NCBI GenBank assembly: GCA_028289605.1
Contig: JANQON010000009.1
Location: forward strand, 712,548-776,547
DNA: 64,000 nucleotides
Direction of reading: 5' to 3'
Origin: Hyphococcus sp.
GTDB taxonomy: Bacteria; Pseudomonadota; Alphaproteobacteria; Caulobacterales; Parvularculaceae
Part shown: positions 1 through 64,000 of the stretch, one piece after another
Layout of the letters: the number at the start of each line of letters is the position of its first letter
Position numbering within the stretch: the stretch's first letter is position 1
Made by a program: the position numbers and the translations under genes
Notes under the pieces: model-generated
Database searches by the model: none
Seen by the model: only the letters and a program-made list of their open reading frames with translations
What the model was told of the DNA's origin: nothing

Positions 1-1109
1 ATCACCACAAAGAGCGAGGCGAGCCGGGCGACGCGAAGATAGTGCTTTTCATCTGCGCTTTTTTTGAAGTACCGACGGTAGAAATTCCGTGTAAAGAGCG
101 CAGAACCTCCGACCATGAAGCTGTCGCATGACGACATTACCGCCGCCGCCATCGACGCAACCATGAGGCCGACAAGGCCCGCCGGTAGGAGCGCGTTAAC
201 TGCCGTCCCAAAGGCCATCTCCCGATCCTCCAGCCCGGGGAACAGCAACGCTGCGAAAACGCCCGTGAACGCCCAGGCAAGGGTCAAGATCCGTTTGATG
301 AAGTTGCCGTAGGTCCAGCCGATGCGCCCGGCGATCTCCTCCTTGCCGGCGCCGCCAATCGCCATGTGATGGGGCTGGACGACGATGGAGACCAACCCGT
401 TTACAACCGACATGACGATAAAGAAAAGCGTCACCTCGGCGGGCGCCACAAAGCTAAACATCCCCGGATCGAGGCCGTCATGATAGGCTGCGATCCCGCC
501 CGCGGCATTTAATGCAAAAGGAATCAACAAAAATGATAGGATCAGAATAAACACGCCTTGGATGAAATCCGTAATCACCGCAGCGACAATGCCGCCGACC
601 AACGAGTAGGTGACAAACAGGATGGTCATGATCACGATTGCCGCTTCTGTGGGCACCTCGCCGCCGGTAATCGCATCAATCGTCGTTCCCGTGCCCTTCA
701 GCATCAGGCCGCAATTGAGCGTGAAGTAGACCAGACCCATGATCGCATACGCAGCGCCGAGACTTTGACCGTAGCGCCGCTCGAAGAAATCACCCGTCGT
801 GATGTAGCGAAGCCGGCGATAGATCGGCGCCAGCACCCAGAAAAACGGTGTGGAGAACATCCATACCCATTGATACCAGATGCCGGCGAGCCCAATCTGA
901 TAGGAAGCGCCCGCAACCGTCACCGGTTGATCCGTATGCGTTCCGGTGCCGAGCGCGTGGCCGACCATGAGCAGTTTGCCAAAACGGCGCCCGCCCATAA
1001 AAAAGTCGCCCGTGTTTTTGATTGAGGAATAGGTGGAAACGCCGATCCCCGTCAAAACGGCAAAATAGGCTCCGATGACGACAACATCGAGCGTTGCAAG
1101 ACCAAACAT
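1..1109 (-). CDS. Sodium:solute symporter (SSS family), 3' end outside window
   Basis: The visible 369 residues read as an SSS-family (SLC5-like) transporter. The protein starts MFGLATLDVVVIGAYFAVLT, followed by the family's early SIKNTGDFFMGGRRFGK segment and successive hydrophobic helices. The C-terminus lies beyond base 1. The ATG at 1109 directly abuts the stop of the beta-glucuronidase gene, and an AGAAGG ribosome-binding site lies inside that gene's last codons, so the two are translationally linked. Family knowledge: these are Na+-coupled symporters for sugars or sugar acids. From context I infer uptake of a sugar or uronate released from the polysaccharide handled here; the substrate cannot be read from sequence. 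It is the last visible gene of the leftward TonB receptor, glucuronidase, symporter series. Confidence 0.88.
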   Translation of the reverse strand, partial: MFGLATLDVVVIGAYFAVLTGIGVSTYSSIKNTGDFFMGGRRFGKLLMVGHALGTGTHTDQPVTVAGASYQIGLAGIWYQWVWMFSTPFFWVLAPIYRRLRYITTGDFFERRYGQSLGAAYAIMGLVYFTLNCGLMLKGTGTTIDAITGGEVPTEAAIVIMTILFVTYSLVGGIVAAVITDFIQGVFILILSFLLIPFALNAAGGIAAYHDGLDPGMFSFVAPAEVTLFFIVMSVVNGLVSIVVQPHHMAIGGAGKEEIAGRIGWTYGNFIKRILTLAWAFTGVFAALLFPGLEDREMAFGTAVNALLPAGLVGLMVASMAAAVMSSCDSFMVGGSALFTRNFYRRYFKKSADEKHYLRVARLASLFVV

Positions 1110-2888
1110 TCAGCGACCTTCTTTTTTTAAATTGCCCCAGCGGTCGCGAAGCATGAACGCGGCGCGTTTTGGACGCCTATCACGCGTAAAAACGCCCTTG
1201 CGGTTGAGCACGACGCGGCGGAAATGCTGCGACGTTCGAAAATCGGCAAAATTCCAGACATGTTCTCCAACGCAAGCCGGATGGTTTTCAAGAAGATCGC
1301 AATACGCCGCCAGAAAGTTTTCCTGATACTCTTCGGTAAAGAGTTGATCGGTTGTCGAATGCTCTCCGTGCAGCGCATCGGCGCCGAATTCGAACATGAT
1401 GATAGGCTTGGCGTGATTGCGGTGGAGTACATCCAGCTCCTTACGCACCATCTCCGCGCCGCGCTCGATCTGTCCTGGCGCATTGTACCAGCCGTGATAG
1501 CGATTAAGTCCAATAACATCGACGCGTGAAAACGCCGGATCGTCGACGCCGGCATATTGTACGTTTGCAGTCGTCAGCGGCCGCGTCTTGTCGAGGTCGC
1601 GGGCTTTTTGCGTAAGCGCGTCCCAATACAGTCCGGCGTTTTCTTCATTGTATTCCGCCTCGCCAAGATAGCCAGGCTCATTGGCGAGGCACCACATGAT
1701 GACGCAAGGGTGGTTACGATCGCGAGCGATTTGCGCTTCAAGCGCGCGCTTGTGATTGGCGAGAGTCTGCTCGTCAGCGATCCGAAAATCGAGATTGACC
1801 GAAGCTAGCTCAGATACGACGAGAAACCCGTGGCGATCTGCATAGTCAAGCATCTCCTCTGCGTACGGGTAGTGTGACGTCCGGAAGGAATTTGCGTTGA
1901 TCCAACGCATCAGGCCGAAATCTTTTACTAAAAAGGGAAGATTGAGAGCTCGACCGGAGATGGGAGCGTCTTCGTGCTTGCCAAAACCGCGCAGAAAAAT
2001 TCGCTCTCCATTGAGCAGGAGACTGGCGCCGACCACCTTTATCGTTCGAATACCGACTAATTGCGAGACCGCGTCCACGATCTCGCCATCTTCCTCCAAA
2101 AACGCTGTCAACTCATAGAGCGCCGGACAGTCCGGCGACCAGAGATCGGGCGCGTCAACAATCAGGTTCGCGACCCCTGACAGTGGAGCGAGCCGGGCTT
2201 GCGCTACCGTCTCACCCCGTCTTTTGAGGACAAGGGAGACGCCGTCGCCGCCTTCCGCATGGGTCCGGACGACGACTTTTCCGGCGCCGTCTTGAATGTC
2301 TGTTTCAATTTCCCAAGCGGTGATAGGCCTCTTCGGGAGGGCCAGAAGCTTCACCGGCCGGTGAAGCCCGCCATAGGGAAAGAAGTCGGGGCGCGTTGCC
2401 GGAAAGACTTCGTCTTTGAGCCGATTCTCCCGTTCAAAATCTTCGCTCGAGATCGCCGGCGTAATCCAATCGTAGTCAAAAAGATTGGTCACCTTGACGG
2501 CGACGCGCAGTGTCTCGCCCGGGATAGCGTGACCGGTTACATCGCACTCAAAGGGCATGTAGGGGAGATTACTCTCGCCGACAGCTGCGCCGTTTGCCCA
2601 AACTATTGCGCGAAAATCGGCAGATCCGAATCTTAAGATCAGCTTCTGATCAGCATACGTTTCAGGCACAAAGACGTCACGGAACAGCCACGCGGCGCCG
2701 GTATAATTCATGAGACCAGCTTCGGCGAGTTGTTCGTTCCACGAACCAGGCACGGCAACGTCCAGCCATGTGTCTACGCCGTTGGCCCAGCCCTCTGTCT
2801 CGCCGACGTCGTCCGGATCGGCGCGAAACCGCCAAAGCCCATCAAGCTCCAGATAATTTCGGTATCGATTGCGCTGTGGGCGGATCAC
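1110..2888 (-). CDS. Beta-glucuronidase, glycoside hydrolase family 2
   Basis: A 592-residue GH2 enzyme, the usual length for bacterial beta-glucuronidase, with no signal peptide, so cytoplasmic. It has a sugar-binding domain (about 1-180), an immunoglobulin-like domain (180-280) and a TIM barrel (280-592). The acid/base glutamate is E404 in WCLANEPG and the nucleophile E500 in MFEFGAD. The C-terminal VGEHVWNFADF and NRKGVFTRDRRPK segments match E. coli UidA closely and include N562 and K564, the N-x-K pair that binds the uronate carboxylate. This favours glucuronidase over galactosidase or mannosidase. The start is GTG at 2888 with GGAG eight bases upstream. It would release glucuronate (or galacturonate) from imported oligosaccharides, feeding the UxaC/ManD pathway encoded further right. 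Confidence 0.93.
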   Translation of the reverse strand: MIRPQRNRYRNYLELDGLWRFRADPDDVGETEGWANGVDTWLDVAVPGSWNEQLAEAGLMNYTGAAWLFRDVFVPETYADQKLILRFGSADFRAIVWANGAAVGESNLPYMPFECDVTGHAIPGETLRVAVKVTNLFDYDWITPAISSEDFERENRLKDEVFPATRPDFFPYGGLHRPVKLLALPKRPITAWEIETDIQDGAGKVVVRTHAEGGDGVSLVLKRRGETVAQARLAPLSGVANLIVDAPDLWSPDCPALYELTAFLEEDGEIVDAVSQLVGIRTIKVVGASLLLNGERIFLRGFGKHEDAPISGRALNLPFLVKDFGLMRWINANSFRTSHYPYAEEMLDYADRHGFLVVSELASVNLDFRIADEQTLANHKRALEAQIARDRNHPCVIMWCLANEPGYLGEAEYNEENAGLYWDALTQKARDLDKTRPLTTANVQYAGVDDPAFSRVDVIGLNRYHGWYNAPGQIERGAEMVRKELDVLHRNHAKPIIMFEFGADALHGEHSTTDQLFTEEYQENFLAAYCDLLENHPACVGEHVWNFADFRTSQHFRRVVLNRKGVFTRDRRPKRAAFMLRDRWGNLKKEGR

Positions 2889-3011
2889 CGATTACTCCAT
2901 GATGTGGGCGGCGATGACTGTAATCGAACACGTCGCTCGTAGACACATCTTCATCGAGGATTTCCACCTGTTAGAACGAGCGATAAGACATCGCCTGCCC
3001 CAATCAAGATA

Positions 3012-3045
3012 CGGCGGCGCACCGACTGCCATCTGTGCGCCGCCG
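3012..3045 (-). other. Strong stem-loop between TonB receptor and glucuronidase genes
   Basis: An 11-bp perfect inverted repeat (CGGCGGCGCAC ... GTGCGCCGCCG) with a 12-base loop lies in the 200-bp gap (2889-3088) just downstream of the receptor stop codon. There is no T-run on either side, so it is not a classical intrinsic terminator. It more probably protects the receptor mRNA 3' end or attenuates read-through into the glucuronidase and symporter genes. Nothing else was recognised in the gap. Confidence 0.6.
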
Positions 3046-3088
3046 AATTGCCCGCGCCCCGCAAAAAGGCGCTGGCGAGGGAGAGGCT

Positions 3089-6000
3089 TTAGAAACGGGC
3101 CCGGACGCCGATTTGATATGTTGCGCCCGTTGCCTCACGCTCACGGAAGATCGCTCCGTTCAGGACTGTATTCCCGCCGCGATAGTACCGGTTGTCTTCC
3201 GCATCGGTGATGTTGATAGCGTCGAAATACACTTGAATTGCATCTGAAACTTGCCATCGTGCGTTGATATCGAACTGGGTGCGGCTCTCCTCCAGCACGT
3301 CGCCGGCCGGATCGTTGGCGTCGTCAAGTTCTCCATCGTTAAGCGCCCGCAACCGTTCGCCCTGGTGGACCATGGCGCCGCGAAGGGAAAATGTGTCGTT
3401 CTCCCACCCGACGGAAACATTGCCGATAATGTCTGACTGATCCGGGAAGGGAAACGCCCTGTCGACCTGGACAGCCGTCGCTTCACTGTCCGCGAACGTG
3501 GCGTTGCCTTGAACGAAGAGACCGCTCAGCAGGCCCGGAAGGAATCGGTAGGCCTGGTAGTAGCTGATCTCTACGCCGTAGATCTCCGCTTCATCGCCAT
3601 TGACGAATGTATCGACGCTGCTGACGCCGGTGCTGTCGATGGTGAAATCATCAACCTCCAGACCAAGAGACGTCACGTCATCGCCGGCCAGGCTAATCGG
3701 CACGATGAAGTTTTCGATCTGCTTATAGAAACCGGCGACCGAAATTGCGGTGTTATCATTCGGATACCACGCGACGGACAAGTCGAAATTGTTCGACGTC
3801 AACGGATCCAGGGTCGGATCGCGAAACTGAACGCCTTCCGATTCGAATTGGCCGTCCTCACCCTCACGCAGTAGAGCTTCTGCGATCGCCAGGTCGACCT
3901 CGTCAATGCTCGCCAATGATCCGCCAAACGTATCATCGATGACTTCCTGTAACGTGTCTTCGTCCGTCAGCTCGTCTGTTTGGAAACGTTGAATCGCCGC
4001 CGCTTCACCAAATTCTGGGCGCTTGATCCCTTCTGTATAGGACGCGCGAACAACCATCGTATCGACAGGTTCCCACCGCACATTCACGCTTGGAAATATC
4101 TCCGTATAGCTGTTGCCGCCGGTAAGCGTGCCAAATGGCGCATTGTCCTGACGCGACAAGCTGAATGCGGCGATTTCGTCGTCCGAAAGGCCGCCGGCTT
4201 CTAGCGCGTCGACCAGAACCTCAGTCGTGTTGTCGCTAAAATTGACCTCGCGGAACGCCGCGCCCGTGCTCGTATAGTCGGTGCTTTCGACCCGCACGCC
4301 TGCGATGATTTGCAGATTCTCGAGCGGCTCAATGGTGAATTGGCCGTAACCGGACCAGATCTCTTCCTTGGCCGTGAAATCCTGCTGGAGATTGAGGCGC
4401 GTGATGAATGTCCCGCGCTCAGCTACAGTGCCGACGCGCCCATTGGCAATGAGACCGCGCAACACTTCTTCGATATCAGCCTCGCTTGGGCTGAAAGGAA
4501 TGAAGAGGTCGGTGTTTTCAACCTGCGGCGCCGGATTGAAGTCGGCCAGCGTCGCGCCGGCATCGACCAAATACTCGACGCGGTCGAAATCAAAGACGCG
4601 CTCTCTATCACGGTATTGACCGCCAAACTTCGCCGCCGCTTCTCGCCCGAACAATTCAAACTTCTTTTCAATATTCAAGTAGTATGAATTGAATTTGTCC
4701 TCCGACATTGAGAAACGTTCATTGGGCGTGCCGAAGCGTTCACCGTTGATGCTCGTGCTGTTGATGGGGAACCCGGCAGCTGTCGTCGGATCGGGATCGT
4801 CAGCGTCGACGTCAAAGACCTCTGGCGAAAGCGATATGTCAACGCCCTCTTGACCAAGATTGGAAAAGGTTTGCGTGATGTTATCAGAGCGGAAACGCGC
4901 TTCCAGAATTTGCGTTTCTTCCGTGTTCCGCGAAATGTCGACGCCATAGTTGAGCGTCAACGTGTCTTTAAACTCGCTGGTTCCCTCAAAGGCAACTGTA
5001 TAAACTTGGTCTTGCTCATCACCAGGTCGAATTCGCCGTTCGGACCGACCGTCTTCAAATACACCGAATAATTCACCATCGTCCTCAAGGCCAAATTCAA
5101 CCACTTCGTCGACATCGCCGGGATCAAAGCCCGGATCGTTGATATCGACAAAATCGCCTTCCGAACGAGAGAGATCGAAGGTGGATCGCGTATTCAGCCG
5201 ACCCGTATCGGTGTCAGAATAACTACCGCGAACAGCAAATAGATGGTTTTCGAGCTCCCATTCAATTTGCCCATTCAGCGAGATGCGCTCGCGATCGCGA
5301 ACATCCGAACGCAAATCGAACTCCTGCGGGACAAGATAGCATTCGAGGATGAGATCGCCGTCAGTGCAGTCGTCAGCGTCATTGTCCCATTCAAGATCGC
5401 CGCCATCGTCATTAAGGACCATGAAAAACAACCCGTCGCCGGCTTCCACCTGATCCGTCGCCGTCTCGCGCTGCAGATAGGTGATGCTGCCGGCGATACC
5501 GATGCGGCTTGCGTCGAGATCAAATATCTTGGTGAATTCGCCGGAGAACCTCGGATTGAATGCTTCGTTTTTCTCCTGGTATCCGACTTCGGCGCGCGCG
5601 CCGATCGAGTCCCTGCCGCGCGACAAAGCAGAAATCGACTTTAGGTTGACAGTGCCGGCGATTGCGTCCGCTTCCATTTCCGGCAACAGCGTTTTAATGA
5701 CTTCGATTTGCGAGAGATTGTCTGCAGAGAAGAAATCAAGATTTGTGGAGTTGATCTCCGGATCGCTCGTCCCAAGCCGGGCGCCGTCAAGGGTAATCGT
5801 CGCAAATTCCGTCGGCAAGCCGCGCACAGACACCTGCTGGCCTTCGCCATTGGTGCGATTGATCGAAACGCCCGGCACCCGCTGCAGGGCTTCTGCAACG
5901 GTTGGGTCGCCGAACTGACCGATGTCGTCGGCGGTCACGATAGACTTAAACTGATCAGCGTCCCGCTCAAGCTGGTTGGCCGACTGGATGGCGCTTCGGA

Positions 6001-6157
6001 AACCCGTCACGACAATAACGTCTTCGTCATCGGCGTTTTCACCGTCGTTTTGCGCCAGCGCCGAAGACGGCAGCGCAATGGCGCTCGAGATCGCGCTGGC
6101 GGATGCAAAGAGCGCTGCGCGGACGCCGCGCCGACGGCGGTGTTGATAAATAGCCAT
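3089..6157 (-). CDS. TonB-dependent outer-membrane receptor (oligosaccharide uptake type)
   Basis: A 1,022-residue receptor with a cleavable signal peptide ending near ALPSSALAQ, a TonB box (DEDVIVVTG), a plug domain (about 50-170: DQFKSIVTADDIGQFGDPTVAEAL, PGVSINRTNGEGQQVSVRGL) and a long beta-barrel ending in the terminal aromatic GVRARF. It belongs to the Caulobacter/Xanthomonas-type receptors used for glycans rather than the shorter siderophore receptors. The ATG at 6157 is preceded by GGGAGGA. Located in the outer membrane, it would take up oligosaccharides made by surface enzymes, using proton motive force transmitted by TonB. A candidate GntR operator lies 77 bp upstream. It heads the leftward glucuronidase/symporter group but is separated from it by a strong stem-loop. 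The exact ligand is inferred only from context. Confidence 0.95.
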   Translation of the reverse strand: MAIYQHRRRRGVRAALFASASAISSAIALPSSALAQNDGENADDEDVIVVTGFRSAIQSANQLERDADQFKSIVTADDIGQFGDPTVAEALQRVPGVSINRTNGEGQQVSVRGLPTEFATITLDGARLGTSDPEINSTNLDFFSADNLSQIEVIKTLLPEMEADAIAGTVNLKSISALSRGRDSIGARAEVGYQEKNEAFNPRFSGEFTKIFDLDASRIGIAGSITYLQRETATDQVEAGDGLFFMVLNDDGGDLEWDNDADDCTDGDLILECYLVPQEFDLRSDVRDRERISLNGQIEWELENHLFAVRGSYSDTDTGRLNTRSTFDLSRSEGDFVDINDPGFDPGDVDEVVEFGLEDDGELFGVFEDGRSERRIRPGDEQDQVYTVAFEGTSEFKDTLTLNYGVDISRNTEETQILEARFRSDNITQTFSNLGQEGVDISLSPEVFDVDADDPDPTTAAGFPINSTSINGERFGTPNERFSMSEDKFNSYYLNIEKKFELFGREAAAKFGGQYRDRERVFDFDRVEYLVDAGATLADFNPAPQVENTDLFIPFSPSEADIEEVLRGLIANGRVGTVAERGTFITRLNLQQDFTAKEEIWSGYGQFTIEPLENLQIIAGVRVESTDYTSTGAAFREVNFSDNTTEVLVDALEAGGLSDDEIAAFSLSRQDNAPFGTLTGGNSYTEIFPSVNVRWEPVDTMVVRASYTEGIKRPEFGEAAAIQRFQTDELTDEDTLQEVIDDTFGGSLASIDEVDLAIAEALLREGEDGQFESEGVQFRDPTLDPLTSNNFDLSVAWYPNDNTAISVAGFYKQIENFIVPISLAGDDVTSLGLEVDDFTIDSTGVSSVDTFVNGDEAEIYGVEISYYQAYRFLPGLLSGLFVQGNATFADSEATAVQVDRAFPFPDQSDIIGNVSVGWENDTFSLRGAMVHQGERLRALNDGELDDANDPAGDVLEESRTQFDINARWQVSDAIQVYFDAINITDAEDNRYYRGGNTVLNGAIFREREATGATYQIGVRARF

Positions 6158-6233
6158 TGCTGAAGTCCTCCCGGGTCGTCAGATACGCGGCTCGAGCGGC
6201 CGCTTGGTAGGGCGGCATTAACGCTCGAAAAAA

Positions 6234-6247
6234 ATTGGTTTGTCCAG
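6234..6247 (+). promoter_or_regulatory. Candidate GntR/FadR-type operator upstream of the TonB receptor
   Basis: ATTGGTTTGTCCAG matches the sequence at 11977-11990 beside the GntR regulator gene at 13 of 14 positions. It lies 77-90 bp upstream of the receptor start. The TTGGT...CCA half-sites are in keeping with operators of FadR-type GntR regulators; that this GntR protein binds here is inference. Confidence 0.45.
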
Positions 6248-6470
6248 TACAGCCTATCCAGACAGTCCGGTTTTCCTATCAGCAGCAGCGCCCCGGGAGG
6301 GCTGGAAACGGCTGCACACACACCCCCAATAACGCTTTTTCTTTCTTATTTTCCGAAGCTTACGGCCGGCCCGCGCAATCGCGGCACAGGGCCGTTCATG
6401 ATCGCGAGGCGGCCCACTGGCCAGACAAAATCCCGCGAATGTTGCTGAATTGCCACGATTCATATATGAA

Positions 6471-6486
6471 TATGGACCTGACCAAT
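6471..6486 (-). promoter_or_regulatory. Candidate GntR/FadR-type operator upstream of the GH28-like gene
   Basis: TATGGACCTGACCAAT reads on the other strand as ATTGGTCAGGTCCATA, similar to the other candidate sites but with one extra base between the half-sites. It lies about 100 bp upstream of the start at 6583. The spacing difference makes it weaker than the sites at 6234 and 11977. Confidence 0.3.
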
Positions 6487-6582
6487 TTACCAACCATCCG
6501 TTTTTCCATACGCTCGCCGTCGCCCCCTTTCGCCCAAAACCGTAGCGTGCATTGATGTGGCGCTCCGGCCGGAGACATCGCA

Positions 6583-8052
6583 ATGACTCAGCCCGCTCTA
6601 ACCCGACGCCTGTTTTTAACATCCGTCTCATCTGTTGGTTTGGCGTCCGCCGTCGGATGCGCAGGCGAACAGTCCGGAAAAACAGCCTCGCGCGCCGCAG
6701 AAGGTACGCCGCAAAGCCGGTCGTCGCCCAGCGATCTTGCGTGGCGGCGCGCGCAGGAGATTGTCGACGGAATAGCGGAACCCAACATTCCCGATGCAGC
6801 GTTTTCCATTGTGGACTTCGGCGCGACAGACGGCGCAGCGGACTCGCGTCCTGCTGCTCTCGCAGCCATTGCAGCCGCGTCAGAAGCCGGCGGCGGACGC
6901 GTCATTTTTCCCAAAGGGCTCTGGGAAATGGACGGTCCGCTCCATCTGAAAAGCAAGATTGCGCTGCATCTCGAAGAAGGCGCGCATGTTCGCTTCTCCG
7001 GACGGCCTGACGCCTACCTTCCCCTCGTCTTCACGCGTTGGGAAGGAACGGAAGTCTACAACTATTCGCCGTTTATTTACGGACGCGACCTTGAAGACAT
7101 CGCCATCACTGGACCAGGAAAAATAGACGGTCAGGGTGCTGAGAATTTTCTACCATGGCGTAAACAGCAGAAACCGTCCCAGAATAAGCTGCGGCAGCAA
7201 GGCATTGACGGCGTCCCCGTAGATGAAAGGGTATACGGGCCGGGCGAATGGTTGCGTCCGCAATTCATCCAGTTTGTAAACTGTCGGCGTATTCTGATCG
7301 ACGGGCCCAGGATATTCGACTCACCGTTCTGGGTGATTCATCCGGTCTATTGCGATCATGTTACGGTGCGCAATGTATATGTGAAAAGCGATCACATAAA
7401 TTCCGACGGCGTCGACCCGGACTCATCCGCAAACGTGTTGATCGAGAACTGCGAGTTCGACGTAGGCGACGACGGCGTCGCCCTCAAAGCCGGGCGCGAT
7501 CAGGACGGCTGGCGGGTCGCCAAGCCGACGCGCCGCGTGGTGATCCGAAACAATCGTTATTCAGGCAATACCGGCGGCGCGTTGGCGATCGGTTCAGAGA
7601 TGTCGGGCGGCGTCGAAGAAGTGTTTGTCGAAAACTTTACAATGCAGGAAACCCATCACGGCCTCTACTTCAAGGCCAATCTTGATCGCGGCGGGCGCAT
7701 CCGCGACGTTCACATCCGCAACATCGAAATGGCGTCCGCGGGAACAGTTTTGATTTTCACAAATGACTATCACAGCTACCGCGGCGGCAACTATCCGACG
7801 ACATTTGAGGATGTAACGGTGAAAAACGTTCGCTGCGATAAAACGCAGCTCGGCGTGAGCGTGGTCGGCCACCCGGACGCGCCAGTACGCAACGTTTACG
7901 TTGAGGACCTGACTATCAACGCTGCAGACACTCCGCTGCGCATTGACCATGTAAAAGACCTTCAGTTCGAAAATGTCATGATTAACGGCGAACCGGTTGA
8001 AGCAGTCGATAAGACGGCGCCCGAAACGTTCGAGATCATAACACGGCACTAA
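6583..8052 (+). CDS. GH28-like (polygalacturonase-fold) exported protein
   Basis: A 489-residue right-handed beta-helix protein of the GH28 type. The N-terminus, MTQPALTRRLFLTSVSSVGL, looks like a Tat signal and runs into a lipobox-like SAVGC (C26), suggesting an exported lipoprotein. The start of the mature domain, FSIVDFGATDGAADSRPA, is the usual GH28 opening. The catalytic aspartate motifs are present as HINSDGVDPDSS and DVGDDGVALKAG. The family's GHG histidine motif is replaced by GNTGGALAIGSEMSGG and the RIK motif is degenerate (YFKANLDRGG). It may therefore be a divergent exo-acting uronidase or act on another linkage. The start is set by GGAGA at good spacing before ATG. It is transcribed alone, convergent with the DctP gene 13 bp away. 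Confidence 0.85.
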   Translation: MTQPALTRRLFLTSVSSVGLASAVGCAGEQSGKTASRAAEGTPQSRSSPSDLAWRRAQEIVDGIAEPNIPDAAFSIVDFGATDGAADSRPAALAAIAAASEAGGGRVIFPKGLWEMDGPLHLKSKIALHLEEGAHVRFSGRPDAYLPLVFTRWEGTEVYNYSPFIYGRDLEDIAITGPGKIDGQGAENFLPWRKQQKPSQNKLRQQGIDGVPVDERVYGPGEWLRPQFIQFVNCRRILIDGPRIFDSPFWVIHPVYCDHVTVRNVYVKSDHINSDGVDPDSSANVLIENCEFDVGDDGVALKAGRDQDGWRVAKPTRRVVIRNNRYSGNTGGALAIGSEMSGGVEEVFVENFTMQETHHGLYFKANLDRGGRIRDVHIRNIEMASAGTVLIFTNDYHSYRGGNYPTTFEDVTVKNVRCDKTQLGVSVVGHPDAPVRNVYVEDLTINAADTPLRIDHVKDLQFENVMINGEPVEAVDKTAPETFEIITRH

Positions 8053-8065
8053 GGCAAACGGGTTG

Positions 8066-9058
8066 TCAGGGCGCCGCGCTTGCGGCTTGTATGTCGGCGG
8101 CGAGATTTTGCTCCGTGGGCGACGTCAGAAACCTGTCCCACACCGGACGCACCGCAGCGACAAATGCGTCATGGTCTATATCTTCGATCACCTCGACGTC
8201 GCTTTCGGTCAGTATCCTGTTGCGCGACGCCGCAACCCGCGCATCCCACAGCCTACGCATATAGGGCACGGACTCCGATGCGGCTTCCCGCACGTGGCGC
8301 CGGTCCTCATCGCTGAGCTTATTCCATGTGCGCATCGACATGAGCAGTATTTCGGGCGCGATAACATGACGAGTCAGACTGTAGAACTTGACAGCCTCGA
8401 AGTGCCGCGAACTTTCAAAAGACGGCCAATTATTCTCAGCGCCGTCGACAACACCCTGAACAAGCGCCTGGTAAACCTCGCCATAGGACATCGGTGTCGC
8501 ATTGCCGCCCAAGGCGCTGACCAGCGCAACAAAGACATCCGACGTCTGAACTCGAATTTTGAGACCCTCCATATCCGCAGGCGTTCGGATCGGGCGTTTC
8601 GTATTGTAAAACGAGCGGGCCCCGGAATCATAGAAACAAAGCCCCTTCAAACCGTGCGGCGCAAGCGCATCGAGCAGTTGTTGTCCTGGGGCGCCGTCCA
8701 TCGCCGCTCGCATGTGAGCGATTGAGCGAAACATAAAGGGCAGCGTCGGCACAGCCATCACCGGCGCAACCGACGCCAGCGGCGCCAGATTCAATCGATT
8801 CAAATCGAGCCCGCCGAAAACCGTTATCTCCAGCGCATCCTTCTCTTCGCCAAGTTGTCCGCCCGGATACGTCTTAACGCGCAGCCGACCGCCGGTGCGT
8901 TCCTCAAGACGTTTGCCGAGAAACTTTACGGCCTCAACTGTGGGATACCCGTCCGGATGAGTGTCCGTCGCCGTCAATCGGCGCGGTCCGACGCCTCTCT
9001 CGCATCCGGCGAGCGGTGCGGACGAAGCGGCCATGAGAAGAGCGCGACGTGTAATCAC
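8066..9058 (-). CDS. dctP: TRAP transporter solute-binding protein DctP, predicted lipoprotein
   Basis: A 330-residue DctP-family protein that captures an organic acid in the periplasm and delivers it to the DctQM permease. Family signatures are visible: KTYPGGQLGEEKDALEIT, GLKIRVQTSDVFVALVSALG (with the substrate-carboxylate arginine in KIRVQ), PMSYGEVYQALVQGVVDGAEN and the NWPSF segment. I place the start at GTG 9058, which overlaps the stop of the upstream GH28-like gene (GTGA) and has GGAAGA before it; the longer upstream reading has no signal peptide. This start gives VITRRALLMAASSAPLAGC, a Tat-like n-region with lipobox LAGC (C19). Membrane anchoring is unusual for Gram-negative DctP proteins. 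DctQ and DctM are encoded 5 kb away on the other strand. A uronate is the likely substrate, from context. Confidence 0.9.
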   Translation of the reverse strand: MITRRALLMAASSAPLAGCERGVGPRRLTATDTHPDGYPTVEAVKFLGKRLEERTGGRLRVKTYPGGQLGEEKDALEITVFGGLDLNRLNLAPLASVAPVMAVPTLPFMFRSIAHMRAAMDGAPGQQLLDALAPHGLKGLCFYDSGARSFYNTKRPIRTPADMEGLKIRVQTSDVFVALVSALGGNATPMSYGEVYQALVQGVVDGAENNWPSFESSRHFEAVKFYSLTRHVIAPEILLMSMRTWNKLSDEDRRHVREAASESVPYMRRLWDARVAASRNRILTESDVEVIEDIDHDAFVAAVRPVWDRFLTSPTEQNLAADIQAASAAP

Positions 9059-10572
9059 CGCCAGTCTTCCACGACGTAGCTGCGATTGGGCTGAAGAGTC
9101 GTCCGCTCGGCGGCGAACGCTACCGGCTGGTCGCTGGAAACCAGTTCGTCGGAGATCCCCTGACCTCTTGCATCGACGTCTCCAACTCGGGCGCGCGTAA
9201 CGTTTTTCATCCACACCGGCCATCGTTTCTTTTTCAGATTGCCCGTGCGGATTGTCAGACCGTCAATTTCAATCCCTTCAATGTTGGCGAGCGTCGCCAT
9301 CGCATCGATACGCGCGTAGTCTTCTTCGGTCTCGCCTCGCGACAGCGTGATATTGCCGCGCGGCTTGCTTGGACCGTCAGCAAGCGTCGGCGCTTCGTCT
9401 GGAACCGTCATGGATATGTCACGCAAGACAATATCGCGAACAGGCGCATCGGCCGCGCCGGCAATCAAAATATTTCCGCCTCCTGAAATTGCGATGCCGG
9501 AAAACTCGTGCCGCTCAATGGCGCCGAGCGCGTCGTCGCTGCTGCGCTTGTCGATGTCCGCATAGATGGCATAGGTTCGTTCATGCCGGCCCCCGTTCTC
9601 AACTCGAATGTTCGAAAACCGGTTGTCGCTGTGCCGGCCGCCATCCAACTGAAAAAGCGCAATGCCGTACCGTGTCTCACGAATAATGAGGTCTGTGAAA
9701 AGAGAATTGCGAACGCCGACGGCTGAACCTGTTCCAAATTTCACCGCAGCGTCGTCGCTTTGCAGTATGGAATCCGAAACAATCACATTCTCGACGGCGC
9801 GGCGATGCGATTTCAACACAATCGCATCGTCTCCGGTGGCGATATCGACGCCGCTTATTACAATATTTGAGGAATCCCTAATTTGAACGCCGTCGGTATT
9901 CGGGCTGCGCGGATCGTTTCTAATGGTCACATCGGTTACGCGCGCACCGTTGCATTGATTGAACCGAATACCGAAACCGGGAAGGTCGCGCAGCGTCGCG
10001 TCTCTCACGGCGACATTGCTGCAGTTTACAAACTCAAATAGCGGCGCCGGACGCGGCAGAGTCGGACGGCGCAAACCGCTGCGGTAAAAATCCGGATCCC
10101 AGAAAGCCTCGCCATTGCCGAGGACTGCGCCCTGACCATCAATCGTGAGGTTCTGCACGTCCGGCGCGTAGAACACTGGACGCACCGTTTCCATGCGCCC
10201 GTCTGAGTGTCGGTATGTCTGCTCCGGATAGACGGCGATGTCGGGTATGAGTTCTACAATCGCCCCGGGCGCAAAGGATAGGGTCATGTTCGACCCAAGC
10301 GTCAGGCCGCCAATGAGCCATCGGCCTGCCGGAACAACCACTTGGCCTCCGATACCGCCGCAGACGCCGACAGCGGCCTGGAACGCATCGGTGTCCGGGC
10401 GGTCATCGCCGGGCGCAGCGCCGAAAGCTCTGATATCGCAGGTGTTGTCATGTGCGCCGCCAACACTTGCCGGTTGCGCTCCGACCCCGTTAAAAGTCGC
10501 AGCGAAGACAATGCATGTCAAAGCCGCCGCCGCCAGACGTCGGCGCCGCAACAGACTGGTTGTTTTCGCCAT
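9055..10572 (-). CDS. Second GH28-like (polygalacturonase-fold) exported protein
   Basis: About 505 residues, with a signal peptide (MAKTTSLLRRRRLAAAALTC, cleaved near VGAQ) and a GH28-type beta-helix. It opens with CDIRAFGAAPGDDRPDTDAF and carries SPNTDGVQIRDS and ATGDDAIVLKS, the NTD and GDD catalytic aspartate motifs. As in the other GH28-like protein, the GHG histidine is missing (the equivalent stretch reads SDDAAVKFGTGS) and RIK is replaced by YGIALFQ. The ATG at 10572 starts the signal peptide; a TTG at 10602 in the same frame would add ten residues and cannot be excluded. The gene sits between manD (6-36 bp upstream depending on start) and dctP (4-bp overlap), forming a leftward manD, GH28, dctP unit. 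Cleavage of a uronic-acid linkage is inferred from the family. Confidence 0.85.
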   Translation of the reverse strand: MAKTTSLLRRRRLAAAALTCIVFAATFNGVGAQPASVGGAHDNTCDIRAFGAAPGDDRPDTDAFQAAVGVCGGIGGQVVVPAGRWLIGGLTLGSNMTLSFAPGAIVELIPDIAVYPEQTYRHSDGRMETVRPVFYAPDVQNLTIDGQGAVLGNGEAFWDPDFYRSGLRRPTLPRPAPLFEFVNCSNVAVRDATLRDLPGFGIRFNQCNGARVTDVTIRNDPRSPNTDGVQIRDSSNIVISGVDIATGDDAIVLKSHRRAVENVIVSDSILQSDDAAVKFGTGSAVGVRNSLFTDLIIRETRYGIALFQLDGGRHSDNRFSNIRVENGGRHERTYAIYADIDKRSSDDALGAIERHEFSGIAISGGGNILIAGAADAPVRDIVLRDISMTVPDEAPTLADGPSKPRGNITLSRGETEEDYARIDAMATLANIEGIEIDGLTIRTGNLKKKRWPVWMKNVTRARVGDVDARGQGISDELVSSDQPVAFAAERTTLQPNRSYVVEDWR

Positions 10573-10608
10573 TCGGCAAGGCTCAATTGCAGCAGCGCGC
10601 AACAGACT

Positions 10609-11880
10609 TCACCAATTCCACATTGTGCCGTCTTCGAGGCGGGCGATGGGAAGCTGTTTCGGATCGTAAGGATGCTTCGCCGCTTCCTTTTCATCAATGT
10701 CGACGCCAAGACCCGGCGTGTCGCCGATGACAAGCGCGCCGTCATTGAACGCATAATCGGTGGAGAACACGGCGTCGGTTTCAGGCGTATGGCGCATATA
10801 TTCTTGAATGCCGAAATTCGGCGCCCAACTATCGAAGTGGAGGGCTGCAGACATCGTCACCGGCGAGAGATCAGTGGCGCCGTGGCAGCCGGTGCGCACC
10901 TGCCAGACGCTGGCGAAATCCGCGATGCGCTTCAGATGTGTAATCCCGCCGGCCCCGAGAACCGTCGCGCGAATAAAGTCGATGAGCTGGTGCTGGATAA
11001 GGTCCTTGCAATCCCAAATAGAATTGAAGATCTCGCCGACGGCGATGGGCGTCGTCGTATGTTCCCGAATTAGGCGAAATGCGTCCTGATTTTCCGCGGG
11101 AGTAGGATCCTCCATCCAGAAAAGCGAATATGGCTCCAGCGCCCTGCCGAGACGTCCGGCCTCAATCGGCGTAAGACGATGATGAACATCGTGCAAGAGA
11201 TGCACGTCGAACCCGAATTTTGCTCGCAGGGCTTCGAACAGCTTTGGCGCGTATTGAAGATAGGGCGCCGTCGCCCACAACGTTTCCCTTGGCAAAGCGG
11301 CGTCAGCAGGCTCGTAATACATCTTGTCGCGACCGACGCCGTAAGCGCCGCGCACGCCGGGAACGCCAGTCTGCGCACGCACCGCTTTGTAGCCAAGGTC
11401 GATATAGCGCGCGACTTCATCCGTCGTCTGCTCAATATCCCCGCCGTTCGCGTGGCCGTAAACCATTACGCTGTCTCGGCTGCGGCCGCCGAGCAGATCG
11501 ACGACCGGCGCGCCCAGCATTTTTCCCTTTATGTCCCAAAGAGCCATATCCACCGCGGCGACAGCGCGCATGGTCACCGGACCCCGGCGCCAATAGGCGC
11601 CGCGATACAGAAACTGCCAGATATCCTCAATTCGCCGTGCGTCCTTTCCGATCAGATTCGGAATGACATGGTTTTCAAGATAGGCGACCGGCGCAAGTTC
11701 CCGCCCATTGAGCGTAGCGTCTCCCAGACCATATATGCCGTCCGCGGTTGTGATTTTCAGCGTGACGAAATTCCTGCCGGGACAGGCGACAATCACCTTC
11801 GCGTCAACAATCGTTGCCGCATCTGCGGCGTTGTCCGAAAGCGGACGATTTTCGTTTTTTGACAGTCCCGAATCCGGCAT
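10609..11880 (-). CDS. manD: D-mannonate dehydratase, enolase superfamily (ManD/RspA type)
   Basis: About 423 residues, closely resembling the Caulobacter/Novosphingobium ManD enzymes over the whole length. Examples are [58 protein letters not shown] and the C-terminal [13 protein letters not shown]. Metal and active-site residues are seen in [27 protein letters not shown] and [13 protein letters not shown]. It dehydrates D-mannonate to 2-keto-3-deoxygluconate in the cytoplasm, the step after UxaC and fructuronate reductase. I chose ATG 11880 because GAGGG lies just upstream and it removes an atypical N-terminal extension; ATG 11904 and 11958 are in frame. It is divergent from the GntR gene, with the palindrome at 11970 between them. 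The presence of ManD rather than altronate dehydratase points to glucuronate. Confidence 0.93.
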
Positions 11881-11969
11881 TTCGCCCTCGTTAGAAAAGA
11901 CCATGTCGTGACGCGGCAAGGCGGAAACGGTTGACGAAAGCCGCTGAGTCTGGGACACATAACCTATCT

Positions 11970-11990
11970 GACCAATATTGGTCTGTCCAG
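11970..11990 (+). promoter_or_regulatory. Palindromic candidate operator between manD and the GntR gene
   Basis: GACCAATATTGGTC (11970-11983) is a perfect 14-bp palindrome. It overlaps ATTGGTCTGTCCAG (11977-11990), the sequence repeated at 6234. The site lies 90 bp upstream of manD and about 50 bp before the GntR start, the expected place for an autoregulating GntR protein controlling divergent catabolic genes. Its resemblance to TTGGT/ACCAA operators of UxuR/ExuR and related FadR-type regulators is from general knowledge. Binding is inferred. Confidence 0.6.
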
Positions 11991-12041
11991 AGAAACAGGC
12001 GAAGCGCGTTTTGGCGCGTTTTCCCGGGAAAGCTGAACACT

Positions 12042-12803
12042 ATGGCCGACGAACAGCGTCAATCCGGCAAAAGACTCTATGAAAAAGTGGCGGCTTCGCT
12101 GGCGGCGGACATCAAAAAAGGCAGCTACGATATCGGCGATCGCCTGCCTTCTGAGAGGGTTCTCGCATCGAAATTCGGGGTCAGCCGTCCCACCATGCGG
12201 GAAGCGGTGATCGCGCTGGAAGTCGACGGGTTGGTCGAGGTGCGCACCGGCTCAGGCGTATATGTGAAATCAACCAGTCCGGCGGGCGGCGCGCCGCACG
12301 CGGCGGATATGGGCATGTTCGAATTGCTCGAGGCGCGGCGCGCTTTTGAAAGCGAGGCGGCGGCGCTGGCGGCGGCGCGCATCACCGATGATGAGCTTTC
12401 GGCGCTGCGCGGCCTCGTTGAAGAAATGGCGGAAGAAAACAAGCGCGATGTCGAACTCTCCGAAGACGCCGACCGGCGTTTTCACATGGGCATCGCGGCG
12501 GCGACCGGAAACAGCGCCATCGTTCGTGCGATCGAAATGTTTTGGGACGCGCGCCAGTCGTCGCACCAGACGCAACATTTCCTCAAAAAAGTGCGCGCGG
12601 GCGGCGTTGCCCCGCGCATAGACGAGCATTCGAGAATTCTATTTGCGCTTGAGAAGCGCGACCCGGAAAAAGCGCGCAAGGCGATGATCGATCATCTTAC
12701 CGCTGTAATCGAAGCGGTTCTAGAAGCAACAGAGGTAGAAGCGCTCGAACGCACCCGCGCCGAAATTAAAAAACAGCGGCAGCTCTATCTAACGGGGGCG
12801 TAA
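12042..12803 (+). CDS. FadR-family (GntR) transcriptional regulator of the uronate locus
   Basis: A 253-residue protein with an N-terminal GntR winged helix (about 10-78), including LPSERVLASKFGVSRPTMREA and the wing EVRTGSGVYV. It is followed by an all-helical FCD ligand domain (about 88-235) with the metal/effector residues of the FadR subfamily (for example DRRFHMGIAAATGN). It resembles UxuR/ExuR-type regulators that respond to uronates such as fructuronate or mannonate. ATG 12042 is chosen because the domain begins immediately (GKRLYEKVAASLAADI) and GGGAAAG precedes it. The gene heads a ten-gene rightward operon and is divergent from manD. Self-regulation through the palindrome at 11970 and control of the sites at 6234, 6471 and 26664 is my inference. 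Confidence 0.92.
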   Translation: MADEQRQSGKRLYEKVAASLAADIKKGSYDIGDRLPSERVLASKFGVSRPTMREAVIALEVDGLVEVRTGSGVYVKSTSPAGGAPHAADMGMFELLEARRAFESEAAALAAARITDDELSALRGLVEEMAEENKRDVELSEDADRRFHMGIAAATGNSAIVRAIEMFWDARQSSHQTQHFLKKVRAGGVAPRIDEHSRILFALEKRDPEKARKAMIDHLTAVIEAVLEATEVEALERTRAEIKKQRQLYLTGA

Positions 12804-12811
12804 AAAGGTCG

Positions 12812-14224
12812 ATGGCGAAACTCGAACTTGACCCAGACCGGCTTTTTTCCCCGAATGAGGCGGAGCGCGCCGTTGCCAAGCGCCTTTATGCAGAAGTGCG
12901 CGACCTGCCAATCGTCAGTCCCCACGGTCACACGGATCCGCGTTGGTTCGCCGACAATGAGCCGTTCGATAACCCCGCCGATCTCCTCATTATTCCTGAT
13001 CATTACATCTTTCGCATGCTCTATTCGCAAGGCGTGCGGATGGAAGATTTGGGAGTGCCGACACAGGACGGCGCCGCAGTTGAAACAGATCCACGCAAAA
13101 TTTGGCGACATTTCGCGGAGCACTATCATCTTTTTCGCGGCACACCCTCGCGGATGTGGCTCGACTGGGTATTCTCGTCCGTCTTCGAACTAACTGATAG
13201 TCTCGAGGCTGGCACCGCTGATGCTTACTATGACCGCATCGACGCATGGCTTAAAGAGGACGCCTTTCGGCCTCGCGCGCTTTTCGACCGATTTGACATA
13301 GAAGTCATCGCCACCACGGAAAGCCCGCTCGACGACCTTCGCCACCACAAAAAAATTCGCGAGAGCGAATGGCTGGGCAATGTGATTACCGCCTACCGAC
13401 CGGATCCGGTTGTCGATCCGGACTTTGAGGGCTTTGCTGAAAACGTAGCCGCTTTGGGTGCGCTGACCGGCGAGAACGCGACCGACTGGCGGGGCTATCT
13501 CAACGCCCATCGCAAGCGCCGGGCCTTTTTCAAGACTATGGGGGCCACGTCCACCGACCACGGTCATCCTACGGCCGCAACCGCTAATCTCTCTGAAGCC
13601 GACGCAACAGCCCTTTTCGAAAAAGCGTTGGCGGGGCGCATCACACCGGAAGAAGCGGAAACATTCCGTGGACAAATGTTGCTTGAGATGGCGCGAATGA
13701 GTCTCGAGGACGGGCTCGTCATGCAAATTCACCCCGGCGCGTGGCGTAATCACAATAAGCCCCTTTTTGAGCGCTTCGGCCGAGATAAGGGCGCCGATAT
13801 CCCAAGGCAGACAGATTACGTCGCAGCGCTGAAACCCCTTCTCGACGCAGTCGGCAATGAACGCGATCTCACGGTCATACTCTTCACGCTGGACGAAACA
13901 AGCTATTCGCGTGAGCTTGCGCCGCTGGCGGGGCACTATCCCGCGCTTCGGCTCGGGCCGCCGTGGTGGTTCCATGACAGCCCCGAAGGAATGCGCCGCT
14001 TTCGAGAACAAGCAACGGAAACCGCGGGCTTTTACAATACCGTCGGCTTTAACGACGATACGCGCGCGTTCATGTCGATCCCGGCGCGCCACGATGTTGC
14101 GCGACGCATGGACTGTAATTTCCTGGCGCGGCTAGTCGCCGATCACCGTCTCCCTGAAGACGAAGCAAAAGAGGTTGCTGTCGATCTTGCCTACAATCTC
14201 GTCAAAAAAGCCTACAAGCTCTAG
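12812..14224 (+). CDS. uxaC: Uronate isomerase (glucuronate/galacturonate isomerase)
   Basis: A 470-residue UxaC of standard length. It converts D-glucuronate to D-fructuronate (and galacturonate to tagaturonate), the first cytoplasmic step after uptake. The N-terminal metal motif appears as SPHGHTDPRWFADNEPF and is followed by the conserved LLIIPDHYIFRML. Further family segments are VIATTESPLDDLRHH, VMQIHPGAWRNHN, and near the end ARRMDCNFLARLVADHRLPEDEA. It starts 8 bp after the regulator's stop with AAAAGG before the ATG and ends 2 bp before dctQ, so it is in the same operon. With ManD it gives two of the three steps from glucuronate to KDG. No fructuronate reductase (UxuB) is encoded in the window. 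Confidence 0.96.
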   Translation: MAKLELDPDRLFSPNEAERAVAKRLYAEVRDLPIVSPHGHTDPRWFADNEPFDNPADLLIIPDHYIFRMLYSQGVRMEDLGVPTQDGAAVETDPRKIWRHFAEHYHLFRGTPSRMWLDWVFSSVFELTDSLEAGTADAYYDRIDAWLKEDAFRPRALFDRFDIEVIATTESPLDDLRHHKKIRESEWLGNVITAYRPDPVVDPDFEGFAENVAALGALTGENATDWRGYLNAHRKRRAFFKTMGATSTDHGHPTAATANLSEADATALFEKALAGRITPEEAETFRGQMLLEMARMSLEDGLVMQIHPGAWRNHNKPLFERFGRDKGADIPRQTDYVAALKPLLDAVGNERDLTVILFTLDETSYSRELAPLAGHYPALRLGPPWWFHDSPEGMRRFREQATETAGFYNTVGFNDDTRAFMSIPARHDVARRMDCNFLARLVADHRLPEDEAKEVAVDLAYNLVKKAYKL

Positions 14225-14226
14225 TC

Positions 14227-14724
14227 ATGGGCGCCGCACTCGCCGCGATATCCCGCATGGTGAGCCTCATTGCGCTCTGGTTTTCCGGCGCCGGACTCAT
14301 CGTCATGACGGGGATCATTTTTTGGCAGGTCGTGTCGCGCTATGGCTTCAATGCGAGCCCGGCCTGGGCAGAGCAGTCGGCGCTGATCTTGATGATCTGG
14401 TTTGTGTTTTTCGCCGGCGCCGCGGGCGTTCGCGAAGGGTTTCACATCCGAATCGTCGCCGGCGTTAATGCGCTGCCTGTTGGCGTCGGCCGACCAGTTC
14501 GTGTTTTTTCAGATCTTGTGATTGCCGCTTTCGGTCTCGCGCTGGCGATCTGGGGCGGTGACTTGGTCCTGCGGACTTGGGATCACACGGTGCCCGCGCT
14601 CGGCATATCTCGGGGCCTCGCCTACTCCCCCGCCCCGATCAGCGGCGCGCTGATCTTTTTCTTCGCGCTCGAGCAGGCCTGGGCTTCAGCGGCCGGGCGA
14701 AAGGTCGATCCGCAATGGAGCTAG
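14227..14724 (+). CDS. dctQ: TRAP transporter small permease subunit DctQ
   Basis: A 165-residue membrane protein with four predicted helices, typical of DctQ. Family features are SALILMIWFVFFAGAAGVREGFHIRI in the second and third segments and the aromatic GIIFWQVVSRYGFNASPAWAEQ motif. It links the periplasmic binding protein to the large permease DctM. Its start follows uxaC by 2 bp, and its end overlaps the dctM start by 10 bp. Its partner DctP is encoded at 8066-9058 on the opposite strand, so the three-part transporter is split over two transcription units flanking the regulator. Confidence 0.92.
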   Translation: MGAALAAISRMVSLIALWFSGAGLIVMTGIIFWQVVSRYGFNASPAWAEQSALILMIWFVFFAGAAGVREGFHIRIVAGVNALPVGVGRPVRVFSDLVIAAFGLALAIWGGDLVLRTWDHTVPALGISRGLAYSPAPISGALIFFFALEQAWASAAGRKVDPQWS

Positions 14725-15992
14725 CGCTTCTTATCGGCCTTCTCGCCCTTTTTCTGGTTATCGGCGTGCCGGTGGCGTTCGCGCTCGGCGCGGCCTCGCT
14801 TGTCACTTTTATGGTCTTGGATATCCCGCCGGTCGTCGCCGTACAGCGCATGACTTCCGGCGTTAGCGTTTTTACGCTGATGGCGATCCCCTTTTTCATT
14901 TTCGCTGGCGATCTCATGTATCGGTCGGGCATTGCCGAACGTCTGGTGCGGGTCGCCGACGCCGCCTTCGGGCGCGCCCGCGGCGGACTTGGCCAGGTTG
15001 ATGTAGGCGCATCCATGATGTTCGGCGCCGTCTCCGGCTCCGCTGTCGCCAGCGCGTCGGCGGTTGGCTCTACGCTTGCGCCAATGATGCTCGAAAAGGG
15101 TTATGACCGGGATTACATCGTCAATGTCACCGCCACCGCGGCGATCACCGGCCTCCTGATTCCGCCGTCCCACAATATGATTATCTATGTCGCCGCCGCC
15201 GGCGAAGGCGTTTCGGTGGGCGAGCTGTTTCTCGCGGGCGTCATCCCCGGCCTGCTCACCGGCGCGCTCTTAATGATCGCCGCCTGGGGCGTCGCTGCCA
15301 AGCGCGGCTATCCGAGGGGCGTTTTTCCCGGCTGGGCGAAGTTCGCCCGCGCGGTCGCGCTAGCGTTGCCCGGTCTCATGACGGCAGTCATTATCGTTGT
15401 CGGCATTCTATCCGGCGTTTTCACGCCGACAGAGTCATCGGCGGTCGCCGTCGTCTACACGGTTCTGATTGCATTCTTTGTGTACAGATCATTAGGGGCG
15501 GACGGCTTTGTCAAAGCGGTTTCGGGCGCGGTGAAGACGACCTCAATGGTGATGCTGATCATCGGTTCCGCCGCTGCTTTCGGCTGGCTGTTGGCGCTGT
15601 TGGAAGGCCCCACTCAACTCGCCGATGCGCTGCTAGCCATCACCGATAATCCGATCCTGCTCTTTTTGCTCATTAACTTGATGCTGCTCTTGCTCGGCAC
15701 TTTTATGGATATGGCGCCGTTGATCATCATCACGACACCCATCTTCCTGCCTATTGCGACATCGCTGGGCATGGATCCAACGCAGTTTGGCATCGTCATG
15801 ATGCTTAACTTGGGGATCGGCCTGGTGACCCCGCCCGTCGGATCGGTTCTTTTCGTCGGCTGCGCTGTAGGCGGCCTGCGGATCGAAGAAACGGTGAAAA
15901 CAATCTGGCCGTTCTATCTCGCTCTCGTCGCCGCGTTGATGGCGATCACATTTGTCCCCGCCCTGTCGCTCACCTTGCCTGGATTGTTTTGA
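14715..15992 (+). CDS. dctM: TRAP transporter large permease subunit DctM
   Basis: A 425-residue, highly hydrophobic DctM protein of typical length, with about 12 helices. It begins MELALLIGLLALFLVIGVPV and shows the family signatures FIFAGDLMYRSGIAERLVR, MFGAVSGSAVASASAVGS, PPSHNMIIYVAAAGEGVSVG, GVFTPTESSAVAVVY and GLVTPPVGSVLFVGCAVG. It drives Na+-coupled uptake of organic acids, here probably uronates. The ATG at 14715 overlaps the end of dctQ; a longer reading from 14577 is rejected because it lies wholly in dctQ in another frame and adds an atypical leader. The next gene begins one base after its stop. Confidence 0.95.
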   Translation: MELALLIGLLALFLVIGVPVAFALGAASLVTFMVLDIPPVVAVQRMTSGVSVFTLMAIPFFIFAGDLMYRSGIAERLVRVADAAFGRARGGLGQVDVGASMMFGAVSGSAVASASAVGSTLAPMMLEKGYDRDYIVNVTATAAITGLLIPPSHNMIIYVAAAGEGVSVGELFLAGVIPGLLTGALLMIAAWGVAAKRGYPRGVFPGWAKFARAVALALPGLMTAVIIVVGILSGVFTPTESSAVAVVYTVLIAFFVYRSLGADGFVKAVSGAVKTTSMVMLIIGSAAAFGWLLALLEGPTQLADALLAITDNPILLFLLINLMLLLLGTFMDMAPLIIITTPIFLPIATSLGMDPTQFGIVMMLNLGIGLVTPPVGSVLFVGCAVGGLRIEETVKTIWPFYLALVAALMAITFVPALSLTLPGLF

Positions 15993-15993
15993 T

Positions 15994-17286
15994 ATGAAAG
16001 TCCTCTTTACCCTTGCTGCAGTCCTTTTCGCTGTCCCCGCAGCAGCAGCGGAGACATCGCGCGAGAAAAAAATCGAAGAAGCAATGCGACGCGGCGCCGA
16101 TTACGCGGCCGACATCCTGATTACACAGTCGGGTGCTGGACGTACGGAGTATGAACTCTTGCGCGGCGAATGGAACGACTATGAGACCCATTGGCATACG
16201 GCGCAAACCATCTACGGTCTTTTAGAGACTTGGCGTGTCACTGGAGAGCGACGGTATCTTCGCGCAGCGCGCCGCGGCGGCGACTGGTGGATATCAACGG
16301 AGTTCAAAGAACCGCACCCCTTCGCCGGCCTCGTAAATGCAGCCCATGGCGATCGTCTCGGTCATCTTATCAACATGACGACCATGACGGATGGTTCGAA
16401 TGGAATCTTCGCGCTCACGCGCGCGACGAATGATGACAAATACGCACAGAGCGCCGTACGGTCCGGCGATTGGTTTCTTGAGAACGCATACATTCCCGAG
16501 GAAGGCCTCTTCTACAATATTGCGGATCCAGAAACCGCGACGGTTTGGAAGGACAAGAGCCCGCATCATCCGGAGATTGGGCCTGCAGAGATTAAGGTCA
16601 CTGAAGTCGCGCGCCCTAATTCGGAAGGCTACGCCTATGCGGATATGTGCGCGTTTACCGGCGACCGACAGTATTGCGCCGTCTTTCTCGATGTCGCCGA
16701 TAAAAAGCTCAAACGCCAGTCCGAGGAAGGCGCATGGATGGATTTCGAACCGAACCGGATGTCCGACGGGCGCGTACATCCGCGGTTCAATATCTGGCTC
16801 GCAGAAGCGCAGCTTGAAGCCTATGAAATGACGGGCGACCGGAAATACCTGGAGAGCGCGCTGCAAACCGGTCGGTTAATGGCGAAACTGCAGAAAGCGG
16901 ACGGCGCCTTTTACCGTCACCTCTATCGTGACGGAACATCAAGCCCCGGCTCTTTTATCGGTTCCGCATCGGCGTTTTCAGGCATCCTATGGCTAAGGCT
17001 GCGCGACTACGGAGTCGGCGACGAGTTTGACGACAATATTGAACGCTCCGTTGACTGGTTGTTGAAGAACCAGGCGCTGGAGAGCCATCCAGACGAAAAT
17101 GTTCGCGGGTCGTTTCTCAATCTTTATGTACGTCGAAAAGACGGTCAGGCGCTTTTGTATCAACGCGACATCGGCACTGGTTTCGCTCTGCGATTTCTCG
17201 CGACCTATTTACGCGACCGGGCGGGGGAAGACGTGAACGTTGATTCTTTCAGCGGACGCGACGCCTATCCAGACATGAGCGAATGA
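15994..17286 (+). CDS. Secreted (alpha/alpha)6-toroid protein, possible uronyl hydrolase or related enzyme
   Basis: A 430-residue protein with a clear signal peptide (MKVLFTLAAVLFAVPAAAAE). The rest is a series of helical hairpins of the six-hairpin glycosidase type: ADYAADILI, HTAQTIYGLLETWRVTGERRYLRAA, GSNGIFALTRATNDDKYAQSA, AEAQLEAYEMTGDRKYLESA and FSGILWLRLRDYG. Such folds occur in GH88/GH105 unsaturated uronyl hydrolases, GH127-like enzymes and C5-epimerase-type proteins. I could not identify the GH88/GH105 catalytic aspartates with confidence, so the activity is left open. The start at 15994 follows the dctM stop by one base. The gene overlaps the sulfatase start by 4 bp, so it is co-translated with the sulfatase module. 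Action in the periplasm or at the surface on sulfated or unsaturated oligosaccharides is inferred. Confidence 0.7.
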   Translation: MKVLFTLAAVLFAVPAAAAETSREKKIEEAMRRGADYAADILITQSGAGRTEYELLRGEWNDYETHWHTAQTIYGLLETWRVTGERRYLRAARRGGDWWISTEFKEPHPFAGLVNAAHGDRLGHLINMTTMTDGSNGIFALTRATNDDKYAQSAVRSGDWFLENAYIPEEGLFYNIADPETATVWKDKSPHHPEIGPAEIKVTEVARPNSEGYAYADMCAFTGDRQYCAVFLDVADKKLKRQSEEGAWMDFEPNRMSDGRVHPRFNIWLAEAQLEAYEMTGDRKYLESALQTGRLMAKLQKADGAFYRHLYRDGTSSPGSFIGSASAFSGILWLRLRDYGVGDEFDDNIERSVDWLLKNQALESHPDENVRGSFLNLYVRRKDGQALLYQRDIGTGFALRFLATYLRDRAGEDVNVDSFSGRDAYPDMSE

Positions 17287-18860
17287 CCTGGCGCGACTCC
17301 GACATAAACGCAAAAAGGGACATGCAGATTGCGATCGCCATCGTTGCCCTGGCGACTATTTCCTGCACCCCGAATACGCAGGCCGCGCAACCCGATGAAA
17401 ACCCGCAGCCGCCGAACATTTTGATTGCGATCGCCGACGATCAGTCGTTCCCGCACGCTTCCGCCTATGGATCGAACTTTGTTTCAACACCCGCGTTCGA
17501 CCGCGTCGCGCGCGACGGGGCGCTCTTTACCCGAGCCTACGCCGCCTCTCCGGGATGCAGCCCAAGCCGAGCGGCGCTGCTTACCGGCCGCCATACCTGG
17601 ATGTTGGAGGCGGCGGGCACCCATGCAAGCGGCTTTCCTGCGAAATTTCAGACCATACCGGACGTATTGGCTGCGGCCGGCTATCAGGTCGGTTACACGG
17701 GCAAAGGATGGGCGCCCGGCGACTGGGAATCGACGCGCGCGCATAATCCGGCCGGCCCCGCCTACAACGCTATTCGTTTTGAAGAGGCGCCCGCCGGCGT
17801 TTCCTCTATCGACTATGCCGCAAACTTTGCCGCCTTTCTGAAACAACGCCCGGACGCCGCTCCGTTTTACTTCTGGTTCGGCGCATTGGAGCCGCACCGG
17901 CCCTACGACGACGGCGCCGGTCGCCGGGCGGAGAAGTCCATCTCAGATGATGAAATCCCGGGCTATCTGCCGACAACCGAAAAGGTCAAGAGCGACCTCC
18001 TAGACTACGCCGTCGAGATCGAGTGGTTCGACGCGCAGCTTGGCGAAATGCTCGATCAACTTGAGGCCGCAGGGGAACTCGACAACACGTTGATCATTGT
18101 CACCGCCGATAACGGTATGCCGTTTCCGCGGGCGAAAGCGAATGTCTATGACGCGGGGATCCACGTACCGCTTGCCGTGAGCTGGCCGGCGCAGGCGGCG
18201 GACGGCGGCGTCATCAATGATCTCGTCGGTTTCGTCGACATAACGGCAACGGTGTTCGACGCCGCCGGCGTAAAAGCCGACGGCCTGTCAGGGCGAAGCT
18301 TTCTTAGCCGTTTGCGCGGGCAAGGCGCGCCGGACGCCGACAAAGCCGTATATGCCGCCCGCGAACGCCACTCGTCAGCGCGTTGGAACAATCTCGGTTA
18401 TCCGCAACGCGCGATCCGCGTCGGCGACTATCTTTACATCCGCAACTTTGCTCCGGAACGTTGGCCCGCCGGGGCCCCGCGAAAATATGGAGATGGCGGC
18501 GCACTGGGCCCGCCTCATCGCGCCTATCACGACATCGATAGGGCGCCCGCTTTAATCGCCATGATCGACGCCAGATCAGCGCCCGGAACCGCGCCGCTGT
18601 TTAACGCCGCCGTCGGCGCTCGACCTGCCGAAGAACTCTATAACGCCGAGGCCGATCCGGCGAATCTGAAGAACCTCGCCGCCGATCCAGCCTATTTGGA
18701 GATCCGTGAAACTCTTTCAGCGCGACTGGAGTCTACACTTCAAAAAACCGGCGACCCGCGGATCGGCGGGAAAGGCGCCGTTTGGGACGCGTATCCTCGT
18801 CTGAAGGGGGCCATGCGGACATTCCCTCAACCCGAATGGGCGAAGGGGGCTCCGGAATGA
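17283..18860 (+). CDS. Type I (S1-family) sulfatase, predicted lipoprotein
   Basis: A 525-residue formylglycine-dependent sulfatase. The maturation motif is C92-S-P-S-R (GCSPSRAALLTGR), with the preceding metal-binding NILIAIADDQS (D52, D53). Later metal and active-site segments are FYFWFGALEPHRPY, LIIVTADNGMPFPR and the family's C-terminal EELYNAEADPANLKNLAADP. An N-terminal hydrophobic stretch ending ATISC (C28) is a lipobox-like signal. The ATG at 17283 overlaps the upstream stop (ATGA); an internal ATG at 17322 preceded by AAGGG is the alternative. It would remove sulfate esters from the glycan in the periplasm. Its stop overlaps the start of the formylglycine-generating enzyme gene, an expected partner because C92 must be oxidised to formylglycine. 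The sulfate position attacked is unknown. Confidence 0.93.
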   Translation: MTWRDSDINAKRDMQIAIAIVALATISCTPNTQAAQPDENPQPPNILIAIADDQSFPHASAYGSNFVSTPAFDRVARDGALFTRAYAASPGCSPSRAALLTGRHTWMLEAAGTHASGFPAKFQTIPDVLAAAGYQVGYTGKGWAPGDWESTRAHNPAGPAYNAIRFEEAPAGVSSIDYAANFAAFLKQRPDAAPFYFWFGALEPHRPYDDGAGRRAEKSISDDEIPGYLPTTEKVKSDLLDYAVEIEWFDAQLGEMLDQLEAAGELDNTLIIVTADNGMPFPRAKANVYDAGIHVPLAVSWPAQAADGGVINDLVGFVDITATVFDAAGVKADGLSGRSFLSRLRGQGAPDADKAVYAARERHSSARWNNLGYPQRAIRVGDYLYIRNFAPERWPAGAPRKYGDGGALGPPHRAYHDIDRAPALIAMIDARSAPGTAPLFNAAVGARPAEELYNAEADPANLKNLAADPAYLEIRETLSARLESTLQKTGDPRIGGKGAVWDAYPRLKGAMRTFPQPEWAKGAPE

Positions 18861-19726
18861 AGCGGTTTTTGATCATGTGCGCCATTCTTGCGCCTGTCTT
18901 GTTCGCTTGCGGCGGCAAGGACGACGGCCCTTCAACAAAAGGCGCAACCCCGCCATGCACGCCCACGCGCGGCGCCGTCGCCGTCGTTTTTCGAGACTCG
19001 ACCGGAGAAACCCGCCGACTTTCAGTCGACCGCACCGAAGTCACCAATGCGGAATTCGGCCGATTTGTTGACGAAACGGGCTACGTTACGCGAGCCGAGC
19101 GCGGCCTGCCGGAAGATACGTTCTCCTACCTGCCCGAAGAAGCGCGGCGGCCTGGATCCGCGGTCTTTACGCCGCCCGAAAAGCCCGGACCGATGGTCCT
19201 TTCACGCTGGTGGACTTTCGTTGAGGGCGCCAACTGGCGCCGTCCGGAAGGACCACACAGTTCGATAAGCGGTCTTGATCATCATCCGGTTGTTCATATC
19301 GCTTATGAAGACGCCGTTGCTTACGCCGGTTGGGCTGGACGCCGCCTGCCATCGGCGGTGGAGTGGGAGGCGGCGGCCGCCCCCGGAGCGCCGCCATTTC
19401 ATCCGGATTCGGATGACGCCAATATCTGGACCGGATTTTTTCCGATTAGCAACACGCGCGAAGATGGATACGCGCAGACAGCACCCGCTGGCTGTTATCC
19501 GCCCAATGAAAATGGGCTCTATGACGTCGTCGGTAATGTCTGGGAGTGGACGTCGACGCCTGGCGTCGGAGAGCCTACGGCCATGATCCTCAAAGGCGGC
19601 TCTTATGTCTGCGCCAGAAACTTTTGCGCGCGTTATCGCACCGACGCCGAGCAAGCGCAGGATCCCACTCTTGGCGCGTCTCATATCGGCTTTCGAACGG
19701 TCGCCGATATTGAAACGAAAGGATAA
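18857..19726 (+). CDS. Formylglycine-generating sulfatase-activating enzyme, predicted lipoprotein
   Basis: A 289-residue FGE/SUMF1-domain protein that oxidises the sulfatase cysteine to formylglycine. Fold signatures are RTEVTNAEFGRFVDETGY, LDHHPVVHIAYEDAVAYAGWAGRRLPSAVEWE and GLYDVVGNVWEWTS. The catalytic, copper-binding cysteine pair is conserved as C252 and C257 in GGSYVCARNFCARYR, so it looks active rather than a non-catalytic family member. The N-terminus MKRFLIMCAILAPVLFACGG is a lipoprotein signal with C18 as the lipidated residue. An exported FGE is notable because many bacterial versions act in the cytoplasm. The ATG at 18857 overlaps the sulfatase stop (ATGA), and this start gives the signal peptide directly. 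The enolase-superfamily gene follows after 4 bp. Confidence 0.92.
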   Translation: MKRFLIMCAILAPVLFACGGKDDGPSTKGATPPCTPTRGAVAVVFRDSTGETRRLSVDRTEVTNAEFGRFVDETGYVTRAERGLPEDTFSYLPEEARRPGSAVFTPPEKPGPMVLSRWWTFVEGANWRRPEGPHSSISGLDHHPVVHIAYEDAVAYAGWAGRRLPSAVEWEAAAAPGAPPFHPDSDDANIWTGFFPISNTREDGYAQTAPAGCYPPNENGLYDVVGNVWEWTSTPGVGEPTAMILKGGSYVCARNFCARYRTDAEQAQDPTLGASHIGFRTVADIETKG

Positions 19727-19730
19727 CGCT

Positions 19731-21014
19731 ATGCGCGAGGCGAGCCCGAACCGACGCGGTCTCTTAACCGCCGCCGTCCTGGCGCCGATTGTCGCTGCCG
19801 CTGGCGCTCCGGCAGCACATGCAACTGAAAAAACGCCTGAAGGTACGAGAGCGCTACGCAAAGACCTTGAACAGGCGCGCCTTTCGCCCGTGTTGAAGCG
19901 AGCGCTCTTTCCTGACCCTGTGATCATAGAGACTCTAGAGCTCCTGCATGACGGTGCGGTCTATTACATCCGCGTGCGATCGAGAGACGGCGCTGAGGGC
20001 TTTGCCATGACGAACCGCCGCCTTGCCCCCCTCGCAAAGCCAATCATGTTAAAGCGTTCGCTGCCCTATATGAAAGGCAAAGACGCGCGCGATCTCGACG
20101 CCCTTGTCGACGGCGTCTTTGCGCGTGGACTAAACTACAAACACCAGGGAATCACCTTTTGGACGGCCGTGTCCTGGGTGGAATTCGCTATCCTTGACAT
20201 GCTTGGAAACATTGCCGGCCTGCCCGTCGGCGCGTTGATCGGCGACCGCACGCTCAACCGCACGCATATCTACTACGCCAGCGGCAATCGCGGCAACGCA
20301 CCGGAAGCAGAAGTCGCCCTGCTCCAAAGCCTTATCGCAAAGTCCGGCGCAAAAGCGGTGAAGTTCAAACTCGGAGACCGGCTTGACTATAGTGACGCGT
20401 CAAACGCGCGCGACGAAGCGCTTATACCGATGGCGCGCCACGCGCTTGGCGATAAAACCGCCTTGTTTGTTGACGCGAATAGTTCGTTTGACGTATCGCG
20501 CGCGATCGAAACCGGGCGCATGCTCAGCGCGCATGGCTACGATTTTTTCGAGGAACCTGTGCGTTTCGACGATTTTGACGGCACCAAAGCGGTTGCCGAC
20601 GCTGTCGATTTGCCCATCGCGGGCGGCGAACAAGAAACGAGCCATTTTCGGTATCGCTGGTTGATCGAAAACGACGCCGTACAAATCGTACAGCCGGATG
20701 TCCTGTTGGGCGGCGGTTATGTTCGCGCAACCCGCATTGCGCGCATGGCGGCGGTCGCGGGCAAACCGATCGTCCCACACATTTCTGGCTGGGGGCTAGG
20801 CTTCCTCCATATTCTCCACTTTGCATCAGCAACGCCGAATATCGGTCCGTATCAGGAGTTTAAAGGGGACAAAGACGGGATCCCTTACGAGGTCATAGGG
20901 TCTGGCGCGCCCTTGCAGGTCGCGAACGGCGCCGTCGACATACCAACCGGCCCCGGGCTCGGTATCCGATTCGACCCGGATTACGTGAGGGCATTGAAGC
21001 AGGTTGAAGTTTAG
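19731..21014 (+). CDS. Tat-exported enolase-superfamily (mandelate racemase-like) enzyme
   Basis: A 427-residue protein of the mandelate racemase/muconate-lactonizing group. The catalytic set is present: a K-x-K motif in AVKFKLGDR, metal ligands D (LFVDANSSF), E (YDFFEEPV) and E (IAGGEQET), and the general base histidine in VPHISGWGLG. This arrangement suits sugar-acid dehydratases or racemases. The unusual part is the N-terminus, MREASPNRRGLLTAAVLAP to AAHAT, a twin-arginine signal with an AHA cleavage site; most family members are cytoplasmic. The start at 19731 follows the FGE gene by 4 bp. It may act on a released acidic sugar in the periplasm. The substrate is unknown, and it is distinct from ManD in the same locus. 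Confidence 0.85.
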   Translation: MREASPNRRGLLTAAVLAPIVAAAGAPAAHATEKTPEGTRALRKDLEQARLSPVLKRALFPDPVIIETLELLHDGAVYYIRVRSRDGAEGFAMTNRRLAPLAKPIMLKRSLPYMKGKDARDLDALVDGVFARGLNYKHQGITFWTAVSWVEFAILDMLGNIAGLPVGALIGDRTLNRTHIYYASGNRGNAPEAEVALLQSLIAKSGAKAVKFKLGDRLDYSDASNARDEALIPMARHALGDKTALFVDANSSFDVSRAIETGRMLSAHGYDFFEEPVRFDDFDGTKAVADAVDLPIAGGEQETSHFRYRWLIENDAVQIVQPDVLLGGGYVRATRIARMAAVAGKPIVPHISGWGLGFLHILHFASATPNIGPYQEFKGDKDGIPYEVIGSGAPLQVANGAVDIPTGPGLGIRFDPDYVRALKQVEV

Positions 21015-21028
21015 AGGCGCCAGCATTC

Positions 21029-21044
21029 GCGCTCGCCCGAGCGC
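21029..21044 (+). repeat. Short inverted repeat in the intergenic gap of the operon
   Basis: GCGCTCGCCCGAGCGC is a 7-bp perfect inverted repeat around two bases, in the 50-bp gap between the enolase-superfamily gene and the next gene. As RNA it could form a short 5-bp stem. It has no T-run, so it may tune read-through or mRNA processing rather than terminate. Confidence 0.4.
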
Positions 21045-21064
21045 TGCCAATTAGGGAGACGACA

Positions 21065-21967
21065 TTGTCCGAGTATTATTGTCATGCCGTACATGGGGAT
21101 GATTGCGCCGCGCTCATACAGGCGTCTCCGTTGATCAGCGAGAACACAAAGCGTGTAGCGCGGGAATATGGAATGCTGATGCGCATGGGGTCCGTCTTGC
21201 GCGCAGGCGGTACGCTTGTTTCGCCGGCGCTAACAGCAATTCGCAACAGCGGCGCCGGCGTCAATCCGCGCATCGCCGACCGCAGGCTGGCGATCGCCTT
21301 CTCACAGCTTTCTCACCGCGCAGCGGACGGGTATTTTAAACCAGTCTATCGTGAATTGACCCCGGAATACTACGAGAACGATTTCGCAGCCACGCCCAGC
21401 GACATCCGAATCATGCATGACATTGCAGTCTATCATGCGCGTAAAAACATGAAACTTGCCGACGGCGATCCAAAGTACGACGCACTGATATTTCAACATA
21501 TCGTTCCGTTGAGCGACGACCAATCTCCCGCCGATGCGCGGTTTCTGGAAACAGTCTTCGGTGGGCGCGTCATTCAGGAGTTGTTGGGTCTACATGATCT
21601 CTTTCCCAAAAACGCAGACACCATTCAAAAGCTCAAAGCGTACATAATGGCGCTGGATCCCATTTACATTGACACGGTGCGCTACGCCGACATGGCGGCG
21701 CAGCCCTTCATCAATCATGTTCAGCGTTACATCATCGAGCCAAACTTTTACGATCCCGACGATCCGTTTATCTCGCTCGCCGTAGACATCCAGAATGGAT
21801 CGACGCCGGATCGCGCACGACTAGCCGCCGCCAAGGCGGCTGATCCGCAAGGCCTGTCGCAATGGGGCGCGACGCTGGCGCTGGGTGTGCGTTATTACGA
21901 GGCCGCGCAAGCCTATATGGATGGCGACATCGACCTCGGCGCGTTTGAGGAGATTGCACTGTCATGA
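21065..21967 (+). CDS. Protein of unknown function, penultimate gene of the operon
   Basis: A 300-residue protein I do not recognise. It starts at TTG 21065, which is well supported by AGGGAG seven bases upstream (next frame-matched ATG is far inside). No signal peptide or membrane segment is evident. It looks mainly helical and is rich in H, Y and D: YYCHAVHGDDC near the start, LSHRAADGYFKPVYRELTPEYYE, RIMHDIAVYHARKN, FINHVQRYIIEPNFYDPDD and a C-terminal ALGVRYYEAAQAYMDGDIDLG. The repeated His-containing helices could bind metal, but no known signature is visible. It overlaps the next gene by 4 bp (ATGA), so the two are almost certainly made together. Its place after sulfatase, FGE and a dehydratase-like enzyme suggests a role in the same glycan pathway; nothing more is supported. 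Confidence 0.8.
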   Translation: MSEYYCHAVHGDDCAALIQASPLISENTKRVAREYGMLMRMGSVLRAGGTLVSPALTAIRNSGAGVNPRIADRRLAIAFSQLSHRAADGYFKPVYRELTPEYYENDFAATPSDIRIMHDIAVYHARKNMKLADGDPKYDALIFQHIVPLSDDQSPADARFLETVFGGRVIQELLGLHDLFPKNADTIQKLKAYIMALDPIYIDTVRYADMAAQPFINHVQRYIIEPNFYDPDDPFISLAVDIQNGSTPDRARLAAAKAADPQGLSQWGATLALGVRYYEAAQAYMDGDIDLGAFEEIALS

Positions 21968-22974
21968 GGAATACGCCAATTGCAAAACCCGCCAGCGCCT
22001 TTTTTCAACGGCGCGAATTCCTCGCGCTTTTGACGGCAAGCGCTTTGGCGCCAAACTTTTCTTTTGCGACGCAGACGATCGTAAGGGGCGCTGATGCGCC
22101 GTCGCTCGCCAGAGCCGCCGTCATTCATGACGCGTTGCTTCTCCTTATCAGCGACGATGACGTCACAGGCGAATGGCGCGACATGCTTGCGCCCTTGCCA
22201 AGCGGCAAAGCGTGGGAATTTTCCTATGCTTACGGCGCTGCCAGTCTCGGCCACGATTCCCAATTAGCGTTGGATGTTGTCGCCGACGTCCAACAAGGCT
22301 GGTCCACTCGCAAACCGGCGTTTCTCGATCTGCAACGATACAAAGGCGGAATGATGGAGCGAAGCCTGCACGTTGCCCTTGGCTGGGCGGCGAATCGGGC
22401 CGCTGAGTCGATTCTGTTTGCCGATACGGCGGATCTGACGGACTCTGCCTTGATCGTCGACGGCGTATTTCTCCGGGCCATATCGGGCATGACCCGCGTT
22501 CGGAAAGCCCACGCGAAGCGTATTTTCCGCATTCTCTACGAACGCGCCTTTATCATGATGCATACGCTGGAACCCGATCTTGACGGTCCGGGCGGGCTCG
22601 ATATCGCCGCGATGCATGAAGTGAAGAATCCCGATCAGCAACACATCAATAGGTTCATCGATGCGTATGCTGACTGGGTGGAGAGTATCGACGGCGAATG
22701 CGACAGGCTCGCGGAAGCCATGGCCGCCGCCCCGCCCCGACGCTTTCCGTCAGGCGCGAAATTCTATGATCGGAACGATCCAATAATCCGAACCGTCGAC
22801 ATGATACGCCAGGGTCTTGGCAACGCCCAAAAACCTGGCCGTTGGTTCAACCAAGTTGGGGAAAGTCGATACGCAATGGCGGTTTCAAGAGCATATCGCG
22901 GCGCCCGCTTTGTGCTTGAAGCGGCGCGGGGCGACCGCCCGGCGTCGGACGTCAATTTCATCGTTGCAGATTAG
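21964..22974 (+). CDS. Exported protein of unknown function, last gene of the operon
   Basis: A 336-residue protein with no recognised family. The N-terminus, FFQRREFLALLTASALAPNFSFA, is a twin-arginine-like export signal ending near SFATQT. The mature part is probably all-helical. Segments that may be useful for profile searches are AWEFSYAYGAASLGHDSQ, WSTRKPAFLDLQRYKGGMMERSLHVALGWAANRAAE, KRIFRILYERAFIMMHTLEPDLDG and GRWFNQVGESRYAMAVSRAYRG. Its start overlaps the preceding unknown gene by 4 bp; 56 bp separate it from the convergent lyase gene. The pairing of a non-exported and an exported unknown protein at the end of a sulfatase operon is a good candidate for an undescribed glycan-processing step. 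Confidence 0.82.
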   Translation: MRNTPIAKPASAFFQRREFLALLTASALAPNFSFATQTIVRGADAPSLARAAVIHDALLLLISDDDVTGEWRDMLAPLPSGKAWEFSYAYGAASLGHDSQLALDVVADVQQGWSTRKPAFLDLQRYKGGMMERSLHVALGWAANRAAESILFADTADLTDSALIVDGVFLRAISGMTRVRKAHAKRIFRILYERAFIMMHTLEPDLDGPGGLDIAAMHEVKNPDQQHINRFIDAYADWVESIDGECDRLAEAMAAAPPRRFPSGAKFYDRNDPIIRTVDMIRQGLGNAQKPGRWFNQVGESRYAMAVSRAYRGARFVLEAARGDRPASDVNFIVAD

Positions 22975-23030
22975 ACGAAAGCGTAGCGTCGTTCGTTTCT
23001 GCTAAATCAGTTGCCGGCGCAGGAAGACAT

Positions 23031-25283
23031 CTATCGTTGCAACGCGAACGCTCTCGCGGCAAGATCGAAGCGAACTGATCCGAAATCGCCAAGCTGCAGC
23101 GATAGTGTTCCTGCTTGCGCATCTTGTTGAATGACCTTGACCGGCGCCGCGGCAGGGGCCGCGCCCTTCTCTGTCGTGATGATCCAGGCGAAGATGACGT
23201 TGCCGGCAACGTTGGTTTCATACACCGCCAAGGGCGCGGCGATTTGCTGATTATAGAACGGACTGTACCAGCCCCGGAACGGGTCCTCTTGACCTTTCAC
23301 AAGTTCCGCCTGCGCGTCATTGAGACCGATGAGTTGCAAACGAATATTGGCGACGCCCTCATCCGCGCTTGACACGTCGAGGCCGTCCATCGACGCGCCG
23401 ACCTCTGGGTGAAAGTGCCAGTGACTGGTCAATGAGCGCGGGCGGTCGGTTTCCATCCAGTCGACAACTACCCAGCCAAAATCGTTGATGTAGGCGACCG
23501 AACGATGATGGAGTGCTTCGCCTTCAAGACTTTCATAGCCATTGTCGAAGGCGCCGAAGCCTACGGTGTACGTGTCCGTGATCATGGCGTGCGACGGATC
23601 CATCGGCTCGGCGAACTCGAGCGCGTCGGGGTTTTGCTGCTTGCCGTCGACCAAGATCAGGTTCGCGCCGCGCGTAGACCGGACGTAATTCGTCATCGGC
23701 ACGTCTTTGTAGATATAACGCCCGGTATCGACAATGAGGTCGCGCCCGCCGCTCGCCATGGCGAATTGCAGAATGTCATTATGCTGGTGGGAAATGCCCC
23801 AGGGACCGAACTCAAAGATGCTCCAGTCGGCGTCCGCGTCCCAACCGGATCGTGCGAAGAGCTGCCCCGACCAGGGCCAGAAACGAGACGGTCCGGTCGC
23901 CGGTTCAATACCCTCACCGCCGTTGGTGGCGATGTAGCGCCATTCGTCATTGTCGAAGAGGTCGGCAAGACGCATCACGATTGGGCGCACAAAGTCTCTA
24001 TCGGCATTATTATTGAGAGGGATGGCGCCGTCAGGCCGCATCGACCAAGCCATGAACTCACCCATGCTTTCGATCCGGTCTTCGAACGCTGCCGGCGGCT
24101 GATAACCTGAAGCGCGCATGAACTCGACATATTGTTTAAAGTAATCAAGAACAGTGCGGTGGTAGTGCGATGAGAGTTCTTTCTGGACCCCGTCGGGATA
24201 GATTTGGAAGTCCAATTCTTCGACGAGGACAGTGAGAGCGTACTCACGCCAGACGGCGGCGTCTTTAAACTCCGGCCAGGCGGCGGCGGCATGGGAAAGG
24301 CCAATCATCTCCTTGATCGCATGGTTGTGTTTGCGACGGTGGTATTTCTTCGTATGGATTGCTTGATCATAGACAGCCGACAGCATCATCAGCCGCGCCG
24401 CATCGGAGAAAGCCGTTTCATCCTGAAGGTAGTAAAAAACTTGCGGCCATGATTGCAACAATCGCGTCGCCGTCGACATCGGTCTCCAAACGCCGGGAAA
24501 CTCTTTATCATTCTCCGCATCCGGAGGGATCGGGTTAGACGTTACGAAATCGAGGATTGCGGCGTCGATGTAGGCCGCGAGCGCCGGATCACCGGTAACT
24601 TCATACTGCTTTAAAAGCGGCAGAAAGTGGAAGTGGCGATTGAGAAAAACCTCCCACTGAAAGTCACCTTTGGGGCCGCGATCCAACCAGTCGATGCGGC
24701 CGTTTGGGAGGCGCCTTACTTCGGCCTTCACCGACTGAAAGGTGTAAATATCTGCGAGGGTTTCTTGCGCAAGGGGACCGAAATCGTCGTAGCCGCCTGG
24801 ATCGTGCACGCCGGTTCGGCCCTTTAGCCACGAACCGTTGTCGGTGGTTCGGTAGTAGGCTGCTATCGCCTCCATGGCCGCAGGCGCATCGCCGACGTCA
24901 GCAGCCGCCTTAGCACGCTCAAAGCCTGGGTGATCGAGGTTTAAGCGTTCAAGGAGACGTTTTGCTTTGTCCGGAAAAGCATCGGCAAACTCGCGCGCCG
25001 TGACAATGTCCGGCGTGGGGCTGAGCTCGCGAGGGTCGGGGCCATAATCAGTGTAGCTAAAAACGTCACGGGACACGCCGTATGGGCGCTCGTCGGGACG
25101 TAAACCTTCGAGCGATGCACGGATCTTGGCAATGCGATCCGTAGAGACGTCCAGCGTGTCTACGTGGGCTTGCGATGTTGCAGCGGCCTCGTCAGGGTCG
25201 CCGCTGCTTTCCGGTTCCTCACTGCCGCACGCGCCAACAAGAAAGAGGAGAGCCGCAACCCGGACCGGCGAAACCATATGCAT
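23031..25283 (-). CDS. Heparinase II/III-family polysaccharide lyase-like lipoprotein
   Basis: A protein of about 750 residues. A long helical (alpha/alpha) domain (about 60-430) is followed by a beta-sandwich with the heparinase II/III C-terminal signature: FEFGPWGISHQHNDILQFAMASGGRDLIVDTGRYIY. The helical part has HFHFLPLLKQYEVTGDPALA, KYHRRKHNHAIKEMIGLS and SHYHRTVLDYFKQYV, where catalytic Asn, His and Tyr residues of such lyases usually lie. Family members cleave uronic-acid linkages by beta-elimination (heparin, alginate, ulvan or other uronans). The specificity is not readable. I chose ATG 25283 because GGAGG stands five bases upstream and it gives a lipoprotein signal, MHMVSPVRVAALLFLVGAC (C19). 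It lies 52 bp downstream of the CapA-like gene in the same orientation. Confidence 0.87.
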   Translation of the reverse strand: MHMVSPVRVAALLFLVGACGSEEPESSGDPDEAAATSQAHVDTLDVSTDRIAKIRASLEGLRPDERPYGVSRDVFSYTDYGPDPRELSPTPDIVTAREFADAFPDKAKRLLERLNLDHPGFERAKAAADVGDAPAAMEAIAAYYRTTDNGSWLKGRTGVHDPGGYDDFGPLAQETLADIYTFQSVKAEVRRLPNGRIDWLDRGPKGDFQWEVFLNRHFHFLPLLKQYEVTGDPALAAYIDAAILDFVTSNPIPPDAENDKEFPGVWRPMSTATRLLQSWPQVFYYLQDETAFSDAARLMMLSAVYDQAIHTKKYHRRKHNHAIKEMIGLSHAAAAWPEFKDAAVWREYALTVLVEELDFQIYPDGVQKELSSHYHRTVLDYFKQYVEFMRASGYQPPAAFEDRIESMGEFMAWSMRPDGAIPLNNNADRDFVRPIVMRLADLFDNDEWRYIATNGGEGIEPATGPSRFWPWSGQLFARSGWDADADWSIFEFGPWGISHQHNDILQFAMASGGRDLIVDTGRYIYKDVPMTNYVRSTRGANLILVDGKQQNPDALEFAEPMDPSHAMITDTYTVGFGAFDNGYESLEGEALHHRSVAYINDFGWVVVDWMETDRPRSLTSHWHFHPEVGASMDGLDVSSADEGVANIRLQLIGLNDAQAELVKGQEDPFRGWYSPFYNQQIAAPLAVYETNVAGNVIFAWIITTEKGAAPAAAPVKVIQQDAQAGTLSLQLGDFGSVRFDLAARAFALQR

Positions 25284-25335
25284 CAATGCCTCCATCAATT
25301 CCCGGCCGCACACAGCGCCGCGGCAGCAGCGTCGG

Positions 25336-26619
25336 TCACGGTGCGCTGCCGACGCCATCGATAACGACGTAATCGTCGGCCCAGGAAAACGGGTTGCCGG
25401 CATCGGCGGCGCGGGCGCGCAGGTGCATGTCATACATGACGTAACGTCCCACCGGACTGCCGGGCTTGTAGATTCGGAGTTGGTCATCGCCCCAAACGTC
25501 TCGCCAGATCGGTGCGAATTCCGCTCCCGTGACGCCGTTCTTGTTCGCTTTGATACGGACAAGAATGCCTTCAGGATAACGCTGAGATCTATTTCCGCTG
25601 ACGGGCCGCCAATTGCGGCGGTCGTCGAACAGGCCTTGTCCAGAATCATAAATGATTGGTTTGCCATTATAGATCTCCACCGGCTTCATACGATGGGAGC
25701 CATGGCCAAACACGACATCCGCGCCTGCATCGATGCAGAGCCGAGCGATATCATCTTCATACCCGACAATTTCATTGGCGTCCGACAGTCCCCAATGGAA
25801 CGATACGATTTGAAGGTCTGTCTTTTTTGCGAGCGCTTTGATATCGGCGCGAAGCGCTTCGCCGGACGGCGGATGGATATTGAGGACATTGTCAAGCGGC
25901 CGCCCTGGTTTGCGCGCCAAATTTGACACTTTAAACGCGGTGTCCACGCGAATAGGCGCGACGCCGGGACTGTCTTCGCCAGCGACGTGATCATGCAAGT
26001 CATACAGCGCTGTATACTGAAGGATTCCCACGCGAACACCATCGCGCTTTAATATGACCGGTTTACGCGCAGCGGCCATATCCTTGCCGCCGCCGGTTGT
26101 TGCAATCCCAGCCTTGTCAAGCACACTCAGGCTGCGCAGCAGGGCCGCCGGGGGCGCGGAGACGTTGTTCGCGACGCCAACCGCGTCGAAGCCGGCGGCA
26201 ACCAACCCCTCGACCTGGTCGGGATTGGAATGGCGCCAATCCTTATTGCGAATGTCGCTTTTGCGCGGATCGTCGGTTCCCCCGGCAAAAGGCCCTTCAA
26301 GATTGGCGAAGGCGACATCTGCAGCCTTCAGGGTCGGGATCAATGCGCCAAAAGCCGCGCCCGGATTGTCACGATAAGAGATGTTGGTGTCGCCGAGCAG
26401 GAGAATATCGATCTCACCCTCAGCCTTTTCAGACCATTGCCAGGCCTTTCCTGCTTCGCCCACTCCCTGCAAAACATATTGGGAAGACGGTTCGCCAGTC
26501 GGTTCCATGCTGTCTGTGTTTTCGGGCCAGAAAAATGGCGCCTCCTGCTGCGCGTCCGCGGGAAACGCCATCAAGGAAAATGCCGCGATTACCGCTGCCG
26601 ACGCATTCCGCCTCAGCAT
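25336..26619 (-). CDS. CapA-family (PGA_cap) metallophosphatase-like secreted protein
   Basis: A 427-residue protein with a signal peptide (MLRRNASAAVIAAFSLMAFPADAQ). It carries CapA/YwtB-family segments: DILLLGDTNIS, KAADVAFANLEGPFAGG, GFDAVGVANNVS (family form often ANNH), VGILQYTALYDL, LQIVSFHWGLS and ADVVFGHGSHRMKPVEIYNGKPIIYDSGQGLFD. These mark the calcineurin-like metallophosphatase fold of CapA. The family was named from polyglutamate capsule synthesis, but many members stand in glycan loci with unknown roles. Here it precedes the lyase and is probably co-transcribed with it. A TTGGTCTCCAA sequence 45 bp upstream may be a GntR site. Role in the pathway is unknown. Confidence 0.85.
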   Translation of the reverse strand: MLRRNASAAVIAAFSLMAFPADAQQEAPFFWPENTDSMEPTGEPSSQYVLQGVGEAGKAWQWSEKAEGEIDILLLGDTNISYRDNPGAAFGALIPTLKAADVAFANLEGPFAGGTDDPRKSDIRNKDWRHSNPDQVEGLVAAGFDAVGVANNVSAPPAALLRSLSVLDKAGIATTGGGKDMAAARKPVILKRDGVRVGILQYTALYDLHDHVAGEDSPGVAPIRVDTAFKVSNLARKPGRPLDNVLNIHPPSGEALRADIKALAKKTDLQIVSFHWGLSDANEIVGYEDDIARLCIDAGADVVFGHGSHRMKPVEIYNGKPIIYDSGQGLFDDRRNWRPVSGNRSQRYPEGILVRIKANKNGVTGAEFAPIWRDVWGDDQLRIYKPGSPVGRYVMYDMHLRARAADAGNPFSWADDYVVIDGVGSAP

Positions 26620-27135
26620 GTCGCGCTACCTGCGATGTTCATGTCGATCATGTTGAGCAATGATTGGTCTCCAAGCGACACGTTGGCGGCATCGCAGCAT
26701 AAACGGATACGTTGACGGAGGAATTTTTCACAATGTGGACGCTTGCAGCAGCCGTCCCTGGCGTCGGCAGCGATGGTATTCGTAACGTCAATGCACATCA
26801 GCGAAAAACAGCAATGACCGATTTACTGCGGCGCAATCATTGTGCGACCTTGCAGGGCTCAGATTGTTTGACCTGAAGAACAGGCCTTAGTCGCACGGGG
26901 AGAATTAGAAATACAACGGCCCGCACCGTTGGACAGACGACGAGATTTGCCGTCAGAGAGCGTCAGCCGAAAATTGCTGATGCAGTCGCCGGCGATGCCA
27001 TCTAGGAAAAAACGGCCTTTGTGATGGGTCTCGTCAATCCGAACCGCTGAAACGAATCCAATTGACGTCCGCATTCAGCCGAACGCCGTCGCTTCGAAGT
27101 CTCCGCTGATAGTCGGAACGCACTTGTCGCGGCGT
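26620..27135. other. Intergenic region upstream of the CapA-like gene
   Basis: This 516-bp stretch has no gene I can support. A 71-codon leftward reading at 26859-27074 has no ribosome-binding site or recognisable domain. The part nearest 26620 should hold the promoter of the CapA/lyase unit, including the candidate operator at 26664. The rest shows no repeats or RNA structure that I could see. Confidence 0.5.
26664..26674 (-). promoter_or_regulatory. Candidate GntR-type operator upstream of the CapA/lyase unit
   Basis: TTGGTCTCCAA is a TTGG-N3-CCAA dyad within ATTGGTCTCCAAG, sharing its first eight bases with the site at 11977. It lies 45-55 bp upstream of the CapA-like start, a position suitable for repression. 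The match is short, so it could be chance. Confidence 0.35.
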
Positions 27136-27903
27136 CTAATGCGTCTTTCGCTGCTGACGTTTGTGATTTCGTCGCAAGACTACGAGCGCTGCCAATCCGA
27201 ATAGCGGCGCGATCGGCGGCACGGGCACGATCGCAATATTGTCAAGATCCGAGGACAATCCGCCCAGGACGCCTGCGAACAACGAAATTGAGGAAAACGT
27301 AAGCGGATCGATGATGATACTGAACAAAAATGTGTCAGCGACGGAGAAATCAGTATCCGGCGTGTCAGAATCAGCAAGGAACAGTATATCCAGCAACGGG
27401 CCGGCAAATGACGCATCATCCTGCAAGGTCAGCCCCGCTTCCGCTGTGGCGAACTCAAGCGTTGTGTCGTCCACCGAAACAGACGCCGCAACATCGTAGA
27501 CCAGTTCAAACACCAGCTCTACACTGTCTGTAGACGACATATTTTCGATCAGTACAAAGCCGTCTCCAAATGCGAACGAGTCAGCGAGCCCAATCCCAGT
27601 CGCCTCGCCTGTTGCGGCGAGCTCAATCCCAATGGGCGTAGTAAGAAGCGAAGTTGGCGTCGCCGGTGACAACGTGGTTGACGCAGAACTTGTTGCGTCG
27701 CCACTGGAGTCCTCGAGCGTGTCAACTAGCACCGTCTCTCCGTCGACCGACACTTCCGCCGGTCCAGTCCCGGTTGACGTTGCGCTGATGAGCGACAACG
27801 TCGCATCGACTGACGCACTGTAAATGGCTGCGCCGTGCGCTGACGCGAAAAAAGCGCCGCATGCAGCAATGACCGAAAATCCAGCTTTGAATAGATTACA
27901 CAT
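27136..27903 (-). CDS. Secreted protein with a PEP-CTERM-like sorting tail
   Basis: A 255-residue protein with a signal peptide (MCNLFKAGFSVIAACGAFFASAHGA). Its acidic, Ser/Thr-rich body is probably beta-structured (SASVDATLSLISATSTGTG, ELVFELVYDVAASVSVDDT). The end is a tripartite sorting signal: VPVPPIAPLFGLAALVVLRRNHKRQQ has the VPxP motif, a hydrophobic helix and a basic tail typical of PEP-CTERM/VPxPA-CTERM proteins processed by exosortases. Such proteins usually end up in extracellular or envelope matrix. No exosortase gene is seen in the window. The start lies 28 bp downstream of the giant autotransporter's stop in the same direction, so co-transcription is likely. The function of the body is unknown. 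Confidence 0.8.
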   Translation of the reverse strand: MCNLFKAGFSVIAACGAFFASAHGAAIYSASVDATLSLISATSTGTGPAEVSVDGETVLVDTLEDSSGDATSSASTTLSPATPTSLLTTPIGIELAATGEATGIGLADSFAFGDGFVLIENMSSTDSVELVFELVYDVAASVSVDDTTLEFATAEAGLTLQDDASFAGPLLDILFLADSDTPDTDFSVADTFLFSIIIDPLTFSSISLFAGVLGGLSSDLDNIAIVPVPPIAPLFGLAALVVLRRNHKRQQRKTH

Positions 27904-27931
27904 GATGATGACCCTTACCCCATCTCAGATC

Positions 27932-30900
27932 TTAAAACTTTACGACGGCGCGAATTTCTCCGACGACGCCGCTCCGCCGGCTTCCGACTTCGCTGAGCGC
28001 TGAAGCCGTGAATTGTATTGCGTCACGGCCCGAGACCTGTAGGCCCGCCCCAGCCCGAAACGCATTTTCGTTCTGAAGCTCATCGCGCAACTCAAATCGA
28101 TAGTCCGGCATATCAGCAAAAAACGCATCTACGCTGGTTTCATCATTGTGCCGATGGATCGCCGACAATGCAAGAAACGGATTGACCGCGGCATCGCCCA
28201 CCTTGAATTCGTGGCGCATGCGAACGCCGAACTCGCTTTCGAGTCGCGTCGATTGGCCGCCTTCTACGTTGACGCCCAATCCACTGTTTGAAGACTGAGC
28301 GGACGCAACTCCATCGACGAATCGATAGGTCAGCGCGCCGAAGATTTCCGGCGACCCGATCACGTCGAAGCGCCGACCGGCCTCAATGCTGGCGCCGAGC
28401 ATGCTGTTGTGGTTTCGGAACCCATATTCAGCGGCCTCATTGACGCCATTGAGCACGGCGGCGCCGACATCCGATCGCCCCCAACTGAACGCGGCCGTTG
28501 CGTAACCCAGTTCGCCGAGCAGGGCCGCGCCGTAGAGCCGGGCGGTCGTCGACGCGAACGCGGCGCCGTTATTGGTCGCGTCAACAAGCGATCCGTCGCT
28601 CTGCAGGCGCATCATCGATCCGCCGATCAACGCATCGCCGAATTGGACATCTACGCCGCCCGCCATACCATAAACGTCGCCTGGAAGACGATCAAAAGCC
28701 GTTGGCAGAAGGTTGCCGCCGCCCATCGGAGTCGCCCACGCGACGACGCCCTTCGAAGACGCTTTCGTCTCCGATAACAATAGCCCGCCCGGCAATTCCG
28801 CGCGCGCGGCCGCGCGATCGGTAAGGCTTGCAATACGATGATCGACTGTCGCGCCCGACGTGATCAACAGGGCGTCAGAAAGCGACAGGCCGTCCGTAGA
28901 AAGCGTCGGCGCCATGCCCGTAACCGCCGCGGAAACGGCTGCGGCGCTATTCATCGATTGCAGCGAAGCGATGGCGCTCGCTACAGACCCCGACGCCGTC
29001 GGCGTCGCGCCGTCGAGGGCCTGTACGAACGATGTCGTCGCCGCACTGACTGGCGCGGCGACAGTCATGATTGCATTAACGTCCGCCGTAACGCGATAGC
29101 CGGTTGGCGTGTATTCGCCTGAGAATGAGCGAAGCGGCGTCGCATCAGGCAGAGTAACATCGTCAAAGGCGCCGGATCGAGCAGAGCCGGAAACAACATC
29201 GTATGTTGTTCCATCCGCAAAGGCGACATTGTCGACGGCGTTCACGGTAAGATCGCCGTCTAACGCCATCAGATTGTCGCTGGCGAATTGACCGACCCCG
29301 CCGTCGCCGAAAACTGCCGTAACAACGTTCGTGCTGTCCGAAAGAAAGACGGGTCCGGAGAAACGCAACGTTCCTTCCTCAACAATGACGTCGCGATCGA
29401 GGAAATTGCCCGCAGCCGGGATTGGAATCGGAAATCCGGGTCGCCTGATGGTGCGTATGGAAATGTTCGAAATGTCCGCGACCCCGGGACCATTCTTGAC
29501 GAAGCGTTCAAAGCTCTGACCCGACGCCGCGTAGGATAGCGCCCCCCCGACCTCAAGCGTATCGACGCCAGATCCTGCGGTCACCGAGCCGACGATTGAA
29601 TAGCCCGGCTCAAGACGAAGCGTATCATCGCCCGCGCCGAGATTGATCGCGGTTCCGCCCGATGCGTTAATGGCGCCGGCGTTGGTGAAATAATCAGCGC
29701 CGTCTCCCGTTTGAACGCCGACGATTGTCCTCGACGTCGAGCCGTTGGGCGTCCTGTCCCCCTCAACTTCACCGGTCAAGGTTACGGTGCCGCCGATGCA
29801 CCGGCCGTTGATGATGACGCCGATGCAGGTCGTGAGGGAGCCGACAGTCGCCTTGCGGGTAGCGCTTCGGCTTGGCGTAGCAGAAACTGAAATCGTTCCC
29901 GTGTTGGTAATTGTGTCATCGCCGTTGCCGGTGATGATTCCATAGGCTTGCGCTCGCAGCGCATTGGCCGTTGTCTCAGCCGTGGCGTCGCCGTCCGGCC
30001 CTCTGCCGGTCGCTTCTGCTCGCGCCTCGGCATAAGGGTCAGATACAACAGTAAGGGATCCGCTGTTGACGATCGTGTTGTTTCCATCGCCGGCGTGAAT
30101 TCCATATGCTTCCGCGTCGTTCACGTTGACCGTGGCATAGGCGAATGCGTCAACACTCAGACTGAAAGACCCTAGAGCGGACGCTCGAGCGATCGCTCGG
30201 TCGGCCTCTGGCTCGCTCTCAACATAGATGGTTCCGGCATTGTCGATCGTGTCGTCCAGCCCGCCGCTGCGCACGCCATAAGCGTGCACATTGTTCATGT
30301 CGATCGTCGCGGTCGCTCTTCCATCCGGATCGCGAAGGATGTCGAGCCCCGTTCCCCTGCCAGTCGCCGACGAAGCGGCGTCGGGACGATTTCGTACGTC
30401 GAGAACGCCGTCATTGTCGAATGTCAAAGCGCCCGAAAGGCTTTCAACGCCTGTTACTCGCGAATTGTTGACGTATGCGCGTCCGCGCGCATCGCCGTCG
30501 CCGCTGATACTGGAATTGCCCGTCGCCGTTGCGGCGCCGGACGAAAATGCAAAGGACTCAACCTTGATCTCCGCGCCGGCGGCGTTTGTCACACTGTGAC
30601 TGCCGTCGCCGAGCCTGACCCCGCGGAGATTGACGTTCGAATAGGCGCGCGCTTCTGAGTCAGCATTGACGTTGATCGATCCCGTCACGCCCGTTGCGTT
30701 AGCAAAAGCCCGGGATGTGCCGCGCAGCGAAGAATCGCGATTGCCGAAATGCTTCAAAATAGCATCACCGGTATTTACGATCGTCGTGCTTTTTTGAGAG
30801 TCAAAAAAGAGCGTGCCGAAGGCGTTGTTGGTGCTGCGAGATTCGGCCCTGCCGTCGGAAAAAATGACCGCGTTCGTGACCGTGTTCTCCGCCTTGGTTG

Positions 30901-33900
30901 TTGTGGTGATATTGGCGGTAATGGTCCCGTTGTTGATCAGCGTGTCTTCGCCGTCGCCGCCATAAAGACCGATGGAATTTGAACGCGCCACCAATTGCGA
31001 CGCAGCATTCGTGGACCCAATTGACCCGCCGGCCGCACCTGATCCGGTAGTCCGCGATTCCGAATCCGCGAGGATGACGCCGTTGTTAATGAGGGTATCG
31101 TCGCCGGCGTCCCCGTTGACGGCGAAGGCTTCGGCGCGCGACGTGGCGCTTGCCGAACCGGACGCGCTGCCGGCGACAAAGGCGAATTGCGAATTCGACG
31201 TTGACACCTGAGCGTATCCGAAGGTGTTCAGCGCACCAGCGACTTCAATCGTATCGGCGTCGGCGCCGCCGCTGGCGCCGCGGCCATAGGCGCGCGCTTC
31301 AACGCCGGACCGATTGGAGCTTGCTGCGCCGATGCCGACATCGACATTTGTGTTCAATGTAACGCGCGCGTCGGCGATGCTTGTCGCCGTTCCGTCGATC
31401 AGGATGTCGTCGAGACCGCTGTCGCCGAAGAAACCGTAGGTCCAGGCGTCCGCGCCGGCTGCGCCGCCGCCGCCGGAGAATCCGACAGCTGAAAGAGAGG
31501 AAGACCGAAATGTTCCGCGCGCATCCGAACGCGCCGTCAATGCGCCGGTATTATAAAGGAAGTCATCCCCTGCGCCGCCATGCAGACCGTAAAGGCGCGT
31601 CGTGCCGCTGACATCGCCCCCGGCGCTTGATGCGCCCGCTGCGGTGAAGCTGGCGCCGTTGGAATTCGCGATGCCGTCGGCGTTCAGAATGATCTCGCCA
31701 AAATTGAACAGATCGTCATTGCCGTCGCCGCCGGCGAGCCCCGTTCCCCACGCTCTCGCCCGCATCAAACCATTTAGGGCCGCCGCGCCGAAGATATTAG
31801 TGCTGCTGTCGTCAGCATTCGTCGTCGCGCGAGACAAAATATCGATTACGCCGTCCAGCTCATTGACGATTTCATCGTCGTCTTCATCACCGCTTAAGCC
31901 GATACCGTCCGAAGTGGAAAACAATCCGCCGGCCGCATTGACGGCTGACGAGCCGATTACAACGACACTGCTGGAATTCGCGTTTGTCGTCGCCTGCAAA
32001 TCGACATCGATCTCGCCGCTGTTTGAGAGTTCGTCCGCGCCCGATCCGCCGACGATGCCGGCGGCGCTCGCCACGATATCAGTTTCAACCGATGCGCCGC
32101 CATCCGCGCCGGCGACCGCGACGCTGACGCGTCCGACCCTGCCGGCGGCGGTCGAATTCAAATCAAATCTGTCCGTATTACGAACAACGTCGTCGCCGTC
32201 GCCAGCGTCTACGCCGACCGCACGCGCATTGGCGCGACTGGAGGCGTCCCCCAACAATGCGCCCCCGACCGTCACCTCGACATTTTGCGCAATGCCGGTC
32301 GCGGTCGACGTTGCAACGCCTTCGCCGTTGTTGACGATGACGTCGCCGCCGCCGCCGCCCGCCATGATAAGGGACGTTGCTGTTATCGCCGCGTCCGTAT
32401 CGCCGTCCGAGGCGCCGAAAATGACAACGGACGTACTGTTGGCGCCCGCCGACGCCGTAGCCGTTGACGTCGCAACGCCGTTGTTCGTCAAGGTGTCGTC
32501 GTCGCCTTCGCCGTCGATGCCCACAGAACGCGCTGCGAACGTTGTCTCCGCATTGCCCAACCCTGCGCCGGCGAGCGTCACGTTGACAACGCCGGCCCCG
32601 CCAACCGCCGTCGCAGCGCTGATGACCGCGCCGTCATTTATCGCCGTATCTTCGCCGTCGCCGCCCAGAATGCCGGCTGCATCGGCGTCCGCAGTTAAAT
32701 TGCCGTCGCCCGTGTCAACGCTGGCGCCGGCGACCGTCACGTCGACACCGTCGGCGTCGAGGCTAGACACGGCGATTGACGTTAATGATGCATTGTTCTG
32801 AAGCGTGTCGCTGTCATCGCCGCCATCAAGGCCGGCGGCGTCGGCGGTGCTGGTGCTTGAGATTGACCCGATGCTCGCGCCCGCGACGACAATGCGATTA
32901 CGACCGACATCGATATTTGAGCGCGCCATGGACGTGGCCGCGCCGTTGTTTGTGAGCATGTCGCGGCCTGCGCCGCCGTCAAGGCCGCGCGCCGTTGCAA
33001 TCGCTTCGGGCGCCGCTGTGGCGCTGGCCGCGCCGGCGAGTTCGACCAGTGTGACGCTGCCCCTCGCGGTCGCCGTCGCCAAAGACGTTCCGGTCCCCGA
33101 AAAGGTCAGAGCGTCGCCGCCGTCCTCGCCGCTCGCAAAACTAGAAGTTGCGGCGGCGATCGGCGACATTTCGCCGAAAGAGGCGCCGACGACATTCGCG
33201 GCGCCGACGTCATTTTCCGACGTTGCGTTGGCGGAGACCAAAACCGTGCCGCCAATCTCGCCTGCATCGGTTTCATTGCCGCCGAGATAACCGAAACTCT
33301 GAGCGTCCGCGCGCGCGCCCGCATCCGCTTCGTCGCCGAACGCAGCGCCAAGGAGATTCACGCTCGTGACGGTGGCGTTAACGTCCGCCACAGCGGTTGA
33401 TGTCAGGGTATCAGTCAGCAGAAAGGTATTTGACCCCTCCCCTCCGGCGGCGCCGGCGGCGACTGCGTTTGCAACCGTCGAAACGTCAGCAAATGACGCG
33501 CCGGTCAAATTGACGGCTACTGACGTTCCGCGCACATCCGCCGTCGCCGTTTGTCGCAAGTCGCCGTCGCTGAACAGCATGTCCGCGCCGTCGCCCCCGA
33601 ACAGGCCATACGCCGTCGCGTTGGAAACCGTCGATAGATCGCCGACTGTGCCGCCGATCATCGTGACTTGGACCAGATCGCCCGAGACATCCGACGTCGC
33701 ATTCGTTGTTAATAGGCCGAAATTCCGAAGATCGTCGCCGCCGACGCCGCCATGCATCCCATAAGCAAATGCGTTGGCGTCGGTGTTGAGGTCGCCGACA
33801 TTGCCGCCGGCTGGAATCACGGATACGGCCGGCGCGTTTGCGAGGGCCGTAGAGGCGATATTGATCGTCGATTGGCTGAGGAGCGAATCGCCGCCTGAGC

Positions 33901-36900
33901 CGCCAAACAATCCGATTGCGCGCGATGTGGCGTCCGTGTCGCCGATGATGGCGACGCCCCCGAAACCGTTGTAGGAGCCGCTGACCCCGACGCTTACGGC
34001 GCTTGATTGGGCGCGCGAATTGACGGTGAGAATGTCGGCGAGATGTTCGACCGTATCGTCTTCGGCCGCATCGTCCGTCGGCGCGTCCTCTTCGTTAAGC
34101 CCGTCGTCGTCGCCCGCAAGGCCAACCGCCAGGGCGTCAGACGTCGTCCGGGCGCTCACGACTGCGCCGCCAGCGGAGAATACGCCGGCGTTGACGTTAA
34201 CCGCGACCGACGTGTTCGCTGCGTCGGCGTTGGCGTCAGCCGTCAGCGCACCGGCGTTCTGAACGACGTCTGCTCCCGCGCCGCCATCCATGCCCACAGC
34301 AGTTGCGTCCGCCCGGGTGTCCGACAAAAGGCCCGCGCCGCCCAACGCGACGCCGATCGATACGCTGCCCGAAACGTTCACGCCGACCGTGTTGGCGTCG
34401 CCGACCGCCGTCGCCGTTAGCGTTCCGGCATTGAGCAAAGCGTCGCTGTCTGCGCCGCCGTCAACGCCTGTCGCCTCGCCGCTCGCGGTCACGGACGTAT
34501 CGCTCAACGAACCGCTGATGGCGCCGCCGATCATGGAGCCGCTGAGCGCGACGTTCACGCCTTCGGTTTTAGCTTTGCCGGTCGCATCTGCGACGACAAT
34601 GTCGGCGTTTTGGAATACATCGGCGCCGGCGCCGAGATCGACGGCTGTCGCATCCGCATCGCCGGTCAAGCCGGCTTTCGCAAGAGAGGCTGCGAGACCA
34701 ACGCCAATTCCCGGATTCGCCATGGTGCCGATCACGGCGCCGACGCTGACGCCGACATTGGTGGAACTGGCGTCCGCAAGCGACTCCGCGCGGATCTCCG
34801 CGTCCGGCGCGTCATCCAACAGGGCGTCGCTATCGTTAATGACAGTATCGTCGTCGTCGCCGGTTGCGATGGTGGTCGCGGCGGCGAACGCGTCCGTTGT
34901 GCCGTCAACAAGCGCGCCGCCGGCGGCGACGCCGAGATTCGTTCCGCCGATGCCGACATTGACTGCATTGGATCGACTCACAGCGTCGGCGTCGGATTTC
35001 AGCACGCTCGCATTGGTGACGATGTCGCCGCCCGCGCCGAAATCGAGCAGAGTCGCGTTTGCGTCTGCAGTATTTGACGTCTTCATCGCCGCAACGCCGG
35101 CGGCGACGCCAGTCAACGTCACTGCGCCGCCAACGCCTACGCCTGTAGAGGTTGCATTGGCGTCGGCTGTCGCCGTCATGTCAGCAAGGCCGGTGAACAC
35201 GTCGTCAGCGTCAAAGCTGACAAGCGCGCCGGCTTCAGCAGTCGCCGTGTTCTCCGAACTCACAAGCGGGACGGCAAAGCTCACCCCGGCCTTTGTCGCG
35301 GCAAGGTCGACGGAGACGGTTGTCCGCGTTGATGTCGCCGTCGCGTCGGCGTCGATTTCACCGATGCTGACGAAACTGGCGTCCACATCAAGATCGTCCA
35401 GAGACCTTTCAACGCCAATGGCCCGAGACGCCGCTGATTGATCCGCCGACGCAAGACCGGACGTCAGAGACAACCCGGCCATCGTGTTGACAACGACGTC
35501 GAGGCCGACAGAGGTCGACGTCGCTTCTGAGTTTGCGACGGCGTTGATCGCACCGGTGTGGGTGACAGAGTCAGCGCCGAGGCCGTCGCGAACGCCCGTC
35601 GCCGTCGCTAAAGCGCTGATGTCTTTGTCGAGGATGACAGCGTTTACGCCGCCGCCGTTTTTGATAATGCTGACGCCGAGCGTTACGTCTGTGCTGCTCG
35701 CAAAAGCGTCCGCGTTGCTGGACAAAACGCCCGCATTGTTAACCGAGTCGTACCCCTCGCCGGCGTCAATACCGTCGGCGATCGCCGTGGCGCTTGTGCT
35801 GGATATGATCACTGGCGCTTCGATTTGCAGCGCTTTTTCCTCAAAAGCAGCCGTGAACGAGTATTGGCCGGAGACGGCGTCCGCGTCAGCGGTTGCGGAT
35901 ATGGCGCCCGTGTTCGAAATCATATCGCCGCCGCCATTGCCGGCGAGGCCGGCGCTGCGCGCGACGGCGTTGGAAGCGGTGTTAAACACCGCGCTGTTGA
36001 CGCTGAACGGCTCGTCCGGGTCTGTGTCCTTTAGCACGTCAAAGCCGCTGATGTTCACGCCGGTGGCGATGGTGTTCGACTGCGCCGTCATGGCGATAAC
36101 GCCGCTGTTGTCGATCACATCGCCGCCGGCGCCTCCCCGCACGCCGTCGGCGAAGGCCGCGGCGTCTGCGCTGTAATCCAAAAAGCCGATGCCGAAAGCG
36201 TCCAGGACTTTTTCCGCGGCGGTCGGCTGTAACGCGCCGCCGCCGGATGGCGATCCGCCTGATGAATTTGATTGGAAGGCTTCACTCAACGGCACACCGA
36301 TCGAGATGCTGGTCGCGACGCCTTCGGCGTTCGCCGTTCCCGTAATCGCGCCCGCATTGGTGAGGACATCCGCGCCGCCGACTGTCGCGCCCCGCTCATC
36401 TCCCCGCAGTCCGACAACCTCAGCAATGGCGCCTTGGGCAAGCCCTTCTTCGCCGCCGCCGGAGCCGGCGAATTCTTCGATGACCGTTACAATAGCGTTT
36501 GTAGAAATGCCGCCGTCGGAAATCGAAATGCCAAGTTGGAGATGATCGGCGTCGGCGGACAAGTTGATAGCGCCGTTATTGGCAACGCGGTCGCTGCTTG
36601 CGCCGCCGTCCATGCCCGTTGCAACAGCCAAAGACAGCGATGACGGTTCGGTGTCCGGCAGCAAGGCTGTCGGCAAGGAGGCTTCCTTGACCGTTGCGGT
36701 AATTGCGTCTTCGCGCGTCAACGATGTGGCGGTCGCCGAAAGCGCCCCATTGTTCGTTAGCCGGTCAGCGCCGCCGCCGCCCGCCATCGCTGCGGCGATC
36801 GCACGAGACTGATTGGCGTCGTTCGCGCCGACGATCGTAATCCGTTGAAGGAGCAAGTTGGCGACCGTCGCCTGCGCCCCAGCGTTCGCCGAAACCGAGC

Positions 36901-37660
36901 CGCCGAGTTCATTGACGAGCATGTCGCCGAACAAGTCGCCGGAAAGACCCACGGCGTACGCGTCTGACCTAACCAGCGTTGAAGAAAGATCGAATCCGAT
37001 AAGATCGACGCCTCCGCCCACCCGTTCAAACTGGGCCGCCGCGTTGACGTCCAGATCACCGAAGTTGCGGGACCGCGAGCGACCGCGCGAACTGTGCAGA
37101 CCGCGGGCGATCGATGAAACGCCGGAGTCAAGGCTGATGGGGATTAAGTCCGGCAAACTATTCGTCAGCCGGAGATCGAGGTCGGTTTGCGACGCCGTCG
37201 CGAGCGACGACACGGAAAAACTGTCGTTCAGGGTCAACTGGTTTGAGCCAAACCCTCCTTCGACGCCTGTCATTTCAGCCGTTGTAAAATTCACGGACGG
37301 GAAAAAGTCGGTGAAATCGATCAAGGCGCCGATCAGCCCGAAATTATTCGTGCGAACGACGGACCCGTTCACGGCGCCGACGCCGCTAACGGTTACCCGA
37401 TCGCTGCCATTATCCGCGTCGACGCCTGTCCCGACAATATTCGGCGTTAAGCCAAAAAAATCCGTCGTCTCGTCGATGTCGAGATTGATATTTATGAGCG
37501 AAACACTGTCCGATCTCCGGCTCAGCTGAACGTCGGTTTCTTCAACGGTCGTCTGCGCGAGCGCTGCGTGTGGAAGCTGCGCAACGGCGACAATTCCAGT
37601 TGACGCGAGGAGCGCACGGCGTACGCGGTTAAGGCGACGCGAGTTGACAGTGTTGCGCAT
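27932..37660 (-). CDS. Giant autotransporter (type V secreted) with RTX-like repeat passenger
   Basis: About 3,242 residues. ATG 37660 is chosen because it begins a long signal peptide (MRNTVNSRRLNRVRRALLAS ... HAALAQ); upstream codons in the same frame are atypical. The passenger is built of many degenerate units, typically 51-55 residues where I counted them, each with a turn like GGxGxDxLxNxGxI (for example LAGGDGNDDLFNFGEI, YGGDGEDTLINNGTI) followed by alanine-rich beta-strands (VxVxGA). The last 280 or so residues form an autotransporter beta-barrel: WATPMGGGNLLPTAFDRL, YGMAGGVDVQFGDALIGGSMM, ending EIRAVVKF with terminal phenylalanine. It should be exported by Sec and displayed on the cell surface, as an adhesin, matrix or calcium-binding protein. 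The GGxGxD turns resemble RTX calcium sites but occur singly rather than in tandem. A response-regulator gene lies 175 bp upstream and a PEP-CTERM-like gene 28 bp downstream. Confidence 0.92.
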   Translation of the reverse strand: MRNTVNSRRLNRVRRALLASTGIVAVAQLPHAALAQTTVEETDVQLSRRSDSVSLININLDIDETTDFFGLTPNIVGTGVDADNGSDRVTVSGVGAVNGSVVRTNNFGLIGALIDFTDFFPSVNFTTAEMTGVEGGFGSNQLTLNDSFSVSSLATASQTDLDLRLTNSLPDLIPISLDSGVSSIARGLHSSRGRSRSRNFGDLDVNAAAQFERVGGGVDLIGFDLSSTLVRSDAYAVGLSGDLFGDMLVNELGGSVSANAGAQATVANLLLQRITIVGANDANQSRAIAAAMAGGGGADRLTNNGALSATATSLTREDAITATVKEASLPTALLPDTEPSSLSLAVATGMDGGASSDRVANNGAINLSADADHLQLGISISDGGISTNAIVTVIEEFAGSGGGEEGLAQGAIAEVVGLRGDERGATVGGADVLTNAGAITGTANAEGVATSISIGVPLSEAFQSNSSGGSPSGGGALQPTAAEKVLDAFGIGFLDYSADAAAFADGVRGGAGGDVIDNSGVIAMTAQSNTIATGVNISGFDVLKDTDPDEPFSVNSAVFNTASNAVARSAGLAGNGGGDMISNTGAISATADADAVSGQYSFTAAFEEKALQIEAPVIISSTSATAIADGIDAGEGYDSVNNAGVLSSNADAFASSTDVTLGVSIIKNGGGVNAVILDKDISALATATGVRDGLGADSVTHTGAINAVANSEATSTSVGLDVVVNTMAGLSLTSGLASADQSAASRAIGVERSLDDLDVDASFVSIGEIDADATATSTRTTVSVDLAATKAGVSFAVPLVSSENTATAEAGALVSFDADDVFTGLADMTATADANATSTGVGVGGAVTLTGVAAGVAAMKTSNTADANATLLDFGAGGDIVTNASVLKSDADAVSRSNAVNVGIGGTNLGVAAGGALVDGTTDAFAAATTIATGDDDDTVINDSDALLDDAPDAEIRAESLADASSTNVGVSVGAVIGTMANPGIGVGLAASLAKAGLTGDADATAVDLGAGADVFQNADIVVADATGKAKTEGVNVALSGSMIGGAISGSLSDTSVTASGEATGVDGGADSDALLNAGTLTATAVGDANTVGVNVSGSVSIGVALGGAGLLSDTRADATAVGMDGGAGADVVQNAGALTADANADAANTSVAVNVNAGVFSAGGAVVSARTTSDALAVGLAGDDDGLNEEDAPTDDAAEDDTVEHLADILTVNSRAQSSAVSVGVSGSYNGFGGVAIIGDTDATSRAIGLFGGSGGDSLLSQSTINIASTALANAPAVSVIPAGGNVGDLNTDANAFAYGMHGGVGGDDLRNFGLLTTNATSDVSGDLVQVTMIGGTVGDLSTVSNATAYGLFGGDGADMLFSDGDLRQTATADVRGTSVAVNLTGASFADVSTVANAVAAGAAGGEGSNTFLLTDTLTSTAVADVNATVTSVNLLGAAFGDEADAGARADAQSFGYLGGNETDAGEIGGTVLVSANATSENDVGAANVVGASFGEMSPIAAATSSFASGEDGGDALTFSGTGTSLATATARGSVTLVELAGAASATAAPEAIATARGLDGGAGRDMLTNNGAATSMARSNIDVGRNRIVVAGASIGSISSTSTADAAGLDGGDDSDTLQNNASLTSIAVSSLDADGVDVTVAGASVDTGDGNLTADADAAGILGGDGEDTAINDGAVISAATAVGGAGVVNVTLAGAGLGNAETTFAARSVGIDGEGDDDTLTNNGVATSTATASAGANSTSVVIFGASDGDTDAAITATSLIMAGGGGGDVIVNNGEGVATSTATGIAQNVEVTVGGALLGDASSRANARAVGVDAGDGDDVVRNTDRFDLNSTAAGRVGRVSVAVAGADGGASVETDIVASAAGIVGGSGADELSNSGEIDVDLQATTNANSSSVVVIGSSAVNAAGGLFSTSDGIGLSGDEDDDEIVNELDGVIDILSRATTNADDSSTNIFGAAALNGLMRARAWGTGLAGGDGNDDLFNFGEIILNADGIANSNGASFTAAGASSAGGDVSGTTRLYGLHGGAGDDFLYNTGALTARSDARGTFRSSSLSAVGFSGGGGAAGADAWTYGFFGDSGLDDILIDGTATSIADARVTLNTNVDVGIGAASSNRSGVEARAYGRGASGGADADTIEVAGALNTFGYAQVSTSNSQFAFVAGSASGSASATSRAEAFAVNGDAGDDTLINNGVILADSESRTTGSGAAGGSIGSTNAASQLVARSNSIGLYGGDGEDTLINNGTITANITTTTKAENTVTNAVIFSDGRAESRSTNNAFGTLFFDSQKSTTIVNTGDAILKHFGNRDSSLRGTSRAFANATGVTGSINVNADSEARAYSNVNLRGVRLGDGSHSVTNAAGAEIKVESFAFSSGAATATGNSSISGDGDARGRAYVNNSRVTGVESLSGALTFDNDGVLDVRNRPDAASSATGRGTGLDILRDPDGRATATIDMNNVHAYGVRSGGLDDTIDNAGTIYVESEPEADRAIARASALGSFSLSVDAFAYATVNVNDAEAYGIHAGDGNNTIVNSGSLTVVSDPYAEARAEATGRGPDGDATAETTANALRAQAYGIITGNGDDTITNTGTISVSATPSRSATRKATVGSLTTCIGVIINGRCIGGTVTLTGEVEGDRTPNGSTSRTIVGVQTGDGADYFTNAGAINASGGTAINLGAGDDTLRLEPGYSIVGSVTAGSGVDTLEVGGALSYAASGQSFERFVKNGPGVADISNISIRTIRRPGFPIPIPAAGNFLDRDVIVEEGTLRFSGPVFLSDSTNVVTAVFGDGGVGQFASDNLMALDGDLTVNAVDNVAFADGTTYDVVSGSARSGAFDDVTLPDATPLRSFSGEYTPTGYRVTADVNAIMTVAAPVSAATTSFVQALDGATPTASGSVASAIASLQSMNSAAAVSAAVTGMAPTLSTDGLSLSDALLITSGATVDHRIASLTDRAAARAELPGGLLLSETKASSKGVVAWATPMGGGNLLPTAFDRLPGDVYGMAGGVDVQFGDALIGGSMMRLQSDGSLVDATNNGAAFASTTARLYGAALLGELGYATAAFSWGRSDVGAAVLNGVNEAAEYGFRNHNSMLGASIEAGRRFDVIGSPEIFGALTYRFVDGVASAQSSNSGLGVNVEGGQSTRLESEFGVRMRHEFKVGDAAVNPFLALSAIHRHNDETSVDAFFADMPDYRFELRDELQNENAFRAGAGLQVSGRDAIQFTASALSEVGSRRSGVVGEIRAVVKF
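29890..36790 (-). repeat. Degenerate tandem repeat region encoding the autotransporter passenger
   Basis: Nearly 7 kb of in-frame protein-level repeats. At DNA level the recurring part is the segment encoding a GG-D/A-G-x-D-x-L/V-x-N-x-G turn, seen on the + strand as variations of a cgttgttga...gtcgtcgccgtcgccgcc-type stretch. The intervening strands are diverged, so this is old, selected repetition rather than recent slippage. Adjacent units measured from GLDGGAGRDML and GLDGGDDSDTL are 51 and 53 residues. No frameshift was seen. Confidence 0.8.
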
Positions 37661-37835
37661 GGATCCGTCTCCCACCCCAAAAAAAGCGACCATCGTCTGC
37701 GGACAATGGTGTGCATGCTGTTCCACAGTGCTGATACGCGCAGTTGCGCTCAATGGTGGATTCACACCATTCGCGTTGACGCGGTTCACTTTACGTAAGT
37801 CTCGTGTCAGTTTGCCGATGCTCGGCAATTAGGGG

Positions 37836-38465
37836 TCATTGATGGCTTGCGCCGTCGAACAAACCGTCACGGAAAGCACGCGCAATCAACGCCGCCGTAG
37901 AATGCACGCCCATTTTGCGCATGATATTCGTCCGGTGTTTATCCACAGTGTTAGCGCTGATGCCCAATCGGTTCGCAATCGCAGCATTTGTTTCCCCACG
38001 TGCAATGCTGAAGAGTATCTGACGCTCGCGACCCGTCAGCGCGTTGCTTTGCGGATTCGTCCCAACGACACCTGTTGCAGCGGGATCAATGCGCATTTCG
38101 CCTTCGCAAATCGCGATGAAATCACTGGCCAAATCCGGATTTTCGCTCGACTTGAGAAATATTCCCTCTACGCCGCTTTCGAATATGTGCTGCAAAATGC
38201 CGCGGGAATTCATCCCTGTGAGCACGGCGATCTTTGTGGAGGGACTCCAGCGTCGCGCTTCTTCAATAATCTCAACGCCCGTTGCATGCGGCATGGCGAA
38301 ATCAAGGATCAGAAGGTTGGGCTGAAAGGACTTCACAAGCGCGATCGCTTCAAGGCCGTCCGTCGCCACGCCGTCAATCGAAAACCGGTCGCAGGATTTG
38401 AGCATCCTGAGAACGCCCTCGCGAACGAGCGTATGGTCATCAGCGATGACTGCTGAATACCTCAA
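37836..38465 (-). CDS. NarL/FixJ-type response regulator
   Basis: About 209 residues: a receiver domain (1-120) with the acidic pair ADD at 8-10, phosphoacceptor D55 in LLILDFAMPHATG and K in IFLKSSENP, then a LuxR-type helix-turn-helix (about 145-200: LTGRERQILFSIARGETNAAIANRLGISANTVDKHRTNIMRKMGV). No ATG or GTG start precedes the receiver domain. TTG 38465 gives MRYSAVIADDH, a normal receiver N-terminus, and TTG 38480 is an in-frame alternative. It faces the histidine kinase gene head-to-head with overlapping or touching 5' ends, so the two probably form one two-component system. The giant autotransporter gene begins 175 bp downstream in the same direction, which makes it the obvious candidate target; this is inference. 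Confidence 0.9.
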   Translation of the reverse strand: MRYSAVIADDHTLVREGVLRMLKSCDRFSIDGVATDGLEAIALVKSFQPNLLILDFAMPHATGVEIIEEARRWSPSTKIAVLTGMNSRGILQHIFESGVEGIFLKSSENPDLASDFIAICEGEMRIDPAATGVVGTNPQSNALTGRERQILFSIARGETNAAIANRLGISANTVDKHRTNIMRKMGVHSTAALIARAFRDGLFDGASHQ

Positions 38466-40473
38466 AGACCTACAACCCAAAACCGTGATTCGACATCAAA
38501 CATATATCTTTCTGGCTGCAATTGGAATTGTCTTCGCTCTTCTTACGGTCAGTGCGCGCGCACAGACCAGCGACAGGTCCATCGACATCGGCGATGCGGC
38601 AGCGCCTGGTTCGATCAACGCATATGTTGACTACTATCTTGAGGACGCCCGGCCGCAGACCGTGGCGGAGGCTATTGCACTCGACAGAAACGGCGCATTC
38701 AAGCCGATCGAAACGACGCGCCCGGACTTTGGTTATTTCCCGCGCGGGATCTGGTTGAAGCTCGATCTGGAGAATCTGACCCAAAATCAGCAGGACCGTG
38801 TTCTCGTTATGCACACCAATTTCATGGTCGAACTTGGCGTCCATCTCGTAACTGAGAGTGACGTCGAAACACTCCTCGATCACGAAATTGACACGCCGTT
38901 CACGGACCGCGCCGTCCCGTATCATCAAATCGCCGCCCCGTTCGTTATGGATGCGCGGGAGCGCGCAACGATTTACATTCGGTATAGATCTCAGGGCAAC
39001 ACAGTGATGCCGTTGTCCCTGCAAACGCCGTTGTCGTTTTCCTCAATCACAAGTCAACGGATGATGGTCGACTTTAGCTTCTACGGCGTTATGGCGATGT
39101 TTGTCGCCGTTAGCTTGATCGGCAGGCTGTTTTGGCCAAATCCCACATTTATCGCTTACGCCTTCTACGCTAGCGCTGTTCTCCTCTACATTTTTCAACG
39201 CGACGGATACGCCTTTCAATATCTATGGCCTCAGGCGCCGGTATGGAACAACTATTCATCTCTGCCGCTCGGTGCGGCGCTCCCCGCTTTCGCCGCCATC
39301 TTCACCCGGACTTACCTGAACACAAAGACAATTCACAAGAACATCGATAGATTGCTGATTGGTATCGTGATTTTGCAAGCACTCGTTGTCTTGTTGTCGA
39401 TCCCATTTGGCGCGTCGTTTTCGAAAAAGCTTGCCGTTCTCACAACAACGTTGAGCGTTACGATCTTCTTCCTGATCGGGGTTGCCGCCTACTTAAAGTA
39501 TGGTCGAAGAACCCTGTTCTTCGTCGTTGGCTGGTTCGGTATTCTGTGCGCATCCATGGTGATGACCATTGCGCATTGGGTGAATGCGGACATTACGCGC
39601 GCGCAGACGTTGGATGTTATGCGTGTTGCAATGGTGTTTGACGCGCTGATGCTCGGTCTCGCCAGCGTATTCAATGTCGTCGACCTGCAACGCGACCGAG
39701 AGAAACTCAACCAGGAACGTATCGCCGCTCTCGACACCAATCTTCAACTCCACAATCGCCTTGCAGGCTTGGAGCAGAAATACCACCTCGCCCGCACGCT
39801 GGCGGAAACCAACAACCGACTTCTTGTTGATACGACCCACGATCTGCGGCAGCCGCTATATGCGTTGCGCGCCGCCATGACGGATCTCAATTCCAGTGCG
39901 CCGTCAGGGCAACGCGTTGACGAAATTGCTCAGTCGATCACGTACATTGAAAATCTTGTGCAGGCTGCGCTCGATAATGCAATCGACGCCGACGAAGAAG
40001 CCCCCGGAGACTTGAGCGCGGAAGCAGCAGCAACACCGGCAAACAAAGTCCTTCAAGCTGTAAAATCAATGTTTGAGGCCGATGCGGAGAGACAAAACGT
40101 TAATTTCGTGGTGGCGCCTTCCCACGCTCATATAGACGCGCCTGCATTTCCGGTATTGCGCATTCTCATTAACTGCGTTTCCAACGCGATTAAGTACAAT
40201 CCGGGCGCACGCGTACTCGTCGGCGTTCGCAAGAAAGGAGACAAAGTATCACTTGAAGTACACGACACGGGAAACGGCTTGTCACAGGAACAACTTGAGT
40301 TAGTGAAGGCGCGCGGCGCGCGCGGTGACGATGAGCAGCCTGATGACGATGGTAAGGGCGTCGGACTGTCTATTGTCTCGCAACTTGTTGAACAATATGA
40401 CTTGGACTGGACGCTCGAAAGTCAGCCGGGAAAAGGCACCGTTTCGCGACTGATAGTTCCCGCCGTTCGCTGA
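38446..40473 (+). CDS. 7TMR-DISM sensor histidine kinase
   Basis: About 675 residues from ATG 38446. It has a signal/first hydrophobic segment (TYIFLAAIGIVFALLTVSARAQ), a periplasmic 7TMR-DISMED2-type domain (about 45-200: YVDYYLEDARPQTVAEAIA, FGYFPRGIWLKLDLEN), then seven membrane helices (about 207-410), a coiled coil, a DHp domain with phosphoacceptor H465 in DTTHDLRQPLYALR, and an ATPase domain (NCVSNAIKYNPG, DTGNGLS, GKGVGLSIV). The periplasmic domain type commonly binds carbohydrates or related ligands. A GTG at 38485 would give a cleaner signal peptide and avoid overlap with the divergent regulator; which start is used is open. A weak terminator-like hairpin follows at 40598. The cognate regulator is most likely the NarL-type protein encoded divergently. 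Confidence 0.9.
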   Translation: MTAEYLKDLQPKTVIRHQTYIFLAAIGIVFALLTVSARAQTSDRSIDIGDAAAPGSINAYVDYYLEDARPQTVAEAIALDRNGAFKPIETTRPDFGYFPRGIWLKLDLENLTQNQQDRVLVMHTNFMVELGVHLVTESDVETLLDHEIDTPFTDRAVPYHQIAAPFVMDARERATIYIRYRSQGNTVMPLSLQTPLSFSSITSQRMMVDFSFYGVMAMFVAVSLIGRLFWPNPTFIAYAFYASAVLLYIFQRDGYAFQYLWPQAPVWNNYSSLPLGAALPAFAAIFTRTYLNTKTIHKNIDRLLIGIVILQALVVLLSIPFGASFSKKLAVLTTTLSVTIFFLIGVAAYLKYGRRTLFFVVGWFGILCASMVMTIAHWVNADITRAQTLDVMRVAMVFDALMLGLASVFNVVDLQRDREKLNQERIAALDTNLQLHNRLAGLEQKYHLARTLAETNNRLLVDTTHDLRQPLYALRAAMTDLNSSAPSGQRVDEIAQSITYIENLVQAALDNAIDADEEAPGDLSAEAAATPANKVLQAVKSMFEADAERQNVNFVVAPSHAHIDAPAFPVLRILINCVSNAIKYNPGARVLVGVRKKGDKVSLEVHDTGNGLSQEQLELVKARGARGDDEQPDDDGKGVGLSIVSQLVEQYDLDWTLESQPGKGTVSRLIVPAVR

Positions 40474-40597
40474 TGCTGCAGAGAGCATTCAACCGGTTTG
40501 AAGCATTCAATGACGGCGAAAGCGGCCGTCCTCGAACGGGTCACAGCATTTTGCTGAGAGCTCTTGCAGCCCACCCAAGCGTAGAACGTGGGATGAC

Positions 40598-40620
40598 CCT
40601 GTTTGACAGGCCGATTTTTT
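40598..40620 (+). terminator. Possible intrinsic terminator after the histidine kinase gene
   Basis: CCTGT-TTG-ACAGG forms a 5-bp stem followed by CCGA and six T residues. It lies in the 160-bp convergent gap between the kinase and the methyltransferase gene, about 125 bp after the kinase stop. The stem is short, so the call is tentative. Confidence 0.35.
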
Positions 40621-40633
40621 GGCGCTGGCCAGG

Positions 40634-41467
40634 TCAAGCTGATTGTTCGCCGCGAACGCCCCTGCAAACGACGAACTCTCCTGGAATGCGGTAGCCCAAG
40701 TCGAATTTGAACGGTGCAATCGACGCGAGATACTCCGCCTCTGCGGTCTGTTTTGTCCCGTCATCGAACCGCGCATAAGCCATGGCGACGGGTCCGCCGA
40801 CAAAGGCGGCGTCGATAGCAGCGCGATCATCTGAATACGGCAAAATGGTGTTGAGCCGCTCGCTTTGGATCTGGGTAAAACCCGATGTCGCCATTTCGGC
40901 GGCAAGCGTTTCGCCCGTACCGAGGCGAAAAAAAAGCGGGCAAACGTCAGATTCGACGCGCGCATCGACGATAGGAAAAATGTCGGCCCAGCCGCATGCG
41001 TTTCGCGCGCCCCAGACCGCGAAAACCGCGCGCCCGCCGGGCCGTAGGACGCGAAAGGCTTCACCGATCGCCTTTGCCGGATCCGGACAATACATCAGGC
41101 CGAGCGCACACGTGACAAGGTCGAAGCTCTGATCTTCAACCTCGTGAAGGTTTTCTGCGTCGGCGCGAAAAGCGTTGACATGCGCCATCCCGCGACGAGC
41201 GGCTTCCGCGATAATGCTATCAACCATATTGTCGGAGAGATCCGTCGCCGTAACGCGTCCCGACGGTCCGACAGCGTCGGCGAGAGGGAATGTGACAAGC
41301 CCAGTGCCGCAAGCCAGGTCCAAAATGTCTTCACCGGTCGCTGCTGCGCCGAACTCCAAGAGCTGGTCCTGGGCCGGCGCCAGACTGTCTTTCCAGCCCG
41401 CCTCGTAATACGGCGCAGCTTTATCCCACCCGTAGCGCTGAACGCGGGTCTGCAGTCTTGGATTCAT
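40634..41467 (-). CDS. Class I SAM-dependent methyltransferase
   Basis: A 277-residue methyltransferase of the UbiE/Methyltransf_11 type. Motif I is ILDLACGTGLVTFPLADAVGP, followed by VTATDLSDNMVD, the acidic ADAENL segment, FDLVTCALGLMYCPDP and VLRPGGRAVFAVWG. No membrane segment is present, so it is cytoplasmic and probably methylates a small molecule. It is the last gene of a leftward four-gene operon; its ATG overlaps the stop of the upstream OsmC-like gene (ATGA). The substrate is unknown, though association with OsmC proteins and a flavin oxygenase suggests handling of a reactive, sulfur-containing or oxidised compound. Confidence 0.87.
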   Translation of the reverse strand: MNPRLQTRVQRYGWDKAAPYYEAGWKDSLAPAQDQLLEFGAAATGEDILDLACGTGLVTFPLADAVGPSGRVTATDLSDNMVDSIIAEAARRGMAHVNAFRADAENLHEVEDQSFDLVTCALGLMYCPDPAKAIGEAFRVLRPGGRAVFAVWGARNACGWADIFPIVDARVESDVCPLFFRLGTGETLAAEMATSGFTQIQSERLNTILPYSDDRAAIDAAFVGGPVAMAYARFDDGTKQTAEAEYLASIAPFKFDLGYRIPGEFVVCRGVRGEQSA

Positions 41468-42006
41468 GCGACTGATCCTTTTTCTTTGTGTACTGATGGT
41501 ATCACAGTGATTTCTGTTTTTGCTGGAATATCGCTCGAAAGCGCGTCGAGCACTGCAGAATAACGCAACGACGTTTCAACGGCCTGTCGGACCGCATCAG
41601 CCGGCGCCTCGGAGACGATATGGATTTCAAGGCGCGCATGCTCGAAGCCCGCCGGCGTGTCATCGCTGACGCCGAATTGCCCGCGCGCGTCGACGTCTGT
41701 TTCGAAGCGCACTTCGACACGGCCAATCGGTACTTCGAGTCGCGCCGCCCACATGCTGACGCCGATGGCGACACAACTTGATACGCTGGCGCGAAACAGC
41801 ACGCTGGGCGACGGCGCCGTGTTGTCTCCACCCATCGCTTCCGGCGTATCAGCGCTGATCCGCCAGTCCTTTTCGGACACCAAGCATGATAGACCGTTCT
41901 CTATGACGGCGCTGCTTTTATATGTGCGCTGCCCAATTGACGGTTTAGACTTCACAAGGGCCGACGCCCGATCCAGGGCGTCTTTGATGTCGGATGGTGC
42001 TTTCAT
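41464..42006 (-). CDS. OsmC/Ohr-family protein (peroxide reductase-like)
   Basis: A 180-residue OsmC-fold protein. The conserved reactive cysteine region is PSPSVLFRASVSSCVAIGVSMWAARL, and the second half ends with the usual VETSLRYSAVLDAL stretch. In this part the second family cysteine is replaced (SLRYSAV), so the two-cysteine peroxidatic mechanism of Ohr/OsmC may not apply; many OsmC-like proteins have this form. The ATG at 42006 has GGAG upstream. It overlaps the methyltransferase gene by 4 bp and follows the flavin-monooxygenase-like gene by 24 bp. A second, different OsmC protein starts the same operon. Confidence 0.85.
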   Translation of the reverse strand: MKAPSDIKDALDRASALVKSKPSIGQRTYKSSAVIENGLSCLVSEKDWRISADTPEAMGGDNTAPSPSVLFRASVSSCVAIGVSMWAARLEVPIGRVEVRFETDVDARGQFGVSDDTPAGFEHARLEIHIVSEAPADAVRQAVETSLRYSAVLDALSSDIPAKTEITVIPSVHKEKGSVA

Positions 42007-42030
42007 GTCAGGAACTCCGAAGACATTTAT

Positions 42031-43281
42031 TCACGCGGCGTCGGCGGCGGCGCCCGCAAGATAATGAGCAAGATGATTGGAGAGATCGCGCGCGTCATCG
42101 CCGGCCCCGTCAATGAATGTTGACTTGCGCTTGCGCATAAACGGCAGGCCCATGGCGTAAACGCCGGGCATGTCGACCACGCCGCCGTTGTGGCGGAGCT
42201 GTCCGCGCCGGTTGAACACCGGCAGGTTTAACCAGGAATAGTCGGGATGAAATCCGGTCGCCCAAATGATCGTTTTCACGCCGCGGTCTTTGAGATTCAT
42301 CGACAGGCGAGGAACCTGCGGCACCGAAGTCGGGCGCAGTTCGTACGCAGCATCCAGTTCGCTGCTGCGCCCGGCGCTTTCGACCCAATCGTCCAGTGTT
42401 CGCAGAAGGCGGTTCATTTTCAGATCCGCCAACCGGCAAACATTGGCCAGCGCGCCTGAGAATTGGAGCAATGGGCCATTAGCGCCCATGGTTCGCCCCA
42501 CGATTTCAACCCCTTGGCATTGCAGGGAGTTGAGACCAATGGTCGTCCGCGTCGTGCTGCCCATGAGCTGCGGAGACGGCAAACGGCGGACGCGATTGAC
42601 GTCGTCGACTTCACGGATCGTGGTGTCGAACAATCCCGACTGATCCATAAGCCAATGGATGTCCTTGCCGCGGTAGGTGCGCGGCATGCGAACGTGTTCG
42701 CCGACCGAGAGAATCACATCGCGGCCTGCGAGTCGAAGTTCATGCGCAATTTGGACCCCGCTCGCGGACGGGCCTACGACGAGCACGCCGCCGTCTTCGA
42801 TTTGATCGGGATTGCGGTAATCTTTCGACGAGAGTTTGCGGATATCCGGCGGCAGTTCATTCGCATAGTCAGGTATATTGGGAATGCTCATGCAGCCCGA
42901 CGCGACAACGAGCGTCCTGCAGCGCCAGTTGCCGCGACTGGTGCGCACCGCAAAGCCTGCACCGTCTTGGGCGACGTCCAGAACTTCCGTCGCCGTTTCA
43001 ACAGGGGCGTTGATGTCTGACGCGTAGCCCGCAATGAATTCGATCGTTTCCGGAACGGTGAGAAAGCCGTCGGGATTATCGCCTTGGTATGCGTGCCCCG
43101 GCAGCCGGCTTTGCCAGTTCGGCGTAAGCAGTCGGAGCGAGTCCCAGCGCTCGGTCCGCCAAGAATTCGCCACCTCGCCCCGTTCCAGGAGGACGTGGTC
43201 CACCCCTTGCGAGGTGAGGCAGCGGCTCATGGCGAGGCCGGCATGACCTGCGCCGATGATAATTGTTGTGGTCCGTCGCAT
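42031..43281 (-). CDS. FAD-dependent monooxygenase/oxidoreductase (FMO/CzcO-like)
   Basis: A 416-residue flavoprotein. FAD binding appears at the N-terminus (TTIIIGAGHAGLAMSRCL, with the downstream E in LLERGEVANSWR), and NADPH binding in the middle (GVLVVGPSASGVQIAHEL). The IIWATGFHPDYSWL segment matches the ATGF motif of FMO and CzcO-like enzymes. These cytoplasmic proteins oxidise nitrogen, sulfur or ketone substrates with O2 and NADPH. GGAGCGAG precedes the ATG at 43281. The gene lies 27 bp after the first OsmC gene and 24 bp before the second. The substrate is not evident. Confidence 0.87.
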   Translation of the reverse strand: MRRTTTIIIGAGHAGLAMSRCLTSQGVDHVLLERGEVANSWRTERWDSLRLLTPNWQSRLPGHAYQGDNPDGFLTVPETIEFIAGYASDINAPVETATEVLDVAQDGAGFAVRTSRGNWRCRTLVVASGCMSIPNIPDYANELPPDIRKLSSKDYRNPDQIEDGGVLVVGPSASGVQIAHELRLAGRDVILSVGEHVRMPRTYRGKDIHWLMDQSGLFDTTIREVDDVNRVRRLPSPQLMGSTTRTTIGLNSLQCQGVEIVGRTMGANGPLLQFSGALANVCRLADLKMNRLLRTLDDWVESAGRSSELDAAYELRPTSVPQVPRLSMNLKDRGVKTIIWATGFHPDYSWLNLPVFNRRGQLRHNGGVVDMPGVYAMGLPFMRKRKSTFIDGAGDDARDLSNHLAHYLAGAAADAA

Positions 43282-43308
43282 AAGACTCGCTCCGTTGATC
43301 GTCGGTTT

Positions 43309-43875
43309 TTAGGCGACGGAGACGAAAACGTTCGTCGGATTAGTGATGATGTCGAACACAGCCGAACGCTTCTGCGATTGGGCGACGAGCGCTTCGATAT
43401 CTTCGCGGCTCGCCTCTGCGTCGATATCAAAGTGGACGCGCACAGTGTCGAAACCGTTGCGAACCGCAGGGTCGATGCCGAGGATCCCGTAGAGATTCAT
43501 TTCACCGGTAAGCGTCGCCTTGACAGAATGAAGCTTGATGCCGCGGTTTTCCGCAACGGAAGCGACGCCGCCGGTCAAACAGCCGGCCAGACCCGACAGC
43601 ACCAATTCAACGGGCGTCGGCGCAAGATCAGGGGCGGCAAAAACCTCGGGATGATCGGTGTCGATCGTGAAGGTCTTTGCCCGGGACTGTTCTTCGCCGA
43701 GGCCGAAAAAGCCGTTGATTTCAGTCCGCGTGTGGACGCCGTCCTTCCATTCGCTGCTCGCTTTCCAGGTGAAGTTCGCCGCCTCAGGGGCCGCCTCCAG
43801 CGCCTCACGGGCGCCGAGAAGCGCCGCGACGTCAACGCCGTTCAGTTGCTTGGTTTGTGTGGTCGTTTGGGTCAT
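43309..43875 (-). CDS. OsmC-family protein, first gene of the redox operon
   Basis: A 188-residue OsmC-fold protein distinct from the one at 41464. The reactive-cysteine region is TPVELVLSGLAGCLTGGVASVAENRGIKL, followed by VKATLTGEMNLYGILGID and the C-terminal VAQSQKRSAVFDIITNPTNV, where the second OsmC cysteine is absent (KRSAV). I chose ATG 43875 because AGGAGA lies upstream and the domain begins normally; the longer reading to 44115 runs into the divergent regulator gene. It heads the four-gene leftward operon and is divergent from the TPR-containing regulator at 44063, which could control it. A role with thiols or hydroperoxides is inferred from the family. Confidence 0.87.
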   Translation of the reverse strand: MTQTTTQTKQLNGVDVAALLGAREALEAAPEAANFTWKASSEWKDGVHTRTEINGFFGLGEEQSRAKTFTIDTDHPEVFAAPDLAPTPVELVLSGLAGCLTGGVASVAENRGIKLHSVKATLTGEMNLYGILGIDPAVRNGFDTVRVHFDIDAEASREDIEALVAQSQKRSAVFDIITNPTNVFVSVA

Positions 43876-44062
43876 TTCAGATCTCCTTTTCAAGATTTGG
43901 ATGGTTGTGGTTCGTAGACCTGGCCGCGGCGTACCCGTGGGCGCCGCCAAACGCTTGAACACCGCTTGGCGATCTGTCGCAGAGCCCATGGAGAAATCTG
44001 TAGAAATCCTGTAGACGGCTGAGAAAGCAGCAAAATCAAAGGAAAATGGCGGGGTTGCCCGT

Positions 44063-46423
44063 ATGAGATACGTATTCGGCGAATTTGCGCTTGAGTCAGA
44101 ATTGCATGAACTCACGGCCGGCGGCGAACCGGTCGCCGTGGAGCCGCAGGTGTTTGCGCTCCTTCTCTACCTCATCGAGAACCGGAACCGGGTCATTTCG
44201 AAAGACGAACTCATCGAGGCGGTATGGGACGGCCGCTTCGTATCCGACGCCGCGATTTTCAGCCGCGTGAAATCGGCGCGCCAGGCGGTCGGCGACAATG
44301 GCCGGGACCAGGCTGTCATCAAGACCATCCATGGCAAGGGTTTCCGATTTGTCGCCGACGTAAAAAGGGTCGCTCCAGAATTGGCGGAAGAGCGGCGCCC
44401 GGAAATCAATCGCGGGTCCGGCGCCGCGTCACCCGGGACCCGGCGGTCGATTGTCGTATTATCTGCACTCGCCTTGGTCGCGGCCCTCACGCTCGTCGCC
44501 CTGGTGTTCACCCGCACCGGGGAGTCCCCCGGCGCCAATGCCCGATTCGCAATCTTGCCGGTCGAAAACGCCACCGGCGACGCCGATCTTGAGTGGACCG
44601 AACTTGGGCTCATGAGCCTCGTTCAAACCTCGCTCGATCAGGGGCCCAACATCGCGTCCATATCGCCAAGATCCGTGCTGGCGCAAACAGAGGGATTAGA
44701 ATTGCAGCCGGAGGGTCCTCTCAACATCGATGCGGAGCTCATCGAGAAGTTCGGGCGCGTATATAACGTCAGTCACATTGTCCTTAGTCGCCTGAGCGGC
44801 GCGGAGGGCGAGCACCGCCTAGACTATGTGGTCATCGCTTCGGGACAGCGCGGCGAAAACAAGTTTGTGACCGGCGCCGATCCAACCGCGCTGGCGGGCG
44901 AGATGAGCCGGGATCTTGCCCTGCTCGCGCGCGGTCGCAGGGGCCTGACGTCCGTCGATCGCGGGGTTAGCGATGATCCGTTCGTGCGCGAAGCCTATGC
45001 GCGCGGGCGCGCCCTTCAACTCGAGGGCAACGCCCGAGAATCTCGTGATCTGTTTAACGTCGCCGCCGCGCAGGAACCTGATAACATCTGGCTGCGCTAC
45101 GAGTACGCTTTGTCGACGCGGATGATGGGCGAGACCGACGAGGCGGAAACGATCTTGACCGAACTGTTAGAGCGCGCGCGCAGCAGCGAAAACAGGGAAG
45201 CCCGGCTCGCCATTCTCAACGCGCTTGGGATAATCGAGATGCGCCAGGACAACCTGAACGCAGCCATCGCTCACACTGAACAAGCGGCAAGCATCGCAGA
45301 ATCTCTGGGCGACAATGAGAAGCTGGGCATTGCGCTCACGAATCTCGGGATCCAGCATCGCATTCTTGAAAATTATGACGACGCAGAACGCGCACTGAGC
45401 CGCGCTGCGAGCGCCTTTACCGACGCGGGACTGCCTTCGCCGGTCTCGCTCTTGAATTCACAGGCGCTGCTTCGTTGGGAGGTCAAGGACTTGGCGGCGG
45501 CGGAACGATATCTCGAAGAAGCCTTAGACGCCGTCGCGGCGCTCGGAAACAAACGCGCAGAAGGCGCAATTCTGAACAACCTGGGTAAGCTGGCCGAAAC
45601 TCAAGGCTTTTGGGATCGCGGCGTAGAGCGGTTCGAAGAGTCTTTGCAGGTGCGCTTGCAAGTCGACGACAAATTCGGCCTCGCCTCGAGCCGATCTGGG
45701 CTCGCCGGTTTGGCCTTGAAACGGGGCCGACCACAAACCGCCCGCGCGCACGCCAATGAGATTTTGACGATCTACGCTGACGACCCGAATTCGGCCATGG
45801 CGGCGGCCGCACACCAACATCTCGGCGAAACCTTTCGGCTTGAACGAGATTTTGTCGAGGCAAGACGCCACCATGAGAGGGCGCGCGACATTTTTTCCGA
45901 CGCGGGCAAGGAAAGTGACGTCAAATTGCAGGATGTCTATCTTGCGCGCCTTGACGCCGCACTGTCAGGCGCAACGGAAAACGCGCTCAACGACGTCCAA
46001 TCGATTGTTCGGTGGGCGCTGACACATGATGAAGATGAACTACAATTGCATGCCCATTTACTACTCGCGGAAGTGGCGCGCGCCCGCAGCGATTTCGAAG
46101 AAGAAATCGCACAGCTCACTAGCGCATTCGACATTTCAAAGACTCTGCCGTCACAGGAATATGAAGGCATAGCCGCCGCGCGGATCGGGCTGGCGGCGCT
46201 CAAGAGAGGCGATGAACCCTCCGCCGCGACATATCTCGGCCTCGCGAACGCGGCCCATCCGGATTATTTCGAAACCCTTTTGCTCGCCGCCAAACGCGAG
46301 GATCTCGCGAACCGCCCGGAACGCGCGGAGACGCTTGCCGAATCCGCCAAGGCGCGCGCCGGCGTTCATTGGTCGGAAGACGATGAGCAGTTTTTGGTTG
46401 GGGCCCGTACACGTTCGAATTGA
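44063..46423 (+). CDS. Membrane-anchored winged-helix regulator with TPR-rich periplasmic part (CadC-like)
   Basis: A 786-residue protein in three parts. Residues 1-100 form an OmpR/PhoB-type winged helix (VFGEFALESELHEL, VEPQVFALLLYLIENRNRVISKDELIEAVW, VIKTIHGKGFRFVADV). Residues 129-150 are a single membrane helix (SIVVLSALALVAALTLVALVF). The remainder is a periplasmic region starting RFAILPVENATGD, as in adenylate-cyclase-associated TPR proteins, then tetratricopeptide repeats (for example LGIALTNLGIQHRILENYDDAERAL, AILNNLGKLAETQGFWDRGVERFEESL). This is the CadC/ToxR layout: membrane-bound DNA binding without a phosphorelay. It is divergent from the OsmC operon across 187 bp, so regulation of that operon is a reasonable guess. 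The signal is unknown. Confidence 0.88.
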   Translation: MRYVFGEFALESELHELTAGGEPVAVEPQVFALLLYLIENRNRVISKDELIEAVWDGRFVSDAAIFSRVKSARQAVGDNGRDQAVIKTIHGKGFRFVADVKRVAPELAEERRPEINRGSGAASPGTRRSIVVLSALALVAALTLVALVFTRTGESPGANARFAILPVENATGDADLEWTELGLMSLVQTSLDQGPNIASISPRSVLAQTEGLELQPEGPLNIDAELIEKFGRVYNVSHIVLSRLSGAEGEHRLDYVVIASGQRGENKFVTGADPTALAGEMSRDLALLARGRRGLTSVDRGVSDDPFVREAYARGRALQLEGNARESRDLFNVAAAQEPDNIWLRYEYALSTRMMGETDEAETILTELLERARSSENREARLAILNALGIIEMRQDNLNAAIAHTEQAASIAESLGDNEKLGIALTNLGIQHRILENYDDAERALSRAASAFTDAGLPSPVSLLNSQALLRWEVKDLAAAERYLEEALDAVAALGNKRAEGAILNNLGKLAETQGFWDRGVERFEESLQVRLQVDDKFGLASSRSGLAGLALKRGRPQTARAHANEILTIYADDPNSAMAAAAHQHLGETFRLERDFVEARRHHERARDIFSDAGKESDVKLQDVYLARLDAALSGATENALNDVQSIVRWALTHDEDELQLHAHLLLAEVARARSDFEEEIAQLTSAFDISKTLPSQEYEGIAAARIGLAALKRGDEPSAATYLGLANAAHPDYFETLLLAAKREDLANRPERAETLAESAKARAGVHWSEDDEQFLVGARTRSN

Positions 46424-46693
46424 ACTCCTCCAGGACAGCTCGACGTCAGGCGGCTGAGAATGGCACGCGTTGCACAAGGATGCGCCGATACCCGGTCAGC
46501 CGCCCCCCGCGAGGACTGCTCGTCATTCATGCTTGGGACAGGTTCCTTGACGAATTCTCTTGCGCGGTCGCTGAAGCGAACAAAAGATACGTGGCGCATT
46601 TGTTGATGGTGAACCCGTTTTATGATGCGACCGGAGACGATCCTCGCTGTTTTTGAATTTCTCAACAGTCTCAGTCACGATGGTTAAGCCAGA

Positions 46694-48142
46694 CTACGTT
46701 CTCTTTGCAGAGGGCTGTTTTTCCGGCGACCCAAATCTCTGAGTCATGGACGAATTGCGCAATTTCGACATGGACTCCTGGAAGCGACGCGAAGATTGCA
46801 ACTCATCGAATGATCGATCAACCAAGAAAAACAACGCCATTGGATCTCGTTTTTCGATAGCGCGTTCAACATAGTCAATTGCCGCCTCCAGCTCACCAGC
46901 ATTGGCGGCAGCGAACGCTAGCAATGCAAATGCATCTTCATAGTCACCGTTGGCTGTTAGTTGAGCGAAACGCCAGCGGTCATACCACTGCAGCGCAGAT
47001 TCGGGCGCCGTTGTGTTCATCAATTTAATTTCGTCTGGCGTCGCTCCTTCTTGCGTCATCAAGATGGCAATTTGATTGTGTAGTTTTCCGTAATCTCCGA
47101 GTGCAGCCGCCGCACGCAGTATGCATATCTGCGGCGCGCGACTGGTCGGTTGCAGGTTAAGCGCGTCAGCACATGCGCTAAGGGCTTGGCGATCGTTTCT
47201 CGCAAAGTAATAAAACCATCCAAGATCGCCTTGCAGCAAAGCAGATGCGGGGTCCAAGTCTCGCGCTTTGTGCATGAACGCGATCGCGCGTTTGCCATCT
47301 CCTCGAAGCAAGCTAATGGTCGCTAATCCCTGGTAGGGGCTCGATTCTTGGCCTCGAGCCGCAATTGCAGCACGAAAAGACCTCTCCGCCGCCGCCCAGT
47401 CGTGGTCGTGATGCAGTTGGATTTGACCAATCGACGCCAACGCAACTGGATTATCTCGTTCGATTTCCAATGCCAATTGAGCGCGCCCTCGCGCCGCTTC
47501 GGGGTCTCCCAGAATCCAATACGCTTCACTCGCTCGTCCGTGCGCATCAGCAAAATTTGGATCGTTTCGGATTGCGTCAAGGAAGTAAGTGAGACTGCGC
47601 TCTACCGATGATCTATCGTTTTGACGCAACATAAAAAGTCCGAGCTCGTATGAATCAGACGCGACACTTTCATGGTTTGTATCGCCGAGCGGGCGCGTTG
47701 CGACCAGCGTGAGACTGACGCCGGCGACGATTAGAAGTGTCGCCGCAACTTGGTATAAACGCGCCCCCCACCGAAACGTTCGCGGATCCTGTTGCTGCTC
47801 AATCTTGGAAACAGGCGCAATGAAACAGTATCCTTGCTTTGGAACGGTTCTAACAAACCTAGGTGAATCCGCTTCGTCTTGAAGCGCTTTCCGCACCTGC
47901 CGGACGCAAACATGAATGCTGCGCTCATAGTTCACGGTCCGCTGCGGCCATAACGCCTGAATTATCTCATCATGCGTTACGAGTTCGCCGGGACGTGAGA
48001 CCAACAACGCCAAAAGGCGCAACGGCTGCAACGAGATTTGTATTTCTGCGCCGCCGCGCATGAGCCGGAGCGGCGCCGTTTGAAGCTCAAACGCGTCAAA
48101 TGCAACGGGCCGTTCCGACCAATCTCCCATATCACCGGGCAT
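46694..48142 (-). CDS. Second membrane-anchored winged-helix/TPR regulator (CadC-like)
   Basis: About 482 residues from ATG 48142; a TTG at 48184 would add 14 residues. The winged helix covers about 12-110 (FDAFELQTAPLRLMRGGAEI, LTLLALLVSRPG-type core, TVNYERSIHVCVRQVRKAL, FVRTVPKQGYCFIAPV). A membrane helix lies at about 129-149 (LYQVAATLLIVAGVSLTLVAT). The periplasmic part carries TPR-like pairs (RSSVERSLTYFLDAIRNDPNFADAHG, PEAARGRAQLALEIERDNPVALASIG, DWAAAERSFRAAIAARG). The architecture is that of the regulator at 44063 but the sequences differ, so they are not a recent duplication. The two genes are convergent, separated by a 270-bp gap in which I see no gene. The target and signal are unknown; the small secreted protein at 48299 is divergent from it. 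Confidence 0.85.
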   Translation of the reverse strand: MPGDMGDWSERPVAFDAFELQTAPLRLMRGGAEIQISLQPLRLLALLVSRPGELVTHDEIIQALWPQRTVNYERSIHVCVRQVRKALQDEADSPRFVRTVPKQGYCFIAPVSKIEQQQDPRTFRWGARLYQVAATLLIVAGVSLTLVATRPLGDTNHESVASDSYELGLFMLRQNDRSSVERSLTYFLDAIRNDPNFADAHGRASEAYWILGDPEAARGRAQLALEIERDNPVALASIGQIQLHHDHDWAAAERSFRAAIAARGQESSPYQGLATISLLRGDGKRAIAFMHKARDLDPASALLQGDLGWFYYFARNDRQALSACADALNLQPTSRAPQICILRAAAALGDYGKLHNQIAILMTQEGATPDEIKLMNTTAPESALQWYDRWRFAQLTANGDYEDAFALLAFAAANAGELEAAIDYVERAIEKRDPMALFFLVDRSFDELQSSRRFQESMSKLRNSSMTQRFGSPEKQPSAKRT

Positions 48143-48298
48143 TCTTTTGCAGTTCGCGCAGCATACCGAAACACTATTGTTCAACTCAAAGGTTGATAGC
48201 GGAATTTAAGGAAAAAATAAGGCGGCGTTTAGGGGATTTGGCTTGCGGGATAGGCGCTGCGTCGCACAATCCGGGGACATCAGCCAAGGAGACTTCAA

Positions 48299-48883
48299 AT
48301 GAACGCTCGACATGTGCGTCGCGCCATATTCCTGGGCGCTTTGGCGGTTTGCCACTTCAGCGTTGCATATGCGGAAGACGCGCAACCTCACCCGCTTGAG
48401 GTCCATATGCACCATTGGATTTCCGGCAGCGGCCAGTGGCGTGCGCCAAACCCCAGCTACCAGCCGGGTTCGACGCCGCGAACCCGCGAATGGGTCAGAG
48501 AGTTCGGCGTCAATTGGCGATGGGGCCCCAATCGTCAACATCTGTTGGGAGAAATCGTGGCCATTCCGGAAGATGGGGATCCGATGATCACGGGCGTGCT
48601 CTATGCGTTTTATAATCCAGTCACGGAGAAAGTTGTTGAGATCCAAGTGGCGCGTAACGGGATCCTCCAATTCAGCGAAGATCGAGCGCGAAAAGAACCA
48701 ACGCCATACGGCGCCCCAGAAATCGGGGACTCACTGGAATATTTTCCCAATGGCGGCGTTTCCATTCTGCGGCATGTCAACCGATTCCTCGATGCGAATA
48801 CCCAGCTATCGGTGTCGCAAAAAAGAAATGAGGAAGGGCAATGGTCGGATCAAAATGAGTGGCGATGGACCCAGGAGCCTTAA
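48299..48883 (+). CDS. Small secreted protein of unknown function
   Basis: A 194-residue protein with a signal peptide (MNARHVRRAIFLGALAVCHFSVAYAED). The mature part is rich in Trp, Arg and Glu and probably forms a small beta-barrel: MHHWISGSGQWRAPNP, EWVREFGVNWRWGPNRQHLLGEIV, ITGVLYAFYNPVTEKVVEIQVA and a closing WSDQNEWRWTQEP. The pattern of sequential Trp-containing strands resembles lipocalin or DUF1579-like ligand-binding proteins, but I cannot assign a family. AAGGAG stands eight bases before the ATG. It is divergent from the TPR regulator at 46694, with 114-156 bp between the starts, and so may be its target. It is convergent with hypE. Confidence 0.75.
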   Translation: MNARHVRRAIFLGALAVCHFSVAYAEDAQPHPLEVHMHHWISGSGQWRAPNPSYQPGSTPRTREWVREFGVNWRWGPNRQHLLGEIVAIPEDGDPMITGVLYAFYNPVTEKVVEIQVARNGILQFSEDRARKEPTPYGAPEIGDSLEYFPNGGVSILRHVNRFLDANTQLSVSQKRNEEGQWSDQNEWRWTQEP

Positions 48884-48950
48884 TCCTGACCTGGGTTGGG
48901 AATAGTGGTCCGGGACCAAACGCACAACGCGAGCCGACGTCGCTCCAGCG

Positions 48951-50018
48951 TCAACAAATCCGAGGCAAAGGGTCGCCGGTGAGCCAATCCACAAGACGTT
49001 TTCCCCCAAAGGCGGTTTCCATCTGAACGAAATTGTCCGGATCCTCAACTATTTCGCCGATGACCGCCGCCTCTGCGCCAAGAGAATGGGCGCGCAACAC
49101 CGCAAGCGCATCGTTCGCCGCCTCCGGTGCTGTCACAGCGATCATCTTCCCTTCGTTTGCCAGATAGAGCGGGTCAACGCCGAGAAGTTCGCACGCCGCC
49201 TCTACCGGTCGGCGAACTGGAATGGCTTCTTCATGTAAGAGCGCGCCGGTTCCGCTTGACCGACAGATCTCGTTGACCGCCGTCGCCAACCCGCCGCGCG
49301 TCGGATCGCGAAGCGTGCGCACGCCCTTCACCACAGAAAGAAGCTGCATTGCAAGGTCGTGCAACGCGGCGCTGTCGCTCTCGATCGGGCCGCTCAGTGG
49401 TAAGTCTTCCCGCGCCGCGAGCACCGTGACGCCGTGATCGCCAACGGATCCGGAGACAAGAATGACATCGCCCGGTTTCGCATTCGACGCCGACGGCGGA
49501 TTCTCGAGCCACGCCGGGATGAAGCCGACGCCTGTTGTATTAATGAAGACGCCGTCCCCCTTGCCCCGCTCGACCACCTTGGTGTCGCCGGCGATAACAG
49601 CCACTCGCGCTTCCGCCGCCGCCGTCGCCATTGAGTCGACGATGCGGCGCAAGTCGCTCAGCGGGAAACCTTCCTCAAGAATGAATCCCGCCGTCAAATA
49701 TTGAGGCGCAGCGCCGGCCATTGCAACGTCATTAACCGTACCGTGAACGGCGAGCGCGCCGATATCGCCCCCGGGAAAAAAGAGCGGGCTGACCACATGG
49801 GAGTCCGTTGCAACCACCAGTCGGTCGGCGCCGCCGCATTGCGCCCCATCGTCGCCCCGATCGAGGGCTGGATTTGAGAACGCCGGCTGAAACAGCTCCT
49901 CGAACAATTGCGCGGAGGCTTTGCCGCCCGCACCGTGGGTCAGCTCGACCCGGCCTCTCGAGAAGTCCAGCTTTTTTGCGAAGAGCCGTCGACGTCCAGG
50001 GATCGCATTCGTCTTCAT
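48951..50018 (-). CDS. hypE: Hydrogenase maturation protein HypE
   Basis: A 355-residue HypE of the PurM/ThiL superfamily. It dehydrates the carbamoyl group received from HypF on its own C-terminal cysteine, making the thiocyanate that becomes the CN ligand of the Ni-Fe centre. The C-terminus PLPRIC, with the terminal reactive cysteine, is intact. ATP-binding segments are ELTHGAGGKASAQLFEEL, DSHVVSPLFFPGGDIGALAVHGTVNDVAMAGA and VAVIAGDTKVVERGKGDG. It is the last gene of the 15-gene leftward hup-hyp cluster, seven bases after hypD. A 13-bp inverted repeat, TGGTCCGGGACCA, at 48906-48918 just beyond its end may contribute to termination; it has no T-run. Confidence 0.96.
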   Translation of the reverse strand: MKTNAIPGRRRLFAKKLDFSRGRVELTHGAGGKASAQLFEELFQPAFSNPALDRGDDGAQCGGADRLVVATDSHVVSPLFFPGGDIGALAVHGTVNDVAMAGAAPQYLTAGFILEEGFPLSDLRRIVDSMATAAAEARVAVIAGDTKVVERGKGDGVFINTTGVGFIPAWLENPPSASNAKPGDVILVSGSVGDHGVTVLAAREDLPLSGPIESDSAALHDLAMQLLSVVKGVRTLRDPTRGGLATAVNEICRSSGTGALLHEEAIPVRRPVEAACELLGVDPLYLANEGKMIAVTAPEAANDALAVLRAHSLGAEAAVIGEIVEDPDNFVQMETAFGGKRLVDWLTGDPLPRIC

Positions 50019-50025
50019 TGCCGCC

Positions 50026-51174
50026 TCATGCCGCTGCGGGTTCGTTCGTTCGTTTGATGTCCCGGTATCGCCCGTAGAGATAGTAGGCGGCGCAAGCGCC
50101 TTCCGGGGAAACCATGCAGGAGCCTATCGGATGTTCCGGTGTGCAGGCGCGGGCGAATACCTTGCAATCGACGGGCGATTTTTCTCCGCGCAGAATTTCC
50201 GCGCAGGCGCAAGCTTTGTGATCTGGCTTCGACGTATAGGTCAACGCGAAGCGCTGTTCCGCATCGAACTCCTGATAACCGTCTGACAACCGCAAGGCGC
50301 TCGCCGGGATTGTCCCCAACCCGCGCCACTCAAAGCTGTCGCGCAGACTAAAAACCTCTTCGCAAAGGGCTTGTGCAACCGCATTGCCGCCGGGACGGAC
50401 GGCGCGAGCGAACGCGTTTTCGACTTGCGCGCCGCCTCGATTGACCTGATTGACGAGACGATGAACGGCGTTCAACAAATCATTGGGTTCAAAACCGGCG
50501 ATGACAATCGGCTTGCCCCATTTGTCGACGGCGCCTTGATAAGCTTCCGCGCCGATAATCGTCGATACATGGCCCGGCCCGATAAATCCGTCGAGGCGAG
50601 CCCGGGTTTGTTCTGATCCAGTAGTCATGATTGCGTCAATCGCCGCCGGCGTCAGTACGTGATTGCAAAGCACAGTGAAATTATTTAGCCCCGCCGCCCG
50701 AGCAGCCTTGACCGCCGCAGCCGTCGGCGGCGTAGTCGTTTCAAACCCGATAGCGAAAAGAACGATTTCGCGGTCGGGGTTGTCGCGGGCTAAGTCTACG
50801 GCCTGCGTCGTTGAATAAATCATTCGGATATCGCCGCCGCGCGCTTTCGCCGACAGCAGCGAAGCGCCGTTCCCGCCTGGCACGCGCATCATATCGCCAT
50901 ATGTGAGAAGGGTTACCTCCGGCCGCGAAAGCGCCAGCTCAATCGCGAGATCAAGTCGTCCAACCGGCAAGACGCAGACCGGACAGCCAGGCCCGTGGAT
51001 CATACTGATATTGTCAGGCAACAGATCCTCAAGACCGAACCGGCAGAGCGCATGGGTATGTCCGCCGCAAAACTCCATAAACGCATAGTCGCGGTTGGGA
51101 TCGACGTCGCGGTGGATCCTCGCGGCGATTGCCTTCGCGGTCTTCGGGTCGCGAAACTCGTCAACATATCTCAT
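50026..51174 (-). CDS. hypD: Hydrogenase maturation protein HypD
   Basis: A 382-residue HypD, the iron-sulfur scaffold that with HypC assembles the Fe(CN)2CO unit. Conserved motifs are present: MEFCGGHTHALCRFG, MIHGPGCPVCVLPVGRLD, FAIGFETTTPPTAAA, GPGHVSTIIGA and a C-terminal cluster-binding set (KACACAEILRGEKSPVDCKVF, HPIGSCMVSPEGACAAYY). Its ATG overlaps the hypC stop by 4 bp. The protein is cytoplasmic. Confidence 0.97.
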   Translation of the reverse strand: MRYVDEFRDPKTAKAIAARIHRDVDPNRDYAFMEFCGGHTHALCRFGLEDLLPDNISMIHGPGCPVCVLPVGRLDLAIELALSRPEVTLLTYGDMMRVPGGNGASLLSAKARGGDIRMIYSTTQAVDLARDNPDREIVLFAIGFETTTPPTAAAVKAARAAGLNNFTVLCNHVLTPAAIDAIMTTGSEQTRARLDGFIGPGHVSTIIGAEAYQGAVDKWGKPIVIAGFEPNDLLNAVHRLVNQVNRGGAQVENAFARAVRPGGNAVAQALCEEVFSLRDSFEWRGLGTIPASALRLSDGYQEFDAEQRFALTYTSKPDHKACACAEILRGEKSPVDCKVFARACTPEHPIGSCMVSPEGACAAYYLYGRYRDIKRTNEPAAA

Positions 51175-51407
51175 GCTGGTTCTCCCTCATGCGCCTGGAT
51201 TTCGGCACCGGACATTATCGCCAGCTGTTCCGCCGCTGTTTCAGCGTCAATTCTGGAAAGGGCGTAGCCGACATGGACGACGACGTAGTCGCCGATTGTC
51301 ACATCTTTCAAAAACGCCAGCGACACAGGCGTTTGGACGCCGTCCAGGTCGACTGTTGCGACTTCTCCGCTGATCGCAATGACTTCCGCAGGCAGCGCTA
51401 AGCACAT
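51171..51407 (-). CDS. hypC: Hydrogenase maturation chaperone HypC
   Basis: A 78-residue HypC. The essential N-terminal cysteine is present (MCLALPAEVI) together with the family's VDLDGVQTPVSLAFL and GDYVVVHVGYALSRID. It carries the Fe(CN)2CO group to the HupL precursor with HypD. It overlaps the end of hypF by 10 bp and hypD by 4 bp. The paralogue HupF is encoded at 57985, so the cluster has two HypC-family chaperones, as is common for uptake hydrogenases. Confidence 0.96.
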   Translation of the reverse strand: MCLALPAEVIAISGEVATVDLDGVQTPVSLAFLKDVTIGDYVVVHVGYALSRIDAETAAEQLAIMSGAEIQAHEGEPA

Positions 51408-53686
51408 AATCCGCCTCCCTCTTGATTCTCAATCGTCAATGCGGCGATCCACGCCTGACCAAAACTCAATCCGCCGTCATTCGCCGGGGCGGCGCGCGGC
51501 GTAAAAAGTTCAATGCCTCGCGACAGAAGCGCCGCGCGCAGCAACCGTGTAAGGACGGCGTTCTGCAGGCAGCCGCCCGACGCGGTGATGCGCCGGATCG
51601 ACATTCCTTCCGAGCCCAGCCGTTCGGCGACAAAGTCAGCCAGACCCTCTGCGAGAGTCCCATGAAACAGGTTTGCGCCGGTCTCCGCATCGGTTTCGCA
51701 CAACGCCGCCAGCAACGGCGAGAAATCAAGACGATCACCGCGGATGCGCCACCCGCGGGGCAACACCGCCGGGGCATTGGCCATCGCTTCCAGCCGCATT
51801 GCCGCTTCGCCTTCAAAAGAGGCGATCGAGGCAACGCCGAGAATGCCGCAAGCCGCGTCAAACAGTCTTCCCGCAGACGACGTCAGCGGCGCATTGATTC
51901 CACTAACCAGCATTTCCGCGACAAACTCGGCGCCATTCTGTTTTTGGAAACGCGCCGCTATTTCACTGCCGCGGCCCAATGCGCTTAACGCCGATGCGCC
52001 CATTCGCCATGGCTCCCGTGCGGCGCGGTCGCCTCCTGGCTGACGCAACGGTGAAAGACTTCCGAGCCGCCGCATCGCGGGTCCGTCCATCATGAGGAGC
52101 TCGCCGCCCCAGCTCTCATTATCAACGCCGAGACCGAACCCGTCGAGCGCCAGGCCCGCAACTGGCCCATCGATATGATGCTCAGCCGCCGCTGCAGCGA
52201 TATGGGCATGGTGATGCTGTATCTTGAGAACCGGCGCGCCATATTCTTCCGCAAATCGCGTCGAAAGAAAATCCGGGTGCAGATCACATGCAACCAACTC
52301 TGGTTCCACTTCCAGGATATCGACCAAGTGCGCTGCGGTTTCCTTGTAGAAACGGTATGTCTCGGCGTTGTCGAGATCCCCGATATGCTGGGATAGATAG
52401 GCTTCGTCGCCGCGGATTGCGCACACCGTCGTCTTGAGGTGACCCCCAAGACCGAGAACCGGCCGCATCGGACGCGACAGCTTGATCGGCGCTGGACACG
52501 CTCCGCGGGCGCGGCGTAGATACGCCGGAGCGCCGTCGATCACGCGCATGACACTATCATCACAGCGCGTCACAACGTCCCGGTCATGATCGACAATGAG
52601 ATCCGCAATGGCGGCGAGCCGTTCACGCGCCTCATCGTTGCCGGTCACTAATGGCTCGCCGCCGGGATTGGCGCTTGTCATCACCAACGCCATTTCTTGT
52701 CGCTCGTTGAGCCAGGTCCGGCCGTCCGGTCGTCCTGCTGCTTCGTGAAACAACAAGTAATGAAGCGGCGTATAGGGAAGAAATAGGCCAAGACTGCCAA
52801 GTCCGCGACAGACGCCAGAGGCCAGGCCCGATTCCTCTCTTAAGGCCGCGACCACAATCGGACGTTCGCGGCTTCTCAGCAAATCGAGATCACTGTCTGT
52901 TAGGTCAGCGAGGCCGCCGGCGCTTTCTTCGGAGGCGACCATCACCGCGAAGGGCTTACCGTCTCGACGCTTGCGTTCACGCAACCGCGCGACGGCGCCC
53001 TCGTTGCGGGCGTCGACGGCGAGATGAAAGCCGCCCAGCCCTTTCAATGCAACGATCTCTCCGGCCAATAATCGGCGCACGATCTCAGCGGGATCCGCTG
53101 ACAGTCGAGGACCGCAATCAGGACAAGCATTAGGTTGGGCGTGAAACCGCCTGTCAGCGGGATGATCATACTCCCGCTTGCATGACGGGCACATGACAAA
53201 GGACGCCATGCTAGTTTCGCTGCGATCATAGGGTAATTGTCGGGTTATCGTATAGCGCGGCCCGCAATTCGTACAATTCGTAAACGGATAGCCATAACGA
53301 CGGTTGCGCGGATCAAATATGTCATCAAGACAGTCATTGCAGGTCGCGACATCCGGTGTGATCATCGTACGCGCATTGGCGCCGCGTTCGCTTTTGCGGA
53401 TCTCAAAACCTGGCGGATTCTCACTTTCAACAACAGAAGACTCAACATCATCAACTCGAGACAAGGACGGGGCTTCGCCCTGCACCCGACTGAGGAAAGC
53501 GCCCAGGCGCGCGCCCTCGGCGTGAATCAAGACGCCGTCTTCATCATTCAAGACCCATCCAACGAGATCCAGCTCCTCGGCGAGCCCCCACACAAAGGGA
53601 CGAAAGCCTACGCCTTGCACTGCGCCGCGAACGCGAATGCGCATGGCGGATTTTCTAGCTTTGACGATATGGCTGCCGTCCGGCAC
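51398..53686 (-). CDS. hypF: Carbamoyltransferase HypF
   Basis: A 762-residue HypF that makes the carbamoyl group used for cyanide ligands from carbamoyl phosphate and ATP. Domains in order: acylphosphatase-like (about 15-100, RIRVRGAVQGVGFRPFVWGL), two zinc fingers (CNDCLDDIF ... TNCTNCGPRY and CPSCKREY ... ACPDCGPRL), YrdC-like (GEIVALKGLGGFHLAVDARN, ALVMTSANPGGEPLV) and a Kae1-like domain (VLGLGGHLKTTVC, KIQHHHAHIAAAAAEH, ALDGFGLGVDNESWGGE). All signature residues appear intact. I use GTG 53686, which has GGAG eight bases upstream and lies 4 bp after hypB; ATG 53644 is the alternative. The first residues before the acylphosphatase domain are slightly longer than usual. Confidence 0.96.
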   Translation of the reverse strand: MPDGSHIVKARKSAMRIRVRGAVQGVGFRPFVWGLAEELDLVGWVLNDEDGVLIHAEGARLGAFLSRVQGEAPSLSRVDDVESSVVESENPPGFEIRKSERGANARTMITPDVATCNDCLDDIFDPRNRRYGYPFTNCTNCGPRYTITRQLPYDRSETSMASFVMCPSCKREYDHPADRRFHAQPNACPDCGPRLSADPAEIVRRLLAGEIVALKGLGGFHLAVDARNEGAVARLRERKRRDGKPFAVMVASEESAGGLADLTDSDLDLLRSRERPIVVAALREESGLASGVCRGLGSLGLFLPYTPLHYLLFHEAAGRPDGRTWLNERQEMALVMTSANPGGEPLVTGNDEARERLAAIADLIVDHDRDVVTRCDDSVMRVIDGAPAYLRRARGACPAPIKLSRPMRPVLGLGGHLKTTVCAIRGDEAYLSQHIGDLDNAETYRFYKETAAHLVDILEVEPELVACDLHPDFLSTRFAEEYGAPVLKIQHHHAHIAAAAAEHHIDGPVAGLALDGFGLGVDNESWGGELLMMDGPAMRRLGSLSPLRQPGGDRAAREPWRMGASALSALGRGSEIAARFQKQNGAEFVAEMLVSGINAPLTSSAGRLFDAACGILGVASIASFEGEAAMRLEAMANAPAVLPRGWRIRGDRLDFSPLLAALCETDAETGANLFHGTLAEGLADFVAERLGSEGMSIRRITASGGCLQNAVLTRLLRAALLSRGIELFTPRAAPANDGGLSFGQAWIAALTIENQEGGGLCA

Positions 53687-53690
53687 GTCC

Positions 53691-54608
53691 CTACTCCGCA
53701 GCCATGTGCGCAGCGGCGTCGGACACGACGGCCCCGTATTTGCCTTTCAACCAGGCAAGCCAATAGCCAAGGCCGGGGGCCCCTCGCGTCGACGCGGTCA
53801 CTACGTCAAGCTCGGGCCTGATCCGCCGAGCATTGTCAACAAGCGTGTCGACGTCAAAGTCGAGATGGGGCAGCAAATCTGTCTTTGTCACCACCATCAG
53901 ATCCGCCGACGCAAACATGTCCGGATACTTTAGCGGCTTGTCCTCGCCCTCTGTGACTGACGCAAGTACGACGCGCCGCGCCTCGCCAAGATCAAACGAA
54001 GCCGGGCAAACAAGATTGCCGACATTTTCTATAAAGAGTAATCCGCCATGAGTAAGGGAAATCTGGTCGAGCGCCTTACCAACCATCTCGGCGTCAAGGT
54101 GACAGCCTTTACCCGTATTGACTTGGATCGCCTGAACGCCGGTTTCACGGATGCGCGCCGCGTCGTTTGACGTCTGTTGATCACCTTCAATAACAGCGAT
54201 GTATTCGGTTTCGCCAAGCGCTTTTAGTGTCTCCACGAGCAAGGTCGTCTTTCCGGATCCGGGGCTGGACATCAAATTCAGGGAGAACACGCCTTGCTTG
54301 TTGAGGCGCACCCGGTTGGCGGCGGCGAGTTCGGCATTGTGGTCAAGAACGCCTCTCTCGATTTCTATCAGCCGCGCTTGCGTTTCACCTGGCACGGATA
54401 CGCCAGCCGGACCGCTGCCGAAATCCAGCCGCTCGCCGCCGCCATGGTGATGATGGCGCGAATGTCCGTGAACATGGTCGTGCGCATGACCGTCGTTGGG
54501 GCTATGGCTATGGCTATGGTTATGGCCATGATCTTGCCTAGAGACCTTACCGCCATTTCTTTTCTCAACCTTTGCGCCTTCGCCGTCGCAGCCACATACT
54601 GTGCACAT
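53691..54608 (-). CDS. hypB: Hydrogenase nickel-incorporation GTPase HypB
   Basis: A 305-residue HypB. The N-terminal high-affinity nickel motif MCTVCGCDGEG is followed by a histidine-rich stretch (about 24-56, with runs such as HDHVHGHSRHHHHGG) for nickel storage. The GTPase core has the P-loop NLMSSPGSGKTTLL, VIEGDQQTSNDAARI, the metal-site GCHLDAEM and VTKTDLLPHLDFD. With HypA it delivers nickel to the HupL precursor. It ends 4 bp before hypF. The long His tract marks it as the storage-type HypB found in aerobic uptake-hydrogenase bacteria. Confidence 0.97.
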   Translation of the reverse strand: MCTVCGCDGEGAKVEKRNGGKVSRQDHGHNHSHSHSPNDGHAHDHVHGHSRHHHHGGGERLDFGSGPAGVSVPGETQARLIEIERGVLDHNAELAAANRVRLNKQGVFSLNLMSSPGSGKTTLLVETLKALGETEYIAVIEGDQQTSNDAARIRETGVQAIQVNTGKGCHLDAEMVGKALDQISLTHGGLLFIENVGNLVCPASFDLGEARRVVLASVTEGEDKPLKYPDMFASADLMVVTKTDLLPHLDFDVDTLVDNARRIRPELDVVTASTRGAPGLGYWLAWLKGKYGAVVSDAAAHMAAE

Positions 54609-54609
54609 A

Positions 54610-54951
54610 TCAGTTCACCTCCACCGCTTTCACATTCAACTCGTCGCCGCCCGTAACCATGAGCTTGTGCGATCCGCAATTCGGGCAAGCGTCGGCCCGG
54701 CTCATCACTTTCACGTCTTCATCGCAGTCGAAACAGTGCGCCGCTCCGGCCGTTCGTCGAATCTTTAGCTTGGCGCCGGCGGCAATTGTCCCATCGGTCG
54801 CCGCACTGAAACTGAAATCAAGCGCATGCGGATCAACACAAGACAGCGCGCCAACCTCGAGAACCACCGCGGTTACGGCATTGACCTGGCGTTGCGCCGT
54901 TTCTTGCTCAACAATCCTGACCACAGATTGCGCCAACGCTAATTCATGCAT
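54610..54951 (-). CDS. hypA: Hydrogenase nickel-incorporation protein HypA
   Basis: A 113-residue HypA beginning with the invariant nickel-binding MHEL (ATG 54951; the longer reading to 54981 adds ten atypical residues inside hupK). The zinc site is two CxxC pairs, AHCFDCDED and DACPNCGS. It receives and passes nickel with HypB. It overlaps the end of hupK by 8 bp and is separated from hypB by one base, so translation of the hup and hyp parts is continuous. Confidence 0.96.
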   Translation of the reverse strand: MHELALAQSVVRIVEQETAQRQVNAVTAVVLEVGALSCVDPHALDFSFSAATDGTIAAGAKLKIRRTAGAAHCFDCDEDVKVMSRADACPNCGSHKLMVTGGDELNVKAVEVN

Positions 54952-55990
54952 GACGACGCTCCGTTGCGACGACGACTTCACAAGGCGCGCAAGGGTCGAA
55001 AGCCTGCACTAGCCACTTGGCGTTCGTGTTGAGGTTGTCGTCGGCGGGAAGCGCTGCAGCGAGCTGCGACACCGGCCCGTCGGCCGCGAAATTGAGATCG
55101 GTCGGCGCCGCCGACTTCCATTCACGCACCTTGCCGTCCTGAAGCGTCAACGCATGACGTAGACGACCGCGCGCCGTCATGGCGACGCCAACTCCTGTTC
55201 CGGTCAACGCCGCCGGCGTCGCACCCTGCGCTATATCGTCATGGACCCTTGCCAGAAGCGGCGGCAGTCGTTCCGTAAGCCACTCAAGGTGACTGATCTG
55301 GGCATTGAACCATTCGGCAATGGAAACCAGGTCCGTATCCGTTTCCGCCATATACAGAATGCGCGGCGTTTCCTCCGCACCGGCAATATCCTTGGGCGCG
55401 ACGGAAAGTTGATCTCTACGCATCGCGCCGGAAAGCATAGGCGTTTGGACGGTAAATTCCGGCATTTCCACCAGCAGTTTGCGGGCGCGCGCCGCCGTAC
55501 GCTGCGCAATCTGCTCGAGCCTCCTGACGGCGTCAGCTGCCGCCGGCGTTTCAACGCAAATCGCGCCTCCGCCTGGCCGCGTCCAAGCGCCATCGAACAA
55601 CGCGTCAACGAGAGTATCGCTTGCTTCCCTCGCCTGGCGGCAATCCGCCGGCAACGGAATACGCCCCAGTTCGCGCCGCCAAACGATATCGTGGCGCATG
55701 ATGCAGCCGACAATCGCTTCTGCGAAAACCAGAAGTTCGCGCGCCGCCGCTTGCGCTTGCGATAACTCAATGTTGGCAAGAGCTTCGGCTGCGTTGAGCG
55801 CCGCGGCCTGATGTGCACGCGGGCATACAGGAAACAACATTGACGCCAGTTGAAGCGCATTTGCGAGCGTAGCACCGTTCGCAATGCCAAGCGGAGAAAC
55901 CGGTCCGCGCGATTGCATGACGACCGCTACGCCGTTCGCAGCCGGCGAAAGTTCCAGCAACAGGACCTTATGCAGGCTGGTATTCCTCAT
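54944..55990 (-). CDS. hupK: Hydrogenase accessory protein HupK (degenerate large-subunit homologue)
   Basis: A 348-residue protein related to the hydrogenase large subunit but without a complete Ni-Fe site. The C-terminal motif survives as QAFDPCAPCEVV (compare DPCLACSTH in HupL), and the first motif is reduced to FPVCPRAHQAAALNAAEAL with one cysteine. This is the known pattern of HupK, which acts as a scaffold in cofactor assembly under oxygen. It lies between the rubredoxin-HybE fusion gene (10 bp) and hypA (8-bp overlap). The position and length fit HupK; a sensory HupV-type subunit is excluded by the missing ligands. Confidence 0.87.
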   Translation of the reverse strand: MRNTSLHKVLLLELSPAANGVAVVMQSRGPVSPLGIANGATLANALQLASMLFPVCPRAHQAAALNAAEALANIELSQAQAAARELLVFAEAIVGCIMRHDIVWRRELGRIPLPADCRQAREASDTLVDALFDGAWTRPGGGAICVETPAAADAVRRLEQIAQRTAARARKLLVEMPEFTVQTPMLSGAMRRDQLSVAPKDIAGAEETPRILYMAETDTDLVSIAEWFNAQISHLEWLTERLPPLLARVHDDIAQGATPAALTGTGVGVAMTARGRLRHALTLQDGKVREWKSAAPTDLNFAADGPVSQLAAALPADDNLNTNAKWLVQAFDPCAPCEVVVATERRHA

Positions 55991-56000
55991 CCGCTCGTGC

Positions 56001-56696
56001 TCATGCCGGCGCCCCGTTTCGCGTCAGGAGAAAACGCCGTGTCATCGTTGGCTGCGCAGAAGGTTTTGGGGCTTCAAACAACCCTTCGACCGCCGCCCGC
56101 GCCGCCTCGCGCGCAACCGCCTGGTCGTTAAACTCATCCATGGGCGAAAAAAGAGAACAAGTTTCAATCAGGCCCGCCCCGTCGAGACGCCCTAATGTAA
56201 AGGTGTAGACGCCCGACGGGAAGGAATGACTGCGCTTCGACCCAATCGCTCCCGGCGCCGGCGCATCGGGGTCGGCCGCAATAACCGTTACATTCATACA
56301 CCAGGGCGTAATAACAACGCCTGCATAATCGTCACAATGCGGACGAAAACCCACCGCTTCGACTTCAAGCGCGGGATTATGAACGGGTAGTCCAATCATC
56401 GACTTCTCGGCTTTTTGATATGCCGCGACAATACCTTCAATACATTGATCCAAGTCAGGCGCCCGAAGCTCAATCCGCCGTTCTTGGCCGGGCTCGCGAA
56501 CCATAAATTTGTCCTTGGGAGCGTCGCATGACGGACATCGCCATTCATCCGGAAGTTCGGCGAATGCGGTTCCGGCTGGCACGTCCCAGTCTTCACATCC
56601 GACCGATGGATCGTAGGCATGCCAGCAAACCCCGCACTCAAGAATCGCGTCGGCGTTCAGCGCGCCATTTACCGAACTCTCAAAGACGCCGGTCAC
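56001..56696 (-). CDS. hupIJ: Rubredoxin-HybE fusion protein (HupI-HupJ)
   Basis: A 231-residue fusion. Residues about 20-63 form a rubredoxin domain with cysteines C21, C24, C54 and C57 (ECGVCWHAYDP, EWRCPSCDAPKDKF). Residues about 85-225 match the HybE/HupJ assembly-chaperone family (GFRPHCDDYAGVVITPWCMN, PSGVYTFTLG, IETCSLFSPMDEFND). In Rhodobacter and rhizobia these are usually separate genes, hupI (rubredoxin) and hupJ. The rubredoxin is thought to protect or supply electrons during small-subunit assembly in air. The start is GTG 56696, overlapping the hupH stop (GTGA). No separate rubredoxin gene occurs in the cluster. Confidence 0.9.
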   Translation of the reverse strand: MTGVFESSVNGALNADAILECGVCWHAYDPSVGCEDWDVPAGTAFAELPDEWRCPSCDAPKDKFMVREPGQERRIELRAPDLDQCIEGIVAAYQKAEKSMIGLPVHNPALEVEAVGFRPHCDDYAGVVITPWCMNVTVIAADPDAPAPGAIGSKRSHSFPSGVYTFTLGRLDGAGLIETCSLFSPMDEFNDQAVAREAARAAVEGLFEAPKPSAQPTMTRRFLLTRNGAPA

Positions 56697-57601
56697 GATG
56701 CGTACGCCTCTCTGATCTCGGCGAGACGCGCAGCGCTGTCTTCAAAGTCCTGAACAGACGCCAGCACCGAAGCCGGCACGTCCCCCACCTCGATTGTATC
56801 AAGAATGACAGCGCCGAGTCCGTTGAGATATTGAACCGCCCATACGTTTCGCAACGCCGTCATAATCACGCGCGCCGCGCCGTATCCGCCGGAAGAAACC
56901 CGAACGCCGACTTCGCCCAGAACCTTCGCAAGAAACGCCGAGTCCGCTTCGGTCATTGGAAACAGCGTGAAATTCAAGACATGGTTTCGCTCATCAGGAC
57001 GCCACGCGGCTGACCGCGCCCTTATTTCGGCGAGCACACCCATCACGTTCATTGCATCGCGCGGAGGGGTTAACGCATCAAACGGAATGTCGGCGCGCGG
57101 ACGCAGCGCCGCAGCTTCCCGCAAGGCGCGCGGCGCATCGGCGACCTCGACCCAATGGGCGGCAGGCGCGCCGTTCGCATCCTCAGCGATCCCGAGCCAA
57201 ACGCCCGGCAAAACCGTTTCGGCGATCTGAACGACGCCTTCGCCCGGCGCGCCGGGTGAAAGCGCCATGCTTACCTCTCCGGCCCCCAGCGCGTCGTTCA
57301 ATACCGTTCGCTCGAGCTTCGATAGATGATCGAGACGGCGGCGCCACGCGCGTCCTTCTCTGGCGCCCTCTAGGGCGTCGGAGATGCGGCTTAGCATTTC
57401 CAAAACCGGAACAGAGGCTTCGCTAAGGCGGTTCAAATCACGGGATTTTGCTTTCTTGCCCACTTCCGGCATCCCGAGAAGCGACAACGGTTCGCGCACG
57501 GCGGCATCGTCGCCTTCAAGCGGATTAAGAACACCCTCCGGCGCTTCATCATCCCACATGGGCGGGCGTTCCGTCAGTCCGGTATTGTCCAATTCAGACA
57601 T
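56693..57601 (-). CDS. hupH: Hydrogenase expression/formation protein HupH
   Basis: A 302-residue HupH-type protein. Its C-terminal half contains the conserved region, with HVLNFTLFPMTEADSAFLAKVLGEVGV, SGGYGAARVIMTALRNVWAVQYLN and LDTIEVGDVPASVLAS. HupH assists maturation of the small subunit HupS. ATG 57601 is chosen because the start falls 7 bp before the end of hupG in the usual overlapping manner; an upstream extension to 57751 lies in hupG and is atypical. The first 70 residues are acidic and poorly conserved. Confidence 0.92.
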   Translation of the reverse strand: MSELDNTGLTERPPMWDDEAPEGVLNPLEGDDAAVREPLSLLGMPEVGKKAKSRDLNRLSEASVPVLEMLSRISDALEGAREGRAWRRRLDHLSKLERTVLNDALGAGEVSMALSPGAPGEGVVQIAETVLPGVWLGIAEDANGAPAAHWVEVADAPRALREAAALRPRADIPFDALTPPRDAMNVMGVLAEIRARSAAWRPDERNHVLNFTLFPMTEADSAFLAKVLGEVGVRVSSGGYGAARVIMTALRNVWAVQYLNGLGAVILDTIEVGDVPASVLASVQDFEDSAARLAEIREAYAS

Positions 57602-58004
57602 GGGCTGTCGCCTCCGTGCTTCGAGCGCCAGCGGCGCGCGCGAAAATCTCAGGCATTTTTTCTTCGTAAACGGACCAATTCTGTACCTTCGGAATTGTCT
57701 CAAGGTGCGTTTCTCCGGCGTAGAAAGCGACGCTCGGCAAGGCCCCGACACGATAGGCGGGCATCAGTTCTCTTTCATCTTTCCGATCGATCACCGCCAG
57801 GCGTAACGCGCCGTCGGCGCCGCGTTTTAGTTCTCGCAAAACGACGGCAAGGTCCGCCGTTTCGAGTTTCTTCTCCGGGTCGCCGGTGAAAAACAGCGCG
57901 CTTACGCTGTTTGGCGCCGCTTCTATGAACTTGCCGATATTTCCGGCGTCCACCAGAACGGCATCGCCGGACGCGATCAGTCCGTTAATGATTGCGTGTC
58001 CCAT
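57594..58004 (-). CDS. hupG: Thioredoxin-fold hydrogenase accessory protein HupG (HyaE family)
   Basis: A 136-residue HyaE/HupG-type chaperone. It has a thioredoxin-like fold without the CxxC pair: VSALFFTGDPEKKLETADLAVVL, RLAVIDRKDERELMPAYRVGALPSVAFYAGE. These proteins bind the twin-arginine signal of the small subunit and keep it from being exported before assembly. ATG 58004 is supported by GAGGAG eight bases upstream; ATG 58019 is in frame. It overlaps hupF by 20 bp and hupH by 8 bp. Confidence 0.9.
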   Translation of the reverse strand: MGHAIINGLIASGDAVLVDAGNIGKFIEAAPNSVSALFFTGDPEKKLETADLAVVLRELKRGADGALRLAVIDRKDERELMPAYRVGALPSVAFYAGETHLETIPKVQNWSVYEEKMPEIFARAAGARSTEATAHV

Positions 58005-58332
58005 AAGCGCGCTCCTCATCGGTTGTGTTTGTCGAATCCTGATTCCGCAGATGCGGCGGCAATTCCGGCTCCCGATCCACAAGGTCCTGAATCAGATGCT
58101 CGAAGCGCTCGCCGCGCGCCGCGCACGCCACCGCTTCAAGGGCGTCGGCGATCCGGCCTGCTTCGTCTGCGTCGAGGACGCGCACTGCCGAACCGAGATA
58201 GACAAGTACGTAGCTGCCCACGGCAACCGAACCCGTCAATGCAAGCGACACCGCCTCCTGCGCTCCGGTTCCTTCGCAGACGGCGTTGAGACCGTCGACG
58301 TGAGCGATTCGCATGGGCGTTCCGAGGCACAT
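57985..58332 (-). CDS. hupF: HypC-family chaperone HupF
   Basis: A 115-residue HypC paralogue, longer at its C-terminus than HypC as usual for HupF. The N-terminal MCLGTPMRIAHVDG has the functional cysteine, followed by VSLALTGSVAVGSYVLVYLGSAVRVLDADEA. It is reported in related bacteria to protect the HupL precursor under oxygen. Its ATG shares one base with the hupD stop (TGATG), and its end overlaps hupG. Confidence 0.94.
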   Translation of the reverse strand: MCLGTPMRIAHVDGLNAVCEGTGAQEAVSLALTGSVAVGSYVLVYLGSAVRVLDADEAGRIADALEAVACAARGERFEHLIQDLVDREPELPPHLRNQDSTNTTDEERAYGTRNH

Positions 58333-58985
58333 CAGTCCGCCGCCTCCGCTGCGGTAAGCCGCGCAAGAACCCGTTCATCGCCGATCCGGCACGCATCATC
58401 AGCGCCGGGACGGCCCATTTCATAGGCGGCGCGCGCGACCTCTTTCGGCATCAGCGAATCGGGGAACGGTTGAACCGAGGCGCGTCGGCGAACCGGTAGG
58501 CCCCAGCGGTCGATTTCACTAGCGGCAGCCTCAATCGCCGGGCCAATTTGCGCCGACACGACTGGCGTCAAACCGCCGCCATAGTCTTCCAATTCGGCGG
58601 GCTGACAGCCGACGAGCGTGATCGCGTCCGGTGCGCCGTCAGCCATCAATTCGGCGACCGCGAGTATTTCCATCATCGAGTTTTGATGCAGCGACACTTT
58701 CTTACCGGCCACAAAGCGCGGCACCTCGTCGCCGCGGGCGATGATGAGCTCTCCGGGAGCCGCGTCAAAGTCCACTGCATCGAAAATCACAACACGGCGC
58801 GCTTGCGCGAGATCGTTGACGAGGGCGAGCCCTTGCGTGCCGCCGTCGACGACCGTAACGCCCTGCGGTAGATCGTAGGTCGCCGCAAAGGCTTCCGCGC
58901 ATCGCACACCGAATCCTTCATCCGCCCAGAGAATGTTGCCGACGCCGAGAACGAGGGCCTCGGCTCCCTGCCGCTGCGCCGTCAT
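58332..58985 (-). CDS. hupD: Hydrogenase maturation endopeptidase HupD
   Basis: A 217-residue HupD/HyaD-type protease that trims the C-terminal peptide of HupL once nickel is in place. Nickel-sensing and fold residues appear in LVLGVGNILWADEGFGVRCAEAF (Glu), VIFDAVDFDAAPGEL (Asp) and KKVSLHQNSMMEILAVAE (His). It overlaps hupC by 4 bp and hupF by one base. The protein is slightly longer than average owing to a C-terminal tail after VARAAYEMG. Confidence 0.95.
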   Translation of the reverse strand: MTAQRQGAEALVLGVGNILWADEGFGVRCAEAFAATYDLPQGVTVVDGGTQGLALVNDLAQARRVVIFDAVDFDAAPGELIIARGDEVPRFVAGKKVSLHQNSMMEILAVAELMADGAPDAITLVGCQPAELEDYGGGLTPVVSAQIGPAIEAAASEIDRWGLPVRRRASVQPFPDSLMPKEVARAAYEMGRPGADDACRIGDERVLARLTAAEAAD

Positions 58986-59752
58986 TTCTCGTCGTCCTTA
59001 AAATACCGCCAGCCTGAAACCATCGTCGAAATCAGGCTCTGCCGGCTCATGATGTCTTCACGCACCGCGGCATAAATGTGGATAATCGAAAACACGACGA
59101 TGAACCACATAAACAGGTGATGATAGGTGTGGACGGCGAACGAGTTGTTGCCGAATAGACCAAAGACCCAGCCGAACATTGCGTGCATCCAGCTATTCGT
59201 CCCGGCGCCCTCAGCGTAAAGCGCGAATCCCGTCAGGATCTGCAACACAAGCGGCACAATCAGAAGAAAGAACATTGCTAGTTGCGCCAACGGATTGTGA
59301 CCGACATATTTTTTCGGGCGGCGCGCCGCAAAGGCGTACCACTTGATTTCATGCCAGACTTCGCCCCACCATTTTCCGCTCCACACCGGCAGCAGAAAAA
59401 TCTGACGCGCGTGGTAGTTGCCGACAAACGCCCAATAGATGCGCCCTAGGAAGGCGACAGCGAGCACTTGCCCCGCGGCGAAATGCACCATGCGAATATT
59501 TCCGAGGATAAAATGGTCGGACGCTTCGCCGTAAACGCTCGGCGGCGGCGATGCGATTAAGTACCCTGTCACGCAAAGCAAAACGATGCAGATCGCGTTG
59601 ACCCAGTGCCATAAACGAAGCGGCGCTTCGTAAACATACACTTTTTCAGCCGGCGTCGTTGTTTCCGTCGCGCCTTTGACGATCCGATCAAGAACGCTGT
59701 CTTTCTGCGGAGACGATTTAGTCGGTTTGCTGTCGGCGGTGGTGTTGACCAT
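58982..59752 (-). CDS. hupC: Ni/Fe-hydrogenase b-type cytochrome subunit HupC
   Basis: A 256-residue membrane diheme cytochrome b that anchors HupSL and passes electrons to quinone. Four helices are visible with heme-binding histidines: LRLWHWVNAICIVLLCVTGYLIA, RMVHFAAGQVLAVAFLGRIYWAFVGNYHARQ, PLAQLAMFFLLIVPLVLQILTGFALYAE and FAVHTYHHLFMWFIVVFSIIHIYAAV. An N-terminal extension of about 38 residues (Thr, Ser and Lys-rich) precedes the core, longer than in most HupC proteins. It lies 11 bp after hupL and overlaps hupD by 4 bp. Confidence 0.96.
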   Translation of the reverse strand: MVNTTADSKPTKSSPQKDSVLDRIVKGATETTTPAEKVYVYEAPLRLWHWVNAICIVLLCVTGYLIASPPPSVYGEASDHFILGNIRMVHFAAGQVLAVAFLGRIYWAFVGNYHARQIFLLPVWSGKWWGEVWHEIKWYAFAARRPKKYVGHNPLAQLAMFFLLIVPLVLQILTGFALYAEGAGTNSWMHAMFGWVFGLFGNNSFAVHTYHHLFMWFIVVFSIIHIYAAVREDIMSRQSLISTMVSGWRYFKDDEK

Positions 59753-59763
59753 TCTAACCTCCG

Positions 59764-61554
59764 CTAGCGGACCTTAACGGCGGCGAGGTCGTCGCCGTCT
59801 TTGGTCATCACATGCGTTGAACAGGCAAGACACGGATCAAACGAGTGAATCGTGCGAAGGATTTCGAGCGGCTGCTCCGGGTCGGCCATGGGCGTATCGA
59901 GCAGCGACGCTTCATAGGCGCCGATATTGCCCTCCGTATCGCGGGGGCCGGCGTTCCATGTGGTCGGAACGACACATTGGTAATTATCGATCTTGCCGTC
60001 TTCGATGCGCACCCAATGGCCCAGCGCGCCGCGCGGCGCTTCGGTGAAACCGACGCCCTTGGAGGATTTCGGCCAGCTTTTCGGCTCCCATTTCTGAATA
60101 TTCGCCGTCGTCACATCCCCGGCCTTAATGTTGGCGATGAGCTTATTGTAGAAATAGAGCATTTTTTCCGCCGCCCACTGACATTCTAGTCCGCGCGCAG
60201 CCGTCCGCCCAAGGGTCGAGAACAACGCCTCTACTGGTAAATCCAAATGGCGCAGCGCCGCTTCCGTCGGTTCTTTGAATTCCGGAATGCCGCGCGCATA
60301 GCCGATGATGTAGCGCGCAAGCGGTCCGACCTCCATGGCGTTGCCTTTCCAACGCGGGCTCTTTATCCAGGAATACTTCGCGTTCTCATCAAGCTCCTCA
60401 ATATGAGCCTTGGAACCTTTTGCGTTCGGGCCGAGGACGTAATTGGGATCGGTCACGCCATCCCAAGGATGCAAACCGATCGCTTCATCGTCGTAGGAAT
60501 ACCAGGAATGCGCGACGAATTCCTGAATCTCCTCTGGATTGCGTTGATCGACGTCGTAAACTTCGTTGAGGTTGCCGTCGATGATGGCGCCGCGCGGCAG
60601 CAATAGGTTGTCCCCTGAATAGTCGTTGGCGTGCTCCGGTATATCACCGTAACTCAGAACCGATTTCGACGAGAGGCCGCCCCCATAGGTCCATTCCTTG
60701 TAAAAAGACGCGATCGCCAGCAGGTCCGGCAGATAAACCTTCTCCGTGAATTCAATGGACTGGTCGATGATGGATTTAACAAGGTTTAACCGTTCAATAT
60801 TGACTGCGCCGACGGCGCCGACATCTTCGATATTGATCGGGCTCGGCACGCCGCCGACAAGCCAGTTTGGATGCGGATTTTTGCCGCCGAACACGGTGTG
60901 GATTTTCTTAATCTCCTTCTGGAAATCAAGCGCCTCCAGATAGTGCGCAACCGCCATCAAGTTGGCTTCCGGCGGCAATTTATAAGCCGGGTGCCCCCAA
61001 TACGCGTTTCGGAACAGCCCAAGCTGGCCGGAATCAACAAACTTCTTCAATTTGTTCTGCAGATCGCGGAAGTATCCGGGACTGGAGAGCGGCCACGACG
61101 AAATTGACTGCGCCAATTCGGACGTCGCCTTCGGGTCCGCAGAGAGCGACGAGACAACATCGACCCAATCCAGCGCATGCAGGTGGTAGAAGTGCACGAT
61201 ATGATCATGCACTTGCAACGCGAGCTGCATCAGATTGCGGATGGAGTTGGCGTTTTCGGGAATGTCGATGCCAAGCGCATCCTCAACCGCACGCACGGAT
61301 GTCAGCGCATGGGTGCCGGTGCACACGCCGCAAATCCTCTGCGTGAAGGCCCATGCGTCCCGCGGGTCGCGTCCTTTCAGGATCACTTCAAGGCCGCGCC
61401 ACATGGTTCCTGTGGACACGGCGTTGCGAATGACATTCGCGTCGTCGACATTCACTTCTATGCGTAAATGCCCTTCGATTCTTGTGATTGGGTCGACAAC
61501 GACCCGTCGCCCGCCGTCGTCAAGGGTGAAGCCGTTTGGTGTTTGCATCGCCAT
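59764..61554 (-). CDS. hupL: Uptake [NiFe]-hydrogenase large subunit HupL
   Basis: A 596-residue catalytic subunit that oxidises H2. The Ni-Fe ligands are intact: L1 motif [10 protein letters not shown] with C75 and C78, and L2 motif DPCLACSTH with C575 and C578. After H581 a 15-residue tail ([15 protein letters not shown]) remains for removal by HupD. Other group 1 signatures are [41 protein letters not shown] and [18 protein letters not shown]. It is carried to the periplasm bound to HupS. Its ATG shares one base with the hupS stop. Confidence 0.98.
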
Positions 61555-62657
61555 TATTCCGCTCCCTCGTCGACTTTTTCCGGCTTCGCGGACGCGGATT
61601 TATCGCGAGCGCGTTTCAACGCCGACAGGCCTGCATGGGCGGCGACTGCAGCGCCAACCACGCCGCTCGCCATTAAGCCAATCTGATCGGCGTTGGCTTC
61701 AGCGCCCAGCGGCGTGTTCACTTTTGCGAGTCGATCGTAAAACGGCCCGTTGTCCCAGAACTCCTCTTCGGAGCATCCGATACATCCGTGACCAGACTGA
61801 ATGGGAAAGGAAACGCCTTCGTTCCAGCGAACCGTTGAACACGCGTTATAGGTTGTCGGCCCGCGGCAACCCATTTTGTACAGACAATAACCCTTGCGCG
61901 ATCCTTCGTCGTCCCAGGCCTCGGCGAACTGGCCGGCGTCAAAGTGCGGCCTGCGATAGCATTTGTCATGGATGCGTTGACCGTAGAACATCTGCGGTCG
62001 CCCGAGCCTGTCGAGCGGCGGTACGCGATCAAATGTCAGCATGTAAGTGATCACGCCGGTCATGACTTCCGCGATAGGCGGACAGCCCGGCACCTTAATG
62101 ATGGGCTTGTCCCGAATGACCTTGTGAATCGGCGTCGCCCGTGTCGGGTTGGGCGCGGCGGCTTGTACGCAACCGTTTGACGCGCACGATCCCCATGCAA
62201 TGACCGCTTTTGCGTCGGCCGCCATTTCTTTAAGCTGCTCAACAAAAGGGCGACCGCCGATAATACAATACATACCGTCCTCGTTGAGCGGCGGATTGCC
62301 CTCAACGGCGAGGATATAGTTTCCCTTATGCTCTTCCCGGATGTCGTGAAGAATTTGCTCCGCTTGCTTACCCGCCGACGCCATCAATACATGCGCGTAA
62401 TCGAGCGACAGCATGGACAAAACGACGTCGGACACCAGCGGATGACCTGATCGAATAAAACTTTCTGAACAGCACGTACATTCCAGACCATTGAGCCAAA
62501 CCACTGGCGTACGGGGCTTTGTCTCCATGGCGCGGGCGATCTGGCCAACATAGGCTGGCGAAAGACCCAGCGATGTCGCTGTGAGAGAACAGAATTTCAT
62601 GAAAGAGCGACGACTGACGCCCTGCTTACGGATCAACTCGTAAAACGTGTCAGCCAT
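61554..62657 (-). CDS. hupS: Uptake [NiFe]-hydrogenase small subunit HupS, oxygen-tolerant type
   Basis: A 367-residue small subunit with a twin-arginine signal ([18 protein letters not shown]). It holds three iron-sulfur clusters; the later ones are bound by segments such as [19 protein letters not shown] and [13 protein letters not shown]. The proximal-cluster region reads [10 protein letters not shown] (C60, C62, C63) and [10 protein letters not shown] (C158, C163), with C192 in VPGCPP. C62 and C163 are the two extra cysteines known from HyaA and HoxK, which create the [4Fe-3S] cluster of oxygen-tolerant group 1d enzymes. A C-terminal membrane helix ([18 protein letters not shown]) faces HupC. 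ATG 62657 is chosen because it gives the normal leader; GGGAGG lies about 13 bases upstream. First gene of the hup-hyp operon. Confidence 0.97.
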
Positions 62658-63056
62658 GGATTGTTTGTTACCTCCCGTTATCACCAAAGAAACTGCATGC
62701 TCTTTAATGAGACTCAGGCCTTGCCGCAGAAGTGAACATCGCGGACGACGTTTCCTGAGCGATACAGATCTAGTTATCGAACCTCGCAACAACCGAAATT
62801 CGTTTCAGCATGGGGCATCCTTCGATCTGCAATTTGACCTGCGTCAAGAATTGAATTGGATCTACGGCCAATACTGAGGCTTGCTGGAGCGTTGAGTCCG
62901 CTTCGCTAACCGAGGAGAGCGCAACCCGCTTTCTAGAGAGTTTTTTGAGTAAAAACAGTACACTGATTTTATGTGCATGCTTGCAGAGATATGCAGATGT
63001 GGTCTCTTTATCGAAGCACAAATCTGAAAACCCGAAGAGCAGGAGCCCGGCGAACA
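62658..63056. promoter_or_regulatory. Divergent hupS-hupE control region
   Basis: A 399-bp gap between the divergent starts of hupS and hupE. It holds one clear regulatory element, the FNR/FixK-type dyad at 62834-62847. I searched by eye for a sigma-54 promoter (TGGCAC-N5-TTGC type) on both strands and found none. No ORF with a ribosome-binding site is supported. Confidence 0.6.
62834..62847 (+). promoter_or_regulatory. FNR/FixK-type binding site
   Basis: TTGACCTGCGTCAA is a perfect TTGAC-N4-GTCAA dyad, matching the CRP/FNR-family consensus (TTGAT/C-N4-A/GTCAA) at all core positions. It lies 177 bp upstream of hupS and 209 bp upstream of hupE, between two divergent hydrogenase genes. Low-oxygen control of hup and hyp genes by FixK or FnrN is known in other Alphaproteobacteria. 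Which regulator acts here is not known. Confidence 0.7.
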
Positions 63057-63605
63057 ATGACGGACACATTTAGAGGTATTCTCCGCACCGCAGCGTATCT
63101 CATGGCTGGCGCTCTAGTTTCGGCGCCGGCGCAAGCGCATGTCGGACACGCAGGCGAACCGGCTGCCATGTCTTCATTGATTGACGGCGCGCTGCATCCG
63201 CTAACCGGAATCGATCATTTGATCATACTGCTGGGCGTGGGCGCGTACGCAGCGATTCATATCGGGCGCTCTGCTTGGTTTTTACCCGCTATGTTCGCCG
63301 GATCGATGTTAGCGGGGTTTGCGCTTGGGCAGTCGAGTGCGCCGTTTGGATTGCTGGAACTGGCGATCGCAGGATCAACGGTAGGCATGCTTGTCTTGCT
63401 CTTGGCGCCGCGCGGATTTCAGCAATACGCAGTAATTCCGATTTCCCTTTTCGGCGTTGCTCACGGGTTTGCTCACGGATTGGCGGCGCCATCCGCGGGG
63501 GCGCAGCAGTTCGCCTTGGGCATGTTCGCCGCAGCGCTCGCCGCTTCGAGCTTCGGCATGCTTGCGGTTCGGTTTTTGGCGTCAGTTAACCGTCAAAGGC
63601 GATAA
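63057..63605 (+). CDS. hupE: HupE/UreJ-family nickel transporter
   Basis: A 182-residue membrane protein with a signal sequence (MTDTFRGILRTAAYLMAGAL ... APAQAHVGHAG) and about five further helices. The metal-transport histidine motifs of HupE/UreJ are present: HPLTGIDHLIILLGVGAYA and GVAHGFAHGLAAP. In R. leguminosarum HupE imports nickel by facilitated diffusion for hydrogenase. ATG 63057 is chosen for its signal peptide; the reading can be extended to 62973 but without support. Unlike the common hupSLCDE order, it is divergent from hupS and transcribed alone. Confidence 0.93.
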   Translation: MTDTFRGILRTAAYLMAGALVSAPAQAHVGHAGEPAAMSSLIDGALHPLTGIDHLIILLGVGAYAAIHIGRSAWFLPAMFAGSMLAGFALGQSSAPFGLLELAIAGSTVGMLVLLLAPRGFQQYAVIPISLFGVAHGFAHGLAAPSAGAQQFALGMFAAALAASSFGMLAVRFLASVNRQRR

Positions 63606-63970
63606 CGGACGTCCCTTTGACAATTGCAAGCTGAACGATAATTGCGCCGAAGTCATATTCCTTCTCGAGGACAAGTATCTCACTGCGGAAACGGTCGACA
63701 CTCGGATTCTTGGAGAACGACACCCCACGTTGCCGTAGCTGAAAACTCCGGCGTTACGGCGCCTAACCGACAAGGGCGCGCGCTGGCGCCGCCCGATCAC
63801 AGCCTCGATCCGCCTTCATCGGCGCGGTTTCAGCTTACTCCGACAGTTACGCTCCTGACATAGTGGCGCTTATCTGCATTGTCCGCTCCACAAACACTCA
63901 GAAGGACCAACGCTTTTCGACCGAGTCCCCGACCCATCCGGTCGCGGCGACCCATTTCCAGGAGACGTTC
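63606..63970. other. Intergenic region downstream of hupE
   Basis: This 365-bp stretch shows no gene that I can support; the short readings inside lack ribosome-binding sites and domain signals. A TTGACA at 63617 is followed by GATAAT only 14 bases later, too close for a confident sigma-70 promoter. It should contain the hupE terminator and the promoter for the gene starting at 63971, but I cannot place either. Confidence 0.4.
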
Positions 63971-64000
63971 ATGACCCGCTTGCTTGCCGCAGCCAGCGCC
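63971..64000 (+). CDS. Start of a gene running off the right edge
   Basis: Only ten codons are present (MTRLLAAASA). The ATG follows GGAGACGTTC, giving a GGAGA ribosome-binding site at ideal distance. The basic start followed by Leu and Ala residues looks like the beginning of a signal peptide. The product cannot be named. Confidence 0.55.
   Translation, partial: MTRLLAAASA

Follow-up and report, generated by a model that had tools for sequence, protein, structure and literature searches.

Organization of the locus

Two overlapping genes, here called A and B, close a ten-gene operon on the plus strand of the window (the whole 64,000-nucleotide stretch of Hyphococcus sp. DNA analyzed here). 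The operon encodes, in order, a GntR/FCD regulator (11931–12803), the glucuronate isomerase UxaC (12812–14224), the small and large TRAP permeases DctQ (14227–14724) and DctM (14715–15992; both assigned by eye), a GH88-like exported protein (15994–17286), a sulfatase with a CSPSR motif (17283–18860), a formylglycine-generating enzyme (FGE; 18857–19726), an enolase-superfamily enzyme (MR_MLE) with a Tat signal (MRexp; 19731–21014), A (21065–21967, 300 aa) and B (21964–22974, 336 aa). Successive genes overlap or are separated by at most 8 bases, with the exception of the 50 bases 5' of A. The stop codon of A and the start codon of B lie together in the sequence ATGA, giving an overlap of 4 bp. 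An initial annotation had described frames of 300 and 336 aa, coupled by such an overlap, at the end of an operon for a regulator, an isomerase, a TRAP permease, a sulfatase with its activator and an exported enzyme; the coordinates, the overlap and the ten-gene run all bear this out.

A begins with TTG, 5' of which lies GGGAGA. This start is backed by the relatives of A, since [M/V/L]SE begins 114 of the 124 rows of the A alignment, and in the remaining 10 the first residue lies within this motif or upstream of it. Promoter and terminator scans scored the real sequence no better than shuffles. A and B are genuine genes rather than chance open reading frames, as a database search at E<=1 returned 17 proteins for A and 20 for B (the copy of the window counted in each), the best non-self matches having E-values of 1.2e-174 and 1.3e-113, respectively.

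The remainder of this part of the window is also rich in glycan genes. Upstream of the operon lie genes for a D-mannonate dehydratase (ManD; 10609–11958, minus strand), which scores above its NCBIfam cut-off, two GH28 proteins (9055–10602, minus; 6583–8052, plus), the TRAP solute-binding protein DctP (8066–9223, minus), a TonB-dependent receptor (3089–6157, minus) and a beta-glucuronidase-like GH2 protein (1110–2888, minus), which at 540.6 bits falls 3.4 bits short of the cut-off of the beta-glucuronidase model (544). A gene for a heparinase II/III-like polysaccharide lyase (23031–25667, minus) is convergent with the operon. UxaC, ManD and the GH2 protein together presumably indicate glucuronate-containing glycans, and the GH28 proteins would add galacturonate; for the one at 6583–8052, the nearest NCBIfam model is an alpha-D-galacturonidase, with 314.6 bits against a cut-off of 800. 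Rhamnogalacturonan and glucuronate utilization loci contain GH28, beta-glucuronidase-like GH2, UxaC, ManD, a TonB receptor and a TRAP transporter, and the window shares all of these. Full-text searches found no literature linking loci of this type to a pair of phospholipase C-like proteins, and none combining zinc-dependent phospholipase C with polysaccharide utilization or with both Tat and polysaccharide.

Several other genes of the window deserve mention. The FGE contains a C-x4-C pair, which we take to be the FGE active-site spacing, and starts with a lipoprotein-like signal (FACGG), so that the sulfatase activator may itself be exported. The GH88-like protein gave matches to GH88, GH127 and a C5-epimerase, all partial, and is thus another undescribed member of the locus. 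Beyond the lyase gene, on the minus strand, an exported PGA_cap metallophosphatase-like protein (25336–26619) has a lasso-peptide epimerase as its sole NCBIfam match (67 bits, cut-off 700); a 3298-aa open frame (27932–37828) contains many repeats and, by eye, an autotransporter-like end; and the translations of 48951–62792, also read by eye, likely represent a run of NiFe hydrogenase and maturation genes.

Distribution of A and B

A profile built from nine A sequences produced 127 matches. The A alignment used below has 124 rows, with 7 of these 127 matches left out; A5 omits P0002, which is a shortened copy of the protein in the window. The B alignment has 24 rows, of which 23 are distinct (the window protein occurs twice), and the B proteins of loci L024 and L025 were left out. 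Among the 17 database matches and the best 120 of the 127 profile matches, every A relative that carries a name in its source is a "hypothetical protein", and most are nameless. For 8 of 13 close A relatives, a B match came from a contig of exactly equal length, taken as a proxy for the same contig. A scan of genome contigs yielded four loci: L002 in Woeseiaceae, L003 in Bacteroidetes, and L004 and L005 in Bryobacteraceae.

Within larger taxa, the A profile was matched in very few genomes. A single genome matched in each of four sets, namely 385 genomes of the class of the window, 147 of the order of G440, 114 of the order of G441 and 297 of the phylum of G443 (which carries L005 and belongs to Bryobacteraceae), and each time this was the reference genome itself. 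In the family of G443, 5 of 237 genomes matched, one with a B remnant only, and in the phylum of G441, 2 of 345 matched, G441 itself clearly and the second weakly and partially. This weak, partial match, at L078 of genome G1532 (E 1.7e-5, positions 70–129), may represent a canonical PF00882-like protein. A B query matched 1 of 60 genomes, again its own. No match was obtained in a plasmid collection with the window A or in a phage collection with the A protein of L004. Taken together, these counts describe a rare, scattered family that has no name and occurs in three phyla or more.

A and B are paralogues with a predicted phospholipase C/P1-nuclease fold

Plain BLASTP between A and B was unconvincing (E 0.04), and their homology was settled by profiles. 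A first profile comparison gave an E-value of 4e-8, and a profile-profile comparison, a method that the initial annotation had suggested, based on 124 rows for A and 24 for B, gave a probability of 99.3 and an E-value of 3.2e-20 over 250 columns, compared with 0.11 for a reversed-B control. In addition, the A profile matched the adjoining B in its own genome (7.4e-6) and in G440 (2.2e-6), G441 (4.9e-12), G442 (2.6e-6), G443 (5.2e-6), G556 (1.3e-17) and G568 (1.7e-7). A and B are thus paralogues, a newly found relation that had previously been missed.

Assignment to a known family was more difficult. The window A matched no Pfam or NCBIfam family at E<=1, and not PF00882 (Zn_dep_PLPC) even at E<=10; the window B matched none at E<=1 save DUF6641 (E 0.26; 11.7 bits, cut-off 27). 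PF00882 was weakly matched by 51 of the 124 A rows (best E 0.0017), and its curated cut-off was reached by neither window protein. A PDB sequence search with single proteins and profiles returned nothing at E<=0.05; the best row was 6eff (E 0.053, query A1), and B and A2 gave no row. When the predicted models of A and B were compared with the PDB, Foldseek found nothing at E<=0.001, and a second look with VIA-align matched both models best to the phospholipase C/P1-nuclease fold, with the S1/P1 nuclease family (PF02265; S1, TBN1, AtBFN2) among the best matches of each. Because no PF00882 protein was found in the same genome, A and B are not nearby copies of a canonical gene there.

As a separate candidate, a relationship of A to unspecific peroxygenases was considered, from deep A-profile rows over an HD...RE stretch (E 0.13–0.58). 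It was rejected on account of these weak E-values, the lack of a peroxidase family among the best 25 of 40 Pfam families, and the lack of a Cys column reaching 85%.

Based on the predicted models, both proteins seem to be distant offshoots of the phospholipase C/P1-nuclease fold. The earlier statement that they match no family therefore stands with respect to curated families, and with it the designation "undescribed", but it does not extend to their remote affinity with this fold or to their relation to each other. Membership of PF00882 is not claimed, as the profile matches lie below the cut-off and the H-x3-D-x3-H motif is absent.

Conserved residues and a putative metal site

S1/P1 nucleases and phospholipase C are reported to belong to the same superfamily, with zinc bound by nine residues, of which five are His, three Asp and one Trp (PMC4144908). 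A second report describes the superfamily ligands as the free N-terminus together with His and Asp side chains (PMC5201275). The single Trp, N-terminal in S1 (PMC4144908, PMC5201275), is a point of difference from A, which starts with Met-Ser and seems to keep only part of the site. Indeed, the N-terminal Trp ligand of PF02265 is absent from A, as the [M/V/L]-Ser-Glu start described above indicates.

Beyond the predicted fold and the weak profile matches of A members, A resembles PF00882 in an aligned motif. In 24 PF00882 proteins, from the 24 of 32 loci kept by a motif filter, it reads H-x3-D-x3-H, whereas A has H-x3-D-x3-K, with H84, D88 and K92 in all 123 rows with letters at these positions; K92 thus occupies the column of the next ligand His of PF00882 proteins. 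D119 is present in 124 of 124 rows, and a His is found at residue 7 in all 114 rows with the [MVL]SE start. Asp49 (SGD motif) is present in 81 A rows and in 0 of 14 of the window clade; H118 is replaced by Gln in 8 of these 14 rows and retained in the window A. In B, the A–B alignment shows that H84, D88 and K92 are all lost, and D56 and D166 (corresponding to D13 and D119 of A) are kept. A probably retains part of the phospholipase C/P1-nuclease metal site.

The N-terminus of A offers a further parallel. In 24 of 32 PF00882 frames (picked by this motif, the signal-peptide end being judged by eye), [YFWH]-x3-[ST]-H follows the apparent end of the signal peptide. Initiator Met is generally expected to be removed before Ser, so that Met excision in A would leave Ser1, with the conserved His at mature position 6. 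As the His has this same position in PF00882 proteins, A appears to form the same defined N-terminus without a signal peptide. The differences from PF00882 are that the third His of the motif is Lys in A, that A has no signal peptide of its own, and that A is encoded, and would work, beside a paralogue that has lost the motif.

Export signals

The N-terminus of B contains a QRREFL stretch followed by a hydrophobic run, so the earlier label "Tat-like" was correct. A pair of Arg residues is found near the N-terminus of 22 of the 23 distinct B proteins, the exception being a sequence whose N-terminus is missing. In the first 40 residues, a hydrophobic 13-residue stretch above 1.6 occurs in 17 of 24 B rows, compared with 0 of 124 A rows. 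The twin-arginine signal is thus confined to one member of the pair. Untagged subunits are exported with a Tat-tagged partner in NiFe hydrogenases and formate dehydrogenases (PMC10924467), and a hitchhiker protein has likewise been described for an FAD glucose dehydrogenase (PMC6719666). A and B share with these systems the presence of a signal on one partner only, but differ in that they are paralogues, and their co-export is a proposal made here. The hitchhiker complexes named above are redox proteins, and their subunits are not known to be paralogues.

Genomic neighborhoods of the pair

B lies directly 3' of A in all seven distinct loci with a full A (the window, L002, L003, L004, L005, L024 and L025), across three phyla. 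The 4-bp overlap is found in six of them (for L024 from tblastn coordinates), and in L003 a 39-base gap separates the genes.

The most extensive similarity to the window was found in L003 of Bacteroidetes, where A and B (31% and 24% identical to those of the window) are surrounded by homologues of five glycan or uronate genes: GH2 (47%), UxaC (56%), the GH88-like protein (43%), whose gene adjoins the pair, and the GH28 proteins (42% for that at 6583–8052 and 38% for that at 9055–10602). Among the Bryobacteraceae loci, L004 and L024 both contain, in this order, genes for MRexp, a sensor, a response regulator and an outer-membrane receptor, followed by A and B; in L024, a sequence matching the end of a GH78 rhamnosidase lies next to MRexp. 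In L025 the receptor is followed by A and B; L005 has fused GH78 and receptor remnants 5' of the pair; and L026 carries GH78 and MRexp together with a remnant of B. Thus, A lies 3' of an outer-membrane receptor gene or its remnant in four Bryobacteraceae loci. Homologues of the window MRexp occur in L004, L024 and L026. No MRexp match was found within the 20.8 kb of L005, and a 44% homologue of the L004 MRexp lies approximately 15 kb beyond B on the same contig. In L002, an enolase-superfamily gene 27% identical to MRexp lies upstream of the pair, with one open reading frame between. Inspection of L005 and L025, without a family scan of every gene, revealed no intact CAZyme gene next to the pair; the same scope applies to L002, L024 and L026, so that glycan genes may have been overlooked in all five.

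Two of these loci contain fused genes: at 9208–9975 of L005 the start of GH78 is joined to the end of the receptor, and at 5299–10080 of L026 the sensor gene runs into the B remnant. They seem to be two different deletions of the same ancestral cluster.

Counted in what was taken as one draw of 150 genomes, a close MRexp was present in 4 of the 5 genomes carrying A or B and in 15 of the 145 lacking them (Fisher one-sided p 8.8e-4, with relatedness ignored); the close group comprised proteins at least 68% identical to the L004 protein, a cut chosen after the gap between 68 and 48% had been seen. In G556, MRexp and the pair are on different contigs, and nine MRexp loci that were checked, including L075 of G556, contained no A or B match.

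The link to glycan processing proposed in the initial annotation is supported by the five homologues around the pair in L003 and by the clustering of an exported enolase-superfamily gene with the pair in two Bryobacteraceae loci. Its proposed linkage to the sulfatase and FGE found no support, as tblastn with both window proteins found no match at E<=1e-4 in L002–L005.

A possible role of the pair and its alternatives

The pair may carry out a glycan-processing step. The explanation that we tentatively prefer, although we would place it slightly below even probability, is that A and B form a paralogous heterodimer of the predicted phospholipase C/P1-nuclease fold, which is exported by the twin-arginine signal of B and likely acts outside on uronate-containing glycans. 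A would be the catalytic subunit. After Met excision, Ser1 and the conserved His, in a PF00882-like register, would join H84 and D88 in a reduced metal site in which Lys92 replaces the next canonical ligand His. Because its mature N-terminus would form in the cytoplasm, A would acquire both its fold and its metal there, and the folded protein would leave as a passenger of B by the Tat "hitchhiker" route. B, having lost these three residues, would be the carrier and a substrate-shaping subunit. The reaction is a guess: hydrolysis or beta-elimination at a uronate residue, prior to TRAP import and the UxaC/ManD pathway.

The lack of a signal in A would also fit two proteins that never form a single complex, A acting in the cytoplasm on imported uronate oligosaccharides and B alone outside, and the pathway to which UxaC and ManD belong is cytoplasmic. 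We consider such a separation unlikely, as adjacency in all seven loci, overlap in six and paralogy are typical of heteromers, if not proof of one, and the position of A after a receptor gene or its remnant in Bryobacteraceae points outward. It is about as improbable that the pair is non-catalytic and serves the receptor, the exported enolase-superfamily enzyme or a glycan as a factor for binding, anchoring or assembly. The Lys in place of a ligand His in all A rows that have a residue at this position, the loss of Asp49 in the window clade and of the H-x3-D motif in B, and the receptor gene directly adjoining the pair in L004, L024 and L025 would all suit such a role; however, the ionizable residues H7, H84, D88, K92 and D119, invariant or nearly so over 124 rows, resemble an active site more than they do a scaffold. 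Finally, the fold and the resemblance to PF00882 could mean that the pair keeps an ancestral phosphodiesterase or phospholipase activity for scavenging lipids or phosphorylated glycans, with the uronate context being incidental. The changed metal ligands speak against this, as does the recurrence of the pair with uronate genes (window, L003) or a match to a rhamnosidase (L024) as neighbors, and we regard it as distinctly improbable.

A bolder form of the exported-heterodimer reading, rather doubtful when all of its parts are taken jointly, is that A and B are the first branch of the phospholipase C/P1-nuclease superfamily to act on glycans, in the form of a pseudosymmetric heterodimer of which one subunit is live and the other degenerate. 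Its metal site would have been re-cut by the His-to-Lys change; the N-terminal ligand would arise through removal of methionine in the cytoplasm and not through cleavage of a signal peptide; and the metal-loaded A would be carried through Tat by its own paralogue and cleave uronate linkages. To our knowledge, this fold is known only for phosphodiester cleavage, of lipids and nucleic acids. If the reading is true, a fold with that history would have been recruited to acidic glycans, a Tat passenger and its carrier would prove to be paralogues, and 124 aligned uncharacterized proteins from at least three phyla could be assigned a fold, a partner protein and a role in the degradation of uronates that can be put to the test.
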